Of a stretch of DNA of 64,000 bases, positions 1 through 64,000 are shown piece after piece. Below the pieces are notes generated by a model, which worked only from the letters and a program-made list of their open reading frames with translations, was not told the DNA's origin and searched no databases. The position numbers and the translations under genes are program-made. Source of the DNA: Petrolisthes cinctipes (Eukaryota > Arthropoda > Malacostraca > Decapoda > Porcellanidae); the NCBI GenBank assembly GCA_033782935.1, contig JAWQEG010003748.1:1-64000 (forward strand), read 5' to 3'. Every line of letters starts with the position of its first letter. The stretch's first letter is position 1.

Positions 1-13
1 TGTCATTTCTGTC

Positions 14-40
14 TGTCTATCCATCTATCTATCTATCTAC
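14..40. repeat. (TCTA)n tetranucleotide microsatellite
   Basis: A short run of TCTA/TCCA units opens the window. The first 380 bases otherwise hold only AT-rich and GA-rich low-complexity sequence, with no gene visible. Confidence 0.8.
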
Positions 41-382
41 GTATCCATCAATCACATATCAATAATTCACAGACTGTCCAAAACTCCACAACCACATGAA
101 GAATTCAAAACATTACTCTCTGGTAAAAGCGTGTTCTAATATATATATATAAAGAAACACAGAGAGAAAGAGAAGACTATATATAATTTTAGCTAAACAC
201 ATAGATAGATATACAATTGCCCGAGTGAATGATTAATTATGAAGGAAGACAGAGATGCGATAACAACTGACACAAGAAAAATGCTGAGACAAGGAATTAA
301 AGAGGTGTGAGGAGAGGGAATGGGAAGGGATGGGATGGGAAGAGTGGGTATAGGAAAGGAAGAAAGGGAGAGGCAGTGGCTG

Positions 383-391
383 TGTGTGTGT

Positions 392-472
<81 letters not shown>
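383..472. repeat. (GA)n microsatellite
   Basis: Almost pure GA dinucleotides with a few one-base interruptions (AAG). It is part of a GA/CT-dense block that covers the first 1.5 kb. Confidence 0.9.
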
Positions 473-532
473 AGGGACAGAGTTATTAATCAGGGGTAAG
501 ACACGACCAAGAGATAATAAGAGACAAACATG

Positions 533-534
<2 letters not shown>

Positions 535-578
<44 letters not shown>

Positions 579-660
579 GCGTTGTTGTTTACGAAGGATT
601 GAAACGTAAGGCAGCCACCTGTCATGATCACCACATCACTCTTATACAACAACAACAACA

Positions 661-725
<65 letters not shown>

Positions 726-748
726 ACGACAACACCCTCTACTTCTTT

Positions 749-832
<84 letters not shown>

Positions 833-847
833 ACGACAACACCCTCT

Positions 848-902
<55 letters not shown>
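535..902. repeat. Higher-order (CT)n block with a repeated spacer
   Basis: Four long CT runs (535-576, 662-722, 766-829, 851-902) are separated by short unique spacers. Two spacers are near copies of each other (TTATACGACAACACCCTCTACTT at about 722-745 and 829-852) and a third (641-661) is related. The block therefore grew by duplicating runs together with their spacers. It has no coding content; the Ser-Leu and Arg-Glu frames here are only dinucleotide translations. Confidence 0.85.
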
Positions 903-908
<6 letters not shown>

Positions 909-1172
909 GACCCAGGGAGCGGCGGCGTACTTTGCTTATCTTGTATCAGGGGGCGAGAAACACCGCATAAAACTCTCACCTTATGGCCGTTCAAGATGTT
1001 ATCGATATTTGAAAGCTCCTCATTCCTCCACACGAGACTTCAAATGCCGTGTATACTATATATATATTTTATTTTTGTTTCGTGATTTAGTTTGGAGAAT
1101 TCGTAACATCTATTTCCTTCACACCAGACAAATAAAAATATCCCTGCTTTATACTTTTTATACTTTTGGTAC

Positions 1173-1289
1173 ATTGGAGCTCCTTGATTCCTCCAATGTA
1201 TGTCAGGAAACAGGGCCAGATTCACAAAAAATAATGGTGTTCTGTCGCTTGAATAGTTTGGAGGAATCAGTTGCTCCAGATTTATCCCC
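1173..1289. repeat. Inverted-repeat short element, family 2 (GGAGGAATCAG family)
   Basis: The left arm has TTGGAGCTCCTTGATTCCTCC. The right arm has the complementary GTTTGGAGGAATCAGTTGCTCCA. The two arms surround a spacer of about 60 bp. The same arm pair recurs in at least a dozen places in this window. It has no coding capacity and fits a MITE or other non-autonomous element. Confidence 0.6.
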
Positions 1290-1364
1290 TTATGATATTT
1301 CCTTCAGGTTGAGATAACGGCTGACAGACTTATAACATTTTTACTCTTACAGTAATCACTTGAG

Positions 1365-1366
<2 letters not shown>

Positions 1367-1428
<62 letters not shown>

Positions 1429-1471
1429 TTCGTCCCCCCTCCCCTATCTCACTCACTCTCACTCACACATA

Positions 1472-1521
<50 letters not shown>
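1367..1521. repeat. (GA)n then (CT)n facing microsatellites
   Basis: A GA run (1367-1426) is followed about 45 bp later by a CT run (1473-1520). The pair is self-complementary and could form a hairpin in single-stranded DNA or RNA. Confidence 0.85.
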
Positions 1522-1525
<4 letters not shown>

Positions 1526-1832
1526 CTCTCACAAAACCCACCCACTCACCCGTAAGGTCCAAAATCGCTTTCTTGCAGCACGTGGCCTTCACCCTTATGC
1601 CCTCCTTCCTCCTTCCTTCCTAGCGCCTTGGGTTGGTAATTAGACCACTATCTATGTTATCTATACCTCATCCCTTACCATACCCCCCCCTCCAACCCAC
1701 GGCTCTCTACTCCCCCCTTATCTCCTCCCCCTCCCCCACCCACGGCTCCCTACTTCCCTTTACTCCCCTCCCCATACCCTTCCAACCACCCTCCTCTTTC
1801 CCTCCCCACCTTTCGCCTCCTCTCTCTCTCTC

Positions 1833-1833
1833 C

Positions 1834-1884
<51 letters not shown>

Positions 1885-1915
1885 TGGTTTACTGGCTGGC
1901 TGGCTGGCTGGCTGG
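1833..1915. repeat. (CA)n-(GA)n-(GGCT)n compound microsatellite
   Basis: CA units, then about 20 GA units, then TGGCTGGC tetranucleotide units follow each other directly. It sits after a C-rich pyrimidine tract (1680-1830). No gene is visible in 1520-2010. Confidence 0.8.
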
Positions 1916-2010
1916 AGGGAAGAAAAAAGGATTACAAAACACCGAGAAAAAAATATGGACGGATAGTAACACCAAAGAGCAAATGAAAAACAAAACATGA
2001 CAGAAAACGA

Positions 2011-2369
2011 AGAGAGAAAAATAAAGATTAATAAATACTAAATACAGACGAAAGGAAAATTAGCAAAACAAACAGAGGAGAGAGAGAAAAATAAAGATTA
2101 ATAAATACTAAATACAGACGAAAGGAAAATTAGCAACACAAACAAGGAGGAAACGAGGAAGAGAGAAAAAATAAAGATTAATAAATACTAAACTACAGAC
2201 GAAAGGAAAATTAGCAAAACAAACAAAGGAGGAAGAGAGAAAAATAAAGATTAATAAATACTAATACAGACCAAAGAAAAATTAGCAATGCAAACAAAGA
2301 GGAAACGAGGAAAATAAAAAAAAATATATGATTAATAAATACTAAATACAGACAGAAGGAAAATTAGCT
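2011..2369. repeat. Minisatellite, unit about 70-80 bp, about 5 copies
   Basis: Units share ATAAAGATTAATAAATACTA, then ATACAGACGAAAGGAAAATTAGCAA and a GAGGA-rich tail. Copies start near 2021, 2091, 2171, 2245 and 2320. They differ by small indels and by loss of the GGAAACGAGGAA segment in some units. Confidence 0.8.
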
Positions 2370-2422
2370 CAGATAAAAGTGAGAAATGAAAGAAAAATAT
2401 GAAGGATATACAAAAATAATAT

Positions 2423-2492
2423 AGTAATAATAATAATAATAATAATAAAAATAATAATAATAAAAATAATAATAATAAAAAAAAAAAATAAA

Positions 2493-2527
<35 letters not shown>

Positions 2528-2546
2528 TAATAATAATAATAATAAA
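2423..2546. repeat. (AAT)n trinucleotide microsatellite
   Basis: AAT/ATA units with A-run interruptions cover about 120 bp. No gene is seen in the surrounding AT-rich sequence (2370-2790). Confidence 0.85.
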
Positions 2547-2640
2547 TCGTGGGAATACATTGACATTCGAGGCTGATGATTCCACCAAACTATGCCAAGA
2601 AACAGATTAACACCTCAGCATAAGAGAGAGTGAGGGGAAG

Positions 2641-2745
2641 GAGTGCCTTGATTACTCCAAAGAATAACAAATAAAATAATGGTGACCTGTTGTTTGGAAT
2701 AGTTTGGAGGAAGTATCAGCTGCTCCAGATTGACCAACACTGTAT
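2641..2745. repeat. Inverted-repeat short element, family 2 (degraded copy)
   Basis: The left arm has TGCCTTGATTACTCCAAA and the right arm GTTTGGAGGAAGTATCAGCTGCTCC. This is the same arm pair as at 1173-1289, with point changes. A poly(A) run follows at 2789-2833. Confidence 0.5.
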
Positions 2746-3217
2746 ACACTTATACTGTTCCCTTAAGGGCTCAATATAACACATGTACCAAAAAAAAAAA
2801 AAAAAAAAAAAAAAAGAGAGAAAAAAAAAAAAACTCTTAAAAACAAAAACAAAGATAAAGTAACGAGAGCGTACTAACGACACTACAAAAAGCAAAGCAA
2901 ATAGAGTAGAAACGAGCAAAAACCCCACATGAAAATAATCGTAAAACTCAAAAGCCCAGACACGTAAAAACAATAAAAGAGGAATAAATGGCAAGGCGGC
3001 TGACATCTACACTGTATATATATATATATGTACAGTACAGTCAAGCCATAACATTCTGAGTGCCTGACAATGGTTTCTACACAGCTGCATGGAAAACACA
3101 GAATATATAATTATTTTTTAGGAATCATGCAGTTGCTTTATATTTATCCCACGAAGAGACGACATTTCTAACAAAGGAGGGTATTTGCATGCCTAGTTTT
3201 TATTTTTTTTTATTTAA

Positions 3218-3361
3218 GACCCTGTGATCGTGTATGAAAATTGGAGGCTTCTGTTTCATCTTAACCATGCCATGGGATAAGGTCCTTCCATATAGGTGGT
3301 GTTTCGTGGCAATATTCGAAAGACTCACTAATCTCCAATGACTACATCACTGTCAGGGTCT
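3218..3361. repeat. Inverted-repeat short element, family 2 (long form)
   Basis: The element begins GACCCTGTGATCGTGTATGA and ends with the complementary GTCAGGGTC, with AATTGGAGGCTTCTG inside the left arm. The core carries TGTTTCGTGGCAATATT. It matches the copy at 7401-7546 read in the opposite orientation. No transposase frame is present, so I read it as a MITE. Confidence 0.7.
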
Positions 3362-3517
3362 CTTAACAATTATTTAGTTGTCATCTGATATAATATTATG
3401 GGTAGCCATATACTCATGCTACAAATTAAATTACCGTATAATAATACTATGAAAGCGATAATCAATAATTATATAATGTGTTAACTCAATTGGGGTATTA
3501 GTACTTCTACAGCAGTA

Positions 3518-3518
<1 letters not shown>

Positions 3519-3585
<67 letters not shown>

Positions 3586-3590
3586 TTAGA

Positions 3591-3671
<81 letters not shown>
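3519..3671. repeat. (GT)n followed by (AT)n compound microsatellite
   Basis: About 32 TG units (3519-3583) are followed, after a 12-bp spacer, by about 38 uninterrupted AT units (3596-3671). It is among the longest clean AT runs in the window. Confidence 0.9.
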
Positions 3672-3673
<2 letters not shown>

Positions 3674-3864
3674 ACTATGTTGGCAATCAACGAGTGTAAA
3701 ATAAGCGTTAATAAAAAGTAATGACAGAGAAGAGTGACACAGAAACACAGAGTAAATGAAGTGAACTGGGTGGGTGGTGATGAGGGGGAGTACCGCCCCC
3801 TCCTGGTTTCTGATGGCCATGACGACAGGGGGGGGGGGCATAAACATGGTAGGAATGTGTGTGT

Positions 3865-3865
<1 letters not shown>

Positions 3866-3915
<50 letters not shown>

Positions 3916-4625
3916 GTAAGTATTTGCGTGTGTGAAAAAGAGAGAGAGTGTGTGAGCGAAAGAGAGGTGTAGGCTAAATGTGTGTGTGTGTGTGTGTGTG
4001 CAAGACATTACGGAGCCAGGACGGTCACCATGGCAACTCTTCTTCTTCCACACCCTCCTCCTCTCTCTCTCTCTCTCTCTCTCTCCACGCTTCCTCTATT
4101 TCCTCACTTCCTCTCCAAACTTTTTTCCTCTCCATCACTCTCTGTCTCTCCAACCTTCCTCTAGTCCACTCACCCCCCCACCAACTCTCTCTCTCTCTCT
4201 CTCTCTCTCTTTGTAAGTGTGCTCTTTAAGGTCTCTTTCCAAATCTTCTCGTCTTTGTTCTCGCCTCGTATTCTCTTTTTATCACCTCTCTTACTTTTTC
4301 TCTTCAGTCTCTTCTTCTCCCTTCTCCTCCTCCTATTATTTTTCCTTTTCCGTCATTCTTTTCCTTTTCCTCCTCTTATTTCTTTTCTTCAGTCTTTTCT
4401 TCTCCCTTCTCCTCCTCCTCCTCCTCCTCCATTTTCTTCTTCACTTCTGTGTTGTATATCTCTTGTCATTCTTTTCTTCTTTCCCTTTTCGTCCTCTTCT
4501 TTCCCCTCCTCCTCTTCCTCTTTCAGAAAACGAGTGCTGGGCCGAGGGCGCTGTGTTTATGTGTACTGGTGTGTGTGTGTGTGTGTGTGTGTGTACCGGC
4601 GTTTGTGTGCTTATGTGTCCTGAGT

Positions 4626-4679
<54 letters not shown>

Positions 4680-4789
4680 ATGAAGTTTATTGTGTGTGAG
4701 TATATGCCCAATTTTTACAACCAATTTAACGTGCCAGATAGTCATCTGATACATAGCGATATTATTTTACTACACAAACTCGCTACGCA

Positions 4790-4836
<47 letters not shown>
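3866..4836. repeat. Dense microsatellite cluster (GA, GT, CT, polypyrimidine)
   Basis: In order: GA (3866-3913), GT (3980-4000), CT (4060-4085 and 4180-4211), a pyrimidine-only style tract with CTCCTC triplets (4220-4530), GT (4568-4595 and 4628-4679) and GA (4795-4836). Open frames here are translations of low-complexity DNA and I do not call them genes. Confidence 0.85.
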
Positions 4837-4839
<3 letters not shown>

Positions 4840-6028
4840 CCAGGAAAATATGTTTACGAGGGAGCTGGGAACCCGTATGATGGACCAGCAAAAATATATT
4901 CCACAACGGTCTACCAGGAAAAATACATTTGTTTACATGCATACATACATAATATTACGTAGGTTTTTTTTTTTTTTTTTTTTTACAGTGCCACAATTCT
5001 CAGACAACCTGCATGGGCAAAAGAGAATAAAGTGTAAGTAAGGGGATAGTGTCTTGTCGGTAAATTGGAGGGGTAGTGTCATTTCTATCTGTAAATCTGT
5101 TAAAAAATATTAGACAGCATTTGAATGACAGGCTGACAGCATTTGTTTTGTTTTTATTTTGTTTTTCACACGTTTCGGAGAAGTTGTTGCGATGCAATTA
5201 TTATGGCCGTGACTGTACAGAGTGTATGTTGTGTTGTGGGAGGCGCTGAGGGCTGAGAGGTAAGGTTGGTTGCCAAGAGTCACCATAACAACTAACGCTC
5301 TTGCATTCATATATATAAACGAACCATCACTGTTTTATCTAAATATATACTTGTGGAGAAACTGTGATGCAGAAAGGAACTTTATAATCTATTTCTACCT
5401 CCGTTGTCTCTATCATTCAGCCTCAGAGAATCAAGGACACCTGCTGAAATAACTCTAATGGTGTGTATGGTGGGTGATTGGTTGAGAGTGGTCGGTGCCG
5501 GCCAATGAAGACACAGGGAGGCCGTGACGTCAAAATAAATGTTCTGAGCAGACCAATGAGGCCACCAAAGGCTCGTGACTTCATTCAACATTTGATACTG
5601 AATAACTTTTAAGGTAAACAAACAGTTTTGTGTTTTTCCTATAGCCTAGTTACCGAAGATTGGATATGACGGGATCACCATATAAAACTATTATAATAAA
5701 ATTGCAACTTTCTGTAGTAGATTTATAAGGAATCTATTTTAATGCACCTACGGTCACAATCTATTATAATTATTAAAGTCATTTGAAGTAGTAATAAAAT
5801 TAACAGCTCTCTTCGTTGTGCATGGGAACCTAGGTAGGCTAGGCTATATGACGATTATATTAACAATATACTTATTGTATACAAGAATATAGAATTTTGT
5901 ATATACAGATTCTCAGTTCCTCCTCAACCTGTATATCATTATCCTTCACTCAGCGTTTTCTCCACTACAAAGAGAGGATTCCAAGGCGATCACCTGTTTC
6001 TTACGCACCTGTGACGGTGCCTAAGGCA

Positions 6029-6029
<1 letters not shown>
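4837..6029. other. No gene recognised
   Basis: The stretch holds a poly(T) run (4963-4984) and otherwise unique AT-rich sequence. I see no conserved coding segment, RNA gene or terminal repeat in it. Confidence 0.5.
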
Positions 6030-6083
<54 letters not shown>

Positions 6084-6122
6084 GTATGTTCGAGTGAGTG
6101 TGTGTGTTTGTGTGTGTGTGGT
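6030..6122. repeat. (GA)n then (GT)n microsatellites
   Basis: About 25 GA units (6030-6081) are followed by a short GT-rich stretch. A CA run lies at 6549-6576. Confidence 0.85.
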
Positions 6123-6547
6123 ATGCTACTCAGTGGTAACACGGTACATAATTAAGGCCAGGGAGTTATTGTGTGCTTGTTGCCGTCATTGTGGGGTTGG
6201 AGGGTGGAAGGTCAGCAAGCACAGCAACAAACCATCCACTTAACTACAAGCACACTTCTATATTCACTGAGAAATGAAAGCAACAAAAGATGATTTTACT
6301 GGTACAAAGTGAAGTATAGTCAGTATAGTATAAGGAGAGTATATAAACACTATAATATATAAGTATAATAGTCAGGATATAGTATATAGTATAGTAGAGT
6401 GAGTATAGTATAGCTTGTCATGCAGAGTTCAGCTAAGCAACCACACACCCGTAAGTAAATGTGTGTGTCATTCGTGCAGCGTTCGGCAAAGAAACCACAT
6501 GTCTGTACCTGTGTGTGTGCCAGCCCAGAAGCGTTCCCTAAAGCGAT

Positions 6548-6579
<32 letters not shown>

Positions 6580-6749
6580 CTTCTTTGCTTCCCACGGGGC
6601 TACTCAACACAAGAGTCGAGTAATGAATGTGTCATGGTTCCTCTACATATCATATGGCACTACAACTTAGGGGAATATAAAGTATACATATGGTACTACA
6701 TTAGAGTGCCTTCATTCCTCTAAAAAGGTAGGCCTATAGTACCGTATAT

Positions 6750-6860
6750 ATGACAGGAAACAGGAACAGATTAATAACAAGAAAAATGGTGGAATGTTGT
6801 TGCTTGGAAAAATCTGGGGGAAACAGCCTAGTTGCTCCAGATTTACTACCAACACTATAC
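6750..6860. repeat. Inverted-repeat short element, family 2 (weak copy)
   Basis: CAGGAAACAGGAACAGATT in the core and GTTGCTCCAGATTTAC in the right arm match the copy at 1173-1289. The left arm is not clear. Confidence 0.35.
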
Positions 6861-7078
6861 TATACCCCCCTTAACAGTGTATAATATTATATAGGCTATG
6901 TACCGTATCACAAGTACATGCAGTACATCTAAATAAAGAGGGAAAAAAAAAGGCAATTGTTTTGTTTTTCCTACAACAGATGGCACGTGTTAATGAGATA
7001 CCATGCAAGGTGTCCTGTAAACAAACCAGCTGTCCCCAAGGCTCTTTCTTCCCTGTAGCCTAGTGCATTGTGTCATAT

Positions 7079-7196
7079 TTATGGTGTTGACGATGACGAC
7101 GTGGTACCGGTAAGATCCATGGCTCTGTTGTTTGTCTAGGGAGTCATCGTATGTATGTAGCAGTATACCACGCCATCGTTCTTGCATACGACCCAT
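7079..7196. repeat. Palindromic element, family 1 (diverged copy)
   Basis: The left part ATGGTGTTGACGATG...GTGGTACCGGTA and the right part ATACCACGCCATCGTTCTTGCATACG are the two arms of the family best seen at 59629-59747. The left outer arm is lost. Confidence 0.6.
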
Positions 7197-7220
7197 TGTT
7201 TCAGGCTGATGTATACGGAA

Positions 7221-7278
7221 TGTTGTTGTTGTTGTTGTTGTTGTTTTTCCCAGGGAGTAACGGGTTTTTATTACACAC

Positions 7279-7339
<61 letters not shown>
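7221..7339. repeat. (TTG)n, (ATT)n and poly(T) microsatellites
   Basis: TTG units (7221-7247), then ATT units (7281-7310), which run directly into about 29 T (7311-7339). Confidence 0.9.
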
Positions 7340-7400
7340 CAAAGGACTTTCATGGTGGAGAAAATACTACACTTGGTAAAAACTTAATAAATCACTTATG

Positions 7401-7546
7401 GGACCCTGTGATGTAGTCAGGAAATTGGAGATAAATGAGTCCTTCAAATATTGCCACGAAACACCACCCATACGGAAGGAGCTAGTTTCGTGGCATGGTC
7501 AGGAGGAATCAGAAGCCTCCAATTTTCATACACGATCACAGGGTCC
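7401..7546. repeat. Inverted-repeat short element, family 2 (best-preserved copy)
   Basis: It begins GGACCCTGTGATGTAGTC and ends with the complementary CACGATCACAGGGTCC. Inner arms are AAATTGGAG and GGAGGAATCAGAAGCCTCC. The middle holds the TTCGTGGCATGGTCA and TTGCCACGAAAC pair. At 146 bp and without a reading frame it is a MITE-like unit. Confidence 0.75.
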
Positions 7547-7570
7547 TTAAGAACAAATGAAAAGATTGTA

Positions 7571-7727
7571 CAGTCACGGGCAAAAGTCCAGAAACGGATG
7601 AATGAAAGTGAGCCATAGAATGAACATTATGAACCAATATTACAGAGACCAACAACAACAACTATAGTTTCACACCACTTCGGGTCCTTTTCATCGGAAG
7701 GTGTTGTAGGACTATTGACCGTAACTG
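7571..7727. mobile_element. Candidate Tc1/mariner-type MITE (TA-flanked)
   Basis: The left end CAGTCACGGGCAAAAG follows a TA. The right end CTATTGACCGTAACTG is its imperfect inverted complement and is followed by TA. The 157-bp interior has no frame. CAGTC(A/G) termini next to TA are usual for Tc1/mariner relatives. The arm match is imperfect, so the call is tentative. Confidence 0.4.
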
Positions 7728-8060
7728 TACCAGGTATGACAGACAGCCTGGTGGTTCTCCTGCTTTCAACAATACCAGATGGCAATGGCAATGTTGGGTT
7801 TACATGTAATAAATAATTCCTTTCACCTGCATAATTATATGACTGGTGGTTCGGTTTGTTTACTTGATTCCTTATACTTGCCAAACGTTATAATCTCGAG
7901 GCCTCGCAAGAATCACAGGCTACTACAGACTTGAGGTTGAGGTTGAACATAATATTATATATAATTATATAAATCACCCGGTATAAAGAACACAGGTGAT
8001 GGTCGGAATTCTAACCTACACGAGTGAATGCTGGTGATACCTACCATACTGTCGGTCGGG

Positions 8061-8310
8061 TAGGCTCTAACGAACACTCTTTGAGAATATGGATAGGTTA
8101 AGTTGGGTTGGTTGGTGTTGAGTCGGAAAGCTCTAACGAACGCTCTTTGTGAATATGGATAGGTTGGGTTGGTTAGCATCGCGTCGGGAAGGCTCTACTA
8201 ACGAACGCTCTTTGTGAATATGGATAGGTTGGGTTGATTAGCGTCGAGTCGGGAAGGCTCTAACGAACGCTCTTTGTGAATATGGATAGGTTGGGTTAGT
8301 TAGCGTCGCG
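8061..8310. repeat. Minisatellite, unit about 63 bp, 4 copies
   Basis: Units carry GGCTCTAACGAACGCTCTTT, then GAATATGGATAGGTTGGGTT and GGTTAGCGTCGCGTCGGGAA. They start near 8064, 8128, 8190 and 8258. The minus-strand Tyr-Pro-Tyr-Ser frame through them is a by-product of the repeat. Confidence 0.8.
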
Positions 8311-8418
8311 TCCACCAGAGGCGACAGATGGGTTTCTTGCATGTGCTTTCACACTCCCTGTCACACGCATACACTGTTAGCAGCTACCCAAGGTAAAGCA
8401 TTTTCGTTTTACATGCCT

Positions 8419-8445
8419 GTGTGTGTGTGTGTGTGTGCAGTAATA

Positions 8446-8489
<44 letters not shown>

Positions 8490-8490
8490 T
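8419..8490. repeat. (GT)n and (AAT)n microsatellites
   Basis: About nine GT units (8419-8437) are followed by about sixteen AAT units (8441-8490). Confidence 0.9.
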
Positions 8491-8862
8491 GGACTCGGTA
8501 CCAAGAAATAACCCCCACCCCACCCCACCCCTTCCCATTGCACCCCACACTGTACTTTAATATTTTGTGTCCAGGGAGTATAAATAAGATAAAGTGAACC
8601 TAATTAATGTATCAGGGGAAGGGGATAACACACATAATGTATTCATCACCACGTACGTTCTCGGCACCAGGGCAGCTACGTAGTTGTTGATGTATATATT
8701 ATAATGAAGTAATATATTAATAATTTATATGTACTGACTGCACTCTGATGTATATTGATGATGCTCTGTTGTGTACTAAAATAACTCGAATGAACTGTAC
8801 TATTGTAATGTATTTTGCTGTAATGATGTGTACGGTATTGCGTTGGGTGTAATTCACTGTAA

Positions 8863-8929
8863 TGTCACACACACACACACACACACACAAAAGAGAGAGA
8901 GAGAGAACCGCGTGCAAGATGACCACATA

Positions 8930-8966
<37 letters not shown>
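8863..8966. repeat. (CA)n and (GA)n compound microsatellite
   Basis: CA units (8865-8889) lead to short GA runs. A second GA run (8933-8966) follows a spacer with the phrase GACCACATAC, which recurs just downstream (8978). Confidence 0.85.
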
Positions 8967-8968
<2 letters not shown>

Positions 8969-9239
8969 ATGGAGGGTGACCACATACAAAGACAAAGTGT
9001 ACATTGGTTAGCCCGACTGAACACACACACAATGATACATACATACCTACATACAGTATATATATATAAAGTGTAAGCAAGCAGGCATGTCTCTGCATCT
9101 ATCACCCTTAACGTTGACAATGAACTAATCGCATTTTCCTGTGGCAGTCACCATCGCCTGGAGGAGGTATTAAGGTGGTAGTGTATATATATAGGCTAGG
9201 CTAGTACCGGTAGGCTACGATACCAGTTATATTTCTCTA

Positions 9240-9286
9240 TAGGGAGCCATCGTTCATGCCTGTATACCACGCCATCGTCAACATCT
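9240..9286. repeat. Palindromic element, family 1 (right half only)
   Basis: AGGGAGCCATCG...ATACCACGCCATCGTCAACATCT matches the right arm of family 1. The left arm is absent or unrecognisable. Confidence 0.5.
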
Positions 9287-9432
9287 TAAAAATAAATCAA
9301 TATACCGTATAATATATAAATAAACCACAAAAAGTGAACTCATTGCATCATTTTATACTTTTACAACACAAGTCAAACCAAATGATATACCGGGATGTTG
9401 TTGGTTTAATTGTATATAATTTTGGATTGAGA

Positions 9433-9955
9433 CCTCCCCTTCCTCTTCCTTCTCTTTCTGGTACTTTTTTTCCTCTTCATCCCAAGCATTGTGTATCACT
9501 CTTCCTCCTCATCTTACCTATCATTGTCCTTTTCTCATATAGCCTAATATACGTTTATTTCTCTTTTTCTATATAGCCTAATATTATCTCCTACTCCTAC
9601 ATCTCTTTCTCTTCCATCTTCTCCTACTCCTTTTCTTTTTCCTCCTCATTCTTCTCCTTTTCTTCCATCTATTCCTCCATTTCCTTCTCTTCCATCTTCT
9701 CCTACTCCTCCTTCCCTTCCTCCTCATTCTTCTCCTTTTCTTCCATCTTTTCCTCCTCCTCCTCTTCGATCTTTTCCTCCTACACATCTTCTCTTCCATC
9801 TTCTCCTACTACTCTTTTTGTTTTCCTCCTCCACATCTTCTCTTCCTCCTCCTCCTTCCCTTCCTTCTACTCTTCTATCTTTCTCTACCTCCTCCTGTTC
9901 TTCTTCCTCCTTCATCCTATCTTTCTCTATCTCCTTCCATTACCTCCTCCTCCCA
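9433..9955. repeat. Long polypyrimidine tract (TCC/TTC-rich)
   Basis: Over about 520 bp the plus strand is almost only C and T, in irregular TCC, TTCC and CTTTT units. The minus strand is correspondingly purine-only and reads as long Glu/Arg/Lys frames. I treat those frames as non-coding. Confidence 0.85.
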
Positions 9956-10311
9956 TAAATTTAACAACCCGATAAGTACAGCAAAAGAAACTTGAGCGTG
10001 AAAGACTGCCTTCATGAATCATTAAAATTTACTGGTCATAATATCGACAACTTTGGCTTAAAAGTTTCATAAAATTTGGAACTAATGATTGGTGGCAACA
10101 ATGGTTCTTCAATTATGTCTCACATATTTTGCTTCTTCTTTTTCTTTTTTCTTTTTTTTTAAGACGTAGAATAAGAATCTTGTGTTGTTATATCCCAGCA
10201 ACCATTATTTATATCCGCCTATTCATACAAACATTTTATCTATAACCTCGGTATATTCTGACTAGTAACCAACCCTCCAGTCGACCCACCGAAAGTCTAG
10301 TATATCTAATA
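9956..10311. other. No gene recognised
   Basis: AT-rich unique sequence with a short T run. No conserved frame or repeat boundary is apparent. Confidence 0.5.
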
Positions 10312-10496
10312 ATAACACTTTCAATCATCTACAAATAGCCTACCGTACAGTAATTCAAAAATATCCCCAGAACCGTATCGTAATTAATATCCACCTTTTC
10401 ATAATATTAACAACATTTTCAATCATCTACAAATACAGTAATTCAAAAATATCCCCAGAACCGTATCGTAATTTATATCCACCTTTTCATAATATA
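10312..10496. repeat. Direct tandem duplication, unit about 95 bp
   Basis: ACATTTTCAATCATCTACAA, then ACAGTAATTCAAAAATATCC, CCAGAACCGTATCGTAATT and ATATCCACCTTTTCATAATA occur twice in a row with few differences. The first copy has an extra TAGCCTACCG. Confidence 0.85.
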
Positions 10497-10824
10497 TAAA
10501 TAGACTAACCATTTTTGGCATTTATGACCTCGGTACTCTATAGGATAACCAGTAAGGTAACCAACCATTCACTCAACCACCACTGCCCGCCCTTCCTCCT
10601 ATCCCCTCAATGCGTTTCATAAGACCGTCAGAGCGATTACCCAGGCACATGTAGCTACGAGTTAATCCACCCATCCGAACTGACCCACCGCATTCGTAGT
10701 CAGTCGTGCGTGTTTGTGTGTGTGTCGGTGTAGTGACGACAGTTTAAAAAAGGGGTTGGATACTGTATAAGTGTAGGCTATAGGTGAACCGGTGTGTGTG
10801 TGTGTATGTATACTGATTCCTTCA

Positions 10825-10925
10825 AACTTTGTCATACAACGGAGAACCTGTGTTGTGTTATGTTAAGATAGGTTAGTCTTGTTGCGTGGTGCTGTATGGA
10901 GGAATCGGTAGCCTCCAATTCACGG
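10825..10925. repeat. Inverted-repeat short element, family 2
   Basis: The arms are ATTCCTTCAAACTTTG and GGAGGAATCGGTAGCCTCC around a spacer of about 65 bp. Confidence 0.5.
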
Positions 10926-10972
10926 ACAGTAGCATCTATGGGCAAAATGTCGATCTGCTACCGGTGTAGGCT

Positions 10973-10975
<3 letters not shown>

Positions 10976-11021
<46 letters not shown>
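10976..11021. repeat. (GA)n microsatellite
   Basis: About 22 GA units, followed by a purine-rich stretch to about 11165 and by TCAG tetranucleotide units (11258-11280). Confidence 0.9.
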
Positions 11022-11024
<3 letters not shown>

Positions 11025-11459
11025 AAGGAGAAAGGATAACGTAAAGATAAAGAGACGGAATTGAGGCAAGGAAGAGGAGAAAGGAAGAGGAGTAAAAATT
11101 ATATATATAGAGAGAAAGGGAGGACGGAAGGAGATAGGGAGGATGAGAGGTAGACAGGAAAGGAGGGAGACACACAAACAGACAGGCCACCAGTATACAG
11201 TACAAACATAAAATCGATATTCACAATACTTCACACAATAGAACAATCAGATTCCCTCTCAGTCAGTCAGTCAGTCAGTCTATCTTGCCTCCCTTCTCTT
11301 CTCACACACACACCTCACCCCTGCATGTGTTCGTTCGTTCCCTCCTCCTCCTCCTCGTCCTTCTTTCCATCAGAATCTCTCCTCCAACTCCCTTCCTCCT
11401 CCTCCTCTCTCCTTTGCTCTTTCTCTCTTGTATCTTTTCGGTAGCTTTTTTATTTCCTT

Positions 11460-11460
<1 letters not shown>

Positions 11461-11521
<61 letters not shown>

Positions 11522-11541
11522 CTATTTTCGTTCTCTGTCAG

Positions 11542-11610
<69 letters not shown>

Positions 11611-11640
11611 GAATTACCCCATTCTCTCATTACCTTACCC

Positions 11641-11700
<60 letters not shown>
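11461..11700. repeat. Three long (CT)n runs
   Basis: CT runs at 11461-11516, 11543-11609 and 11645-11699 are separated by short spacers. The last two spacers share the phrase TTACCCCATTCTCTC. The G-rich GGGGATGG block after it (11790-11925) is also low complexity. Confidence 0.9.
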
Positions 11701-11701
<1 letters not shown>

Positions 11702-12238
11702 AGATCCATTTCACGGGAGGTAAAACTTTTCCTTCAATACTTGCCAGTGAATGGAGGGTCTGGTGGTGTTGTTGTTGCCATGAGCCTGGGATGGGGATGG
11801 AAGGGGATGGGTAGTGTGGATAGGGGAGTGGCGTGGGGGTGTGGGGATGGGGGAGTGTGGGGAGGGGAGTGGGGTGTATCGTGGGGATGGTGATGGGGGA
11901 GTGAAGGTAGGGGAAAGGGATAGGGGTTAATATATATATATATATACATTTACACACAACTCGTAATAATAGGGAGAGGAAAAACTGTGGTGATAAACTT
12001 CTGTTACCAGGAGTAGTTCAACAATAGACAAAGAAGTGGAAAAAATAATGAAGGTTAAGCTGCAGGATGAAGGGGGAAACATTTTTAGAGTTAAGAAGCT
12101 TTCGGGAAGATTTTATGAAATATTTGTGAAAAAAAAAGGGAAAATAAAATAATTATATTGATTACCTGCTGCCTGGAATAACTCAACAACACATAGAAGT
12201 GAATGTGATAAAAACAAAGCCCTAGATTTTGAAAATTT

Positions 12239-12310
12239 CACACACACACACACAGAGCGCGCACACACACACAGAGCGCACACACACACACTCTTTCTTT
12301 CTTTCTTTCT

Positions 12311-12347
<37 letters not shown>
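12239..12347. repeat. (CA)n with GAGCG inserts and (TTTC)n
   Basis: CA runs are broken twice by GAGCG, then six TTTC units (12292-12316), then about 16 CA units. Confidence 0.85.
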
Positions 12348-12349
<2 letters not shown>

Positions 12350-12474
12350 TTAGCTGAGTAAACTATCTCAACACAGCCACTCGCCTGGGAAAATTCCAGA
12401 CAAATATTTAAACAATGGAACTTTTTTTCCCCCCCGGCCAGAATTTTCTTGTGGAGAGTCCAGCGTCCCATTTA

Positions 12475-12475
<1 letters not shown>

Positions 12476-12524
<49 letters not shown>

Positions 12525-12720
12525 CAGGCCAAATCATTAGGTACACAACCAATCTCGTATAGATTAGTGGCTCAGTTGCTGTTAATTCCAAGTAATCCTA
12601 ACCCTCTTACCTCATCGATGGTTAAGCCTTCCATTTATGTTGCGCTGTGTTGTCTCTCACTTACCTGTGAAAAACAAGAAAAATATAATGTAAACACAGA
12701 CTATAAATAAAGCAAAATAT

Positions 12721-12788
<68 letters not shown>
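12476..12788. repeat. Paired (GA)n microsatellites
   Basis: GA runs at 12476-12521 and 12722-12788 flank about 200 bp of unique sequence with no recognisable coding content. A CA run follows at 12908-12927. Confidence 0.85.
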
Positions 12789-12791
<3 letters not shown>

Positions 12792-13786
12792 GTTTGCAGA
12801 ATGAGGAAGGGTCTGCTGAAGGGTTTAATCGAGATAGTCTTAATTAACGCACTAAAGCTCGGAAGGGAAGGGAAGGGAAATTACCAAGGTCTGCACGCAG
12901 TACTGGACACACACACACACACACACAAGGGGAAAGAGAGTCTCCTTCAATAAGATCATGATGACGTTCAGAGGAATTAAAGGCTAATATAATATTTAAA
13001 GCTATTCGTCTCATTATATTGTTGTTGCTGGTGGTCCCGTCATTATCATCATCTCTGGATCTGCAACATACTTTACCTAACCCTCGTATAGCCTAGATAA
13101 GTTTGTAAATAACTAAATAAAATAATCTCCAGTAAAAATGGTGTTTCTTGGCCATTATTTTTGAAGGACTCGTGTACCTCCAATTCTCTGACTAAATCAA
13201 GATAACTTTAAGCTCTGCCTTGTTGTATGGTATAGTATATATAGGATATGTGAAGGTATGTATGTATGTAGCGTGAATGAGGCGACCCACAACAAACACT
13301 CCCACAGGCACCACCGAAACAGCTAGGCCACCACGGTACAAAGAAGCAGAGTAAACATCGCTGGCAACGGGAGAGAACGTGTGTTTGTGTGTGTTAGTCT
13401 TGAAATAACGTCACCATTTCTCAACAAATCTCTACCAAATTTGGCACATGGGTCGAGATGCCTCCCAGAGTAATGCACGAACAAAAAATAAATAAATAAA
13501 ATCTTCCAATGTGGTACTAGTCAAAAAAAGAGGGTATAATTATAGTTAATGCATTCACACCAATGTCAGATTATTCAATATATCTCCTGGGAAGTAAATA
13601 TAAAATAAAATAAAATCGGGAGAGCTTAAACCAACGACGAAACAATATTTTTACAAGGGACCAAATTCTCCATGACGCCTCCCTGTCCCTTACCGTCCCG
13701 TCCTGTCACCAACCATGCAAGTGCCCGCCAGAACCCACGCCCACTGCTAGGCTATGTAAATACAGCCGCTGGTGTTTTAAGGCAGG

Positions 13787-13791
13787 AGAGG

Positions 13792-13826
<35 letters not shown>

Positions 13827-13876
13827 CGTGGGTGCACAAAGCAAAGATTCAGAGAAGCTGAGACAAAGTGAGTGAC

Positions 13877-13919
<43 letters not shown>

Positions 13920-13967
13920 TGGGTGCACAAAGCAAAGATTCAGAGAAGCTGAGACAAAGTGAGTGAC

Positions 13968-14003
<36 letters not shown>

Positions 14004-14150
14004 AAGTTGACACATACACACACATATGTCCTCTCCTGAATACTAGGGAAGAGAAAATGATATACAAAAGAGAGAGAGAGACCAAGTTGACACATACACA
14101 CAATGTCCTCTCCTGAATACAAGGGAAGAGAAAATGATATACAGTGTGTC
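13787..14150. repeat. Compound tandem duplication joined by (GA)n
   Basis: A unit with GCGTGGGTGCACAAAGCAAA and GATTCAGAGAAGCTGAGACA occurs twice (13826 and 13917), each copy flanked by GA runs. It is followed by a different unit, ACCAAGTTGACACATACACA plus TGTCCTCTCCTGAATAC and GGGAAGAGAAAATGATATAC, also twice (14001 and 14082). GA runs sit at every junction, which suggests unequal exchange between them. Confidence 0.85.
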
Positions 14151-14204
14151 CCAGAAGAAATTGGCCACGCTTTAGGTGGCGGTGGCTTAGCATATTCTGT
14201 GCAA

Positions 14205-14330
14205 GAATTTTAATGTTTAATGAAGGTCTGTCGTATTTCCAAATGTTACCGAACTATAATTATTTTACTGTATCCTAAATTCTAATGTTTAACGAAGGTC
14301 TGTCGTATTCCCAAATGAGACCCGGGGTTT
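14205..14330. repeat. Imperfect tandem duplication, unit about 75 bp
   Basis: TTTAATGTTTAATGAAGGTC and TGTCGTATTTCCAAATG recur as TTCTAATGTTTAACGAAGGT and CTGTCGTATTCCCAAATG. Confidence 0.7.
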
Positions 14331-14798
14331 CTTTATTCTTGTATTATTCTACTATGCGTCTAAACCTCCTTGCTAAAGTTCGTAAGGATTTGTAGATAAA
14401 TGGCGACAGTAATTTAAGATCAGCAAACTTTAGCGATAAGTTATATAACATAAATTTCATCAACAAAAATTAGTTCGTTGAGATGTTCAGAATGTTATAA
14501 TAAATATACGAAACTTTTCTCATTTTTTATTAGAAATTTGTACTACTTTCATCTTATACGCTTTTCTGAGTCGGCCTCGCGGTATAGCCTAATAATAACT
14601 CCATAACTAGGCACATCTACCCAGCAACAATATTAATATGGAATTCACTCAGCGTTTCGTAATAATTGTGGCTCAAGTGTGTAACCAATAAGGGGTCGGC
14701 GAGCCCTACCACTGAACAAGGATTTTTCACGTTGACTGTTGGCAGGTACCGGATGCAAATGAAGCTGTCGGTTCTCTGAGAGGGAACTGCTGGCTGAC

Positions 14799-14800
<2 letters not shown>

Positions 14801-14870
<70 letters not shown>
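14801..14870. repeat. (GA)n microsatellite
   Basis: About 35 uninterrupted GA units. Confidence 0.9.
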
Positions 14871-14872
<2 letters not shown>

Positions 14873-17654
14873 TGATTTTGTAAAATGGATATAAAACACA
14901 GGTATGTGTTTAGGGGGAAGGGGTTACAATAAACTTGTCTGGAGTTGGACAGAACACACACACACACAACTGGTTAACGAAGGAGATACTATACTGCCTG
15001 TCAGACGGTTAAAGCGTCGCCTACCAACAATGACAAACAGGTCTAACAGAGGTATAGAGTGTTCGCCTGCTGGCATCCTCATCACGTTATGCAAATCTAT
15101 GTAAATCAGGTCTGCTTGTAATATCCCAACAACAGCAATAATCTAATGCCTTCATGCTGCACTGGCCCGCTTCGCATCCAATTTCAGACTATTTGCATGT
15201 CATTCGTCGCACGCAAACCCCAAAGCTCCAAAATACCACAGCCTAGTATTGTATATCGTGCAGTAGCCTACAGTATCAGGCTAAAATTTGTGTACAAGTT
15301 TTGTCCTTGCTTCGAATCATCTGACGCAATTATGAAATATTAATTACTCCACATCGTCACTGCTATGACTGATGTAGACGAGCCTGATAATGTTAAGCTG
15401 AGAAAGCATCAGTGAAACTCATATTGTTAATAACCTTTGGACGACGGAAGTTTTCATACAACATTTTATATCATACTTATGATGACGCATGTTAAGGACA
15501 ACAAGAATAATTCTGATATACATTAGAAAATTGGCGTGATGTTTCATGTGCCCCCGAAACCTTCAACCTACAGCATGGACGTCAGCTAGAATCCGTCTGA
15601 TGTTAATCTAAGACATCAGTGCCTACATCCTTCGAACATATGACAACATTTGACAAAGTTTATTCGTATGTAAGATAATTATACCTTACCTCCATATCAG
15701 CCAAGGTTTCCACGGCCCTCATTACAGACCTTCCCCATCACCACATTCCCCTTGGCTTCACACTCTCTCTCTCCCTCTATAAGCTGACTCTAACACGAGG
15801 GGAAAGCTTGACTCGAGGAATCTGCACGTCGTTAATTCCACCCCTTAAGATGGTACAACAAAATCTCCCCTTGCTAAACTTTCCTCCTTTCCCAGTTTCA
15901 CAATAGCTACGTAGCTCAGCCTCAAGTATACTGAATGACAAGCTCTCTCTCTCTCTCTCTCTCTCTCTGTGAGAGTAGAACCTCTAATATACAATACATG
16001 TTAAGCGATAATATTCCTTAGTTCTGTCAAACTTTAATTAAACAACGTGTTCAGACACCCATGATTGAACCGAGACAATTAAGAGGTCCAAAATTCCAAA
16101 CTTATTCCCAAAGTTTACATACTGATAAACTAAAGGTCTCCGAATAACGAAGTCGAAAGTACACCCTAACATTTTCCGAGTGGCCGTTTGCGTCACATTA
16201 GTTAAAGCAGACAAGGGATAACACGTAGCATTAATCCATATTCCTGTCAAGTTGTTCCCACAGCCTCACAGAGAATTAGGCTACGTCAAATTCATCTCTC
16301 TTGTTAGTTTTTGTGCCTGAAACTTTGCTTCAGACAGGAAACAATAATACAGACACGATCTAAAACAGACAGCAATTTCCTTCAAGCTTCGCAAAACTTT
16401 TACTTTAACATTCAAACTTCGTGAGACATTCCTTTATTATAACTTGTGAATATGCCACGCTGTCATAAATAAACACATGAACAAATAAAGAAGTGGGCTG
16501 GTGTGATGGGTACGAAAAATAGAGGATTCTCTGGCCACATGGAAGTTGCAGATCCTACCAACTAGGTATTAGGTATCTGGTGGTTAATGTGGAGGTGTTA
16601 ATTCACGCCTCTCACCCCACCTTCCCCCTCCTAACTGTCTCCATTGTTCTTTCACTGGGACGGATATAACTTAGGGGTTTTGTCTCAATTAACTATAAAG
16701 CTCCCGGTAAGGTACTCGAAATTAACGTCCCCTTCTCCTCCCCATGGGATAAAGGGGCCACGGAGCTTCCAATCTTACTAATAAACACACTTCAAGGGGA
16801 GCAGTGACATATGGTATTCTCTCCAGTGGGAGGAAGTTTGGTTATAGCTGTACAGTCAGCAAAACTTATCGTGTCATTTGATGCCAATACCTATTTGGTC
16901 CTATTCGGACTAGCATATATGTTATTCAAAAAAAGTCACGGGCTACAGTGTATCTTTTTAACCTATCGAAATTGTACATATTTCCCGTCCACCCGACAGA
17001 CCTTCAACGAATGCTTTGAAATGCATGTATTCGTCTAGTTTAGTTTGGAAAATATTTAGTGCAACTGATGTATGTAGTACATTACTATATTTACTGAAAA
17101 TGCTAAAAGTGGAGTCATGGTATTTTCAGTACTCCTCATATTGTACGTCATCCTGGCCTGCGAGTGCTACAAGGAGGACCGAGAAGTGAATGAATGCTTA
17201 TTAATTGTGTTAATGACAAAGTTCCAAGTATGATGACAAGGATCGTGTCGTGTAATATTACAGCCTAGTGGTGCTGGTGGTGTTGCAATGACATGTGTGT
17301 ATATTTATGTATGTATGTAACGGTATATGTATTATGTGTGTGCATACTGAAGAGCTGTACGTAGCCTACGTGGCTAATATCTGTCCTTATAAACTATAGC
17401 CCATAAAGCGTTCATAAAAACTAATCAACTTCGTAATTATACAAACAAACAAAACGAATACAGAATCCCTTGCTGAAAATAATTATTGATTTGATACCGT
17501 ACTCATGACAGACAACTGAGATATACTATTCCGTCCACCGACATATGCCATATATACTTGAAACTTTCATTTGCTGGGAAGAGGTTATCAGGATTCCAAG
17601 AATAGATGGCTTGGAATTATTACAGAAGTACTAAAGTTCTTGGCTAGGGCCGCG
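14871..17654. other. No gene recognised
   Basis: Unique sequence with only a short CT run (15943-15967). Short frames occur (for example about 75 codons at 16811-17038 on the plus strand), but none shows a family I recognise. If the CLCA-like exon at 18198-18392 is real, this stretch is probably its first intron. Confidence 0.5.
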
Positions 17655-17945
17655 CAGTGTTACCACATCCGGCTAGGTCTCGGGAATTTGCCCCGGTCAC
17701 TTTATGATAGTTTACACCGGTTATATCCCGGTAGTTTGCCCAGGTTAGGTCCCGGCAGTTGCCCAGGTTAGGTCTCGGTAGTCTGCTGTGGTCTAGGTTA
17801 GGTTAGGTCAGACTAATTTCCAAATTAAATTTGTAAAACTCGAGAAACACCATAGATGAAAAGTGTCTTAGAATGGTCCAAAATAGTGGGTTATGATACT
17901 AAAATATACAATACAGAGAACTCAGTACTTCTGCTAATTTACCGA
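17655..17945 (+). repeat. 290-bp dispersed repeat, copy 1
   Basis: It begins near CAGTGTTACCACATCCGGCT and continues with CCCCGGTCACTTTATGATAG, repeated GGTAGTTTGCCCAGGTTAGG-type units, TCTAGGTTAGGTTAGGTCAG and TAGAATGGTCCAAAATAGTG. It matches 33549-33846 closely, and 34540-34804 in inverse orientation. It has no coding frame. The element type is unknown. Confidence 0.75.
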
Positions 17946-17999
17946 TGGCTTCCTTCAGATTTAACCATTAACAGACTTTTGGTACAATGGTGTTGAAAG

Positions 18000-18165
18000 G
18001 GGAGCTAGACTCTTGTTGGTAATTTGGATGGCTGGCTGCTGATTCCTCCAAACTATACCAGGAAACAATGTTGCTAATATATATATATATATGTTTTATA
18101 GTTCATTTAGAAGGAATCAGTAGCGCTCCAATCTACCATCAATTAAGAGTCCCTCCCGTTAATTT
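18000..18165. repeat. Inverted-repeat short element, family 2
   Basis: The left arm has GCTGATTCCTCCAAACTATACC and the right arm GAAGGAATCAGTAGCGCTCCAAT. The outer ends GGGAGCTAGACTCTT and TTAAGAGTCCCTCCC are also complementary. It lies just downstream, in transcript sense, of the CLCA-like exon. Confidence 0.6.
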
Positions 18166-18197
18166 AATACTAACTAATAAAGCACAACATTACCTAC

Positions 18198-18392
18198 CTT
18201 TAAGTTGCTGAAGAATAGTGTGCAGTTGCTGGGTACAAAATTTGGATGTATGGCTACGACCAGATCCCTATAGGCACCGGAGTCATCAAGCCACACCCTG
18301 CTTGACGACACACCACTGCTACCACACCCTACCACAACCACCAACACCAACACCCTCACAAACAACCACACCCGCCCTTCTAATAATGTCAT
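18198..18392 (-). CDS. Candidate first coding exon of a CLCA-like protein
   Basis: The 65-codon frame starts with ATG at 18392 and ends at a good donor (AAG|GTAGGTAATG). Residues 1-24 read as a signal peptide with a Val/Leu core (FVRVLVLVVVVGC). They are followed by VWLDDSGAYRDLVVAIHPNF, which follows the N-terminal pattern of CLCA secreted or membrane-anchored metalloproteases (known as calcium-activated chloride channel regulators): a hydrophobic residue, Asn/Asp, Gly, then (I/V)V.I.P..P. A potential N-glycosylation site (NCT) follows. The exon ends in phase 0. I could not find the next exons, including the HExxH protease domain, in the 18 kb downstream on this strand. They would lie in the microsatellite-rich part or beyond the window. 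The identification rests on one short motif. A secreted protein of another family, or a chance frame, is possible. Confidence 0.45.
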
Positions 18393-19060
18393 GATGAGGA
18401 GACAATTCTGGTATTTTTACATTATGTACCTCCAGCACCACAAGCCTGGTTTGCTAATGTTATTTTTGAGTTACAGACACAAAGTATGGAGTGTTTCTCT
18501 TATTAAGTAATAGGTTTGTAAAGCTTCATAATTTAAAAAGCTGGTTAGTGATTATTATTATTATTTTTTTTTTTTTTTTTCACTGTTCACAAATTTAGAT
18601 ATTCTTAACTGGTTTATCAATATATCGAATTGCGTCTCATCCCTGCACGGGTACAGGAAACTGCGAGGAAATCCATTCGTAGAAGAAATTAGGTTTCTTC
18701 ACCATCACAACTCGCAGACGGCAACTTGTTAATTTTACTTTTTCATTTGTCTGACAGCCGCCTAACTTGACACATTAGAATGCAGTTCTACCAACAGTAT
18801 TCATTACATCAAAACTACTGTTTTTCACATCATCACTGTTTCCAGGTTCCACTAATTCCAAGAGTAGAAGCACTAAGATTTACAGGTTGGTTAATAACCA
18901 TCAGAATAACACCTTTCTCATTAATAATCACTATAATTCATTCACTTCCAGGATCGAACACATGGCTATGTCACTTCCGGAACGTACAGTAAATAATGTT
19001 AATAGAAGAACCACGATAATCAAAGAAACACTGCAGACATTCACTGGAGCGCAACAGTAC
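18393..19060. other. No gene recognised; possible upstream region of the CLCA-like exon
   Basis: A poly(T) run (18565-18580) and unique AT-rich sequence. I see no convincing promoter element. Confidence 0.35.
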
Positions 19061-19935
19061 AAGTGGGGCAACGTGTGTTTCCAGTGGGGTTAGAACGTCG
19101 CACATCCTCACTCTTCCATGGACAGAGTGCGACTGGTTCACCGTTCACTTGCGACGGTCTGACGCGTCTCTTCCTCTCAGTCCCTGGCTCGGTGGCTCCC
19201 TCAGGCGGCCCTCCGGAGTCCCGACCCTCCCTCGAGTCCCTCGGTCACTGCTATAATATACTATAGTGGCTCTCCTAGTTCGGCCTCTGGTTTCCTCGCT
19301 CGTCGTTCTCATGGGCTCATGGCAGTGGCTAGTCTCGCCTCTCGCTCTAGCTAGCTAGCTCATCCTCATTCTCGGCTGCAGGTTTTTTTTTACCGCCACC
19401 AAGACGGTAAGGTATGATGAGGTACTGTACAATTAAATCCGTCACGTTGACACCAATCTCGTATTTATTGGTCAAACCTGTCGAATTTACAAACCATTTA
19501 CTCAAATTGCAAATCGTAGTATCTATATCACTTACAATACATATTCCCTTATCATCATCATGCACTCTGTGTGTACTCTAACACTCACCTAACTCATTAC
19601 ATAGACTGTACTTATAGTTCAGACATTTCTTCGTTAATGACTATACGGTACACTAATCCTTAAGTCTCTCGTTCTTACATTACTCCACTATAAGATATGC
19701 TCTCATTCCAGAAATTAAGTGTATAAGCATTAAGCATCGTTAACTTGACAACCAGATATTCAATCTTACAATAAAGCATAAAATTTTATTCTATAACTTG
19801 TTTACGAACTAATTGGCTATAAGTTAACACAAATTCTACCCATGTGTTGGGGATCCTGTTTCATCCAGTAATTAGTGCTCACTAACTCAAACAACTCAAC
19901 CCAACGAGCGTAATTTTTTTTTATACTACATTCCG
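19060..19935 (-). mobile_element. Candidate 3' LTR region of the BEL/Pao element
   Basis: It lies directly downstream (minus strand) of the end of the BEL/Pao pol frame. It is more GC-rich than its surroundings in 19080-19370. A possible minus-strand LTR start, TGTCGGAATGTAGTA, lies near 19935. With only one LTR in the window I cannot define either boundary, so the limits are guesses from position and composition. Confidence 0.3.
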
Positions 19936-20092
19936 ACATTGACGTATATGGTACCGGTACTCCCCGTGTCTGACCCAGGAGGGCCACACGGTCATGTCGC
20001 CTCAGGATTAGCCACCCTAGGGCCCCCCGGACCGTCGGGCTGGACCCCAAACCACGGAATATATGATCGCAACCAAAGGCTTCTTGCACTAG

Positions 20093-20317
20093 TCACATTC
20101 CTTCTCCTTCTAGTAGGCATAACTTCACTACTGGTCTTGTTAACACAGAGTCCTTTGTTTTTATTTTGACACTGCGCACGAGCCCATCCGACCCTGGTAA
20201 TGCGTCGATGTTCCTACCCATGGGCCAGTGACTTCTAGAAAGTGACTGTCCTGACACCAGTACAATGTACCCGACTCTGAAGTTACGTTTGCTTGTGAAA
20301 TACTTCTGTCTAGACTC
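20093..20317 (-). pseudogene. BEL/Pao pol, C-terminal end of integrase
   Basis: The minus-strand frame reads SRQKYFTSKRNFRVGYIVLV, then WPMGRNIDALPGSDGLVRSV and RPVVKLCLLE before a stop near 20093. This is the usual end of BEL/Pao integrases (RNF.VGD.VL.., WP.GR., G.DG.VR.V, R.V.KL..L). It continues the protein broken off at 23205. The two parts are separated by the hAT element at 20319-23199. The frame is intact over this part. Confidence 0.85.
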
Positions 20318-21240
20318 ACAGTGGTTCTTAACCTGGCGGGGGGGGGGGGGGCTAGGGGGCCGTGAGGGTTTTCCAGGGGGGGCGCGAGCCTCAGGAGAAA
20401 AGTGGAAATTTTTCCAGATATGTGTTATATTCTTGGCAAGAGCGTGGGCCAGTACTGTAAAGATAAGTTTATGAAATAATGCGGAAGTATCGTCGTTACT
20501 AACTCTTGTTATCAAAAGTCTCCTAGGCAGTAGGCATACCATTTTTCGTATATATTGACCCCCCTCCCTGCCCTTTGATACCCATGGCAGGGGGTGGTGT
20601 GGAGGACGTTAACCCGTCCTGGACCTATATACTTTTCGTTGCTCACTGGTGAGTCTCCCAAACTCCCAGTCTACCTCACATGTCCCTGGTTATTACATCT
20701 CTTTCACATTTCTTCAGACGAGGCTGTTAAGGTATTTTCATCTTAGTTGTTATATTTATGAATTTACCAAAATATGTTGAGACGCCTTAATTAAGTTTAT
20801 TGGTGAATTGTGAGCATGCATATGTTGCTTTATTTGTTTTTCGAAAGTTTCGAATTCATTTTGTAATAAATCAGAAGTTGGTGGTGCTTAAAATCATGTG
20901 CTGTTTACGGTAAAGTTGTATTAATGGTCATGTTGATTTGTTTCTTGAACACGTGTTTATGATCCTGATGTGGTGCTTATGATCATTATGTGATGTTTAA
21001 TAAGCATGTGGTGATTTTGATCATTCGATGTTTATCATTGAATGTTAATCATTATAGTGGTGATTATGATCATAGTATGATTGTAGTGATGACGTCACTT
21101 AAAGTGTTTACGATCATGTGGTTGTGATTATCAAAATGTTGTAGTGTTTATTATTATGTGGTGGCGTTTACCTTACCTTACACGTGCGTTTTGCGTTGTT
21201 CACAGATACGTATTGCCCACTGCACTTCAAATAATTTGCA

Positions 21241-22981
21241 ATGAGTGCCAAGAAGCGGAAGTATATTGAAGATTATATTCGCTTTGGATTCGTGTCCCTC
21301 CAAAAGGGCGACACAGACGTCCTACAGTGTGTGATATGTTACAAGACTCTGAGCAATGATGGAATGAGGCCCTCACTCTTGGAACGCCACTTGAGGACAA
21401 CACACCCTGATCTAGCTGATAAGCCCAAGGTCTTCTTTGAAACAATAAAAACACACCTTGGTGCAAGCCAAGTGGGTCATTTCGGTAAAAAACTTCAAAA
21501 GTTGTTGAGGCTTCTTATGAGATCGCCATGTTGATTGCAAAGAGCAAGAAGAGCTATAACATTGGAGAGTCTCTCATAAAACCAAGTATACTCTGTGCAG
21601 CAGAACTCGTTCTGGGGAAAGATAGTGCAAACAAGCTTTTCCAAATTTCTCTGTCAAACGATACAGTCAAGGGAAGGATCGATGAATTGTCTCAAGATAT
21701 CAACGATAAAACTCTCGACCAAGTAAGAGCCTCCCCTGATTTTGCCATCCAGTGTGATGAAACGACTGATATCGCTCAGTGTTCTCAGTTACTGATGTAT
21801 GCTCGTTTCGTGTCAGGCAACAATATAAAAGAGGAAATTCTGTTCTGTCACCCCATGGAATGTTGTACAACAACAGAAGCTATTTTTCAGGAAAATCAAC
21901 TTTCTTGGGAGTTGATGGTAGGGGTGTGAACTGATGGAGCTCTAGCCACGCTTAGTCTGCGGTCTGGGTTCGTCACAAAGGTGAAAGAAAAAAATCCTTC
22001 TGTAATAGATACGCACTGCATACTTCATCGTGAAGCCTTAGCATCCAGAACTTTACCTGCTGAAATAAGGGATGTCCTGAACGTGGCTATCAAGGTAGTA
22101 ACTTCATCAAAGCTGGAACATTAAATAGTCGTCTCTTCAAACTGCTGTGTAAGGACATGGAATCAGAACATGAAGCCTTGCTTTTTCACACGAACGTACG
22201 ACGGCTATCAAAAGTGAACATGCTTGGACGGCTTTATGAGCTACGAGCAGAAGTAGCAATATTTCTAGATTCACAGCAGGTAGACCTTCATGACAAATTC
22301 CAGTCTGAAGGCCTTCAGATAATTCTAGCTTACCTGGTGGACATTTTTGAAGCATTGAATGCTGTGAACCTTAAACTACAAGGGAAAAACATCATCATCA
22401 TCATGCACCATGACACCATTCGAGCCTTCATGGCCAAACTCGACCTCTGGAAATGTCGAATTCAGCAGGGAAATACAGCCAGTTTTAGGAACTTGGATAC
22501 TGTTCTCGCTCTCAGTAACCTAGACTCTGAGTTAAAGAAACAAATAATCACTCATCTAAGTTACTGGAAAGCAGAATTCATCAGATACTTCCCAGATATA
22601 GACAACAAGCGTGAAGCCTGGAAATTCATCGGGAACCCATTTCACTGTGAAGTAGTTGATGTTGCTAATGAAGTCCAAGAGGAGTTTCTTGAGTTGAAGT
22701 TCAACTCCATAGATAAGGAAGACTTCAAAGATCTGGATTTGAAGACGTTCTGGGTCAAGCATCTTCATGTTTACCCTCTGATCTCACATCTGGCTCTTCG
22801 GATTCCAACAATGTTTGGATCCATGTATCTATGTGAAACTGCATTTTCCACGCTCGTTGCTATCAAGACCAAGTACAGAAACCGCCTGAACGTTGAAGAT
22901 GACTTACGTTGTGCACTCTCAAGCATTCGACCACGTATTCAAGATCTGGTAGCTAAGAAGCGGTGTCAAATATCTCACTAA
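21241..22981 (+). pseudogene. hAT transposase (ZBED5/SCAND3-like), frameshifted
   Basis: The transposase would cut and paste the surrounding element. Part 1 (21241-21534) has a BED-type zinc finger, C-x2-C-x16-H-x4-H, with CVICYK and RHLRTTHPD. Part 2 (21528-21929) is in another frame. It has IGESLIKPSILCAAELVLG and CDETTDIAQCSQLLMYARF, where the D of CDETTD is a likely catalytic acidic residue. A further shift or stop near 21929 separates CTDGA-equivalent sequence and THCILHREALASRTLP (about 21930-22120). Part 3 (22157-22981) ends with the hAT dimerisation region, including FWVKHLHVYPLISHLALRIP, CETAFSTL and KYRNRLNVEDDLRCALSSI. At least two frame disruptions exclude a single full-length product, although the final 274-codon frame is intact. 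Similar genes have been domesticated in animals, but nothing here suggests that. Confidence 0.85.
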
Positions 22982-23032
22982 CCACGTATTCAAGATCTGG
23001 TAGCATTGAAACAGTGTCAAATATATCACTAT
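22930..23032 (+). repeat. Tandem duplication of the transposase 3' end
   Basis: The last coding stretch (CCACGTATTCAAGATCTGGT and following, 22930-22980) is repeated immediately after the stop codon (22981-23032). The second copy carries small changes (AGCATTGAAACAG for AGCTAAGAAGCGG). The unit is about 51 bp. Confidence 0.85.
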
Positions 23033-23204
23033 AATATAATGTGACTAATTCATGCTTAGTAAATGTACTAAAAAGACATTGTTTTTCATTTTTTCTTAAA
23101 ATCTGGGAGTGAAATTTGTCTTTAGATGCAAGGGGGGCGTGGAAGGAAAGAACAGTTACTAGAGGGGGCCTGGTATAGTAAAAAGGTTAAGAACCACTGG
23201 CTGT

Positions 23205-24611
23205 AGAGCGTAGGGTGGGGAGGTATTCGCTCACCCACCTTTTCCAAAACTGTTCTGTAATGAGCTGAGCATGCCTCCACCATCGCCGGTAGGCGTCAGC
23301 AAGATGCCATTCCCCTTGAATCACTAGGGTTGCCGGGTTCACCATCAAAAGGTGTAATGGCTTGCAAATCAGCGGGGTCATTAATTTTGACAGTGGGGTT
23401 ATCGGTCTCCCATTAACGATCTCATCTACAGCACAGAAGATTGTGACTAGTCGTTTTTCATCCAATGATTGTATGCCTATCACTCCCTAAAGAACCTTCC
23501 TCACAGTACGTATTTACCTTTCCCAGACACCGCCCATATGAGAGGCTGATGGCGGGCTGAAAATCCACTCAATCTGGTTTTTTAGCAAGGTGTCTCTGAC
23601 ATTGTTGTTTTTATTCCAAGCCTGGGTAGCCTCTCTTATTTCCTTGTTTACTCTATAAGTCATGTTTGTTCCATTATCGGATTTAATGCATTTTCGCAGT
23701 CCCTTCCAGGCTCCAAATCTCACTAAGGAGTTAATTAAAGAGTCTGCCTCCAATGAGGCTAGTACCTCTAAGGGTATGGTACGGATAGAGGCAAGTATAT
23801 AGGCAACTCCATCTCTTCACCTGAGTATGACCTCTCTTCACATAGAAGGGGCCAAAACAATCCACTCCTGTGTCAGCAAAAGGTCTCTCATTTTGCCTAA
23901 CACGCTCTTCTGGGAGGTCTGCCTGACGTTGATGAATCGCTGCCCAGTTGTTTCTCCGACAAGTCACACACCTTCGAAGGACTTTATCAATCACCCTACG
24001 ACTTTTGGTCAGGAGAAAGGTCAGCGTGTCTCAATCTTCCCCCAACTCGAATGAGACCATCTTGGTCTAAATAAGGCTATAGTCCTCTTATGTTGCTCTT
24101 CACCATTGCATTCCAATTCGTCCAACTCTCTGGGGAAGCCTTCCCTTTGCATTAGTTTCAGGACTGCCTTTCTTGCTGCTTCAAGTTTTGCAAACTTCAG
24201 TCAGCCCAATTGTCCATGTTCTTACTTCACCTTGCATTTCCAGTCAATGAATCTCTTCAGCCATGTCACTCCCTTCAACAAACCATACCAAGATGAATAT
24301 CTAGCATGAAACCCTTCCAACAGCTTCTCCCCTTGGTATTTCCTCGTCGTCAGCGCTGTCACTACTGTCTCTGATTTAATCTCAGGGTCGTCCTCCGCTA
24401 TATGTAGACAGGGTGACTGGATTGTCGGCCATAGAACTTCATTTTCAAGTAGGAATGGAGGTCCTTTAATCCATCTACAATTCTGAGTTAGGTCTGTTCC
24501 TCTGAGGCCTCTGCTGGCAACATCAGCTGGGTTAAGGGCTGAAGGAACATGACGCCACTGTTCGGGTTTTGAGGTTTCATGAATCCTTCCTACTCGGTTG
24601 GCCACATTAAA
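23205..24611 (-). pseudogene. BEL/Pao pol fragment: RNase H end and integrase
   Basis: In minus-strand order: VANRVGRIHETSKPEQWRHV and LNPADVASRGL (24611-24222), which is the region between RNase H and integrase; a zinc-binding and linker segment with EAARKAVLKLMQREGFP (about 24190-24060); RCVTCRRN and PFADTGVDCFGPFYVKRG (23994-23731), with the first catalytic Asp of integrase in GVDCFGPF; CIKSDNGTNM and PPSASHMGGVWER (23753-23514), with the second Asp and the PP..SHMGGVWER signature; then DEIVNGRPITPLS and FWKRWVSEYLPTL (23483-23205). Several frameshifts and stops lie between these pieces. Protease and reverse transcriptase are missing, and the fragment ends abruptly at about 24611. The integrase continues across the hAT insertion at 20317-20093. 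Confidence 0.88.
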
Positions 24612-25892
24612 GCAAAGTGGTTAAGTAATATAATTATGTGAAGACCAATGTGGAGAACAGTATATTTCAACATTACAGTATTGTTGTTTAATGACTGAGG
24701 GTTACTAGGTTATAAAGTACAGTATAATGAAATGTAGAGGATGAAGAAGCATGTGAGAAGGAGAATATGATAAGACCAGGGGAAATGAACTGATGAAAGC
24801 AAGGATAAATGAGAGAGGTAGAAGTTTGGGAGAGGGAGGAAGAGTGGACTTCTATGGTGTATAAAGGTTTGTTCCCTCAGCCAGTCACAATATAACTGCA
24901 GCATCTGACGTTTGAACGACTAAACAACATAATAAGATAGATTCCAAAATGTGTTATGTCATTTGAATCACAGAGAATTCAGTCATAAAGTGGCTGGCTA
25001 AAGGAACGAACTTTTGTACACCATATTATAATAGGGTTACAGGAAATGGACAGCAAGAGATAGTATGTACTGTACAAGAGAGAAGATAAAAGGGAAGGAG
25101 AGATGGGAAAGGAGCAACATAGGTGACAGAGGAAAGGGAGGGAAGGTGTGAGGAGTGGATGAGAGGGAGTATATGAGATCAGAGCAAGAAAAGGTAATGA
25201 ATCACCTTATCATAAAGTTGTATATATACTTATATGCATATTAACCACAGGAAAAATTATGGGAAAGATAGAAAGTACTTCCATATATTACATCCTCCTT
25301 ATTTATATAAAAATCACCAGTACAAATGATCAATATCTGTATTTAATGTTGTATCCTCATTGGGCGTATCCAGAATATAGTACACAATGTGCATGTTTAA
25401 GATATCTATCTTCCCTATAGTCTAAGTCTCACCATTGTTATTTACAAAATAATTAATATTCAGGATACATGCTATTCAACATCTATTTAACTAAATAATT
25501 AGACATTTGAACTGCAAAATACACACTATACAGTACAGGGATATACATAAGTCAAAGTGATGGAAGGTCTTCAAAGTTCTTAAATCATTCTTAACTACAG
25601 TAGGCCTACATACTACAGTACTCATACTTACTAAATGTTTAATTTCTTTGTAATAAAAACCTTCTGTATAGTTTGCCATCACTTCTTGGGTTTATTGTAC
25701 TTGAAACACTCACTATGGAGTCTTTTCATATGACATTCTTATACCATTTCATCATGTCACAGTGAAATAATAGGAGTACAAGGACATGAGTGTTCCCCCA
25801 AATGGGTTATAAGTTCAACACATAATAATTATAGAAACATAAAATATATTAATAACATCCAGTGCTTTACCTTGTCACTTAATGGGCCGTAT
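24612..25892. other. No gene recognised
   Basis: AT-rich intergenic sequence between the BEL/Pao fragment and the 3' end of CIR1, with a purine-rich patch (25080-25200). No conserved frame or structured RNA seen. Confidence 0.5.
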
Positions 25893-26009
25893 TCAAGAAC
25901 ATTTGTGGTGTTGATGATGGTGTGTTACCAATACGACAACTCCATAGACAAATAACAGAACCATCGTACCAGTACCACACCATCATGAAAATCATGGATA
26001 TTCTTGCAT
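25893..26009. repeat. Palindromic element, family 1
   Basis: The left arm TTCAAGAACATTTGTGGTGT and right arm TATTCTTGCATA are inverted, with inner arms GATGATGGTGTG and CACACCATCATG. The centre has AACTCCATAGACAAATAACA. It is about 117 bp with no frame. Confidence 0.75.
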
Positions 26010-26121
26010 ACTGGCCAATGTGTGATCATGTACAAGTCATGTCACATCAATCCTAACATACCTTGCTAACATTCATACAACTCACACACAATAGATCTGG
26101 TATCATCAACATATTACTGTA

Positions 26122-26357
26122 CAGTCGTGGTCAATAATAATCATCCACATATGGGTATCTCAAACAATTTACTTTCTAATATTTTCAAGTTCACATTATA
26201 ATGTTATTGTTTTAAGTTGTGTGCAGCTATTGGTAGTAAATTAAAAGATGGTATTTAAATTATTTATTGGAAATTTTATCTGCTAAGGAACAGAGGGAAG
26301 CTGTCATACTCTCACCTAAGTTACCCCTATATGGATGATTATTTTTTACCACGACTG
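26122..26357. mobile_element. Tc1/mariner-type MITE, 236 bp, TA-flanked
   Basis: The left end is CAGTCGTGGTCAATAATAAT followed by CATCCACATATGG. The right end CCATATGGATGATTATT-like sequence with ACCACGACTG is the inverted complement, about 33 bp with few mismatches. TA flanks both sides (26120-26121 and 26358-26359). The interior is AT-rich without a transposase. It lies 70 bp downstream of the CIR1 stop codon, on the transcribed side. It contains AATAAA on the CIR1 strand (26263-26268). Confidence 0.8.
26263..26268 (-). promoter_or_regulatory. Candidate CIR1 polyadenylation signal
   Basis: This is the first AATAAA on the minus strand after the CIR1 stop, 159 nt downstream, and it lies inside the MITE. 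Its use is inferred from position only. Confidence 0.4.
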
Positions 26358-26426
26358 TACCTTTGTATATTTCAGTTTATCTCTGTCCACTTTTTCATTG
26401 ATCTACACTCTTCTATCTCTGCTTGT

Positions 26427-27611
26427 TTATCTCCTGTCTCTCTCTTTACTCCTCTCTCTCACTCTATCCCTATTCTTTTCTCTCTCTCTGCTTCTATCTC
26501 TTCCTTTGCCCCTATCCCTACTACTGTCACTTTCCCTATCTCGTTCATTTCTTCCTTCTCTATCCCTCTCTCTACTTCCTTCTTTACCTCTTCTGCATCT
26601 CCTGTCCCTCTCTTCCCGGTCCCTGCTTCTCTCTCGGTCTCTCTTATCTCTTCCCTGATGCTTATCCCTGTCACAGCTTCCCTCTCCCCTGTTCAGATGT
26701 TTCTCTCTGGTTTTACTGTTTTGCTGCTGTGTTGTTTTGTAATCTCCCTCGTTGTTCCTATCATTTGCACTTCCCCAAAAGTCCCAGGCACGGGTTCGAC
26801 CCCCAGAAGTCTGCTCCACTCTGCCTGTGGCTCCATTGATACTGTTATTTGTACCGTGTGCACTGTCCTGTCTGCTTTGCTTATATTCATGCATGTATTT
26901 CCTGCGGTGCCTGTCCTCCCCTCCTTGCAGTTGTCTACTTGGCTGGTCCTCATCTGATGATGTCCCAGCCTCCTGTTTGATGGTAACCTTCTCAGACCTC
27001 ATGGACCCTTTACTCAAGTCATCATCTTGTTTGCTTCGCTTCTCATGATTATTGTGGTTTTTCTTCTTGTGTCTTTGATGTCTGTTGGGTGAGTCGTCAT
27101 CAAATGATCTCTTTTCCTCTTTGATAGCCAGAGTGTCCAGACGGCTCATGGAGTTGCCAAAAGGTTGATCATGCCCAATGAAGTCCACTTTAAGCCCCTT
27201 GGTGATCTCTCTTAGCAGTGCCTGTGGGTCTGCATTCTGTTCCTTCTCTTCTCTTTTCTTCTTATGTTTTTGCTTTTTCTTTTTCTTCTTTTTCTCATCT
27301 TCTGAGTCTGAATCAGAGCTGCTACTGCTACTACTACTGCTGCTTGAAATGCTTTTCCTTCTCTTTCTCTTCTTTTCCTTTTTATTCTTCTTTCTCTTCT
27401 TCTTTTTCTCATCTTCAGACTCAGAAGAATCTGAGTCTGAGTCGGAGGAGGACTCTGCATGCTTCTTCTTCTTTTTCTTTGACTTCTTAACCTTCTTCTT
27501 CCTGTTTCCCATTTTCTCGAGTTTCCGCAGCAGCTGTTTTTTCTCTTTTTTAGACAACGATCGCAGCAGCTTGTATTCATCCACACTTTCCTCATCACTT
27601 GACAGCAAGCA
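26427..27611 (-). CDS. CIR1: CIR1 coding exon 4 (Lys-, Ser- and Arg-rich tail)
   Basis: Acceptor TTTGCAG|TGCTTG; TAA at 26429-26427. It encodes residues 199-592. [20 protein letters not shown] corresponds to the acidic and leucine-containing block of CIR1. It is followed by poly-Lys with Ser/Asp/Glu runs, and from about residue 500 by alternating Arg-Asp and Arg-Glu. The antisense of this exon also reads open, which is only a consequence of its purine-rich composition. Confidence 0.88.
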   Translation of the reverse strand, partial: CLLSSDEESVDEYKLLRSLSKKEKKQLLRKLEKMGNRKKKVKKSKKKKKKHAESSSDSDSDSSESEDEKKKKRKKNKKEKKRKRRKSISSSSSSSSSSSDSDSEDEKKKKKKKQKHKKKREEKEQNADPQALLREITKGLKVDFIGHDQPFGNSMSRLDTLAIKEEKRSFDDDSPNRHQRHKKKNHNNHEKRSKQDDDLSKGSMRSEKVTIKQEAGTSSDEDQPSRQLQGGEDRHRRKYMHEYKQSRQDSAHGTNNSINGATGRVEQTSGGRTRAWDFWGSANDRNNEGDYKTTQQQNSKTREKHLNRGEGSCDRDKHQGRDKRDRERSRDREERDRRCRRGKEGSRERDREGRNERDRESDSSRDRGKGRDRSREREKNRDRVRERSKERDRR

Positions 27612-30600
27612 CTGCAAAGATACAAAAAGTTATACAATACTGTATAATAGAGGAAGAACCATACACTGAGAGAGTTCAAAAGAGCAATGGTAATATAAAA
27701 GAGATGGAAAAGTGTAAGAAGTGATCGAGTTTGTAACACAGAAAGAGGGGAACATTTATTTTTATTCTATCCTGTCTGAAAATGCTGTGAAGGTTGAGCC
27801 TTGAGCCACCCCACCCGACATGAGAACCATATTCCATAAATATACAGCAGTCACATAAAACATGGTTTTCGTATTGCAATTTCACAGAGAGAACTTGTTC
27901 TTCCAGAGTAATATATTATTCCCTTACATTATTGAGTCATTCATTATGCATCCATCCTGGCTCAGGAGGCAAAGAAAGATGCATTCAAACATTTACTTTT
28001 AGCCCAAGCTGAGTGTTTGTAAATGGGAAAATGTAAATATAAATTACATTCTGTCTACACTGTACAGGATACTTATTTGGCACACACACACAAAAATGGT
28101 GAGATCCCCCAACTGGCTCAACCGACTGACACATCCACTCACTTGGTTCCTAGCAAGGGGGTTCTGTGAGATTCCATAGATGCCTGAGGAGATACTGGCA
28201 ATGTTCTTGAGTCTGAGTCCATCATCTCTCATGCCAGCGGCCAACTCCTTCTGGTCAACATTGCCGGTGGCTTCTGTTGGCTCCAGTACTCGGCCATACA
28301 GTGGACACTCTTTGTCTGTATTGATGTGACCCCAAGCCTTACACTTGATACATCGCACATTACGCACAGCAATTCCGAAGGGCTGGTCACGGATGGTGTC
28401 GTCATTCTTGCAGTAACTGGGCAAACATTAAGAGCATTTTAGCTTAGGATATAGGATAAAAAGAATTTCCTATATTATGGCGACCTATATGTGTTTTTTC
28501 AACATTTCACAACTAAGGATCATATGGGTTAATATTTTATTTATTTACCATTTTGTGGTCTTGGTAAGGATTAAGGTCAGGGTTAAGTGGGAGTACTGTA
28601 GGAGGGATGAAGGGGGGAACAAGAGGGAGGTGGCAAGTGAAGATTGAGTGACAGTGAGTATAGAGAGGAATATAAGAGGAGGGTGGGTGAGGTGCTGGAG
28701 GATGCAAGGCTGGGTATAGGGGAGGGAGTGGGAGTGAATGATGTATATGAAGTGTTTAAGACACTAGTAATGAGGACAGCAGCAGGGGTAGTGGGATACA
28801 AGACACAGAAGAGGGGCAAGAAAGGGAATGCATGGTGGTTAGAAGAAGTGAAAAAAGCAATAGAAAATAAAAGGAATGCAAATAGGAGAACATTAGAGAG
28901 GAATGTGTCAGGGGAAGTGAAAGAGAGGTGGAAGAGAGAATATAATGTATGTAAAAGGCAAGTGAAGAGGATGGTGAGTGAGAGTAAAAGGAGAGTGGAT
29001 GAGGAGTTTGGTAGGAAACTGAGTGAGAAGTTTAAAGAAAACAAGAAATTATTCTGGAAGGAGGTTAAAAGAGAAAGAGGAGAAGGAACGTCTGGTAGCA
29101 TGAGAATGAATAGAGAGGATGGAGTTACTGAGAGTGGAAGTAAGGAAGTGAAAGAAGTATGGAAGAGGCATTTTGATAGTTTGATGAATGAGGGGATGGG
29201 AGGGAATGCGGTGGTGACATGCATGGGGCCATATGGAGGCAGGTGGTAGACGACAGGGTGTACAGGGAGAATTAGGAAGGGAAGAGGTTAGGAAAGCAAT
29301 AGGAAAGTTGAAGATGGGAAAGGCATCGGGGGTGGATGGGATAACTGCGGAAATGTTAAAGTGTGGAGGGGAGGTAGTGGTGGAGTGAATGTTGCTTATA
29401 TGCACATGGCTTGGAGGCAGGGAGAGGTACCAGAGGATTGGAGGAGAGCCATAATTGTGCCTTTGTATAAGGGGAAGGGGAGTAAGGATGAGTGTGGTAA
29501 CTATATGGGAATAAGCCTTCTTAGTGTACCGGGGAAGGTGTATGGGAAGGTTCTTACTGAGAGACTGACTGAAGTAACAGGGAATAAAGTTAGTGAGGAG
29601 CAGGGAGGGTTCAGAAAGGGTAGAGGATGTGTGGACCAGATATTTGCATTAAAATCAATAGTGGAGAAATATATTGGGAAGGGTAGGAAGTTGTATGCTG
29701 CTTTCATATGGACTTGGAGAAGGCATACGATAGGGTTGATAGGAGAGCTATGACAGAGGTGTTGAGAATTTGTGGCATTGAGGCCTTTTATGCAGATGCA
29801 AAAGCATGTGTGCAGGTAGAGGGTGGTCTAAGTGAGAGCTTTAATATTAGTGTAGGGCTGAGACAGGGGTGTGTTATGTCACCATGGTTGTTCAATATAT
29901 ATATGGATGGTTGTAAGAGAGAGATGAAAGCCAAAGTGAATGGCCTGGGGGCTAAGTTGAGGCTGCATGAAATAAATTGGTTCTTAATGGCAAGTTATTT
30001 GCGGATGACACTGTGTTGATGTCTGAGAGTGTAAGGGAGTTGCAGAGGGTGGTGGATGAATTTCAGTCCTGTGTAAACGAAGGAAACTGAAGGTGAATGT
30101 TGGTAAAAGTAAAGTGATGGTATTTGAGAGAGCAGAAACTGAAGTGATTGACTTTGCCACACCTTACACAGTGGGAGAACCAACAGGGTCCTGGAGTGGC
30201 GGCGTCTACGTCGTGGGACCACCCCCCAAGGCTCCCAAGGAAGGAAGCTATGGGGGCCAAACCGTCACAACATCCCCCCGCCCCCCACCAGGGGGCGTGA
30301 GTCCCTGGGAACGGCTTCAGTCACCCGGGCAATACCACACCCTCACACAACACACACAACTACACATTTTTTCATCACCGAGGAATGATTCTCCGGCTGT
30401 CATTTCTCGGCTTCTCCTTCTAGCAGCCGGAGACATTGAAAGCAATCCTGGACCCATAAACAAATACACATGTCCGACATGCTCTAAACCCATCACATCA
30501 AGTAGGCAGACAAAGGGTTCAGTTCAATGCAATTCCTGTAAGAACTTATCATGTACAACATTAGCATCCATGAAACACTACACAAACACATGGACCTGTT

Positions 30601-33600
30601 CCACATGTCCCTCACCTCTTCCAACACCACAACCTCCACCACACTCTCCATCACTCCCACCTCCATCACCCTTATTATCACCCACACCTCCATCACCCTT
30701 ACCATCACCCACACCTCCATCACCCTTACCAACACTCCCGCCTCCATCACCCATACAGAACAGAGCCCTAAAGACTATCACAGGCTGCACAGCTACCACA
30801 CCTACAGACCACCTACACTATGAAACCAAAGTCCTCAAAATCAAGGATCACCTTGACATGAGAGGCACACAAACACTTGCTGCAGCCTCCACAAACCCAC
30901 ACCATCCACTACACTACATGGCACAACACCCACACATGCCAAGGAACATCAAAACAACACCCAGTACACGATACCATACACAAATACTATCATCTCTTAC
31001 ACCCTGCCCAACCCAAACCAATCTCCAGAAACACATCCATACTCAAATCACTCATCAATCCATCCGAACACTCAAAAACAACACTCAGCTGTATGCACGA
31101 CCTCCTGACATCCACCCATCCGAATCCTCCCTTCCCCGTGAGGACAGAGTCCACCTGGCCAGGCTGAGGTGTGGCCACCACCCGGCCCTTCTGACATATC
31201 AGAAGAGGCTGGATGGAGCCATTGCGGACGCCTGTCCGGGATGCAACACAGCACCCCATTCTATTAAACACATTATTGAAGACTGCAACGCACACAACCA
31301 CACTCGCCAACAACACAACATACACTCTCTGAGGGCATTGTGGGAAAGCCCGGTTCAGGCCATGGCCTTCCTCAGGAGCTCGGGGCTGCTCGGCCAGACA
31401 GCTTGAGGAACTTCAACAACAACAACTGGGACTAAGTGTGAGATAACTCTGAGGGGTGAGAGGATGGAGGAAGTGAAGGAGTTTAAGTACCTGGGTACAG
31501 TTATGTGTAAACATGCAAGTATGGAAGGAGAAATTAGGGAGAGAGCAATGAGGGGTAGACAGGTCATAGGATCACTGGGGAGGATTATGAAGGGTAGAAG
31601 TGTGAGTATGGAAGTGAAAAGGGGACTAAGAAATAGTATAATCCTGCCAACACTGATATATGCATCAGAGACATGGACATGAAATAGGGCTCATCAGTCT
31701 AGAATAGGTGCAGTGGAAATGAGTTACTTGAGAGGAGCATGTGGACTTACTAGGTGGGATGGAGAAAGTAATGAGTGTGTATGAGAGATGTGGTATGAGT
31801 GAGAAGGCAATTGGTATTGAGTGTGGAGTGGTTGAGAGAGTGAAGCGTAATACACTGAGGTGGTTTGGGCATGTGGAGAGAATGCAAGGTGTGGAGTTTG
31901 TAAAGAAGGTGTATGGAAGTGAAGTTGTGGGACCTGGTGTGAGAGGTAGACCTCCGGTTAGATGGCAGAACAGAGTGGAAGAGTATGTAAAGGAGAGAAA
32001 CATGAGGGGCAGAGTAGGGCTTGACCAAGTAAGAAGGGAGTGTTGGAACAGGGAAAACTGGAGACACTTCTGTCGTGGCCACCCCCTTGGGGAGAGTTCC
32101 CAGAGGGAACGAGGCATCAGAGCTATAGATAGATAGATTTTATTTACTCAAAACCATCTTCTTCACTGTTAAACAATACTGTACCTTTCTCTGGGAGCAT
32201 TAAACTTGCGTTGCCACTCAAACTTGTACTCTGGTTCTCCGTCTTCTTTTTCTCTTTCCTTCTTGACCCCAGCTGGAGCCTCATACATGAAGTTAAGGGA
32301 GAGTTTGTCCTTATTCTCTCCCTTAGTCAGTAATGCCTTGTTGTTGTACAGTTCTTGTTCCTTCTCATATTGCATACGAAGTTCATCTTGTTTTTTTCTC
32401 TCTGCCTCGGCCTTCTGTTCTGCTATCCAAACCTACAAACAGAGAGAAAATCAATTACAGTGAAGGGCTTCTATTAGTATTGATTCTGTTTATATTTTCT
32501 TGTACGGTAGTGTTGGGTAGGTTGCACCAGTCTCGATTAGGTTGAACAGGTGATCAGGTGGTTTAATTGATTCAAGAATGGTTGGTGTCATTATTATGGC
32601 CAAGTTAGGTCAAAGTATTCTGACCCAACCAAGATTAAGCTTAGCCTAGTTATGTCAGGTTTCAAAGGTTTGCCTAATTTTGAAAAAGAAAAAAAATAAG
32701 GTCAAGTTTAAGTTGAGCCACAGAAATGGAGGTAAACATAATATTATTCATTTGTTTTACCTCTCAATGCAAGCCTCTTGGGATGGGTGAGTCAAACATG
32801 GTCAACACCATTTTAAGGTAAATTTTCCGAGTTACACATGTGTGAGATTTTCAGACAAAACATAGTATTTCCTATAGTTTTTCATGTGATTCATTCAATT
32901 TTAACATTCATTTATTGTGCAAATATCCTGATTTGGCCATACCCCATCACCCAGCTTTTGGCAAAAGTTGGCTTGGGTTCTCCAATTTTTGGCGAGCACA
33001 AATAGTATTTGTTTGTTGTACAATTAGGCAGACCTGACCTGACCTAACCTAACCTAATCTGGATGGTTGCAGACTACCAGGACCTAACCTTAGCAGATTA
33101 CTGGGACCTAACCTTAACCCTTAACTCGCGGGTGTAGCAATATTACGGCACTATCAACAAGTCTAGAGCATCGTGGGTGTAGCATTAATTCGGCAGCACC
33201 ATTTTTGAAATTGCGCAGTCCCTAGCAAACTAGTTTTGATGTGGAAACACTGTGGCTGGCAGTTATGGACTTGGCTACAACCATCTCACCCACCACCAGT
33301 CAGTGTTGTTTGAACTGTGAGGGTTTTCATCACTCCTCTTTTCCTGTAATTACCATATATGTACGTAAAAATGACATTGACATTATAATATTTCATATTG
33401 TTGTGTTGAAAACGTACTTTGATGTGTAAATATAGTGTAAGAGTGAATCTTGAGTTGATGTCATTGTGAGGTGCCTACCCTTCATACAGATGTCATTATA
33501 GTCTTCGCAAGTACATCAGGAAACAGCTAAGGGTTTGTACTTCAATTTTGCCCCGGTCACTTTATGATAGTTTACACCGGTTATATCCCGGTAGTTTGCC

Positions 33601-34322
33601 CAGGTTAGGTTCCGGTAGTTTGCCCAGGTAGGGTCCCGGTAGTCTGCTGTGGTCTAGGTTAGGTGATGAAGGTCAGGTCAGGTTAGGTCAGACTAATTTC
33701 CGAATTATGTTTGTAAAACGGGGCATCTCCGAGAGAAACACCATAGATGAAAAGTGTCTTAGAATGGTCCAAAATAGTGGGTAATGATACCAAAAATATA
33801 CAATATAGTGAACTCAGTACTTCTGTAAATTTACCGAAAATTGAATTAATTAAGGGTAGATTGTGGGGCATTTCAGGTGAAAATGCCATAAAAGAAAAGT
33901 GTCTTTGAATGATATAAATTAGTGGATAAAGAAGGTAAAAACATCGTAATAGATAAAGGCAATAGACTAGATAATTACCGCTTTGGGTATAGCCAATAAC
34001 GAATAAAATTAATAAAGAGCTTTCCCAATTTCTTCATCATGACCAATGTTTGAACAAAGGCTAACTATAAGCTTCCAAGAGAGGTAGTTTAGTAAATGCA
34101 AAAACACTGAATGGCTTTAATAATAGACAGGACAGATATAATTATGGACTCAAAGGAATATGTGTGTGCGTTAATAAAAGTGGACCAATAGACCATTATT
34201 ATGCAGTTTCCTAAATTGTTATGTTGTTATTATTTACATTAGTTACTTACTCTCTTTAAGTTATCTCTGGATGCTGGGTGGAAGAACTTCTTACACATGT
34301 AATTATTAAATCCCTTCCCCAT
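26427..34322 (-). CDS. CIR1: CBF1-interacting corepressor CIR1, four coding exons, complete
   Basis: Joining 34322-34251, 32432-32185, 28416-28143 and 27611-26427 gives 1779 nt and 592 residues, all with GT-AG introns and consistent phases. CIR1 is a nuclear adaptor. In mammals it links the Notch-pathway DNA-binding protein CBF1/RBPJ to histone deacetylase complexes and also binds splicing factors. The N-terminus [20 protein letters not shown] and the [19 protein letters not shown] segment form the Cir_N domain. They are followed by [14 protein letters not shown] and EYKFEWQR, a zinc-knuckle-like C-x2-C-x4-H-x6-C at residues 129-144, and Lys- and Ser/Asp-rich blocks. The C-terminal tail is rich in Arg-Asp and Arg-Glu. 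The start is the conserved MGK. The protein is longer than the mammalian one (about 450 residues) because of the tail. Intron 2 hosts nested retroelements. Function is inferred from the family. Confidence 0.92.
28143..28416 (-). CDS. CIR1: CIR1 coding exon 3 (zinc-knuckle-like)
   Basis: Acceptor TGCCCAG|TTACTG and donor CCAA|GTGAGTGG. It encodes residues 107-198. [18 protein letters not shown] and [16 protein letters not shown] carry the C-x2-C-x4-H-x6-C group. [10 protein letters not shown] follows, as in other CIR1 proteins. Confidence 0.9.
28644..30170 (+). pseudogene. LINE ORF2 remnant: pre-RT and reverse transcriptase
   Basis: Three or more frames are needed to read the RT domain. Conserved blocks are in order, and the catalytic aspartates of the FADDT box are present in sequence but out of frame with the preceding motif. 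It cannot make a full RT without repair of the shifts. Confidence 0.8.
30177..31426 (+). mobile_element. Nested non-LTR derivative lacking EN and RT, with 2A-like peptide
   Basis: About 1.25 kb inserted in the RT gene of the surrounding LINE. The host frame resumes on the other side: [11 protein letters not shown] before, [13 protein letters not shown] after. Flanking AGTGGGA (30170-30176) and ACTGGGA (31425-31431) match at six of seven positions. The 3' end is a short (CAA)n tail, which is common for CR1- and jockey-group elements. The element keeps the start and end of a LINE but not the catalytic middle. The class of the parent is inferred from the 2A/zinc-finger N-terminus and the post-RT region. 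Confidence 0.75.
30210..31406 (+). CDS. Fused ORF: 2A-like peptide, Cys-rich finger, Pro-rich linker, LINE C-terminus
   Basis: One uninterrupted frame continues from the host LINE (open from 30093) to a stop at 31406. The true start within the insert is uncertain because no early Met lies inside it. [15 protein letters not shown] (about 30414-30458) fits the 2A ribosome-skipping motif D(V/I)ExNPGP preceded by a hydrophobic stretch. It is followed by a finger with CPTC, CNSC and CSTC pairs, then a Pro/Ser-rich linker built of 27-bp repeats (about 30640-30750). [10 protein letters not shown] and [19 protein letters not shown] begin the post-RT region. [11 protein letters not shown] and a terminal finger with [18 protein letters not shown] follow, then [18 protein letters not shown]-type non-LTR elements of animals are known to encode 2A-like peptides at the N-terminus. 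Whether the fused product is made is unknown. Confidence 0.65.
   Translation, partial: VVGPPPKAPKEGSYGGQTVTTSPRPPPGGVSPWERLQSPGQYHTLTQHTQLHIFSSPRNDSPAVISRLLLLAAGDIESNPGPINKYTCPTCSKPITSSRQTKGSVQCNSCKNLSCTTLASMKHYTNTWTCSTCPSPLPTPQPPPHSPSLPPPSPLLSPTPPSPLPSPTPPSPLPTLPPPSPIQNRALKTITGCTATTPTDHLHYETKVLKIKDHLDMRGTQTLAAASTNPHHPLHYMAQHPHMPRNIKTTPSTRYHTQILSSLTPCPTQTNLQKHIHTQITHQSIRTLKNNTQLYARPPDIHPSESSLPREDRVHLARLRCGHHPALLTYQKRLDGAIADACPGCNTAPHSIKHIIEDCNAHNHTRQQHNIHSLRALWESPVQAMAFLRSSGLLGQTA
32185..32432 (-). CDS. CIR1: CIR1 coding exon 2
   Basis: Acceptor TTTGTAG|GTTTGG and donor GAAAG|GTACAG. It encodes residues 25-106 plus two bases of a Ser codon. [19 protein letters not shown] completes Cir_[15 protein letters not shown] and EYKFEWQR are strongly conserved CIR1 blocks. 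Confidence 0.9.
32433..33548. other. CIR1 intron 1, distal part
   Basis: AT-rich intronic sequence with a GACCTGACCTAACCTAACCT block (33033-33055) related to the 290-bp repeat. No additional exon seen. Confidence 0.5.
33549..33846 (+). repeat. 290-bp dispersed repeat, copy 2 (CIR1 intron 1)
   Basis: CCCCGGTCACTTTATGATAG, GGTAGTTTGCCCAGGTTAGG, TCTAGGTTAGG and TAGAATGGTCCAAAATAGTG appear in the same order as in copy 1. It lies 405 bp inside CIR1 intron 1. Confidence 0.8.
34251..34322 (-). CDS. CIR1: CIR1 coding exon 1
   Basis: 24 codons from ATG (34322-34320) to AGA|GTAAGTAACT, ending in phase 0. The [20 protein letters not shown] sequence is the highly conserved start of the Cir_N domain. 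A longer in-frame upstream extension to 34547 exists but is not conserved and overlaps the 290-bp repeat. I therefore chose the internal Met. Confidence 0.9.
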
Positions 34323-34539
34323 CTTGTCTGATTTTGATGTTCTTGTAAAATGTCCGTGATAATGTTTACTAATAATCAGTGTTGCCAGGTCTCCTTGACG
34401 AAACTTCCCCAACTTCACCATAAGAATTTCCCTTTTTACCTCAAATATTTTCTGTTTACCATCTTTTTGATATTTCGTCTGGTAGAATGTTTCTCCGGTA
34501 AAGGTACAGAAGTGGACCTTACTGTATAATAGATATTTT

Positions 34540-34804
34540 ACAATCATTACCCACTATTTTGGACCATTCTAAGTCACTTTTCTTCTATGGTTTTTCTTCC
34601 TCAAATGCCCCGTTTCCAAGATAGGGCATATTCAAATGGGGCATTTTGAAATTAGCCTGACCTTACCTGACCTGACCTAACCTAACCTAGACCGCATCAG
34701 ACTACCGGGACCTAACCTGGGCAAACTACCGGGAAATAATCGTGATAAAGTACAATAAATGACAGGGATAAAATACTAGGACCCAGCCGGATCTGGCAAC
34801 ACTG
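34540..34804 (-). repeat. 290-bp dispersed repeat, copy 3 (upstream of CIR1)
   Basis: This inverted copy reads TACCCACTATTTTGGACCAT, then CTGACCTAACCTAACCTAGA and CCGGATCTGGCAACACTG. It covers the sequence immediately upstream of CIR1 exon 1, so the CIR1 5' UTR or promoter probably overlaps it. Confidence 0.75.
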
Positions 34805-37800
34805 CTGAATTCAGGTCCACTTCTCTGTACTATAATACCATTTCTCCATTTACTCAAAACAATCTTTATATAATTCCCCCATTGATATCTCTAATTCCCC
34901 ATGTCTAGAAAAAATTCCCATACTTGGCAACATTGGTAAATAAACCATGACGCAATGGTGAATCCGGATTACCATAACGTCACTCAATAAATGCAACTTT
35001 ATAAAACGTAATTCTATTAATGATGTTTCTAATTATACTCTTTGATGATACTACAATATTTTTACATAATAAATAGATGATGAATTGAATATATATAATT
35101 GTTTAGGTGAGGCTTATTACTGTAGTTAAATTAATTAAGTTTAAGTGAGTTTGAATATCATCATCTCGGTACAATACATTGCTTTATCATAAGTTACCAG
35201 TAATAGTAATGACAAATCCCACTCCTTAAAATGGATATCTTCTATTTAGGTTAGCAATGACAAGTATTAATTACTCCTCCATTATACAACGCTAAATTTA
35301 TCGGAGTGCAATAATTTATTTACTGTATTATCCATTTACAGTGTTATGCTATTGTATTACAGGGTTGTGCTATAATAGTATTGGATGCTGCACAATAACC
35401 TTTACATCAGCCTGCAGTGATGTGGGCAGTATGATAAGGGTTTGGGGCGTCCCTTCGCACCCCAGCCACTCCTTTTCAGTTCTTCTACTTTTAAAATTAA
35501 ATCTGGAGTAACTTATTCCTCCAAACTATTCCAACCAACAGGCCACCATTAGCGTTGTTAATATGGTCCTGCTTCTTGACATACTTTGGAAGAATCAAGG
35601 TGCTCGAATAAACCAAAAAAATAGTTTTCCCTTAATGGCTTGCCTACTGTAGGCTACCTCCCATGATGCAACCCATAGGTATGATGTGATGCGAGATAAA
35701 ATAAAACACATGATAACCTTCTATAAATCTATAATGACTCCAAACATATTATTCACTTTGTAATACCTTGTCTTAAGCTATAAAATAACTTTACACTGTA
35801 CATGAAATATGAAATTTTTGTTGGTTATACAATCACAGACAAGTGGTGATTCATGCATACAAACCATTATTATTCACTTCAATCACTTGAGGGAAGTTTA
35901 TGGTGGTATTAAACTACTTTGAGGAAAAGGTTTTTCTTTGTTCAATTTGCATTGCAAAATACAGTACTGTACAGTACAGTAATACAAACTGAGCAATGAA
36001 GAGCCTTTTCCCAAAGTGGTAGTTTAATAATACCACCCTTACTGTTTTCCCTTCGCTTGTATACAAACTCATAACAAGACAAGTATAGTTTTCCTCAGCC
36101 AAATGAAATCATATAGCATTGACCAAATCAGCCTTCCTCGGCTTGTTTATTTTTATTTTATTTTATTTATTTTTTGACTGGTGGTGTCACCAACCAGAAT
36201 CATAGTGTTCTAAATGTTGCACTGCTGGTTTGGTAATATATATATATAAATCCTAACTCTAGAGTCAATCACTGGCAGTCTCTATGATACTCTTCCTTGT
36301 GTGACTACTTTATTTTCTTCATTGGAGAAAAAAGAAAAGAAAAAAAAAATTAAGGCTTATGAAGTGAAGGTTTAGTCACTTACTCCTCGTGTTTAAATAA
36401 TACTGTATCATTTTGAGGCTGATATATTACTGCAAAATAGAGGCAACTGATTCCTTCAAAATTTGTTAAGAAAGAGAATCTCAGTACAGGTATACAATTC
36501 TCGTTTGAGGCTTGTGGAATAATTTGGAGGAACCAGTAGTCTCCAATTTGTCTTATTAAACATGAAAGGCCCATTAATCTCTTTCCATTGGAGGTAGTCC
36601 TTGTGTAACAATCCCACATACACTCAGGAATATTTTCATTCACCACCACAATTTACAGATAATGTCCTAAAAACTACTACTGTATTAATGTTAAAAAATC
36701 CCTGTATTCATTATTTTTTTACAAATATCAAAATGAGCCTCACACCAACTTGTATTGTAACTCGATACCAGAGTATACTGTACAAATATATATACATAAG
36801 TACAGTTGATAAACAGTGTAGGAGAACACAAAACTGGAGGTCAAAGTGGCGTCTGTCCACTCTAGCAACAGTAAACATTAAGCCCTGTTCAAAGGCGTTT
36901 TCCACCAAGTGGTTGCTACTGTGAGGTGGCAAAGTCAATGGCAGTCTATGGAGCTGTTCAGACATAACAGTGACGATACTCAATATGCAGCGGTAGTGAC
37001 ATCACCCTTGCAAAGGCATCATTACATGCCTTAATAGCCACTCGTATATGGGATGGGTCATACCCACATTGTAAAGAATGTTTTGTGTGTACAGTAATGG
37101 GTGGAAAATGCCTCGTGTTAACAAGGCCTTAGGCACTCAAAACAACTGATTAATGGAACAGGGACTTATATTTAAACATTTTTGTGTATTAAATTATGAA
37201 TGGGGTAACTGAAAGTGATGGCCAAGATACCATAGATATTACAATATTATTTTATCAGATACCAACTTGGCCTCTAGTTAGTGTGTAAATGTGTTGTTCC
37301 CCAACAGCACATGGTTTATTACAGCAATGACATAAAACCTTTGTATAGTCTCTTTCTGTGCAGCTGACAGTACAGTGCAATATGTCCAGAGTACATATTG
37401 TAAAGGTTGATCATGATTGACTGAATTTGTCAATGCAACCTATGGAATACAGTAAACTTATGATATTAGCTGTGGACATATGCCAGTACTGCCAGTTACA
37501 GAAACAAGACAATTGTTTGATATTAAAGTAGAACATGTGATGTGTCTACCCTAAACACATCAAAATGTTAATGTTACAATATTTCCAAATAAATTTATAA
37601 ACAATGCACAACTTACTTTATTAGCTGGGAATTTAAAATTACATCTAAAAAAATTCATAATTCAAAATGTAATAATGCTTGCAAGAAAATATATTATTCT
37701 TACAGTTATTTTGTCAGACAAAGTATATATTACAGTAATTCCATAAAGGAAATATAGTTTGTTATACATATAGGGCCACATTTCTGTCCCATACCTTTAC

Positions 37801-38070
37801 TAAGAATTACCCAGGTTCATAGAGTCCTTGGGTTTCCAGAGAAAAGTTTTATTACAGTACATGTATTGCTTGAAAATGTGCATGAAACTTCGGTGTATAA
37901 GTTCTACCTAAGCTGTATTTTATTAATACAACACACAAACTGCATTCTCTGTAAATTCAGACAATGTACTCAATATGAACAAATTTTCTACACACTGGCT
38001 CATGACTTGACAGTTCCTAAGTAATGATGCGGGACGAGAATGAGAGATATAATCCCCATATACACTCGCG
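34805..38070. other. Intergenic, no gene recognised
   Basis: AT-rich sequence between the divergent-side start of CIR1 and the tail of the CLC gene. It contains two family-2 inverted-repeat copies (about 35500-35610 and 36405-36575) and many TACAGT/ACTGTA words. Frames up to about 107 codons are present but unconserved in appearance. Confidence 0.5.
36405..36575. repeat. Inverted-repeat short element, family 2
   Basis: The left arm is GGCAACTGATTCCTTCAAAATTTG and the right arm is TTTGGAGGAACCAGTAGTCTCCAATTTG. Confidence 0.55.
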
Positions 38071-38260
38071 CACCACAATCCCTAGCCCACCTGAATCAAA
38101 GCAAGAGATCTGAAGCAGGTTGTTTCTGGATGACAGACCACCCAAAGCCTCCACTGGTTCAAAATGTGTGTGGTCTTGTGATAGTTTGGGTGGGTTGTCA
38201 TCCAGAGACCGCCTGCTTCAGATCTCGGGTTTCGATTCACGTGGGCTAGAAATTGTGGTG
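38071..38260. repeat. Long hairpin element, arms about 67-79 bp
   Basis: CACCACAATCCCTAGCCCAC, TGAATC, GAGATCTGAAGCAGG, GGATGACA and CCACCCAAA on the left are mirrored by TTTGGGTGGG, TGTCATCC, CCTGCTTCAGATCTC, GATTCACGTGGGCTAG and ATTGTGGTG on the right. The loop is about 45 bp. The 190-bp unit has no frame and matches neither of the other two families. A foldback MITE is the simplest reading. Confidence 0.75.
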
Positions 38261-38552
38261 CCTAACTGTACACCTCTGCTACAGCACTGGCTAGATTTGA
38301 GTATTACAGTTGGAGAACCACAACTTAATAATATTATATTGTTCTATAACTCCATAACAAGGAATTAATTTTACCTCAACAACAATAAGACTTAAATATT
38401 AAATGATTTACTTATCGTTTTAAAGTTCACAACATCTATGTCTTTTATATATTAATGCAACACATCACAGTCACATTAAGTTATCATATTGCAGGACCTC
38501 TACACTCAATCAGACATAATAACAACCCCTTTCAGTATGTGCAGACTGGGAT

Positions 38553-38708
38553 GTGGGGACTTTCAATAACAAATGAAATTCTTGTTTGGGTCTTGACTCT
38601 GCAGTTTGTCTGTGAAACAAGAGTTCCTGTGGGGACTATCAATATCAAATGACACACTCTGGTTTGGGACTTTGCTAAGCTGTTAGTCTATGAAAAAAGA
38701 GTTGCATA
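38553..38708. repeat. Imperfect tandem duplication, unit about 78 bp
   Basis: GTGGGGACTTTCAATAACAA and GTTTGGGTCTTGACT are repeated as GTGGGGACTATCAATATCAA and GTTTGGGACTTTGCT, followed in both copies by a TCT(G/A)TGAAA(C/A)AAGAGTT phrase. Confidence 0.7.
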
Positions 38709-41274
38709 AAAAATAATTTCTGTCGTTGTGGAAGAATTTTTATCTGCTTTTGAAATTATCATGATCCCCAAAAAGAACAAACACTAATGGAAAAGCTCCC
38801 CATTCCAATGAAAATATTAATAAATCATTATAATTAATACCCCAATTCCCTTTTTTCAAGGGGTGGGAAGGCTCCAGGACCAGAAATGGAAAAATTAAAT
38901 CAGAATAACAAAAGGAGGGAAAGACATACCCAGTAATATGGGTCACACTTACATTCACTCCCTGACTTCATGCCAAACAATTTTACCCACAAGTTGAAAC
39001 AACCTATACAGTTGTAAGTCATAACTTATAACCTATCTCTGTCAATTATGAGGTAAATCAAGGATCTAATCTGCACTCTAACTTACTATACATATGGCTG
39101 AACTGGCATGACTTTAGTTTACTACAATTAATGTATACTAAGTGTACAAGAGTCAGGTGGAGCTGGGAAGAAGGAAGAAACATAGAATGAAATGGATGAG
39201 TGGAACCAAGAGGTGTAAGACGATGTATGTACAGCAGATGTTACATGTTCCAATCGAAAGCCAAAACGAATCTTATCAGCATTTAACAGTAAAAATGTAT
39301 TTAATCATCTGCTATTATTCAAATAATGATGATGATGATGATATTTGATACTGATGATGAGCTTTGGCAAAGGACAGGACAGTTTGGATGGTGTATATTT
39401 ATGGTCACATCATTAGGGTTCAAGGCATCTGGCAACAAAACAGAGTATTAATATGAGAGAAAAAAAATATATATATTGTACTTACATATAGCTGATGAAT
39501 TAAGAAAAACAGAAGGAACCCTACATAGAGCAAAAGATACAAATACAGTACCATGCAAAAAATGAATTAGCGTAGAGAAAAAGAGACGTGAGGGACTGAG
39601 CCAGAATACCAAGTAGGAAAGCATTCCCAAAGAGATGACATCAAGCAAAGGTATATTTAGGACATATTAGAGCTGAGGAACAACAGAAGTGTTAACAATC
39701 TTGGTTCATTGCTAAGCATAAGTATTGTGATATGCTTGACTTATCCTACTTCTGCAAATGTCAGATGGTTTTACATGCAACAGGAAGGAAGAATTTTGTA
39801 CCAGTGATATGCAGAATACTTGTTCCTTCAAAATATACCAAGAAATGAATATCAGTACTCATTTTGGGTAGAATTAGTAGCTCCCAAATGATTGGCCATA
39901 ATGTATCCCTTAAACTGAAATCATGTGTTAATTATTTACTAAAAACTGAATTAATTACTGTAAATTAATGTGAAGATTTAATGTATACGAGGAGGTGTCT
40001 TTTATCTTTTAATTTTACAGCCACTTTTATAAAGCCTCTGACACCTGAGTTGATACAGGAAACACTGTATCACTAATGCACTCTCATATTTAGTGTACCT
40101 CCCTTTGTATACACAACATGGTATTTAATTGTACAGTGATTTTCCTCAAGTTTTACTGCCTGCCATTGGAAGTTATTGACTGTGTGAAGGACTCTTTACA
40201 TACAAATTAATTAAATATGGTACATATTTCCTGTGTATTGTGAGAGTTTGCTCTATCACTGACTGGACTGAACACCGGCGGGGCACTTTCCATGGTAAAA
40301 AGATGCACACTTGTATATGATTTTGCTTATCTGTTTATCTTCATAAAAAAAACCTGCAGTTATTGTAAGCATGTTCGGTGATTTTGTAGTCATTATGGAA
40401 GTATGTACAGTACTGAGATTTTGTCTGCTTTTTAAATACTGTTCTCAAAATCTAATATTGCACCATATAACTCACCATCATAATAAATACCCATGAAATA
40501 TTATGTACTACTCTACTTCACATCTGCATACCTTACTGTATTATAACTATTCACATTGTAAAGGACATTAAGTGGTTTGGATAAAATGAACGTTGTTGTA
40601 TATAAATACAAATAAAATACCTTCTTCTTCAATAAAATACCTATTCTGGAAACTTCACGGACATAAAATTGGTTGAAATTATTCTATAATCTCATAATAT
40701 TAAAACATTTTAGTCTTAATTTTACACTGTATTGTCTTAATGGATCTTTGGTCTTAAGAGTGGATTAACACCTACCAGATGAGCACTAGGGAATGATCAT
40801 ATATTTTGTTTCATTAGATTTTGCTCATTGGTCATAGTATGAAATTATTGCATTCAAATATAATTTTGATGTAACCCCAAGTCATGTGTGTATGAACCAA
40901 GTGACTAACAGAGGGAACTTGACATTTAAATTCTGCAGACAAACCTCTTCCTAGAGTCAAAAATAGGAAAAGATTGAGAGGGACATTACCATTCTACTAC
41001 CAATATTATTAATAACTGCCCCCATGTGAAGATGTCCCTTGTCAACATCTCAAATTATTAAGTACTTGGTGACCAATGTACAATTCAACTGATTAGGTCA
41101 TTTTCACTTGCATTCTTTTGTCTGGTAAAAATCCATTTTTGAATGATTATATCATTTTATTCCTTGCATTTGGTTTGGACCATTTTGCTGGAGGCACTGA
41201 GCAATAAAACAGCTTCTCGAACATGCCTGATTCATGTACCAGGTGTAAATCCATCCTTAGACCTTGTTTTGATT
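38709..41274. other. Intergenic / 3' UTR side of the CLC gene
   Basis: AT-rich sequence with one family-2 copy (about 39805-39915) and no recognised gene. An AATAAA on the minus strand at 41156-41161 lies about 115 nt after the distal CLC stop codon and could end that transcript. Confidence 0.5.
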
Positions 41275-41391
41275 TTATTTCTTAGACTCAGTTTTTTTTG
41301 TTTTGGTCGATGTGTCTGTATCACTGGTGGTGGTGGTGGCTTCAGGTTTGGGGAAATCTCCAGAGTTGGTCTCCTCAATGGCCTTACGCAG
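41275..41391 (-). CDS. CLC alternative terminal exon T1 (distal)
   Basis: Acceptor TCTAACAG|CTGCGT. It encodes [20 protein letters not shown] and a Thr/Asp/Lys tail ending ESKK before TAA, 38 residues. It lies about 1.7 kb beyond T2. AATAAA occurs at 41156-41161. Confidence 0.87.
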   Translation of the reverse strand: MRKAIEETNSGDFPKPEATTTTSDTDTSTKTKKTESKK

Positions 41392-44300
41392 CTGTTAGAG
41401 GAGGAAGTAAAAGGCATTACTATCATACAAAATATATAAATACACGCCCATATTATTGGAGTTCTTTTTTTTACATTTCGCTGCTGCTTCATCAGATCAA
41501 AAGGGCAGTACAGAACAGTACTAACTGTCATCAATTTTGAATATTCAAAACACTTTTATTGGTGGAGTTGCTGCAATGAGGCTTGTGTTAGTAGTAATTA
41601 TTAGTACAGGTAGTTTTCATGTACTGCCATCAAGTCTGGTAGAAAAATGAGGCTGACCCACTAAAGTGACAGTTTTAGTACGGAATACAATATTGCCAGT
41701 TACACCATCATGTACAATACACATTGCTCTTCAGTCCTTAGTTATCATTATGGCATGTACCAGACATCACATTTAGCTCAGTTTATTTAATTCTTAACCT
41801 GTGCACACGGGCTCAGTCACGATTAAAAAGTTAGGAAAAGTGAATGTGCTTCACTCTATCCTCAAACTGGGAACCAGGCTCTCTTCCAACTGTCAACCAA
41901 ATTTGGGATTCAGTCTACTGAAGTAGCTCACCAGATAAGGTAAGGAATAATTTATGAACTTACAGTATTGGGATAAATTAGTTGGGTAGGATACTGGGTG
42001 TTAAGACTGGGTATTGGAGATGAAATTAAGGTAAAGTCTTTCTCCCCGACTAATTTAAATGATAAAATTCCTTTAGTAAAATTTGTATAATATTTTTCTC
42101 TTGTACGATATAGTCACCCAAAATTGTTATAGTGTACGGAATTAGTTGCATGTGTGTTCATAATTCATCACAGGCCAAAACAAACAACACAAATAGCATG
42201 CTCTCATTAACATTATACCCAAATTAAGGCACAGATAAAAGCAGCTTCCTTTCCTGAGCACACACCAGTAGCCATGCAGCATTCACACTTGCTTACCAAG
42301 TATAAGTTATCTAAAGAAAAACACACTTATAATATATAAATACAATACAGTAGATAGTTTTTGTTTGGTTAAAGCAATCAAGACCAAATAAAACACCAAA
42401 ATCATTAATATTAAAATTAATACAAGTAGTGGAAAAATAATATATTTCACCACTAACAAACTATAAATAACAAGCTAAAACAAAGTAATAAAAGGAAGCA
42501 TCAGTATATTATTTTTCACGATTTCAAAAAATAATCACATACTTCCATAAAGCACAAACAAATGCAGTACAACTGGCATCAGATGATACACAAGCACTTA
42601 GCAATGTTAAAACTTTGGTTGGTAATGACATACACAAAAAATAAAGGATAATGTATTATAACAGCTGCCATGATGGGTTCCACTACCTGGCAGAAGCATC
42701 AAACAAGTACAGTATATTGTGTCTTGTTTAAAGCGCTGTACTTCACATGGTACGGTGCAGCCTTAGCTTTCATTATCATTGGGTAGTATTCACCAGGTGT
42801 TGCTTTGCCACACCCAGTTGAGTAAGTCCATAACAACATAGGTCAGTTCCAGGTATCAAACAACTTCCTCTTCAGAGCTACCACTGCTCTGGACTACATT
42901 GCCAAGTTATGTGAAGTTTCTCAAAATTTTAAAGTTCTTTCACTGTACAGTACTGTACAGTACTGTAATTTTTTTTTTTTGTAGGTGTGTTGAGTTACCC
43001 ATCATAGCAACCACTGAGTGAGTGTCTATCAATCATCTGGTGGCAAATATACAGTAATTTGACAACATTCACAAACACATCTCATATCATCAACAACAAT
43101 GTTCAAATTAAACCTTTCTTCTTATTGTTGTTCTTAAAATTTTTTCTCTAAATGTTCCCCCAACGCCCTTATTCCTCTTAGGCTTCTTGAAGTCACCCGA
43201 ATTTGTAGAATCAACAGCTTTCCTCAACTGCAAGGTAAGTGGTGAGTGCAACAACAAATATTAAGTGTATATACAGTCACAAAACACTGCAGTCTGTTTT
43301 GATTGACTGATGGTAAATATCCACAACCAACACTGTAAAGGATAACTGTAGCTGTGACTGGTTAAAGTTCACCACCAAGCGATTGGATGTTATAAATTAC
43401 CTTAACTGATGCAACGTAAAAGTTTCTATGATAGAGTATTGGTTGTGTACATTAACAGTTTGACAGAAAAACAGATTACTGAACCTGGTATCCATACAGT
43501 ACAATGTACAGAACAGTTATGAAATAATAAAGAAAAAGATGAAATAAAATTACTGAAAGAAATGGTGGAGCATCAGTCACATAAATACAGTCAGCCAACT
43601 TCACAATAATGCACAGTAAATTTATTTGTATATACTGTAGTAGTCCATTCCATAATGATTCTGACCTCAAAACTTGAACTGATTATGGTTATTGAACCAT
43701 AGCACAAGTGTGAGTAAACTAAATAAATATCTATAGTTCATGGTGCTTGAGATATATGAACTGGGTGCCCTAATACATGTAGGAGATTGTAGATACTGTA
43801 TGGAAAACTGTAATGGCTGTGAGATTGAACTGTATGGCTGGGGAGGAATCAAGCAATAAACAGTTACAGTATTGTGAACCTGACTCACAGTAATGCCTCC
43901 ACAACAAAACACAATACGGTAATATATCTGGTAATATCACCAGGACCTGAACTGGAATATCACCAAGAAAGAAAAATCAGCTGGATACTTTAATCTGCAT
44001 ACACTAGAAATATATCATATCACAAAATGCAAAAGCAATACTGAGTTGAGTTTACTCTGCAACACTCTACTGTGATTATCATCTCATCATTACAGGTGTG
44101 CCAAGAATCTTCAGGTTTTATTCAGCTCCATTGGTAAATGGCAAACATGTAAAAGCCATATCCTATGATACATAATTTTGTTAATTTCTTCTTAATGAAG
44201 TACAGTCAGAGACAGAGAGATCCATTCTGAGCCACATTGAGGATATGTGCTCCTCTCCTAGGTTTAATATTTAGAGTGATGCCTTAGTTTTGCATAAGGA

Positions 44301-47300
44301 GAATGAAAATTGTTGTAGTTGGTAAAGTACTGACTGACACAGAACCATATTACATTATGGTAGTACAGTACAGTACAGTACCATTAAGCAGAAATAATAT
44401 ATATTAAAGTATACACTACAAGACAACATGAGGACAGAAGCATATCAACAAAATTTCCCCCATGTACAGTACATATAGTACAGGGAGCGATATATATATA
44501 CTGTATCTACAGTATACAGTACAGTATATATATTACCAGTTAGTTCTGAAAAATAAATAAATATTTGAATCATATAAAGCTGTCACATCAATACTGTAAA
44601 TCAATCAAAATGTACAGGCAGCAAGTTTACCTCCTGGACCACCATGATAAAGTTAGTGTTTTCCAACAGATAACAGAATATACAGGGTTGTAATTTACAC
44701 GTCAACCAATAGAATTTGTTCACTTGTAAGTCAGAAGTACTTGAGTTGGTACCAATCATATACTATACCATACTGACAATATACATTGTTGTCACTAACT
44801 GCTATTTCTTGAAGAGGTGGACCAGGCAATAATCATGCTTTTTGTACCTACATTTTGCGATAAAATATATTATTAAAAACTACTCCAGATTCCAAAAAGA
44901 CAAAAATATAAAGGGTAAGATACTGTCAGTGACTTGAAGGCTATTGATCTTTCAAATTATGTCATGGAACAGACTGCCTAAGGATAGTACTGTATACCAG
45001 TAAGCAATCATGTTCTCTGACACACTATGGAATGATCAATAGCTTCCATATCAGTTGATGACAATAGCTTACCTCTTTATAAAAGAAACAAATAAAGTGC
45101 CTTACCTCCTTCAGCGCCACAACACCAATGATCCTGCCAATGGCAGTGACGTAAGCATGGTTAAGCCCCAGCATCGAAAACAAGGAATGCACCTGAGGAA
45201 AAATATTCAAATTTATTAGATTACTGAAAAAAAAACGTAGTAGTGGCAATGTGGTAGATGATGGAAAGAGTGAAGAGTCAAATTTGAGAATACAATATGT
45301 ACATATACCAGACTTGGGAGTACAAAAGAATACAAACTTTGAGTAGTACAAAAGAATACATACTTTGAGTAGTGATGTTCTTTCCACCAACTGGAAGGGT
45401 GCTGGGTCTATGTGACACTTGCTGAAGTCAACCTCTTTGCTGAGCTCCTCTTCCTCCCACCGTCGCTGCTCCTCCAAGGTCATTTCAACCATACGCTCCA
45501 TTGGCTGACAAACCATAAATAGTACTAACCAAACTACAGTACAGTACTATAATTTAGGAAGGGTCATATTTATTTTGCTTCCATCACATTACAGCAGATA
45601 TAGGCATCTAGAAACTGCTGCTAGTGAATATATTGACAGGGTTAGAAGTAGTGGAACTGTATGATGTCCACATTAGCTATAATATGCTACAGAGCAAACT
45701 TTATATAAAGCTATAAATTAATATGAGTGAACAGACTGCATAAAATAAACACATTATAGGAGAAGCCTGCAATGACATTTCACTAATGCTTCCTTTATAA
45801 AATACACTGCAAGTTACAATGAAATGTTGCTAATACTGTAATGGCTGCTCTTCAAAAAATACTATTGTACCATCTTCAAGGCCTCACCCATCTCAATTAA
45901 TTCTTATTGTCATTCACTCCTGATCACACTTACCAAAGATACTCTTTTTGAGCTGCCCAGGTTTATACTTGGACTACTGGTGGCATTTTTATCATCCATT
46001 TTCCTTAAGCTGGCTTTTCTTAAGACAGATTCAAAAGCCTGTCTAAGTCTGAGGGAAAAGTGAAATAAAGTTAGCAGTGTATAGCATTCATATTGTAAAT
46101 ACAAGTTAACAAGTGTATAAAATAATACCACTGAAGGAAGAGCTTTTACTGGCTTGTAGAATCAATATAGAAATACCAAAACTGATCCTCAAAATATGTT
46201 TATACTATAATAATGTAGTTTACGTACTTTCAATACAGCAATAAAATTAATATAAACACATCCATGATTGTCTTCTTAAACTAAGAACTTACTATTTTGC
46301 TCGCCATTCAACATCACCATCAGTGAGCAAATACCTAGCCTTTCCAGCCACGACATATAAAATCTAACAAAAATATGAAACTTATCAGCTGTTGTTTGGT
46401 AAAGGTCAGACTAGACACTTACTTAGAATCACCAGCATGTACTGTGGCATAAGGTGTGTGTTGAGGTGAGGTGAATGGTGAGGATGGGGATGCAGGTTGG
46501 AAGATAAAACTGTTCGTTTTCTTGAGTATTGATTTACGTGGCAGAGTGTTGCGTCGAGGGACTTGCAATTTGTCCAGGGCTGAATCTGATCCTCTGTGAA
46601 TCTGGAAATGTAAGAAAACAATATTTAAAAAACACTGGCAGATGATCCTTGCATAATTCACCGACTACCACCTTACTATTATATGCATCGTGTCTATTTT
46701 TTGTGACAGCTAAAGGCAGAAAGCTAGTTAATTCTAAACAATATGACCAAATTTGAATTTCAAAGTTCATAGTCTTGAAAATACAGTAAAAGGTTAAACC
46801 AAAATTATTTAGAGCTTGCTTATAGAGATAAATAATACTGTACCGTGGACTTTGCTACATCACAAAACTTAGTGCACTTTGATTGATATCCACCTATTAT
46901 TTTGACTTGCAAAAGTTACAAATGAGAAACATATTCAATGAAAAAGTCTCCTCCTCACTTAATGCTTCCTTACAATTACAATACATGCAGCCTACTGCTG
47001 TAAAATTATTAAAAAGGTTGATATCCCAGTCCATACTGTACCTCCTCAGGCTCTATCTGCACTGAGACTGCCGATTCATTTTGCTTTGCTAGCATTTCCA
47101 CTTTGGTCACTTCAAATCTGGACGGTCTTCGTTCCTTGTTAACACCATTGCCACCCCTGACCTCCCCCGATGTGGTGGCGTTAGGGGTGGAGGTGATGGT
47201 GGTGGTAGTGGTGGTGGGGTCAGCAGAGGTGATAGGGGTAGAGGTGAGAACTGCTTTGGTGGTAGTGCTGTGTTTCTTGGGGTCGGTGGTGGCGGTAGGG

Positions 47301-50300
47301 GTTGTTAGGAAGGGGTCAGTCTCTCCTATAATGAAGAAAATATCCTGTAATAGCCAGGAGAGACACAATACCTGGTTCATAAATAATTTGTCTTTCAAAT
47401 AATATACACACCATAGTGAAGAACATAAAATAGAAAAATCTTGTGCACCCTTCAGCAGAGGCAGAAATTTAGTTATCAACCAGCTTGTATCGGTAATAAT
47501 AAAAATACCACTCTAAATTCTAATCTCATGACATTTGAGAAAATGAATGGAAAATCCTTCACATATGCATTTTTTTTGTGTTTCAATGCCGGCCACTCAC
47601 ACTATAGTGGGTTAGAACCATGAAATCAGAACAAGTAAAACTAGAAGGGCCCTCAGTCGAGTGCATAATATAGTAGTAACTGCATACCTTTACAAATGCC
47701 AAATAAGTCTAGTCCCAGTCATCCATTTATCACCCTCATTCTCAACAATAAAGTTAAAGTATATCCTTCCTGACTTTGATCTGTGACCTGGATCCATCAA
47801 AACTGAAGCACTTCATTGTTTCATAAATCTGTCTAGAAGATTTTAACTTTCAATGGTAACAACCAACCAACCAACAAATAAACAAGCAGGGAGAGAAAAC
47901 ACAACCTTCTACAAATTCTGTTTGTGAAGGTACTGAAAATTAGTGATAAGGATGTAGTGGATGGGAGACAAACCCAGTAAGGGAGGTTCAGAAGCCAAAA
48001 GTACTCATAAGCAACAGAAGTTCACCCTGCCATGAAAGAAAGCAACAAATTGGCAACCATTATGATGCACCTCTTTCAGAAAGAAATATGAAAAACTCTT
48101 CTCAAAGCCAAAAACACAGCAGGAAAAGTACTCTTGTACACATTTCACAATGTGGAAGGCAAATGTGTGGTTGACATGAGTTAATGAAAGAGAGTTTCAA
48201 GAGGTGAAATAGATGAAAACTCTAGACTAAACTGAAAGTCTTTGAGGAGAGGAATATGATGGAGAGAGAGACCTCTGGGATCATCCACAGGCAGTTGCTG
48301 GATTCTTGAAATCTTCACCACACCTTCAAGTGAACAATTATACAAACCCTTCCTATTGCCTCATCCATAAAGAAAAGTAATTAAGTACAGTACTGGTAAA
48401 GGAGGGTTGGTATGGTAGGTGCTGGAGGGTCATGCTCACAGTTTGTTTGTATGTGAGGAAGGGTCAAAGCATAAAACAATATAATTAATTTTCAGAAACA
48501 CACAGCTGGCAGAGTTGGGACTTGAACCTCCAGTGAGTGAGCAGATATACATGTTAGAGAACCTTTCCTCATTGTGTCAACACATGCACTGTAAGGAAAT
48601 GCTTTCAAGTATGTAACTGCACCCCAGTGTACTCCCTATAACATACACTTCAGAAATGATTTACAGGAATGAACAAAGATGAAACAGCGGAATATTGCTG
48701 GTAAGGGTGCAATAGGTCTATGGAGCTGCCACATCCCTATGCATGAAATATCAATATACAACTATGATACAATGACCAGCAACAACAAGGTAATATGACT
48801 AACTGAATGACTGTTTATCATTTTTAGTTCATGTCTATTACTTCTACCCTTACTGTAGACCCAGTTTCACAGTCATTCACAGCTAACTTATAAACACAGA
48901 TATATATAAGAAATTACTATATAAAAAAACTTCAGTGACTTTTACTGTAACTGAATCTTGTGATGATTGTGGGTATTGAACTACAGTACAGTATATAGTA
49001 ATCATAGATACAAAACTCCCTGACAGATGTGGGGAAGAAATCAAAGATATAACAACCACCGTGAAACTGGTCTTTAGGATATGACAATATAGCATTACTG
49101 GGTATTTATATATGAGGAGGAATAACACTCAGGGACACTCTCTGAGGAAAGTTCTCACTTTACCCAGCTCAAGTTACTTTACCTTCAAAGGTCAGACCTA
49201 TGCCAGCAACAGCAGTCATTGCTGTTGCAAGAAAGGCATGTAATTATCCAGAAGAAAATAATCTACCAGGACATAAATTTGGTCAAATATATTAATTTAC
49301 CTCATATAATAACACAAAATTTATGAAGAATTAGACCCTACATTACAAAGATAGGCTCTAAACATAACCAATATTAAATTACTAAATCAATTATACGAGG
49401 TTCAATATGAAGCACATCCAAGTTGATTGAATATGAAAAGGTTAAATGGTTATACTGTACAAACATCCCACAACTTACTTCCACCAATACCGGCCACCAT
49501 TGCTAGTCTGGCTGATGGAATAAAGGAGGTCTTCTTTTTTGTGGCCTCAGCTATGTCAATAAGTCTTTGCTTTGTCTCCTCTCTTTCCTCTTCTCTCCAC
49601 TTCTCTTCAGCTTCCTTTTGTACTTGCTCTGCCTCCAGAGCTCTAATGAAAAAATATGAATAAATTAAAACATTCATCCAACGTGATGAACAATATAAAA
49701 TGGTTATTTCACTTACATATATAATTATATCCAGCAATTCAACAAGGACATCCCATAAATAATGGATTATAATGTATTGGTGACATCTTGCATTTGAAAT
49801 ATATACAGGATTTAACTTTAACTAATACAATATTGTTATTCATGCTTAATCCATCCAGCAGTGGCTATAACTGGAGGTGTTTCTTTGACAAACTTCTCAG
49901 CCAACACAGGAACAGCTCATGTACTGGTACCAACACTTCCAACCAGGATAGTTAGGATTGCCAATCCTCTCTATGAAGTTTGAAACAGGAGAAACTTCAA
50001 CCAATAGTTGACACAGCTCTCTTTTTTTTCTTCACTCATAACTGCTTTAGAATTGTGAACTGCTATATTCCCAGAGTTCACACTTCACAGGGAGAAAGGT
50101 CTAGCTATGTTGACTGCCCTGGTTTGGAGTGTAGGGAGCTGAACCTAATCATTTTTAATACACAGTAACATTATTTACTCCAATTAAGGACACAGTTAGG
50201 CTCCATGCCCATACTGAGGTCCAGCTCATTATTAACAAGCATATACAGTACACATACAGTATGTTAGCCTTACAGTATTTACTAAAAGCACAGTTGCCAA

Positions 50301-53300
50301 TAAAGCATCTTTTTAGCAATCAGCAGTGGAAAATTCTGAAGCCTGTGAATACTGTACTTGTAAAACAACTATTGAATTGAGAATTATGGTTAATATACAA
50401 GTGCTGTGAGAGATATATAAAAGACCATCTCACATTCTACAACAACTGTTGAATGGTACAGTAATGGCCCCATCAATGCTCTTGAATAATTTTGTACAAT
50501 CATGTAATGAAATTTTATTTGCAAATATTGTAGCTATAGATTTGGTCAACCCTTTCTAATAAAAGGGTTAGAACTTAGAACCTTTGACACACAAGTCATT
50601 AGGCCAGTTCTCTAAGCTTAAAACCATCTGAATGTATTTTTTGTTTATGGTCATGCCATTCATGTTTTGAATAACAAGCACAATGATACCCACTGCTGAA
50701 AGGGTTGCAGTACAGTACTATGTATAGTACACTACAATTTATTTCTAATTATCTAAATAACATTCCTGCATGATTCAAGCAAGCTCTGATTCTTCTTGGG
50801 ATACTCTCTTTCACAAGCTTTCAATATGACAAGCATGGGAAACCTTTGTACTAAGAAATACTAAGGATTGGTGTCAGGGCTGTCTCAGTAATTCCATAAA
50901 AATAAAGTAAGAACACTGTATTGCAGCATTATACAGTGATTACAGACTGTAACAAAAGACAGTGATGTAGCCTGGGGAGTGATATGGGAGTCATTGCCAC
51001 CACCAAGTAAATAGTCTGTTGTAGTGAGAAATAAACACATCAGCAGATTAAGAAAGAGAAGTATATAATTATACAGGTAATTAAAAAAGCAAAATTGCCT
51101 TGTCTAACATTTATGAAAGAGCATTAATTCTATAAGAGATTCTTGATTCTATCAAGTTCTAACCTCACCGAGGTTTGAAATAATCCAAACTAAGATGTAT
51201 GATTGAAAAAGAACCAAACAAACAGGTATGACTGTATATGGTAATTGACCAAGAAGGATATTCCAGTCAGACATTAATAATCCTATATTTCCTGTACACA
51301 GACCATGCTACACCACTGACACAAGCTGGTAACAATCAACTTGCTATAGGCTGGGTGGATGGGTAGGTTGAAGGTTAAGTTGTCTAGACCCAAAATGTCT
51401 ACCTACCCACTGAGAGTATTTCGTCTCCGAGCTCCTGGTATTCTATCATCCAAGGACAATAATATAGAATGATAAATAAGTAACAGTATATAGTCATGGT
51501 AGTATAACAGTTAGAGTCATATGTTGTTGCCAGAGAAGAGAAAGAGAAGGTACAGTAAGCATTGAGGGAAGAACAAAAGAAAGGAGGAACAGTTGAAGTG
51601 CTGAAAATAATTGACTTGGGATTGATAGAGTATCAAAATCCTCCTGTGAATACTGTTGACATCTCTGCAGGGAAACCCTTCCTGTGGAGTGGGTAGATGA
51701 GGAGTGAGAGGTGAAAAGGATAAGGGAAGCTGGAATGATAGAAAGCTAGATGCATACAGATGGCAGACAGACAGAAAAATGAAATGGAGAGACAGATATG
51801 AAAGAAGGACAGAAAAATATGGCTACAGCCTATTAGACCCAGACACTCATAAGGTCCATATGAGAAGTATTAATTGATTACTCTTATGAACTGGTTACCA
51901 AAGCTATTTCACACAAAGAGCAAACTATATCAAAGGACCTTAATATTTGAGAACCATACCCTACCACTGGCTTCTGAGGACACCAAGAGTCCATTGATAG
52001 AAGAATTTAAATACTACATTGTATAATTATTACTTACATGATAATTTCTGGTGACATTATTTTGAAAAGAATACATTTATAAAAATGCACAACCTGAAGC
52101 TTTTCCTACATATATTCTGTTCTGCTCAGGGTTGTGATATAATGATTTGAAGTAATGTCTGAATACAAATTATAGGTGTACACTTCCCATGGTTGGCTGT
52201 TCCAAAAATAGCATATACAATGGAGAACAGACACCTGGGAAAACAATTGGCAATCTTCAAAAAGGGCCTCAGTGTAAAATTAAGTGGTGGATAACTTTCC
52301 GTCATATGTATGCTATTTTTTTAGGCACATACCAGATTGTATAATGGTACTCAAGGAAAAAAACAATGCTTTACTGTACTTACTTTTGAGCAGCAAATTT
52401 CCACTTGTTGATAACTTTAAGGCGACGGTCCTTCCCCAAGTGTTCCTCCAGCATGGATATCAGTTCCGCCCTCTGTATTGACCCCAACAGGATCATCGAG
52501 TCTGTAATAAGTACACATTTACTGTCACCATCATTCTCTTCATCATTCATACATCTAATTATACATATATATGTTTTTAATAAACTATTACTGTACCAAA
52601 GGAGTTTTCCTGACTTTACAAAGCCAGTTTTATGATAAATTCTGCAGACCAACATTATCTTTTTGGCAATAGACAGGGAGAAGCTGAGGAATATTTGCAT
52701 GTAATTTCCAACAAGTAGGTACCCATGTGAAACCTTTAAAAAATATACATTACAGTTATATATATACATAATAAACGCAGAGTTACTATATATACCTGGT
52801 GAATCAACTAGTGGTAATGATCTTATCTTCTTATGTTCTTTGAGAATATTTTTCAGTTGACGGTAAGTGATGCCATACCAGATATACTTGACATTCCTCA
52901 CCATGAAGTCTTCCACATATATGTTATAAGCCCCAGAGGTTGCTGTGAGGATGTCTGGTAGGTAAGGCAGTTTTTTTATCTGTATTATGGAGTCGTATAC
53001 AGAGGGTTGAAGCAGCTGAGCGATGCCGTTTGCTATAAGGACAGCAATCTGGTAGGGTAGCAAGGCAAGCATTAGTGTTACAGTACTCAGTAAGAAGGAA
53101 TTCCACGCTCTTTTTACACTACTTCCCCATACCTGGTTTTATTTATCTATGTACTATTCATTAACCTTCATCAATAAACATAAGGCGGTATTTCATATAT
53201 ACACTGATTGTCCTGACCTGTGTAAGAGCCTAATATGCCGAAAGAGTCACTTCAAATTGCTATTCATTCATTTATTCCTATGGCCTGATGCCTTAATTGT

Positions 53301-56300
53301 TCCCTCATGGACACTCCACTAAGGGTTGGCCAAGACAGAACATTAACAATAACTTCTCTATCTCACTTGGCAAGGATACACACTCAGTAAACAGTAAACA
53401 GACCATGACAGGGAGAATATGAGTGATTTGTCCGGTGAGCTCGAAGACGATGACTGATGTGGAGATGGTGTGGGTGACCGCTCCTGCTAACGCTGCGGCT
53501 CCTACGATTGAGTACCCACCTGCGAGTCAAACATTAAATTATTGCTAAATTATATAAATCAACTTGGCTATGATTTTGAGTAATTTGTGGGCAGTAGGGA
53601 AAATGTTATGGTTTTAAAAGGAAATTGACTGGTGATCAATTCTTTTGTTTTGTTTTTCTTTTCCTGAGTCTGGAGCCAAACATATGGTGTCTTGACAATA
53701 ATGATGATAACCAGTAAACCTATTATGATAAAAATGATACAGTTGTTTGTGCCCATAAAACCTGCATTTCTCATTGTCATTATCTCTTTATACACAAATT
53801 CATTACACAAGGTACAATTCTTTTCTTCAAAAGGTGTTTTCATCAACAATACAATACAGTACAGCCGTCAGTCTGCCAACCTACCAGGTATAATGATATG
53901 GTTGTGTCCTCCATAACTCAGACCAGATGGGAAAGCTGATGCCATCCCCTCCCCCATTATTCTGCCAAGGGCAGCACCAATCTTGAACACAGGTATGAAG
54001 ATGCCAGACGGTACAGGTAGGGTACTGGCCACTACACTCCCACCAAACTGCAAGAAATTATAGTCATCATTACCAGTACAAATATCAATGTTATCAATAT
54101 TAAGTTATTGAAGGCATGACTGTACCAAGATTAATAATGTTACACATTCTAGAATGATGATAGGAAAAGCATACCATTATTCAAGATATAAATATGGTTC
54201 AATCCAGATATAAAAACTCACGGTAAAGGCGATATAAAGAAGAAGGTCAACAAAGACATTAGTCCAAGGTGTCCGCCAGTTCTCAACAATCTCAAACTCT
54301 TGTACATTGTGTTCTGCCTTGGTCCAGCTCACATTACTAAACAGTTCCACCACCTGTAGATATCCATCAAGACACCAAATATTAATCCTCAAAGCATGGG
54401 TAAAGTCCTACAATATCTATATTATCCTATTATACTCTGGCAACATTTGATGATATTACTTTCTCCAAAGACATTCTCCATCCCCAATGAGTTTTACACT
54501 ATCACTGTAAGGGCTACAAATTTTGCTGCAGATAACAATAAAACTTTTACTTACCAGGTTTATCCTCCAAGACGAAGGCCAGTTCAAGGATTAACCACCA
54601 AACTGTTAACAACTTCAAGGCTTGTGATTCCTCTAAACTGTACTACTGTATACTAAGATACGAAATACCATATTATAAGGGATCTATTTTTTGGCACTGG
54701 TTGGAGGAATCTGTAACCTCCTATCTGCCATTACAGTACTTTATTACTGTAGTATATGAGGTACAGTATGCAGTGAAAAAAATTAAACTAAGTATCAACA
54801 AAATCTTGAAATGCAACAATAATTCATGCTATCATTAACATAACTTATGACAGCTCTTGAAAACAACCCATACAACTTTTGACCACTATTATGAAACTTT
54901 ACAATCCCTGACACTAAAATTTTATTACTGTCATGCAGAAAAAAAAAAAAAAAAAAAAAGGTACAAACTGCTTTTCCAGTATGTTGACCAGTTCATGCAC
55001 ACACTATTATTTTATGCAATGTATTATTGTGAATTATCATTTCTAGCCCACCGGGGTCTACAAGACTGTATGCAAAGAGTCTTCTCCTGTTAGTGGCTTA
55101 TATGTACTCTTAAATATCTAAGTAAAGCACTTTTGCTACATCACCTGTTGCAATTTTATCAATGATCATCGCAATCAGCAAATATCCCTCACTTACTCTG
55201 CAGTCAACCAAGGTGGGCAAAAAATAATTTCTGAGGTTCTCATGATTAAAATGAGGTTGGTAACCATGAATAAATGTTCACTACTGTACAAACAAAACAT
55301 GCATTTACACTGCATTACCATATTCTGGATAGCATTTATGTATATGACATACAATACTCAAGAGCAGTATATATTAAGGGTCTGAGTCCCAGTTATATTC
55401 TGTTTCTCATATGTAGAAATGATCAGGGATTTACTGTAGACACACTTATGTATAGCTACTGTGAACTATCTTTAAAAATGTTCCTCCCAAGGTTGAATAT
55501 GTTCTGTATGTGTTAAAGTAATGTGTTATTCAGTGGCAATTACAGGTACACACCATACAAGAAGCCATCATACCAATTCCTGTCATCACCATAACCAACA
55601 TGATAATGAAATAAGTAAAGTTCAACATGATAAGACTGCAAACGGTATACAGTACATAACAAAATTAATATCATCTACATTTCCAACAATAAATCTAATA
55701 AGTGAACTCTTCATCCTTCTATATCCACAACAAGATTTCTCTTTAATGCTGTAAAAAAAAAATCATAACAGTATAACTACTACAGTATTGTATTTGGAAA
55801 ACACCAAATGATGTACAACATAGATTTTTCTCCACAACTGTGCCATGAGATATGAGATACTGCACTGATACATTCAAGCATATGTATTGTGATGTCACAA
55901 AAAACATACTACTTACTGTACAGTACATTTAATGCACTCGAGCACATAAAAAATTTCAGTCACTTTAAACACAACATACAAAGCTATGCTCATTCCTCTT
56001 TATTGCAAGCACAAATAATTGATCAGTAGGTTCAGTACCCTTCTCTGTAGAACAAGCATAATCATTACTGACAAGTGGCTGCAGCAAAGCATAAAAAAAA
56101 ACTTTAATGACAACATTTTGCTATTGCCTGCTTCTTTAAGGCAAAGCAATAACAAAAAGTAGTCAACAAAGGATCCTTCATTACAAATTGTGTTTATTTT
56201 AGTCAAACGCTTCGCTCACTCCTCTTCAACACCAAAATGAGCAACTGATTATCAACTAGAGTAAGTGACCTCTCTACAACAAGCATGAGCATTATTGTAC

Positions 56301-59300
56301 TGCTTATTACACTAGTACATTTCTCTTCATCCTCCAGTCAGTCAAACTAAGGATTTCTCCATCCTCTAGCTTCTTGTAGGACACACCCAGAATCTGGTCA
56401 GGAAATATTGATAGATCCAACAGACAGAGGACAAAGGTAAAGGTACTACGGTTGCATGATAACGGTTTCAGTGACTCCAGAGAGTGAGGCTTACTTGGTT
56501 GTGAGTAGTGAGGTGTGCAGCAATGAACTGACCCAAACTGTTCGGAAAGGTGAGTGACATGAGGCCCACTGTTAGCAGCAGAGGGTACAGCAGACGACTG
56601 GGGCCGCCAAGGGGAAGGCAAGAAAAGAGAGAAAAAAAGAAATAGGAAGCAAAAAAGCACACATTAGAAAGGGAAGTAAGAAAAATAAAAAGGCAGAATA
56701 ATAATGAGAAAAAGGCACACCAGGTATAATAATGACAACCGTATGCATGAAAGAAATGCAATACAACCTTGACAGATATATATTTATTCCACATTATATA
56801 TTTTTTGAGTGGCAGGTATGTGTTGGGTAGTTAGGATAATGGTCCGTGTACCCATCTCATACATAGGCCTATGTTACATCTCACAGAGAAAAGTTGCTCG
56901 AGTCCAGGTCCTCCCATGCATATTTTTTTGGGGTAAATTTCATAACTATGTTCATTGGTGTTTTTGTAGGACACTTGTCAATGTGGAACAAAGAATGAAA
57001 AACTGTGAAGGAAGGAGATGTTATGTGTCACATTGATGCTCACTCTTTTATTTACCCTGTACTGTATACAGTACTAATATACTTCATCAATGTTATCTGC
57101 ATGGAAATGATTGTAGAATTCTCCATTAATTCTCTCCTTAGGGATATTCTCGTAGGGACTACAACAAGAATATTTTTTCTAGCCACACATTTGTGGGTGC
57201 CATTATCTGCATTTTCTTTAGGCATACAGGCATAAAGGTGTGTCTGGGAAACGAGCAAGGTAGCACCAAGGGAGGGCAAGCGGTATACCCACCTGGTGAT
57301 GAGAGGTATGATGAGAAGAGATAAACTGCCCGAGAAAAGGAGGAAACTGGAGAGTGAGCAGGAGTAGCGTCACCAACACAGGGTATGCAAATCGGCTGAC
57401 AGGTGAAACACAGAGAAAAACCTGAGTTCACCTCTTTAGGTGACTCAAGAGAAACAAGAAAGAGGGAGAAGGACAAATGAAAGGAAGGGGAATAAAGAGA
57501 ATGGAAGAAGGGAAAGGAAAATTTAGGAGAAGGCAAATGTAGGAAGGAATATGAAAGGATACAATCATTTGGGAGGGGTAAGTTGAAAATGTTTAGGTAA
57601 TGTCAGAACCGGCAGCTTTTAAAATGACACACTAGATGGGTTCCACCAAACTATGCTATAAAACAGATCTTCCATCTGTCTGATCTGTTTCCTCACATAC
57701 ACTTAACCCTCTAATTTGACCAACAGAAATCACCCCCATAAATGGAACTCAGCTCATGACTTTCCCTGCTTACAGCCTCAGGTCCAAACTTTACCATTGG
57801 TGTTTCTTCTTGAGGGGGATTATGATTATGTTTGTTGTGAGATTGGAGACAAATGGTTTCTTTTAAAATGGGCCAGGAAACAGTTCACCTAACTGTGTAG
57901 TAAATTAATATGCTTCCTGTCACAGTTTGCTGGATTCACTGGCCTCCAATTCATGGACAAATAACAAAGGAGGAAGAGGCAGAGTATATGGAGATCTGGA
58001 AGTAATAAGAGAACAGAGGGAGGGAGAGTAAAGGGAGTTATGGTAGGAATAACAGAGTATGTACAGGGAAAGGGAAGGGAGACTAAGCAGGAACAACAAA
58101 TCAGAGACAAGGAAAGAGGAAGGTCGGTAAGTAATTTTCTTGACGTGGCTGAACAGAAGCAAATGAAGAAGGAATTACTGGCTAAGCATGAGTAACATGA
58201 GTAAAGGCCAAGACTGTGATGAGAGTGTAAGGAAAGAAAATGAAGAAACAACACTTCCACCATTTTGATAATTCCACTGAGCACTGCAGTATTTCTCATG
58301 GTGTAATGCAGTTGACTTGGAATGGTAAACTGCACACTAATGCTATACAAACATCACTACATTTTACTGTTGTATGTAGCAGTGAGTAATGAAGGCATTA
58401 AAATGATGGAAGTGGCCAATCTTCATATCTTCCAAGGTCTCTAGGTGTATTAACAAAATGTACAGCACTTGATTTTTAACTTTACTCTGGATAGTGTAAT
58501 AAATAAAGCAATCTCTAATATACATACACAAATTTTGTTGTTGAAAAATGTAAGTATGTAATACCAAGTTCTCCAAACTATGCCATAAAGTCTACCACTG
58601 AATAGTACTTGTAAATTATTGTACAGTATGTGGTTTATTTTATGGTACATTTTGGAGAAGTCAGTGGCACCCATTTTCCTGACTGCATCGGACTACTCCC
58701 TCAACATTCACTAATAATTTTTATCTTGTCTCACAAGATTTCCTAATTTATGTAGATAGACATTTTCTACCATGTATGTTTACTGATTAAATTTGATTAA
58801 ATTCTAATATAATTTCTCTTGTACAGTATATGAAACATCAACTGAAGAGCTTTCATGTGTCAGAAAGGCTTCTTCTCATATGATGTTTTTATCAAATATT
58901 TCCCATTCCAAGACACACAAGACAACAGAACAAGAAGGACATAAGAACCACCACTCCTATTTGAGACACCTTCTCTGATTCCATAAAAGATGATAATAGT
59001 AGTGCGACTCTCAGCTATAAAATATTAATAAATATTAATAATTTGTCACTGATATGTTCCTTACATCAGTGTCCAGTAGCAATAGTAAGCCAAATCTTCT
59101 CTCACACATTCTTTCTGTATCTCCCTCTCACTGTCCGTCCCTTTATCAACATCTACATACTTCACTTTCTCTGCCTTCTCACAACTCTCTCCCTTTTAAC
59201 ACTCTCTCCTTGAAATGTGAGCCTGGGAATGTAGCTTTGTGATCCTAAGGGCCAATTTCAAGTACAGTATCATGGCATAATGGCATCTGTAGGTTTACAG

Positions 59301-62300
59301 CTACTGTGAAATTAGCCCAACCACTTCTGCCTCACATTTCTTGGAGAAGTTTGTAATAATATCTGACCCAGTAGGATGTATGGGAGACAAAAAAAAAAAA
59401 AAGGATATAAAAATTGAAAAAGTTGGGAAGGATATTGTCAGCAAATCAGAATCTTACGATTCCTCAAACTTTTGTTCAGCATCAGACATATACAGTAGTG
59501 TGGTCTAGTTTGGAGGAATCAGTAGCCTTCAATTTACTGATGACATTATTTCCCTGCAGTGAGTATGCAATGCTAATAATTTCAGGGACTCAATTGGAAC
59601 TAACATCACACAAGAATTATTGGGCAGCATGCAAGAACATTTGTGGTGTTAACGATGGTGTGGTACCGGTACGATGACTCCATAGACACAATACAGAACC
59701 ATCATACTGGTACCACACCATCGTCAACACTATCAATGTTCTTGCATATGATGGACTAACCCACATGATAAGATTGTGAATTATCAACCAAAGTGGAATA
59801 TTCAATCCTACCAGCACTGTCAAATTTGGCATGGGGAGTTTTCTGTAGTGTTAATTTATCAAACCTTGAGATAATAAATACAAATAAATGGGGAGACTTA
59901 TGGCCATTATAAACACAGTAACATAAATTATACTTTGGAGGTAAAATTCCAGCCTACTTATAGGACAAGATGTTGTCTGTAGAATGGTGGCCTTGGATTC
60001 TTCCAAACTACAGTGTATTGCAGACTTTCATATGGGTAATCTGTTTTGTGCCACAGATAGGAAATACAGTACCAGTTCCATCTAAACAAAACAGACCACC
60101 ATAACTATTATACTCTGCAATAATCTTTTTCCAGGAACAGTTTGGAGAATTCCTTTGCTTCCAATTGACCACCATCAACAAACACCTTACTCCTTAATTA
60201 AATAATCATCTGTACTATGTGTTGTTATGGTTGCCTTTTGTCAACTCACTTGCTGGTGGTTGTTGAGGTCAGTGGCCCAGAACTGTCCAAGGCCGAGGGG
60301 GAAGGAGAAGGAGCCGTACAGAAGGGTCACCAAGAGAGGGTACAACAGACGGCTGGGGAAAACAGGAGGGACACACATAACCAGGGATCACATGCAAGAA
60401 AAGTAATGGGCTAAACTAAGATGATAATAGGACTGATGGCTCCACAGACTTTACTGTATATGCAACCATAACACCAGCCATCATCATAATCATAGCCAAG
60501 CCCATTTCTTGCACAGCCCCAGGTATTAAGGCAGCATGCAGCAGCAACAGCAGTAAGAGGTGTGCACATGACAAACATTGATACAGTACAGTACATACAT
60601 GATGAGGAGTTCCAAAATACCATATGACCAATCAAGTGCCAAAATAAAATAATGATGCAAGTAATGATGTGGTGTTGACGATGGTGTGGTACCAGCACGA
60701 TGACTCTATAAACACAATTCAGAGCCATTGTAGGCTACCAGTCAACACCACAGATATTCTTGCATACAAAATGAGATATGGGCTACATCAATAATCATAA
60801 AACAAAATGGAGGAGACAATAAGAAAATTGTTATGTTGGCACCTAGTTGCTTGTGTTTTGGAGCACCACACATACATATTCAACCACAGTACAGTACATG
60901 GTATAATAATGCATGCTTGACAATCCATTAATTATACATGTGATGTACACATATAGGAGTTTTCAGATATTGTTGGTGTCAATAGAAGTGCTGTATTAAC
61001 AAAAATAAATAAAACTCAGGCAGAGATTCACAACAACTCATGGAAGGAAGACAAATAGATATAAGGTAAGGTATACACTTCCAAGGGAAATTGGGTTTGA
61101 CTACCAGTGATTGTAATAGAGGGAGCAGCACAGTGTCTGCTTATACTGTATTGGGAACAAGGAGCTTCTCCCATGTAACAGCTGTGACTTATATAGAGGA
61201 TATGTTGAGTTGCAGAGGGTGACAACATTTTGAGCCATGTATTAGTACAGTATCGAAATATGCTTTTCCATACATACACTGTACAATTTTATTGGTCAAA
61301 CTGGTACTAAGCCAGTATCATTTATACTGTACATGCCTCATTATGTGTGAACTGTAGGATACTTGTATGTGAACAGGGATTGGACTCAAAGCTCACAAAC
61401 TAAAAAGAATAACAGACAGAGAATATCTCTTGAAAAACATACTCTATTTCAATATTTAGAAATGTCAACCAAAATGTCAAGTTTGTACTGAGGTGCCACA
61501 GATTTGTTTACGAGGAAGCCAACGGGTTTAGTTTTGAACATTCTGACGCATCAAAAAGACAGTTCCAACAATCCAACCTGCCATAACTGCTGGAACTAAT
61601 TTGATAGCATTACCAGATAATTACAGTATTAATCAATCTATCACAGTGTGTCAGAGAAACTGTAGTCACCTCAATACAAATTCTGGATAGGGTGACTGTA
61701 TTGGAATGAGAATCAGTTTGCTGTATGCAGGCTACTGGTGTGACAATTGGTATACCTATAGTGTAGTACAGTAATTAGTGGGTACTGATATGAGATTCAG
61801 TATTGTATTTAGTAGGTGCCAGTATGAGATATTCTGTATGGATGGATAACTCTTGGGGTCCAACTGGAGACACAATTAATAGAACTGGTGGGTGAGGTTT
61901 TAAATTGGTGAAGAGATTATACAAGGTAAAACTGCATTATGAGAGGGAAATGGATATACAGCACAGTATCTTCAACAACAAAAGTTAATTAATCAGCTGA
62001 AAATTGAAAAAAACACATCAAATGCATAGTACAGTACGGTATAGTAAATGGAAATATCTGTCTATCTATCTATCTATAGCTCCGACGCCTCGTTCCCTCC
62101 GGGAACTCCCGCCAAGGGGGTGGCCACGGCAGAAGAGTCTCCAGTTTTTCCCTGTTCCAGCACTCCCTCCTCACTTGCTCCATCCCCCCTCCTCCCCTCA
62201 CACTTCTCTCTCTCACATACTCTTCCACTCTGTTCAGCCATCTAACCGGTGGTCTCCCTCTCACACCAGTTCCCACAACTTCACTTCCATACACCTTCTT

Positions 62301-63101
62301 TACAAACTACACACCTTGCATTCTCTCCACATGTCCAAACCACCTCAATGTATTACACTTCACCCTCTCAACCACTCCACACTCAATACCAATTGCCTTC
62401 TCACTCATACCACATCTCTCATACACACTCTCATTACTTTCTTCATCCCACCTAGTAAGTCCACATGCTCCTCTCAAGCAACTCATTTCCACTGTACCTA
62501 TTCTAGACTGATTAGCCCTACTCCATGTCCATGTCTCTGACGCATATGTCAGCGTTGGCAGGATTATACTATTTCTCAGTCCCTTTTTCACTTCCATACT
62601 CACACTTCTACCCTTCATAATCCTCCCCAGTGATCCTATGACCAGCCTGCCCCTCAATGCTCTCTCCCTGATTTCTCCTTCCATACTTCCATGTTTACAC
62701 AAAACTGTTTCCAGATACTTGAATTCCCTCACCTCCTCCATCCTTTCCCCCCTAAAGTTATCTCACATTCCGTCCCAGATATCTTTATCTTTTTATTTTT
62801 ATTTTAAATGGAAATTAAATAAAAAAATATCTATAATATTGTAGATCAATAGTCTATTACCAAACCATTATAATTATAAACTATGAATGTACTACAGTAC
62901 TGGCAATACAAAACTACTGAAACACTACATAACAAATACTCTATTGAGACATTAAGAGTATACATTACAGCATATTGTATATAGTAGTAAGTACAGTACC
63001 TCTTTTGAAGGAAGGCTTTCATCTTCTTATTCCTTCTCATAAAGATGACATACTGACGATGGACCCACACAAAGAATGCCCCCAGGAAGCCACACAACAC
63101 C
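41275..63101 (-). CDS. CLC-2-like voltage-gated chloride channel, 3' two thirds of the gene
   Basis: About 690 residues can be joined from 63101-63000, one of three 103-nt cassettes, then 54353-54222, 54047-53885, 53519-53404, 53048-52796, 52501-52384, 49642-49479, 47325-47042, 46601-46423, 46048-45934, 45504-45364, 45192-45106 and one of two terminal exons. All introns are GT-AG with matching phases. CLC proteins are dimeric membrane channels with one chloride pore per subunit and two cytoplasmic CBS domains. Visible landmarks are the GxFxP filter motif (SGIFIPVF), the [19 protein letters not shown] and FELTGQ helices, [20 protein letters not shown] (with the pore Tyr), CBS1 and CBS2. Residue order matches animal CLC-1/CLC-2/CLC-K types best. 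The GSGIP and GKEGP filter segments, with the gating Glu, would lie upstream of the window. The linker between the CBS domains is long and low-complexity. Confidence 0.93.
43108..43227 (-). CDS. CLC alternative terminal exon T2 (proximal)
   Basis: Acceptor CCTTGCAG|TTGAGG. It encodes [20 protein letters not shown] and a short basic tail ending RRKV before TAA, 39 residues. The first 13 residues match exon T1 except at two or three positions. The last CBS2 helix is kept while the tail changes from Thr/Ser-rich to strongly basic. The next AATAAA on this strand is far downstream (41782-41787). Confidence 0.85.
   Translation of the reverse strand: MRKAVDSTNSGDFKKPKRNKGVGGTFREKILRTTIRRKV
45106..45192 (-). 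CDS. CLC exon, core of CBS2
   Basis: Acceptor CCTCAG|GTGCAT and donor AAGGAG|GTAAGG; 29 codons, phase 0. [20 protein letters not shown] followed by IIGVVALKE is the conserved second half of CBS2. The next residues (LRKA...) come from either terminal exon. Confidence 0.93.
45364..45504 (-). CDS. CLC exon, start of CBS2
   Basis: Acceptor TTGTCAG|CCAATG and donor [32 protein letters not shown], then [17 protein letters not shown], corresponds to the MSPEEIEAWE...C.IDPSPFQLVE.TSL block that leads into CBS2. A 26-bp tandem duplication covers the donor (45321-45372). Confidence 0.92.
45934..46048 (-). CDS. CLC linker exon
   Basis: Acceptor CCTCAG|ACTTAG and donor [31 protein letters not shown] has further basic/Ser sites (RKAS). 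The exon ends in phase 0. Confidence 0.85.
46423..46601 (-). CDS. CLC linker exon with basic/Ser-rich motif
   Basis: Acceptor TTCCAG|ATTCAC and donor [30 protein letters not shown] is rich in potential basophilic kinase sites (RRNT, RKS). A Ser/Pro-rich segment follows. Confidence 0.85.
47042..47325 (-). CDS. CLC linker exon, Thr-rich
   Basis: Acceptor ATTATAG|GAGAGA and donor GAGGAG|GTACAG; 94 codons plus a split Arg codon. A Thr/Pro/Ala-rich stretch ([16 protein letters not shown]) is followed by [20 protein letters not shown]. It is low-complexity and cytoplasmic by position. It may be skipped in some transcripts, which cannot be seen from DNA. Confidence 0.8.
49479..49642 (-). CDS. CLC linker exon, charged coiled-coil-like
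   Basis: Acceptor TCATTAG|AGCTCT and donor GGTGGAA|GTAAGT. The 54 codons are rich in Glu, Lys and Arg ([20 protein letters not shown]), likely helical. This lies between the CBS domains and is poorly conserved across CLC proteins. I include it because both splice sites and phases fit. Confidence 0.85.
52384..52501 (-). CDS. CLC exon, end of CBS1
   Basis: Acceptor ATTACAG|ACTCGA and donor [31 protein letters not shown] ends CBS1, then a basic segment leads into the linker. Confidence 0.92.
52796..53048 (-). CDS. CLC exon with pore Tyr helix and start of CBS1
   Basis: Acceptor TACCAG|ATTGCT and donor [31 protein letters not shown] carries the conserved pore Tyr. KLPYLPD follows. [20 protein letters not shown] and [10 protein letters not shown] form the first half of CBS1. 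Confidence 0.93.
53404..53519 (-). CDS. CLC exon with the FELTGQ helix
   Basis: Acceptor TCGCAG|GTGGGT and donor [32 protein letters not shown] and [18 protein letters not shown] match the strongly conserved GGYAVVGAAA...FELTGQ..H.LP block, including a dimer-interface helix. Confidence 0.93.
53885..54047 (-). CDS. CLC pore exon with GxFxP filter motif
   Basis: Acceptor TTGCAG|TTTGGT and donor [30 protein letters not shown] and [13 protein letters not shown] correspond to the MP.P.G.FMPVF.IGAAFGR block. SGIFIP supplies the GxFxP chloride-coordinating residues. Confidence 0.93.
54222..54353 (-). CDS. CLC exon after the cassettes
   Basis: Acceptor TCTACAG|GTGGTG and donor TTTACC|GTGAGT; 44 codons, phase 0 at both ends. 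[15 protein letters not shown] corresponds to the LFDNNTW loop of CLC-2 and has a possible N-glycosylation site (NVS). [15 protein letters not shown] begins the next helix. Confidence 0.9.
54585..54735. repeat. Inverted-repeat short element, family 2 (CLC intron)
   Basis: The arms are CTTGTGATTCCTCTAAACTG and GGTTGGAGGAATCTGTAACCTCC around a spacer of about 70 bp. Confidence 0.55.
56495..56597 (-). CDS. CLC cassette exon C3 (alternative)
   Basis: 103 nt with acceptor GGCCCCAG|TCGT and donor AACCAA|GTAAGC. The 34 residues begin [18 protein letters not shown] and include [15 protein letters not shown]. It is identical to C1 at 19 of 34 positions. Confidence 0.9.
57293..57395 (-). CDS. CLC cassette exon C2 (alternative)
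   Basis: 103 nt with acceptor CTGTCAG|CCGA and donor CACCAG|GTGGGT. The 34 residues begin [18 protein letters not shown] and include [15 protein letters not shown]. By hand alignment it is identical to C1 at 16 of 34 positions and to C3 at 18. Confidence 0.88.
57850..57960. repeat. Inverted-repeat short element, family 2 (CLC intron, diverged)
   Basis: CAGTTTGCTGGATTCACTGGCCTCCAATTCATGGA in the right part resembles family 2. The left arm is weak. Confidence 0.35.
58560..58690. repeat. Inverted-repeat short element, family 2 (partial)
   Basis: TCTCCAAACTATGCCATAAAG and ATTTTGGAGAAGTCAGTGGCACCCATTTTC mark the two arms. Confidence 0.4.
59450..59550. repeat. Inverted-repeat short element, family 2 (CLC intron)
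   Basis: The arms are GATTCCTCAAACTTTTG and GTTTGGAGGAATCAGTAGCCTTCAATT. Confidence 0.55.
59629..59747. repeat. Palindromic element, family 1 (best copy)
   Basis: ATGCAAGAACATTTGTGGTG, AACGATGGTGTGGTACCGGT and ACGATGACTCCATAGACACA are mirrored by CATCATACTGGTACCACACC, ATCGTCAACACTATCAATG and TTCTTGCAT. The 119-bp unit is nearly self-complementary except for a central loop of about 25 bp. Confidence 0.8.
60250..60352 (-). CDS. CLC cassette exon C1 (alternative)
   Basis: 103 nt with acceptor TTCCCCAG|CCGT and donor CAGCAA|GTGAGT. It completes a Ser codon and adds 34 residues beginning [18 protein letters not shown] and containing [11 protein letters not shown]. This is the RFLYP...GFGQF segment of CLC channels. 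Phases (2 in, 0 out) equal those of C2 and C3. Confidence 0.9.
60666..60766. repeat. Palindromic element, family 1 (left end lost)
   Basis: GTGGTGTTGACGATGGTGTG and GTACCAGCACGATGACTC on the left; AGTCAACACCACAGATATTC and TTGCATA on the right. Confidence 0.7.
62056..62804 (-). mobile_element. 5'-truncated LINE copy with 11-bp target duplication (CLC intron)
   Basis: Same family as 28544-32136, here only the 3' end. It shows [40 protein letters not shown] and [20 protein letters not shown] sequence with one frameshift near 62307. It ends in (TAGA)n. TAAATGGAAAT flanks it exactly at 62045-62055 and 62805-62815, a clear target-site duplication. It lies in the intron before the cassette exons, in the same orientation as the channel gene. 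Confidence 0.85.
63000..63101 (-). CDS. CLC exon A (membrane helix and basic loop before the cassettes)
   Basis: Acceptor TATACAG|GGTGTT and donor AAAGAG|GTACTG. It encodes [20 protein letters not shown] followed by [13 protein letters not shown], equivalent to the helix plus RxQKxxxxF segment that precedes the RFLYP region of CLC-2. It ends with AG of a split Ser codon, which every cassette completes. Confidence 0.9.
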
Positions 63102-63118
63102 CTGTATATTACAAAGGG

Positions 63119-63243
63119 TCGTATTCAACAACATTCATGGTGCATACAATGGTGTGGTAACGGTACGAAGATTCCATAGACAAACAATAGAGCCATCGTA
63201 CCGGTACCATGCCATCGTGAACACCACAGATGTTTTTGCATAT
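63119..63243. repeat. Palindromic element, family 1
   Basis: CGTATTCAACAACATTCATG, ACAATGGTGTGGTAACGGTA and GAAGATTCCATAGACAAACA are mirrored by CCATCGTACCGGTACCATGC, CATCGTGAACACCACAGATG and TTTTTGCATA. It lies just upstream, in transcript sense, of CLC exon A. Confidence 0.75.
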
Positions 63244-63700
63244 CATTAAAAGTCACAAACAATCACAACACAATTATATTAAATATTCCTTATCAAAAAA
63301 ATAAAACAAAAGAGCAAAAGTGTCAGCCATATAATTATATAGATCATTATTATTATTTTAATGAACCTGACATATAAGGTTTGGAACAATTATTATTATG
63401 AATACTATCAACTAATTCATAGCTGGTATATCCAATGGCTGTATTTCACTTTCATTAAAGCCTAACTTGAATTACAAGAATTTTATATTCTCTCTTTTTT
63501 TTCTCACTCAAATTTATAGTAATGGAAGGACATCAGAATCATTTTAATCAGAACTTGGAAGCAACTTTTTAATGGCCTAAGACAAATTTAAGTAAAGTGA
63601 TTTTATGAATAAGATTATGAAATATTAAACTGTATCTAAGATTAGGAGAGAATAAACTATGGCTTGTGAACACCAAAGACTTTATTGAACAATGTGCTGT

Positions 63701-64000
63701 ATTCAAGAACATTCATGGTACAGTCGGCAAAAAAAGTTTTGTTATCACCCCTACGTTAATTTTAACATGGTTAAGCACGGTAAGATTGGTACTCCGCCTA
63801 CTGGGCAGGTGTGCCCCGTCATCCGAGACTGGTATTGTCTTCGCCCTGACCTATAATACTCGGGCCGCGTCAGTGACAACTTTTTTATATCAAAAGTTTA
63901 GCTGATTTTAAATTAAATTTTGAGTGTTCAAGAACTCTTACTATTTAACTAATCATTATTAAACATACGGAAATGCGTTTGAGTATTTTAGAACAAGAAT
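63701..64000. mobile_element. Family-1 palindrome interrupted by a Tc1/mariner-like end
   Basis: ATTCAAGAACATTCATGG (63701-63718) is the left arm of family 1. It breaks at TA (63719-63720) into CAGTCGGCAAAAAAAGTTTT, a typical Tc1/mariner-style terminus. The other end is not in the window, so the inserted element is undefined. No CLC exon is visible in 63244-64000. Confidence 0.4.

Follow-up and report, generated by a model that had tools for sequence, protein, structure and literature searches.

Chloride channels of the CLC-2 type open upon hyperpolarisation, and both an N-terminal blocking hairpin and external protons tune their activity; the parts of the channel behind this gating and proton tuning have long been argued over. 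In Drosophila, the CLC-2 orthologue is ClC-a, which is presumably the orthologue of the gene described here. Flores et al. are said to have described two ClC-a splice variants that form ClC-2-type channels, and the variants reportedly differ in the C-terminal part. To our knowledge, human CLC-2 (CLCN2) has no homologous cassette. The ClC-a isoforms are given predicted masses of 113-132 kDa in PMC6851788.

Among arthropod ion channels, cacophony, Ca-alpha1D, Ca-alpha1T, para and slowpoke have mutually exclusive exons that arose by tandem duplication, and some of these exon swaps alter calcium sensitivity, conductance or gating (PMC9741552). Exons 4a-4c of Caenorhabditis elegans unc-32 form a mutually exclusive set of three that is regulated by UNC-75 (PMC3585155). 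Within open-licence papers, a scope that makes the absence weak evidence, no report of a CLC gene with mutually exclusive exons was found. In PMC9741552, the main text lacks the terms CLC, CLCN and chloride, that of the human survey PMC5740500 lacks CLCN and chloride, and the available text of these two papers and of PMC6851788, PMC3228551, PMC9688544, PMC5422481, PMC6019066, PMC10256776, PMC3923563 and PMC10942593 includes no mutually exclusive exons of a CLC gene.

The window, a stretch of 64,000 nucleotides from the porcelain crab Petrolisthes cinctipes, includes three 103-nt cassettes (C1, C2 and C3) that very probably arose by tandem duplication and serve as mutually exclusive alternative exons in a chloride channel gene of the CLC-2 type. 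Their exclusive use at the transcript level, their conservation and their functional role are predictions.

Host gene and exon model

The assignment of the gene to the CLC channels by the initial annotation is borne out by the Voltage_CLC domain (Pfam PF00654, E 2.8e-30, profile positions 171-345 of 346) and by the top PDB matches, which are human CLC-1 (E 7.5e-100) and CLC-2 (about 1e-96), with CLC-K at about 1e-61. By these matches, the host gene probably encodes a chloride channel of the plasma-membrane CLC-1/CLC-2 type. The alignment of exon A to human CLC-2 starts at residue 331, and the N-terminal part of the gene lies outside the window. The model (Table 1) is less certain for exons I-N, which fall outside the PDB and Pfam matches, than for exons A-H. 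Repeats are common in the introns of the gene.

Table 1. Modelled exons and pyrimidine-rich tracts of the CLC gene (a slash in the exon A donor marks the exon end)
Feature	Position	Strand	Evidence
Exon A, upstream constitutive, common donor GAG/GTACTG	63000..63101	minus	open in frame, AG and GT borders
Cassette C1, 103 nt, 34 codons	60250..60352	minus	donor score 5.1; upstream 150 nt 60% pyrimidine
Second pyrimidine-rich tract, further 5' of C2	57953..58124	minus	100-nt windows up to 81% pyrimidine
Long pyrimidine-rich tract 5' of C2, proposed regulatory	57429..57589	minus	100-nt windows up to 89% pyrimidine
Cassette C2, 103 nt, 34 codons	57293..57395	minus	donor score 5.9; upstream 150 nt 79% pyrimidine
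Long pyrimidine-rich tract into C3 acceptor, proposed regulatory	56574..56732	minus	100-nt windows up to 86% pyrimidine
Cassette C3, 103 nt, 34 codons	56495..56597	minus	donor score 4.0; upstream 150 nt 78% pyrimidine
Exon D, downstream constitutive	54222..54353	minus	open in frame after each cassette
Exon E, selectivity-filter GIFIP region	53885..54047	minus	splice borders, frame, PDB and Pfam match
Exon F	53404..53519	minus	splice borders, frame, PDB match
Exon G, membrane domain end and CBS region start	52796..53048	minus	frame, PDB and Pfam match
Exon H	52384..52501	minus	splice borders, frame, PDB match
Exons I-N, C-terminal part	49642-49479, 47325-47042, 46601-46423, 46048-45934, 45504-45364, 45192-45106	minus	splice borders and open frame

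Anatomy and copy number of the cassettes

The three exons lie where the initial annotation had placed them, each preceded by AG, followed by GT and open in the frame of exon A (3/3). Its further observations, of one split Ser codon common to all cassettes (AG/C, AG/C and AG/T) and of 13 of the 34 residues identical across C1, C2 and C3, are also correct; by contrast, the literal RFLYP with which it had opened the segment is absent from all three cassettes, and the core common to them reads R..YP.L.T.......FP..LGQF.......H.Q. The outer loop of C2 has four His residues. Clusters of mutually exclusive exons are recognised by length, by splice sites and frame, and by homology (PMC3228551); the triplet has similar length, compatible splice sites, conserved frame and sequence homology.

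The minus strand has 46 open-frame segments of the form AG-103-GT, and the plus strand has 37. The best of these that is not a cassette has an ungapped BLOSUM62 score of -2 (minus) or -1 (plus), compared to 87-97 for the cassettes against one another, and the cassette scores exceed all 20,000 residue shuffles for all three pairs (pairwise identity 16/34, 19/34 and 18/34 residues). Searches of the window by tblastn with each cassette recover the three cassette sites at E <= 3e-6 and no other match better than E 0.06. Between exons A and D, no fourth or decayed cassette was found among splice-bounded candidates of 82-124 nt: the 96 sense candidates are headed by the same three cassettes with a runner-up score of 10, and the top score of the 49 antisense candidates is 16. 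The tblastn searches also detect no convincing second copy of any of the 12 constitutive exons in the window. Second-best matches of these exons are short, of low complexity or on the reverse strand of the query exon, and their E values are at least 0.003; the one exception, at 3e-4, is exon G against its own antisense strand.

Alleles or paralogous genes might have been collapsed or strung together during assembly, and frequent intron repeats such as those of this gene can mislead assemblers. Such an artefact is nonetheless highly improbable, as the copies agree at 53, 61 and 57 of 102 bases and are thus too divergent for alleles, the 60-nt stretches that flank them are alike at 14-28 of 60 positions, and the other 12 modelled exons are single-copy.

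Selection and age

Synonymous-site differences between cassette pairs (0.87, 0.67 and 0.82) exceed nonsynonymous differences of the same pairs (0.35, 0.31 and 0.31), with Fisher p values of 2e-5, 1e-3 and 8e-6 on rounded counts. With synonymous sites near saturation and the protein constrained, the cassettes are identified as old, selected coding exons under purifying selection. Eight positions are common to C1, C2, C3, human CLC-1 and human CLC-2.

These data bear on whether a single cassette is in use and the other two are duplicates whose use was lost or never gained. Silent duplicate exons are possible in principle; however, a long-unused duplicate should decay, while here the near-saturated synonymous change with constrained protein holds for 3/3 pairs, the eight positions are kept in all copies, and every cassette retains its 103 nt, open frame, AG and GT sites and a fair donor. 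Silent duplication is, thus, quite unlikely, and mutually exclusive use of all three cassettes is the preferred reading.

Reading frame

In the proposed mechanism, exon A would be spliced, donor to acceptor, to a single cassette, and the donor of that cassette to exon D. Frame tests show that any single cassette gives a frame without stops across the other 12 exons of the model, for a partial protein of 652 aa, while cassette skipping, 3/3 pairs and triple inclusion (309 nt) each lead to an early stop, which after skipping or any pair sits in exon D. The earlier argument, by which the frame is broken without a cassette or with two and is preserved with exactly one, holds. Since such a stop would lie far upstream of many junctions, the transcript would presumably be lost to nonsense-mediated decay or the protein would be dead.

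The same stops would suit ordinary cassette exons that are freely combined or skipped, e.g., as an off switch through decay, as would the weak exon A donor (-0.72, the lowest of 15 donors scored with a generic frequency table, by which the cassette donors score 4.0-5.9). An off switch, however, needs no homologous exons for one structural segment, yet all three cassettes are of this kind, and free combination is at odds with a protein that permits single inclusion only. This explanation is very unlikely compared to mutually exclusive use.

Splice signals and the choice among cassettes

Pyrimidine content over the 150 nt upstream is 0.79 for C2 and 0.78 for C3, while the remaining 13 exons of the model range from 0.43 to 0.66; this signal was chosen post hoc, after the data were seen. 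The last 50 nt before the C2 acceptor are ordinary (0.58), and C3 does not stand out by its long AG-free stretch (170 nt), given the 187 nt of constitutive exon A. The presence of long pyrimidine tracts before C2 and C3 and not before C1 suggests that the choice of cassette may be regulated. C1 would be the default, with C2 and C3 repressed by PTB-like proteins on the long pyrimidine tracts; this is a tentative proposal and the least certain step of the mechanism.

Other means of exclusion and selection were considered. Incompatibility of U2 and U12 sites was not found: by inspection against the U12 consensus, the donors GTGAGT, GTGGGT and GTAAGC and the AG acceptors are U2-like. Steric hindrance operates where donor and branch point are separated by under about 50 nt (PMC5740500) and is ruled out, as the introns measure 2854 nt between C1 and C2 and 695 nt between C2 and C3. 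For exclusion of the Dscam type, a single intronic docking site would have to pair with a selector next to every cassette more strongly than chance predicts, and to be conserved across species. The best shared pairing partner of the cassette flanks is equalled by shuffles in 5/40 cases upstream and 5/40 downstream; for the three acceptor regions, it is a purine-rich stretch near 62199, which sits in a repeat copy 91% identical to 31426-32138. A repeated motif of the C1-C2 intron was rejected as a set of selectors: it has 27 matches (4.2 expected), 17 of which lie below 45 kb, outside the gene, and it is thus a dispersed palindromic repeat. No Rfam match reaches the gathering score in 54300-63200, and no relatives were confirmed in viral contigs.

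Place of the cassette in the channel

Each cassette aligns with residues 363-396 of human CLC-2 without gaps, at 15-17 of 34 identical residues and with R363 kept. This alignment supports the predicted placement of the segment in a membrane helix, taken here to be helix K in CLC naming, and in the extracellular vestibule. Human CLC-2 Arg363 is the docking residue of the N-terminal blocking hairpin, and Ser392, Gln393 and Lys394 belong to the outer-vestibule pocket of the inhibitor AK-42 (PMC10942593). The guess of the initial annotation that inhibitor binding may be affected is apt, as these three pocket residues lie within the span that the cassette matches.

The three channels would, thus, differ solely in this segment: a cytoplasmic helix start with the hairpin-docking Arg, the membrane helix, and an outer loop that lines the extracellular vestibule. 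The core residues R, P, T, FP and GQF are kept across the cassettes, while the helix body and outer loop vary, a pattern that points to tuning of gating, of external H+ or Zn2+ sensitivity, or of blocker binding, and not to a loss of function. A more doubtful extension is that the triplet may be the first mutually exclusive exon cluster of the CLC family, with three natural chimeras (docking Arg, helix and outer vestibule) through which splicing would set voltage gating and external sensitivity, and with C2, which has the four-His outer loop, as a sensor of external H+ or Zn2+ created by splicing.

Comparison with known systems

Three naturally selected versions of a 34-residue stretch that reaches from the hairpin dock to the inhibitor pocket would be ready-made chimeras for the question of CLC-2-type gating and proton tuning. 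If the triplet is widespread in arthropods, the CLC family would join the ion-channel families that are diversified by exon, not gene, duplication, which would bear on excitability, on the balance of salt and water and on CLC blockers that are selective for species.

Like the exons of the arthropod ion channels, the cassettes are homologous, of one length and specific to one membrane-channel segment into which exactly one fits; unlike those of the voltage-gated cation channels, they belong to a CLC gene and number three. The unc-32 set also has three mutually exclusive exons but resides in a different protein, a V-ATPase subunit. An exon triplet in an ion channel is a known kind of arrangement; what is new is that the host gene belongs to the CLC family.

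Gene and exon layout

A CLC-type chloride channel gene occupies the minus strand between 63101 and 45106, where it has 12 constitutive exons (A and D-N) and three alternative cassettes (C1, C2 and C3); its N-terminal part is situated outside the window edge. The encoded domain is Voltage_CLC (PF00654, E 2.8e-30), and the nearest solved structures are human CLC-1 (E 7.5e-100) and CLC-2 (~1e-96), with CLC-K far behind (~1e-61). Exons I-N were modelled from splice borders and frame alone. The cassettes are of equal length and matched in phase, as proposed in the initial annotation: the AG that ends exon A and the first base of each cassette form a shared Ser codon, followed by 34 open codons.

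Exon A, the three cassettes and exon D of the CLC gene
Feature	Coordinates	Strand	Remarks
Exon A	63101-63000	-	3' end AAAAGAG/GTACTG
Cassette C1	60352-60250	-	103 nt, AG/GT borders
Cassette C2	57395-57293	-	103 nt, AG/GT borders
Cassette C3	56597-56495	-	103 nt, AG/GT borders
Exon D	54353-54222	-	next exon after the cassettes

Reading frame

Exon A, one cassette and exons D-N form a frame that is open over 652 codons, whichever cassette is used. Skipping the cassettes or including any of the three pairs leads to a stop in exon D, and including all three leads to a stop in C3, in each case with 10-11 modelled junctions downstream. Products with an early stop are expected to undergo decay. The earlier frame argument holds, in that the channel is made by single inclusion only. 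Among 629 human mutually exclusive clusters, 377 (60%) include exons whose length is not a multiple of three, as reported in PMC5740500.

Cassette likeness, age and selection

Open AG-103-GT segments (46 minus-strand, 37 plus-strand) were compared pairwise as a chance control. The cassettes scored 87-97 against one another and were the sole segments above 0, the next best reaching -2 (minus) and -1 (plus). With length relaxed to 82-124 nt, the 96 sense candidates between exons A and D returned the same three and scores of at most 10 for the rest; the top score of the antisense controls (n=49, 82-124 nt) was 16. Residue identity between pairs is 16/34, 19/34 and 18/34, and 13 of the 34 residues are common to all three, the number counted previously. 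No convincing second copy of any of the 12 constitutive exons was found in the window and, therefore, only the cassette segment was multiplied.

The cassette pairs share 53/102, 61/102 and 57/102 nucleotides, with differences of 0.87, 0.67 and 0.82 at synonymous sites and 0.35, 0.31 and 0.31 at nonsynonymous sites (NG86; Fisher p of 2e-5, 1e-3 and 8e-6 on rounded counts). Judged from sequence, the cassettes are old duplicates retained as coding sequence, whose length, reading frame, acceptor and donor are all preserved. Such retention is the strongest sign, short of RNA, that all three are used.

Place in the channel

The cassette aligns to human CLC-2 without gaps, query residue i matching 328 + i, and therefore corresponds to residues 363-396. 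Cassette residues 1-18 have a hydrophobic average, unlike the final 16, a pattern that fits a membrane helix leading into an outer loop; the helix would be helix K in CLC nomenclature. For CLC-2, PMC10942593 describes a hydrogen bond between R363 and T20 in the N-terminal blocking hairpin, contacts between J-K helix residues and the hairpin turn, and binding of the inhibitor AK-42 by S392 and K394; the pocket residues differing from CLC-1 are I112, S392, Q393, K394 and L397. AK-42 is located in the outer vestibule according to PMC10256776. R363 is present in C1, C2 and C3 and is one of eight positions identical in the cassettes, CLC-1 and CLC-2 (R363, P367, T371, F379, P380, G384, Q385 and F386). 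In the order C1/C2/C3, residue 392 is N/T/T, 393 is N/S/T, 394 is H/H/H and 395 is Q/H/N. Histidines number one in C1, four in C2 and two in C3, all within 390-395; H+ or Zn2+ sensing may differ between cassettes, most in C2.

Proposed choice of a single cassette

Over the 150 nt upstream of the acceptor, the pyrimidine fraction reaches 0.79 at C2 and 0.78 at C3, compared with 0.43-0.66 for the other 13 exons, among them C1 (0.60). Sense-strand 100-nt windows of at least 80% pyrimidine form 18 clusters across the whole window, of which only three lie in the 45-64 kb gene region, two before C2 and one before C3. The random-position estimate for tracts at two of three cassettes is ~7e-4, for a feature picked after sight of the data. 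Counting against a tract signal, pyrimidine content within 50 nt of the C2 acceptor is ordinary (0.58), and the AG-free stretch of C3 (170 nt) is exceeded by that of constitutive exon A (187 nt). According to the title of a study cited in PMC3923563, polypyrimidine tract-binding protein controls mutually exclusive exons in a Ca2+ channel. Under a tract-based mechanism, C1 would be the default exon and C2 and C3 the repressed exons.

Steric exclusion of neighbouring cassettes is ruled out because the introns are too long. Dscam-type pairing is without support in this single sequence, shuffles being equally strong in 5/40 and 5/40 cases, and the tempting intronic repeats were rejected as pairing elements, being dispersed elements.

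Repeats and neighbouring sequence

Palindromic hairpin repeats occur at 59622-59752, 60655-60766, 63116-63246 and 25884-26010; the two copies on either side of C1 could form a strong duplex with one another. The dispersed palindromic motif GATTCCTCCAAACT has 27 matches at <=3 mismatches in the whole window (e.g., 1254, 18041, 59506 and 60138), versus 4.2 expected. Retroelement-like sequence is present in two copies, 91% identical over 716 positions, at 62778-62064 (-), in sense orientation within the A-C1 intron, and at 31426-32138 (+). A reverse transcriptase fragment (RVT_1, E 1.7e-10) lies at 29687-30019 (+), and two long ORFs at 21489-22981 (+) may represent a transposon-derived protein. 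An open segment with a Cir_N domain (32169-32432, -; E 1.4e-6) is probably the next gene downstream, CIR1-like, to which a Lys/Ser/Arg-rich ORF (26427-27629, -) may belong.

Comparison with known systems

Tandem-duplicated exclusive exons are over-represented among human and fly ion channels, with gating effects, as reported in PMC9741552. The main text of that study contains neither CLC, CLCN nor chloride, and that of PMC5740500 neither CLCN nor chloride. Annotations of related species in databases may well include these isoforms already. No mutually exclusive exons in a CLC gene were found in the literature searched, and C1-C3 show the three features set out for such clusters in PMC3228551 (similar length, compatible splice sites and frame, and homology); therefore, the arrangement is of a known kind, in a family for which no precedent was found.
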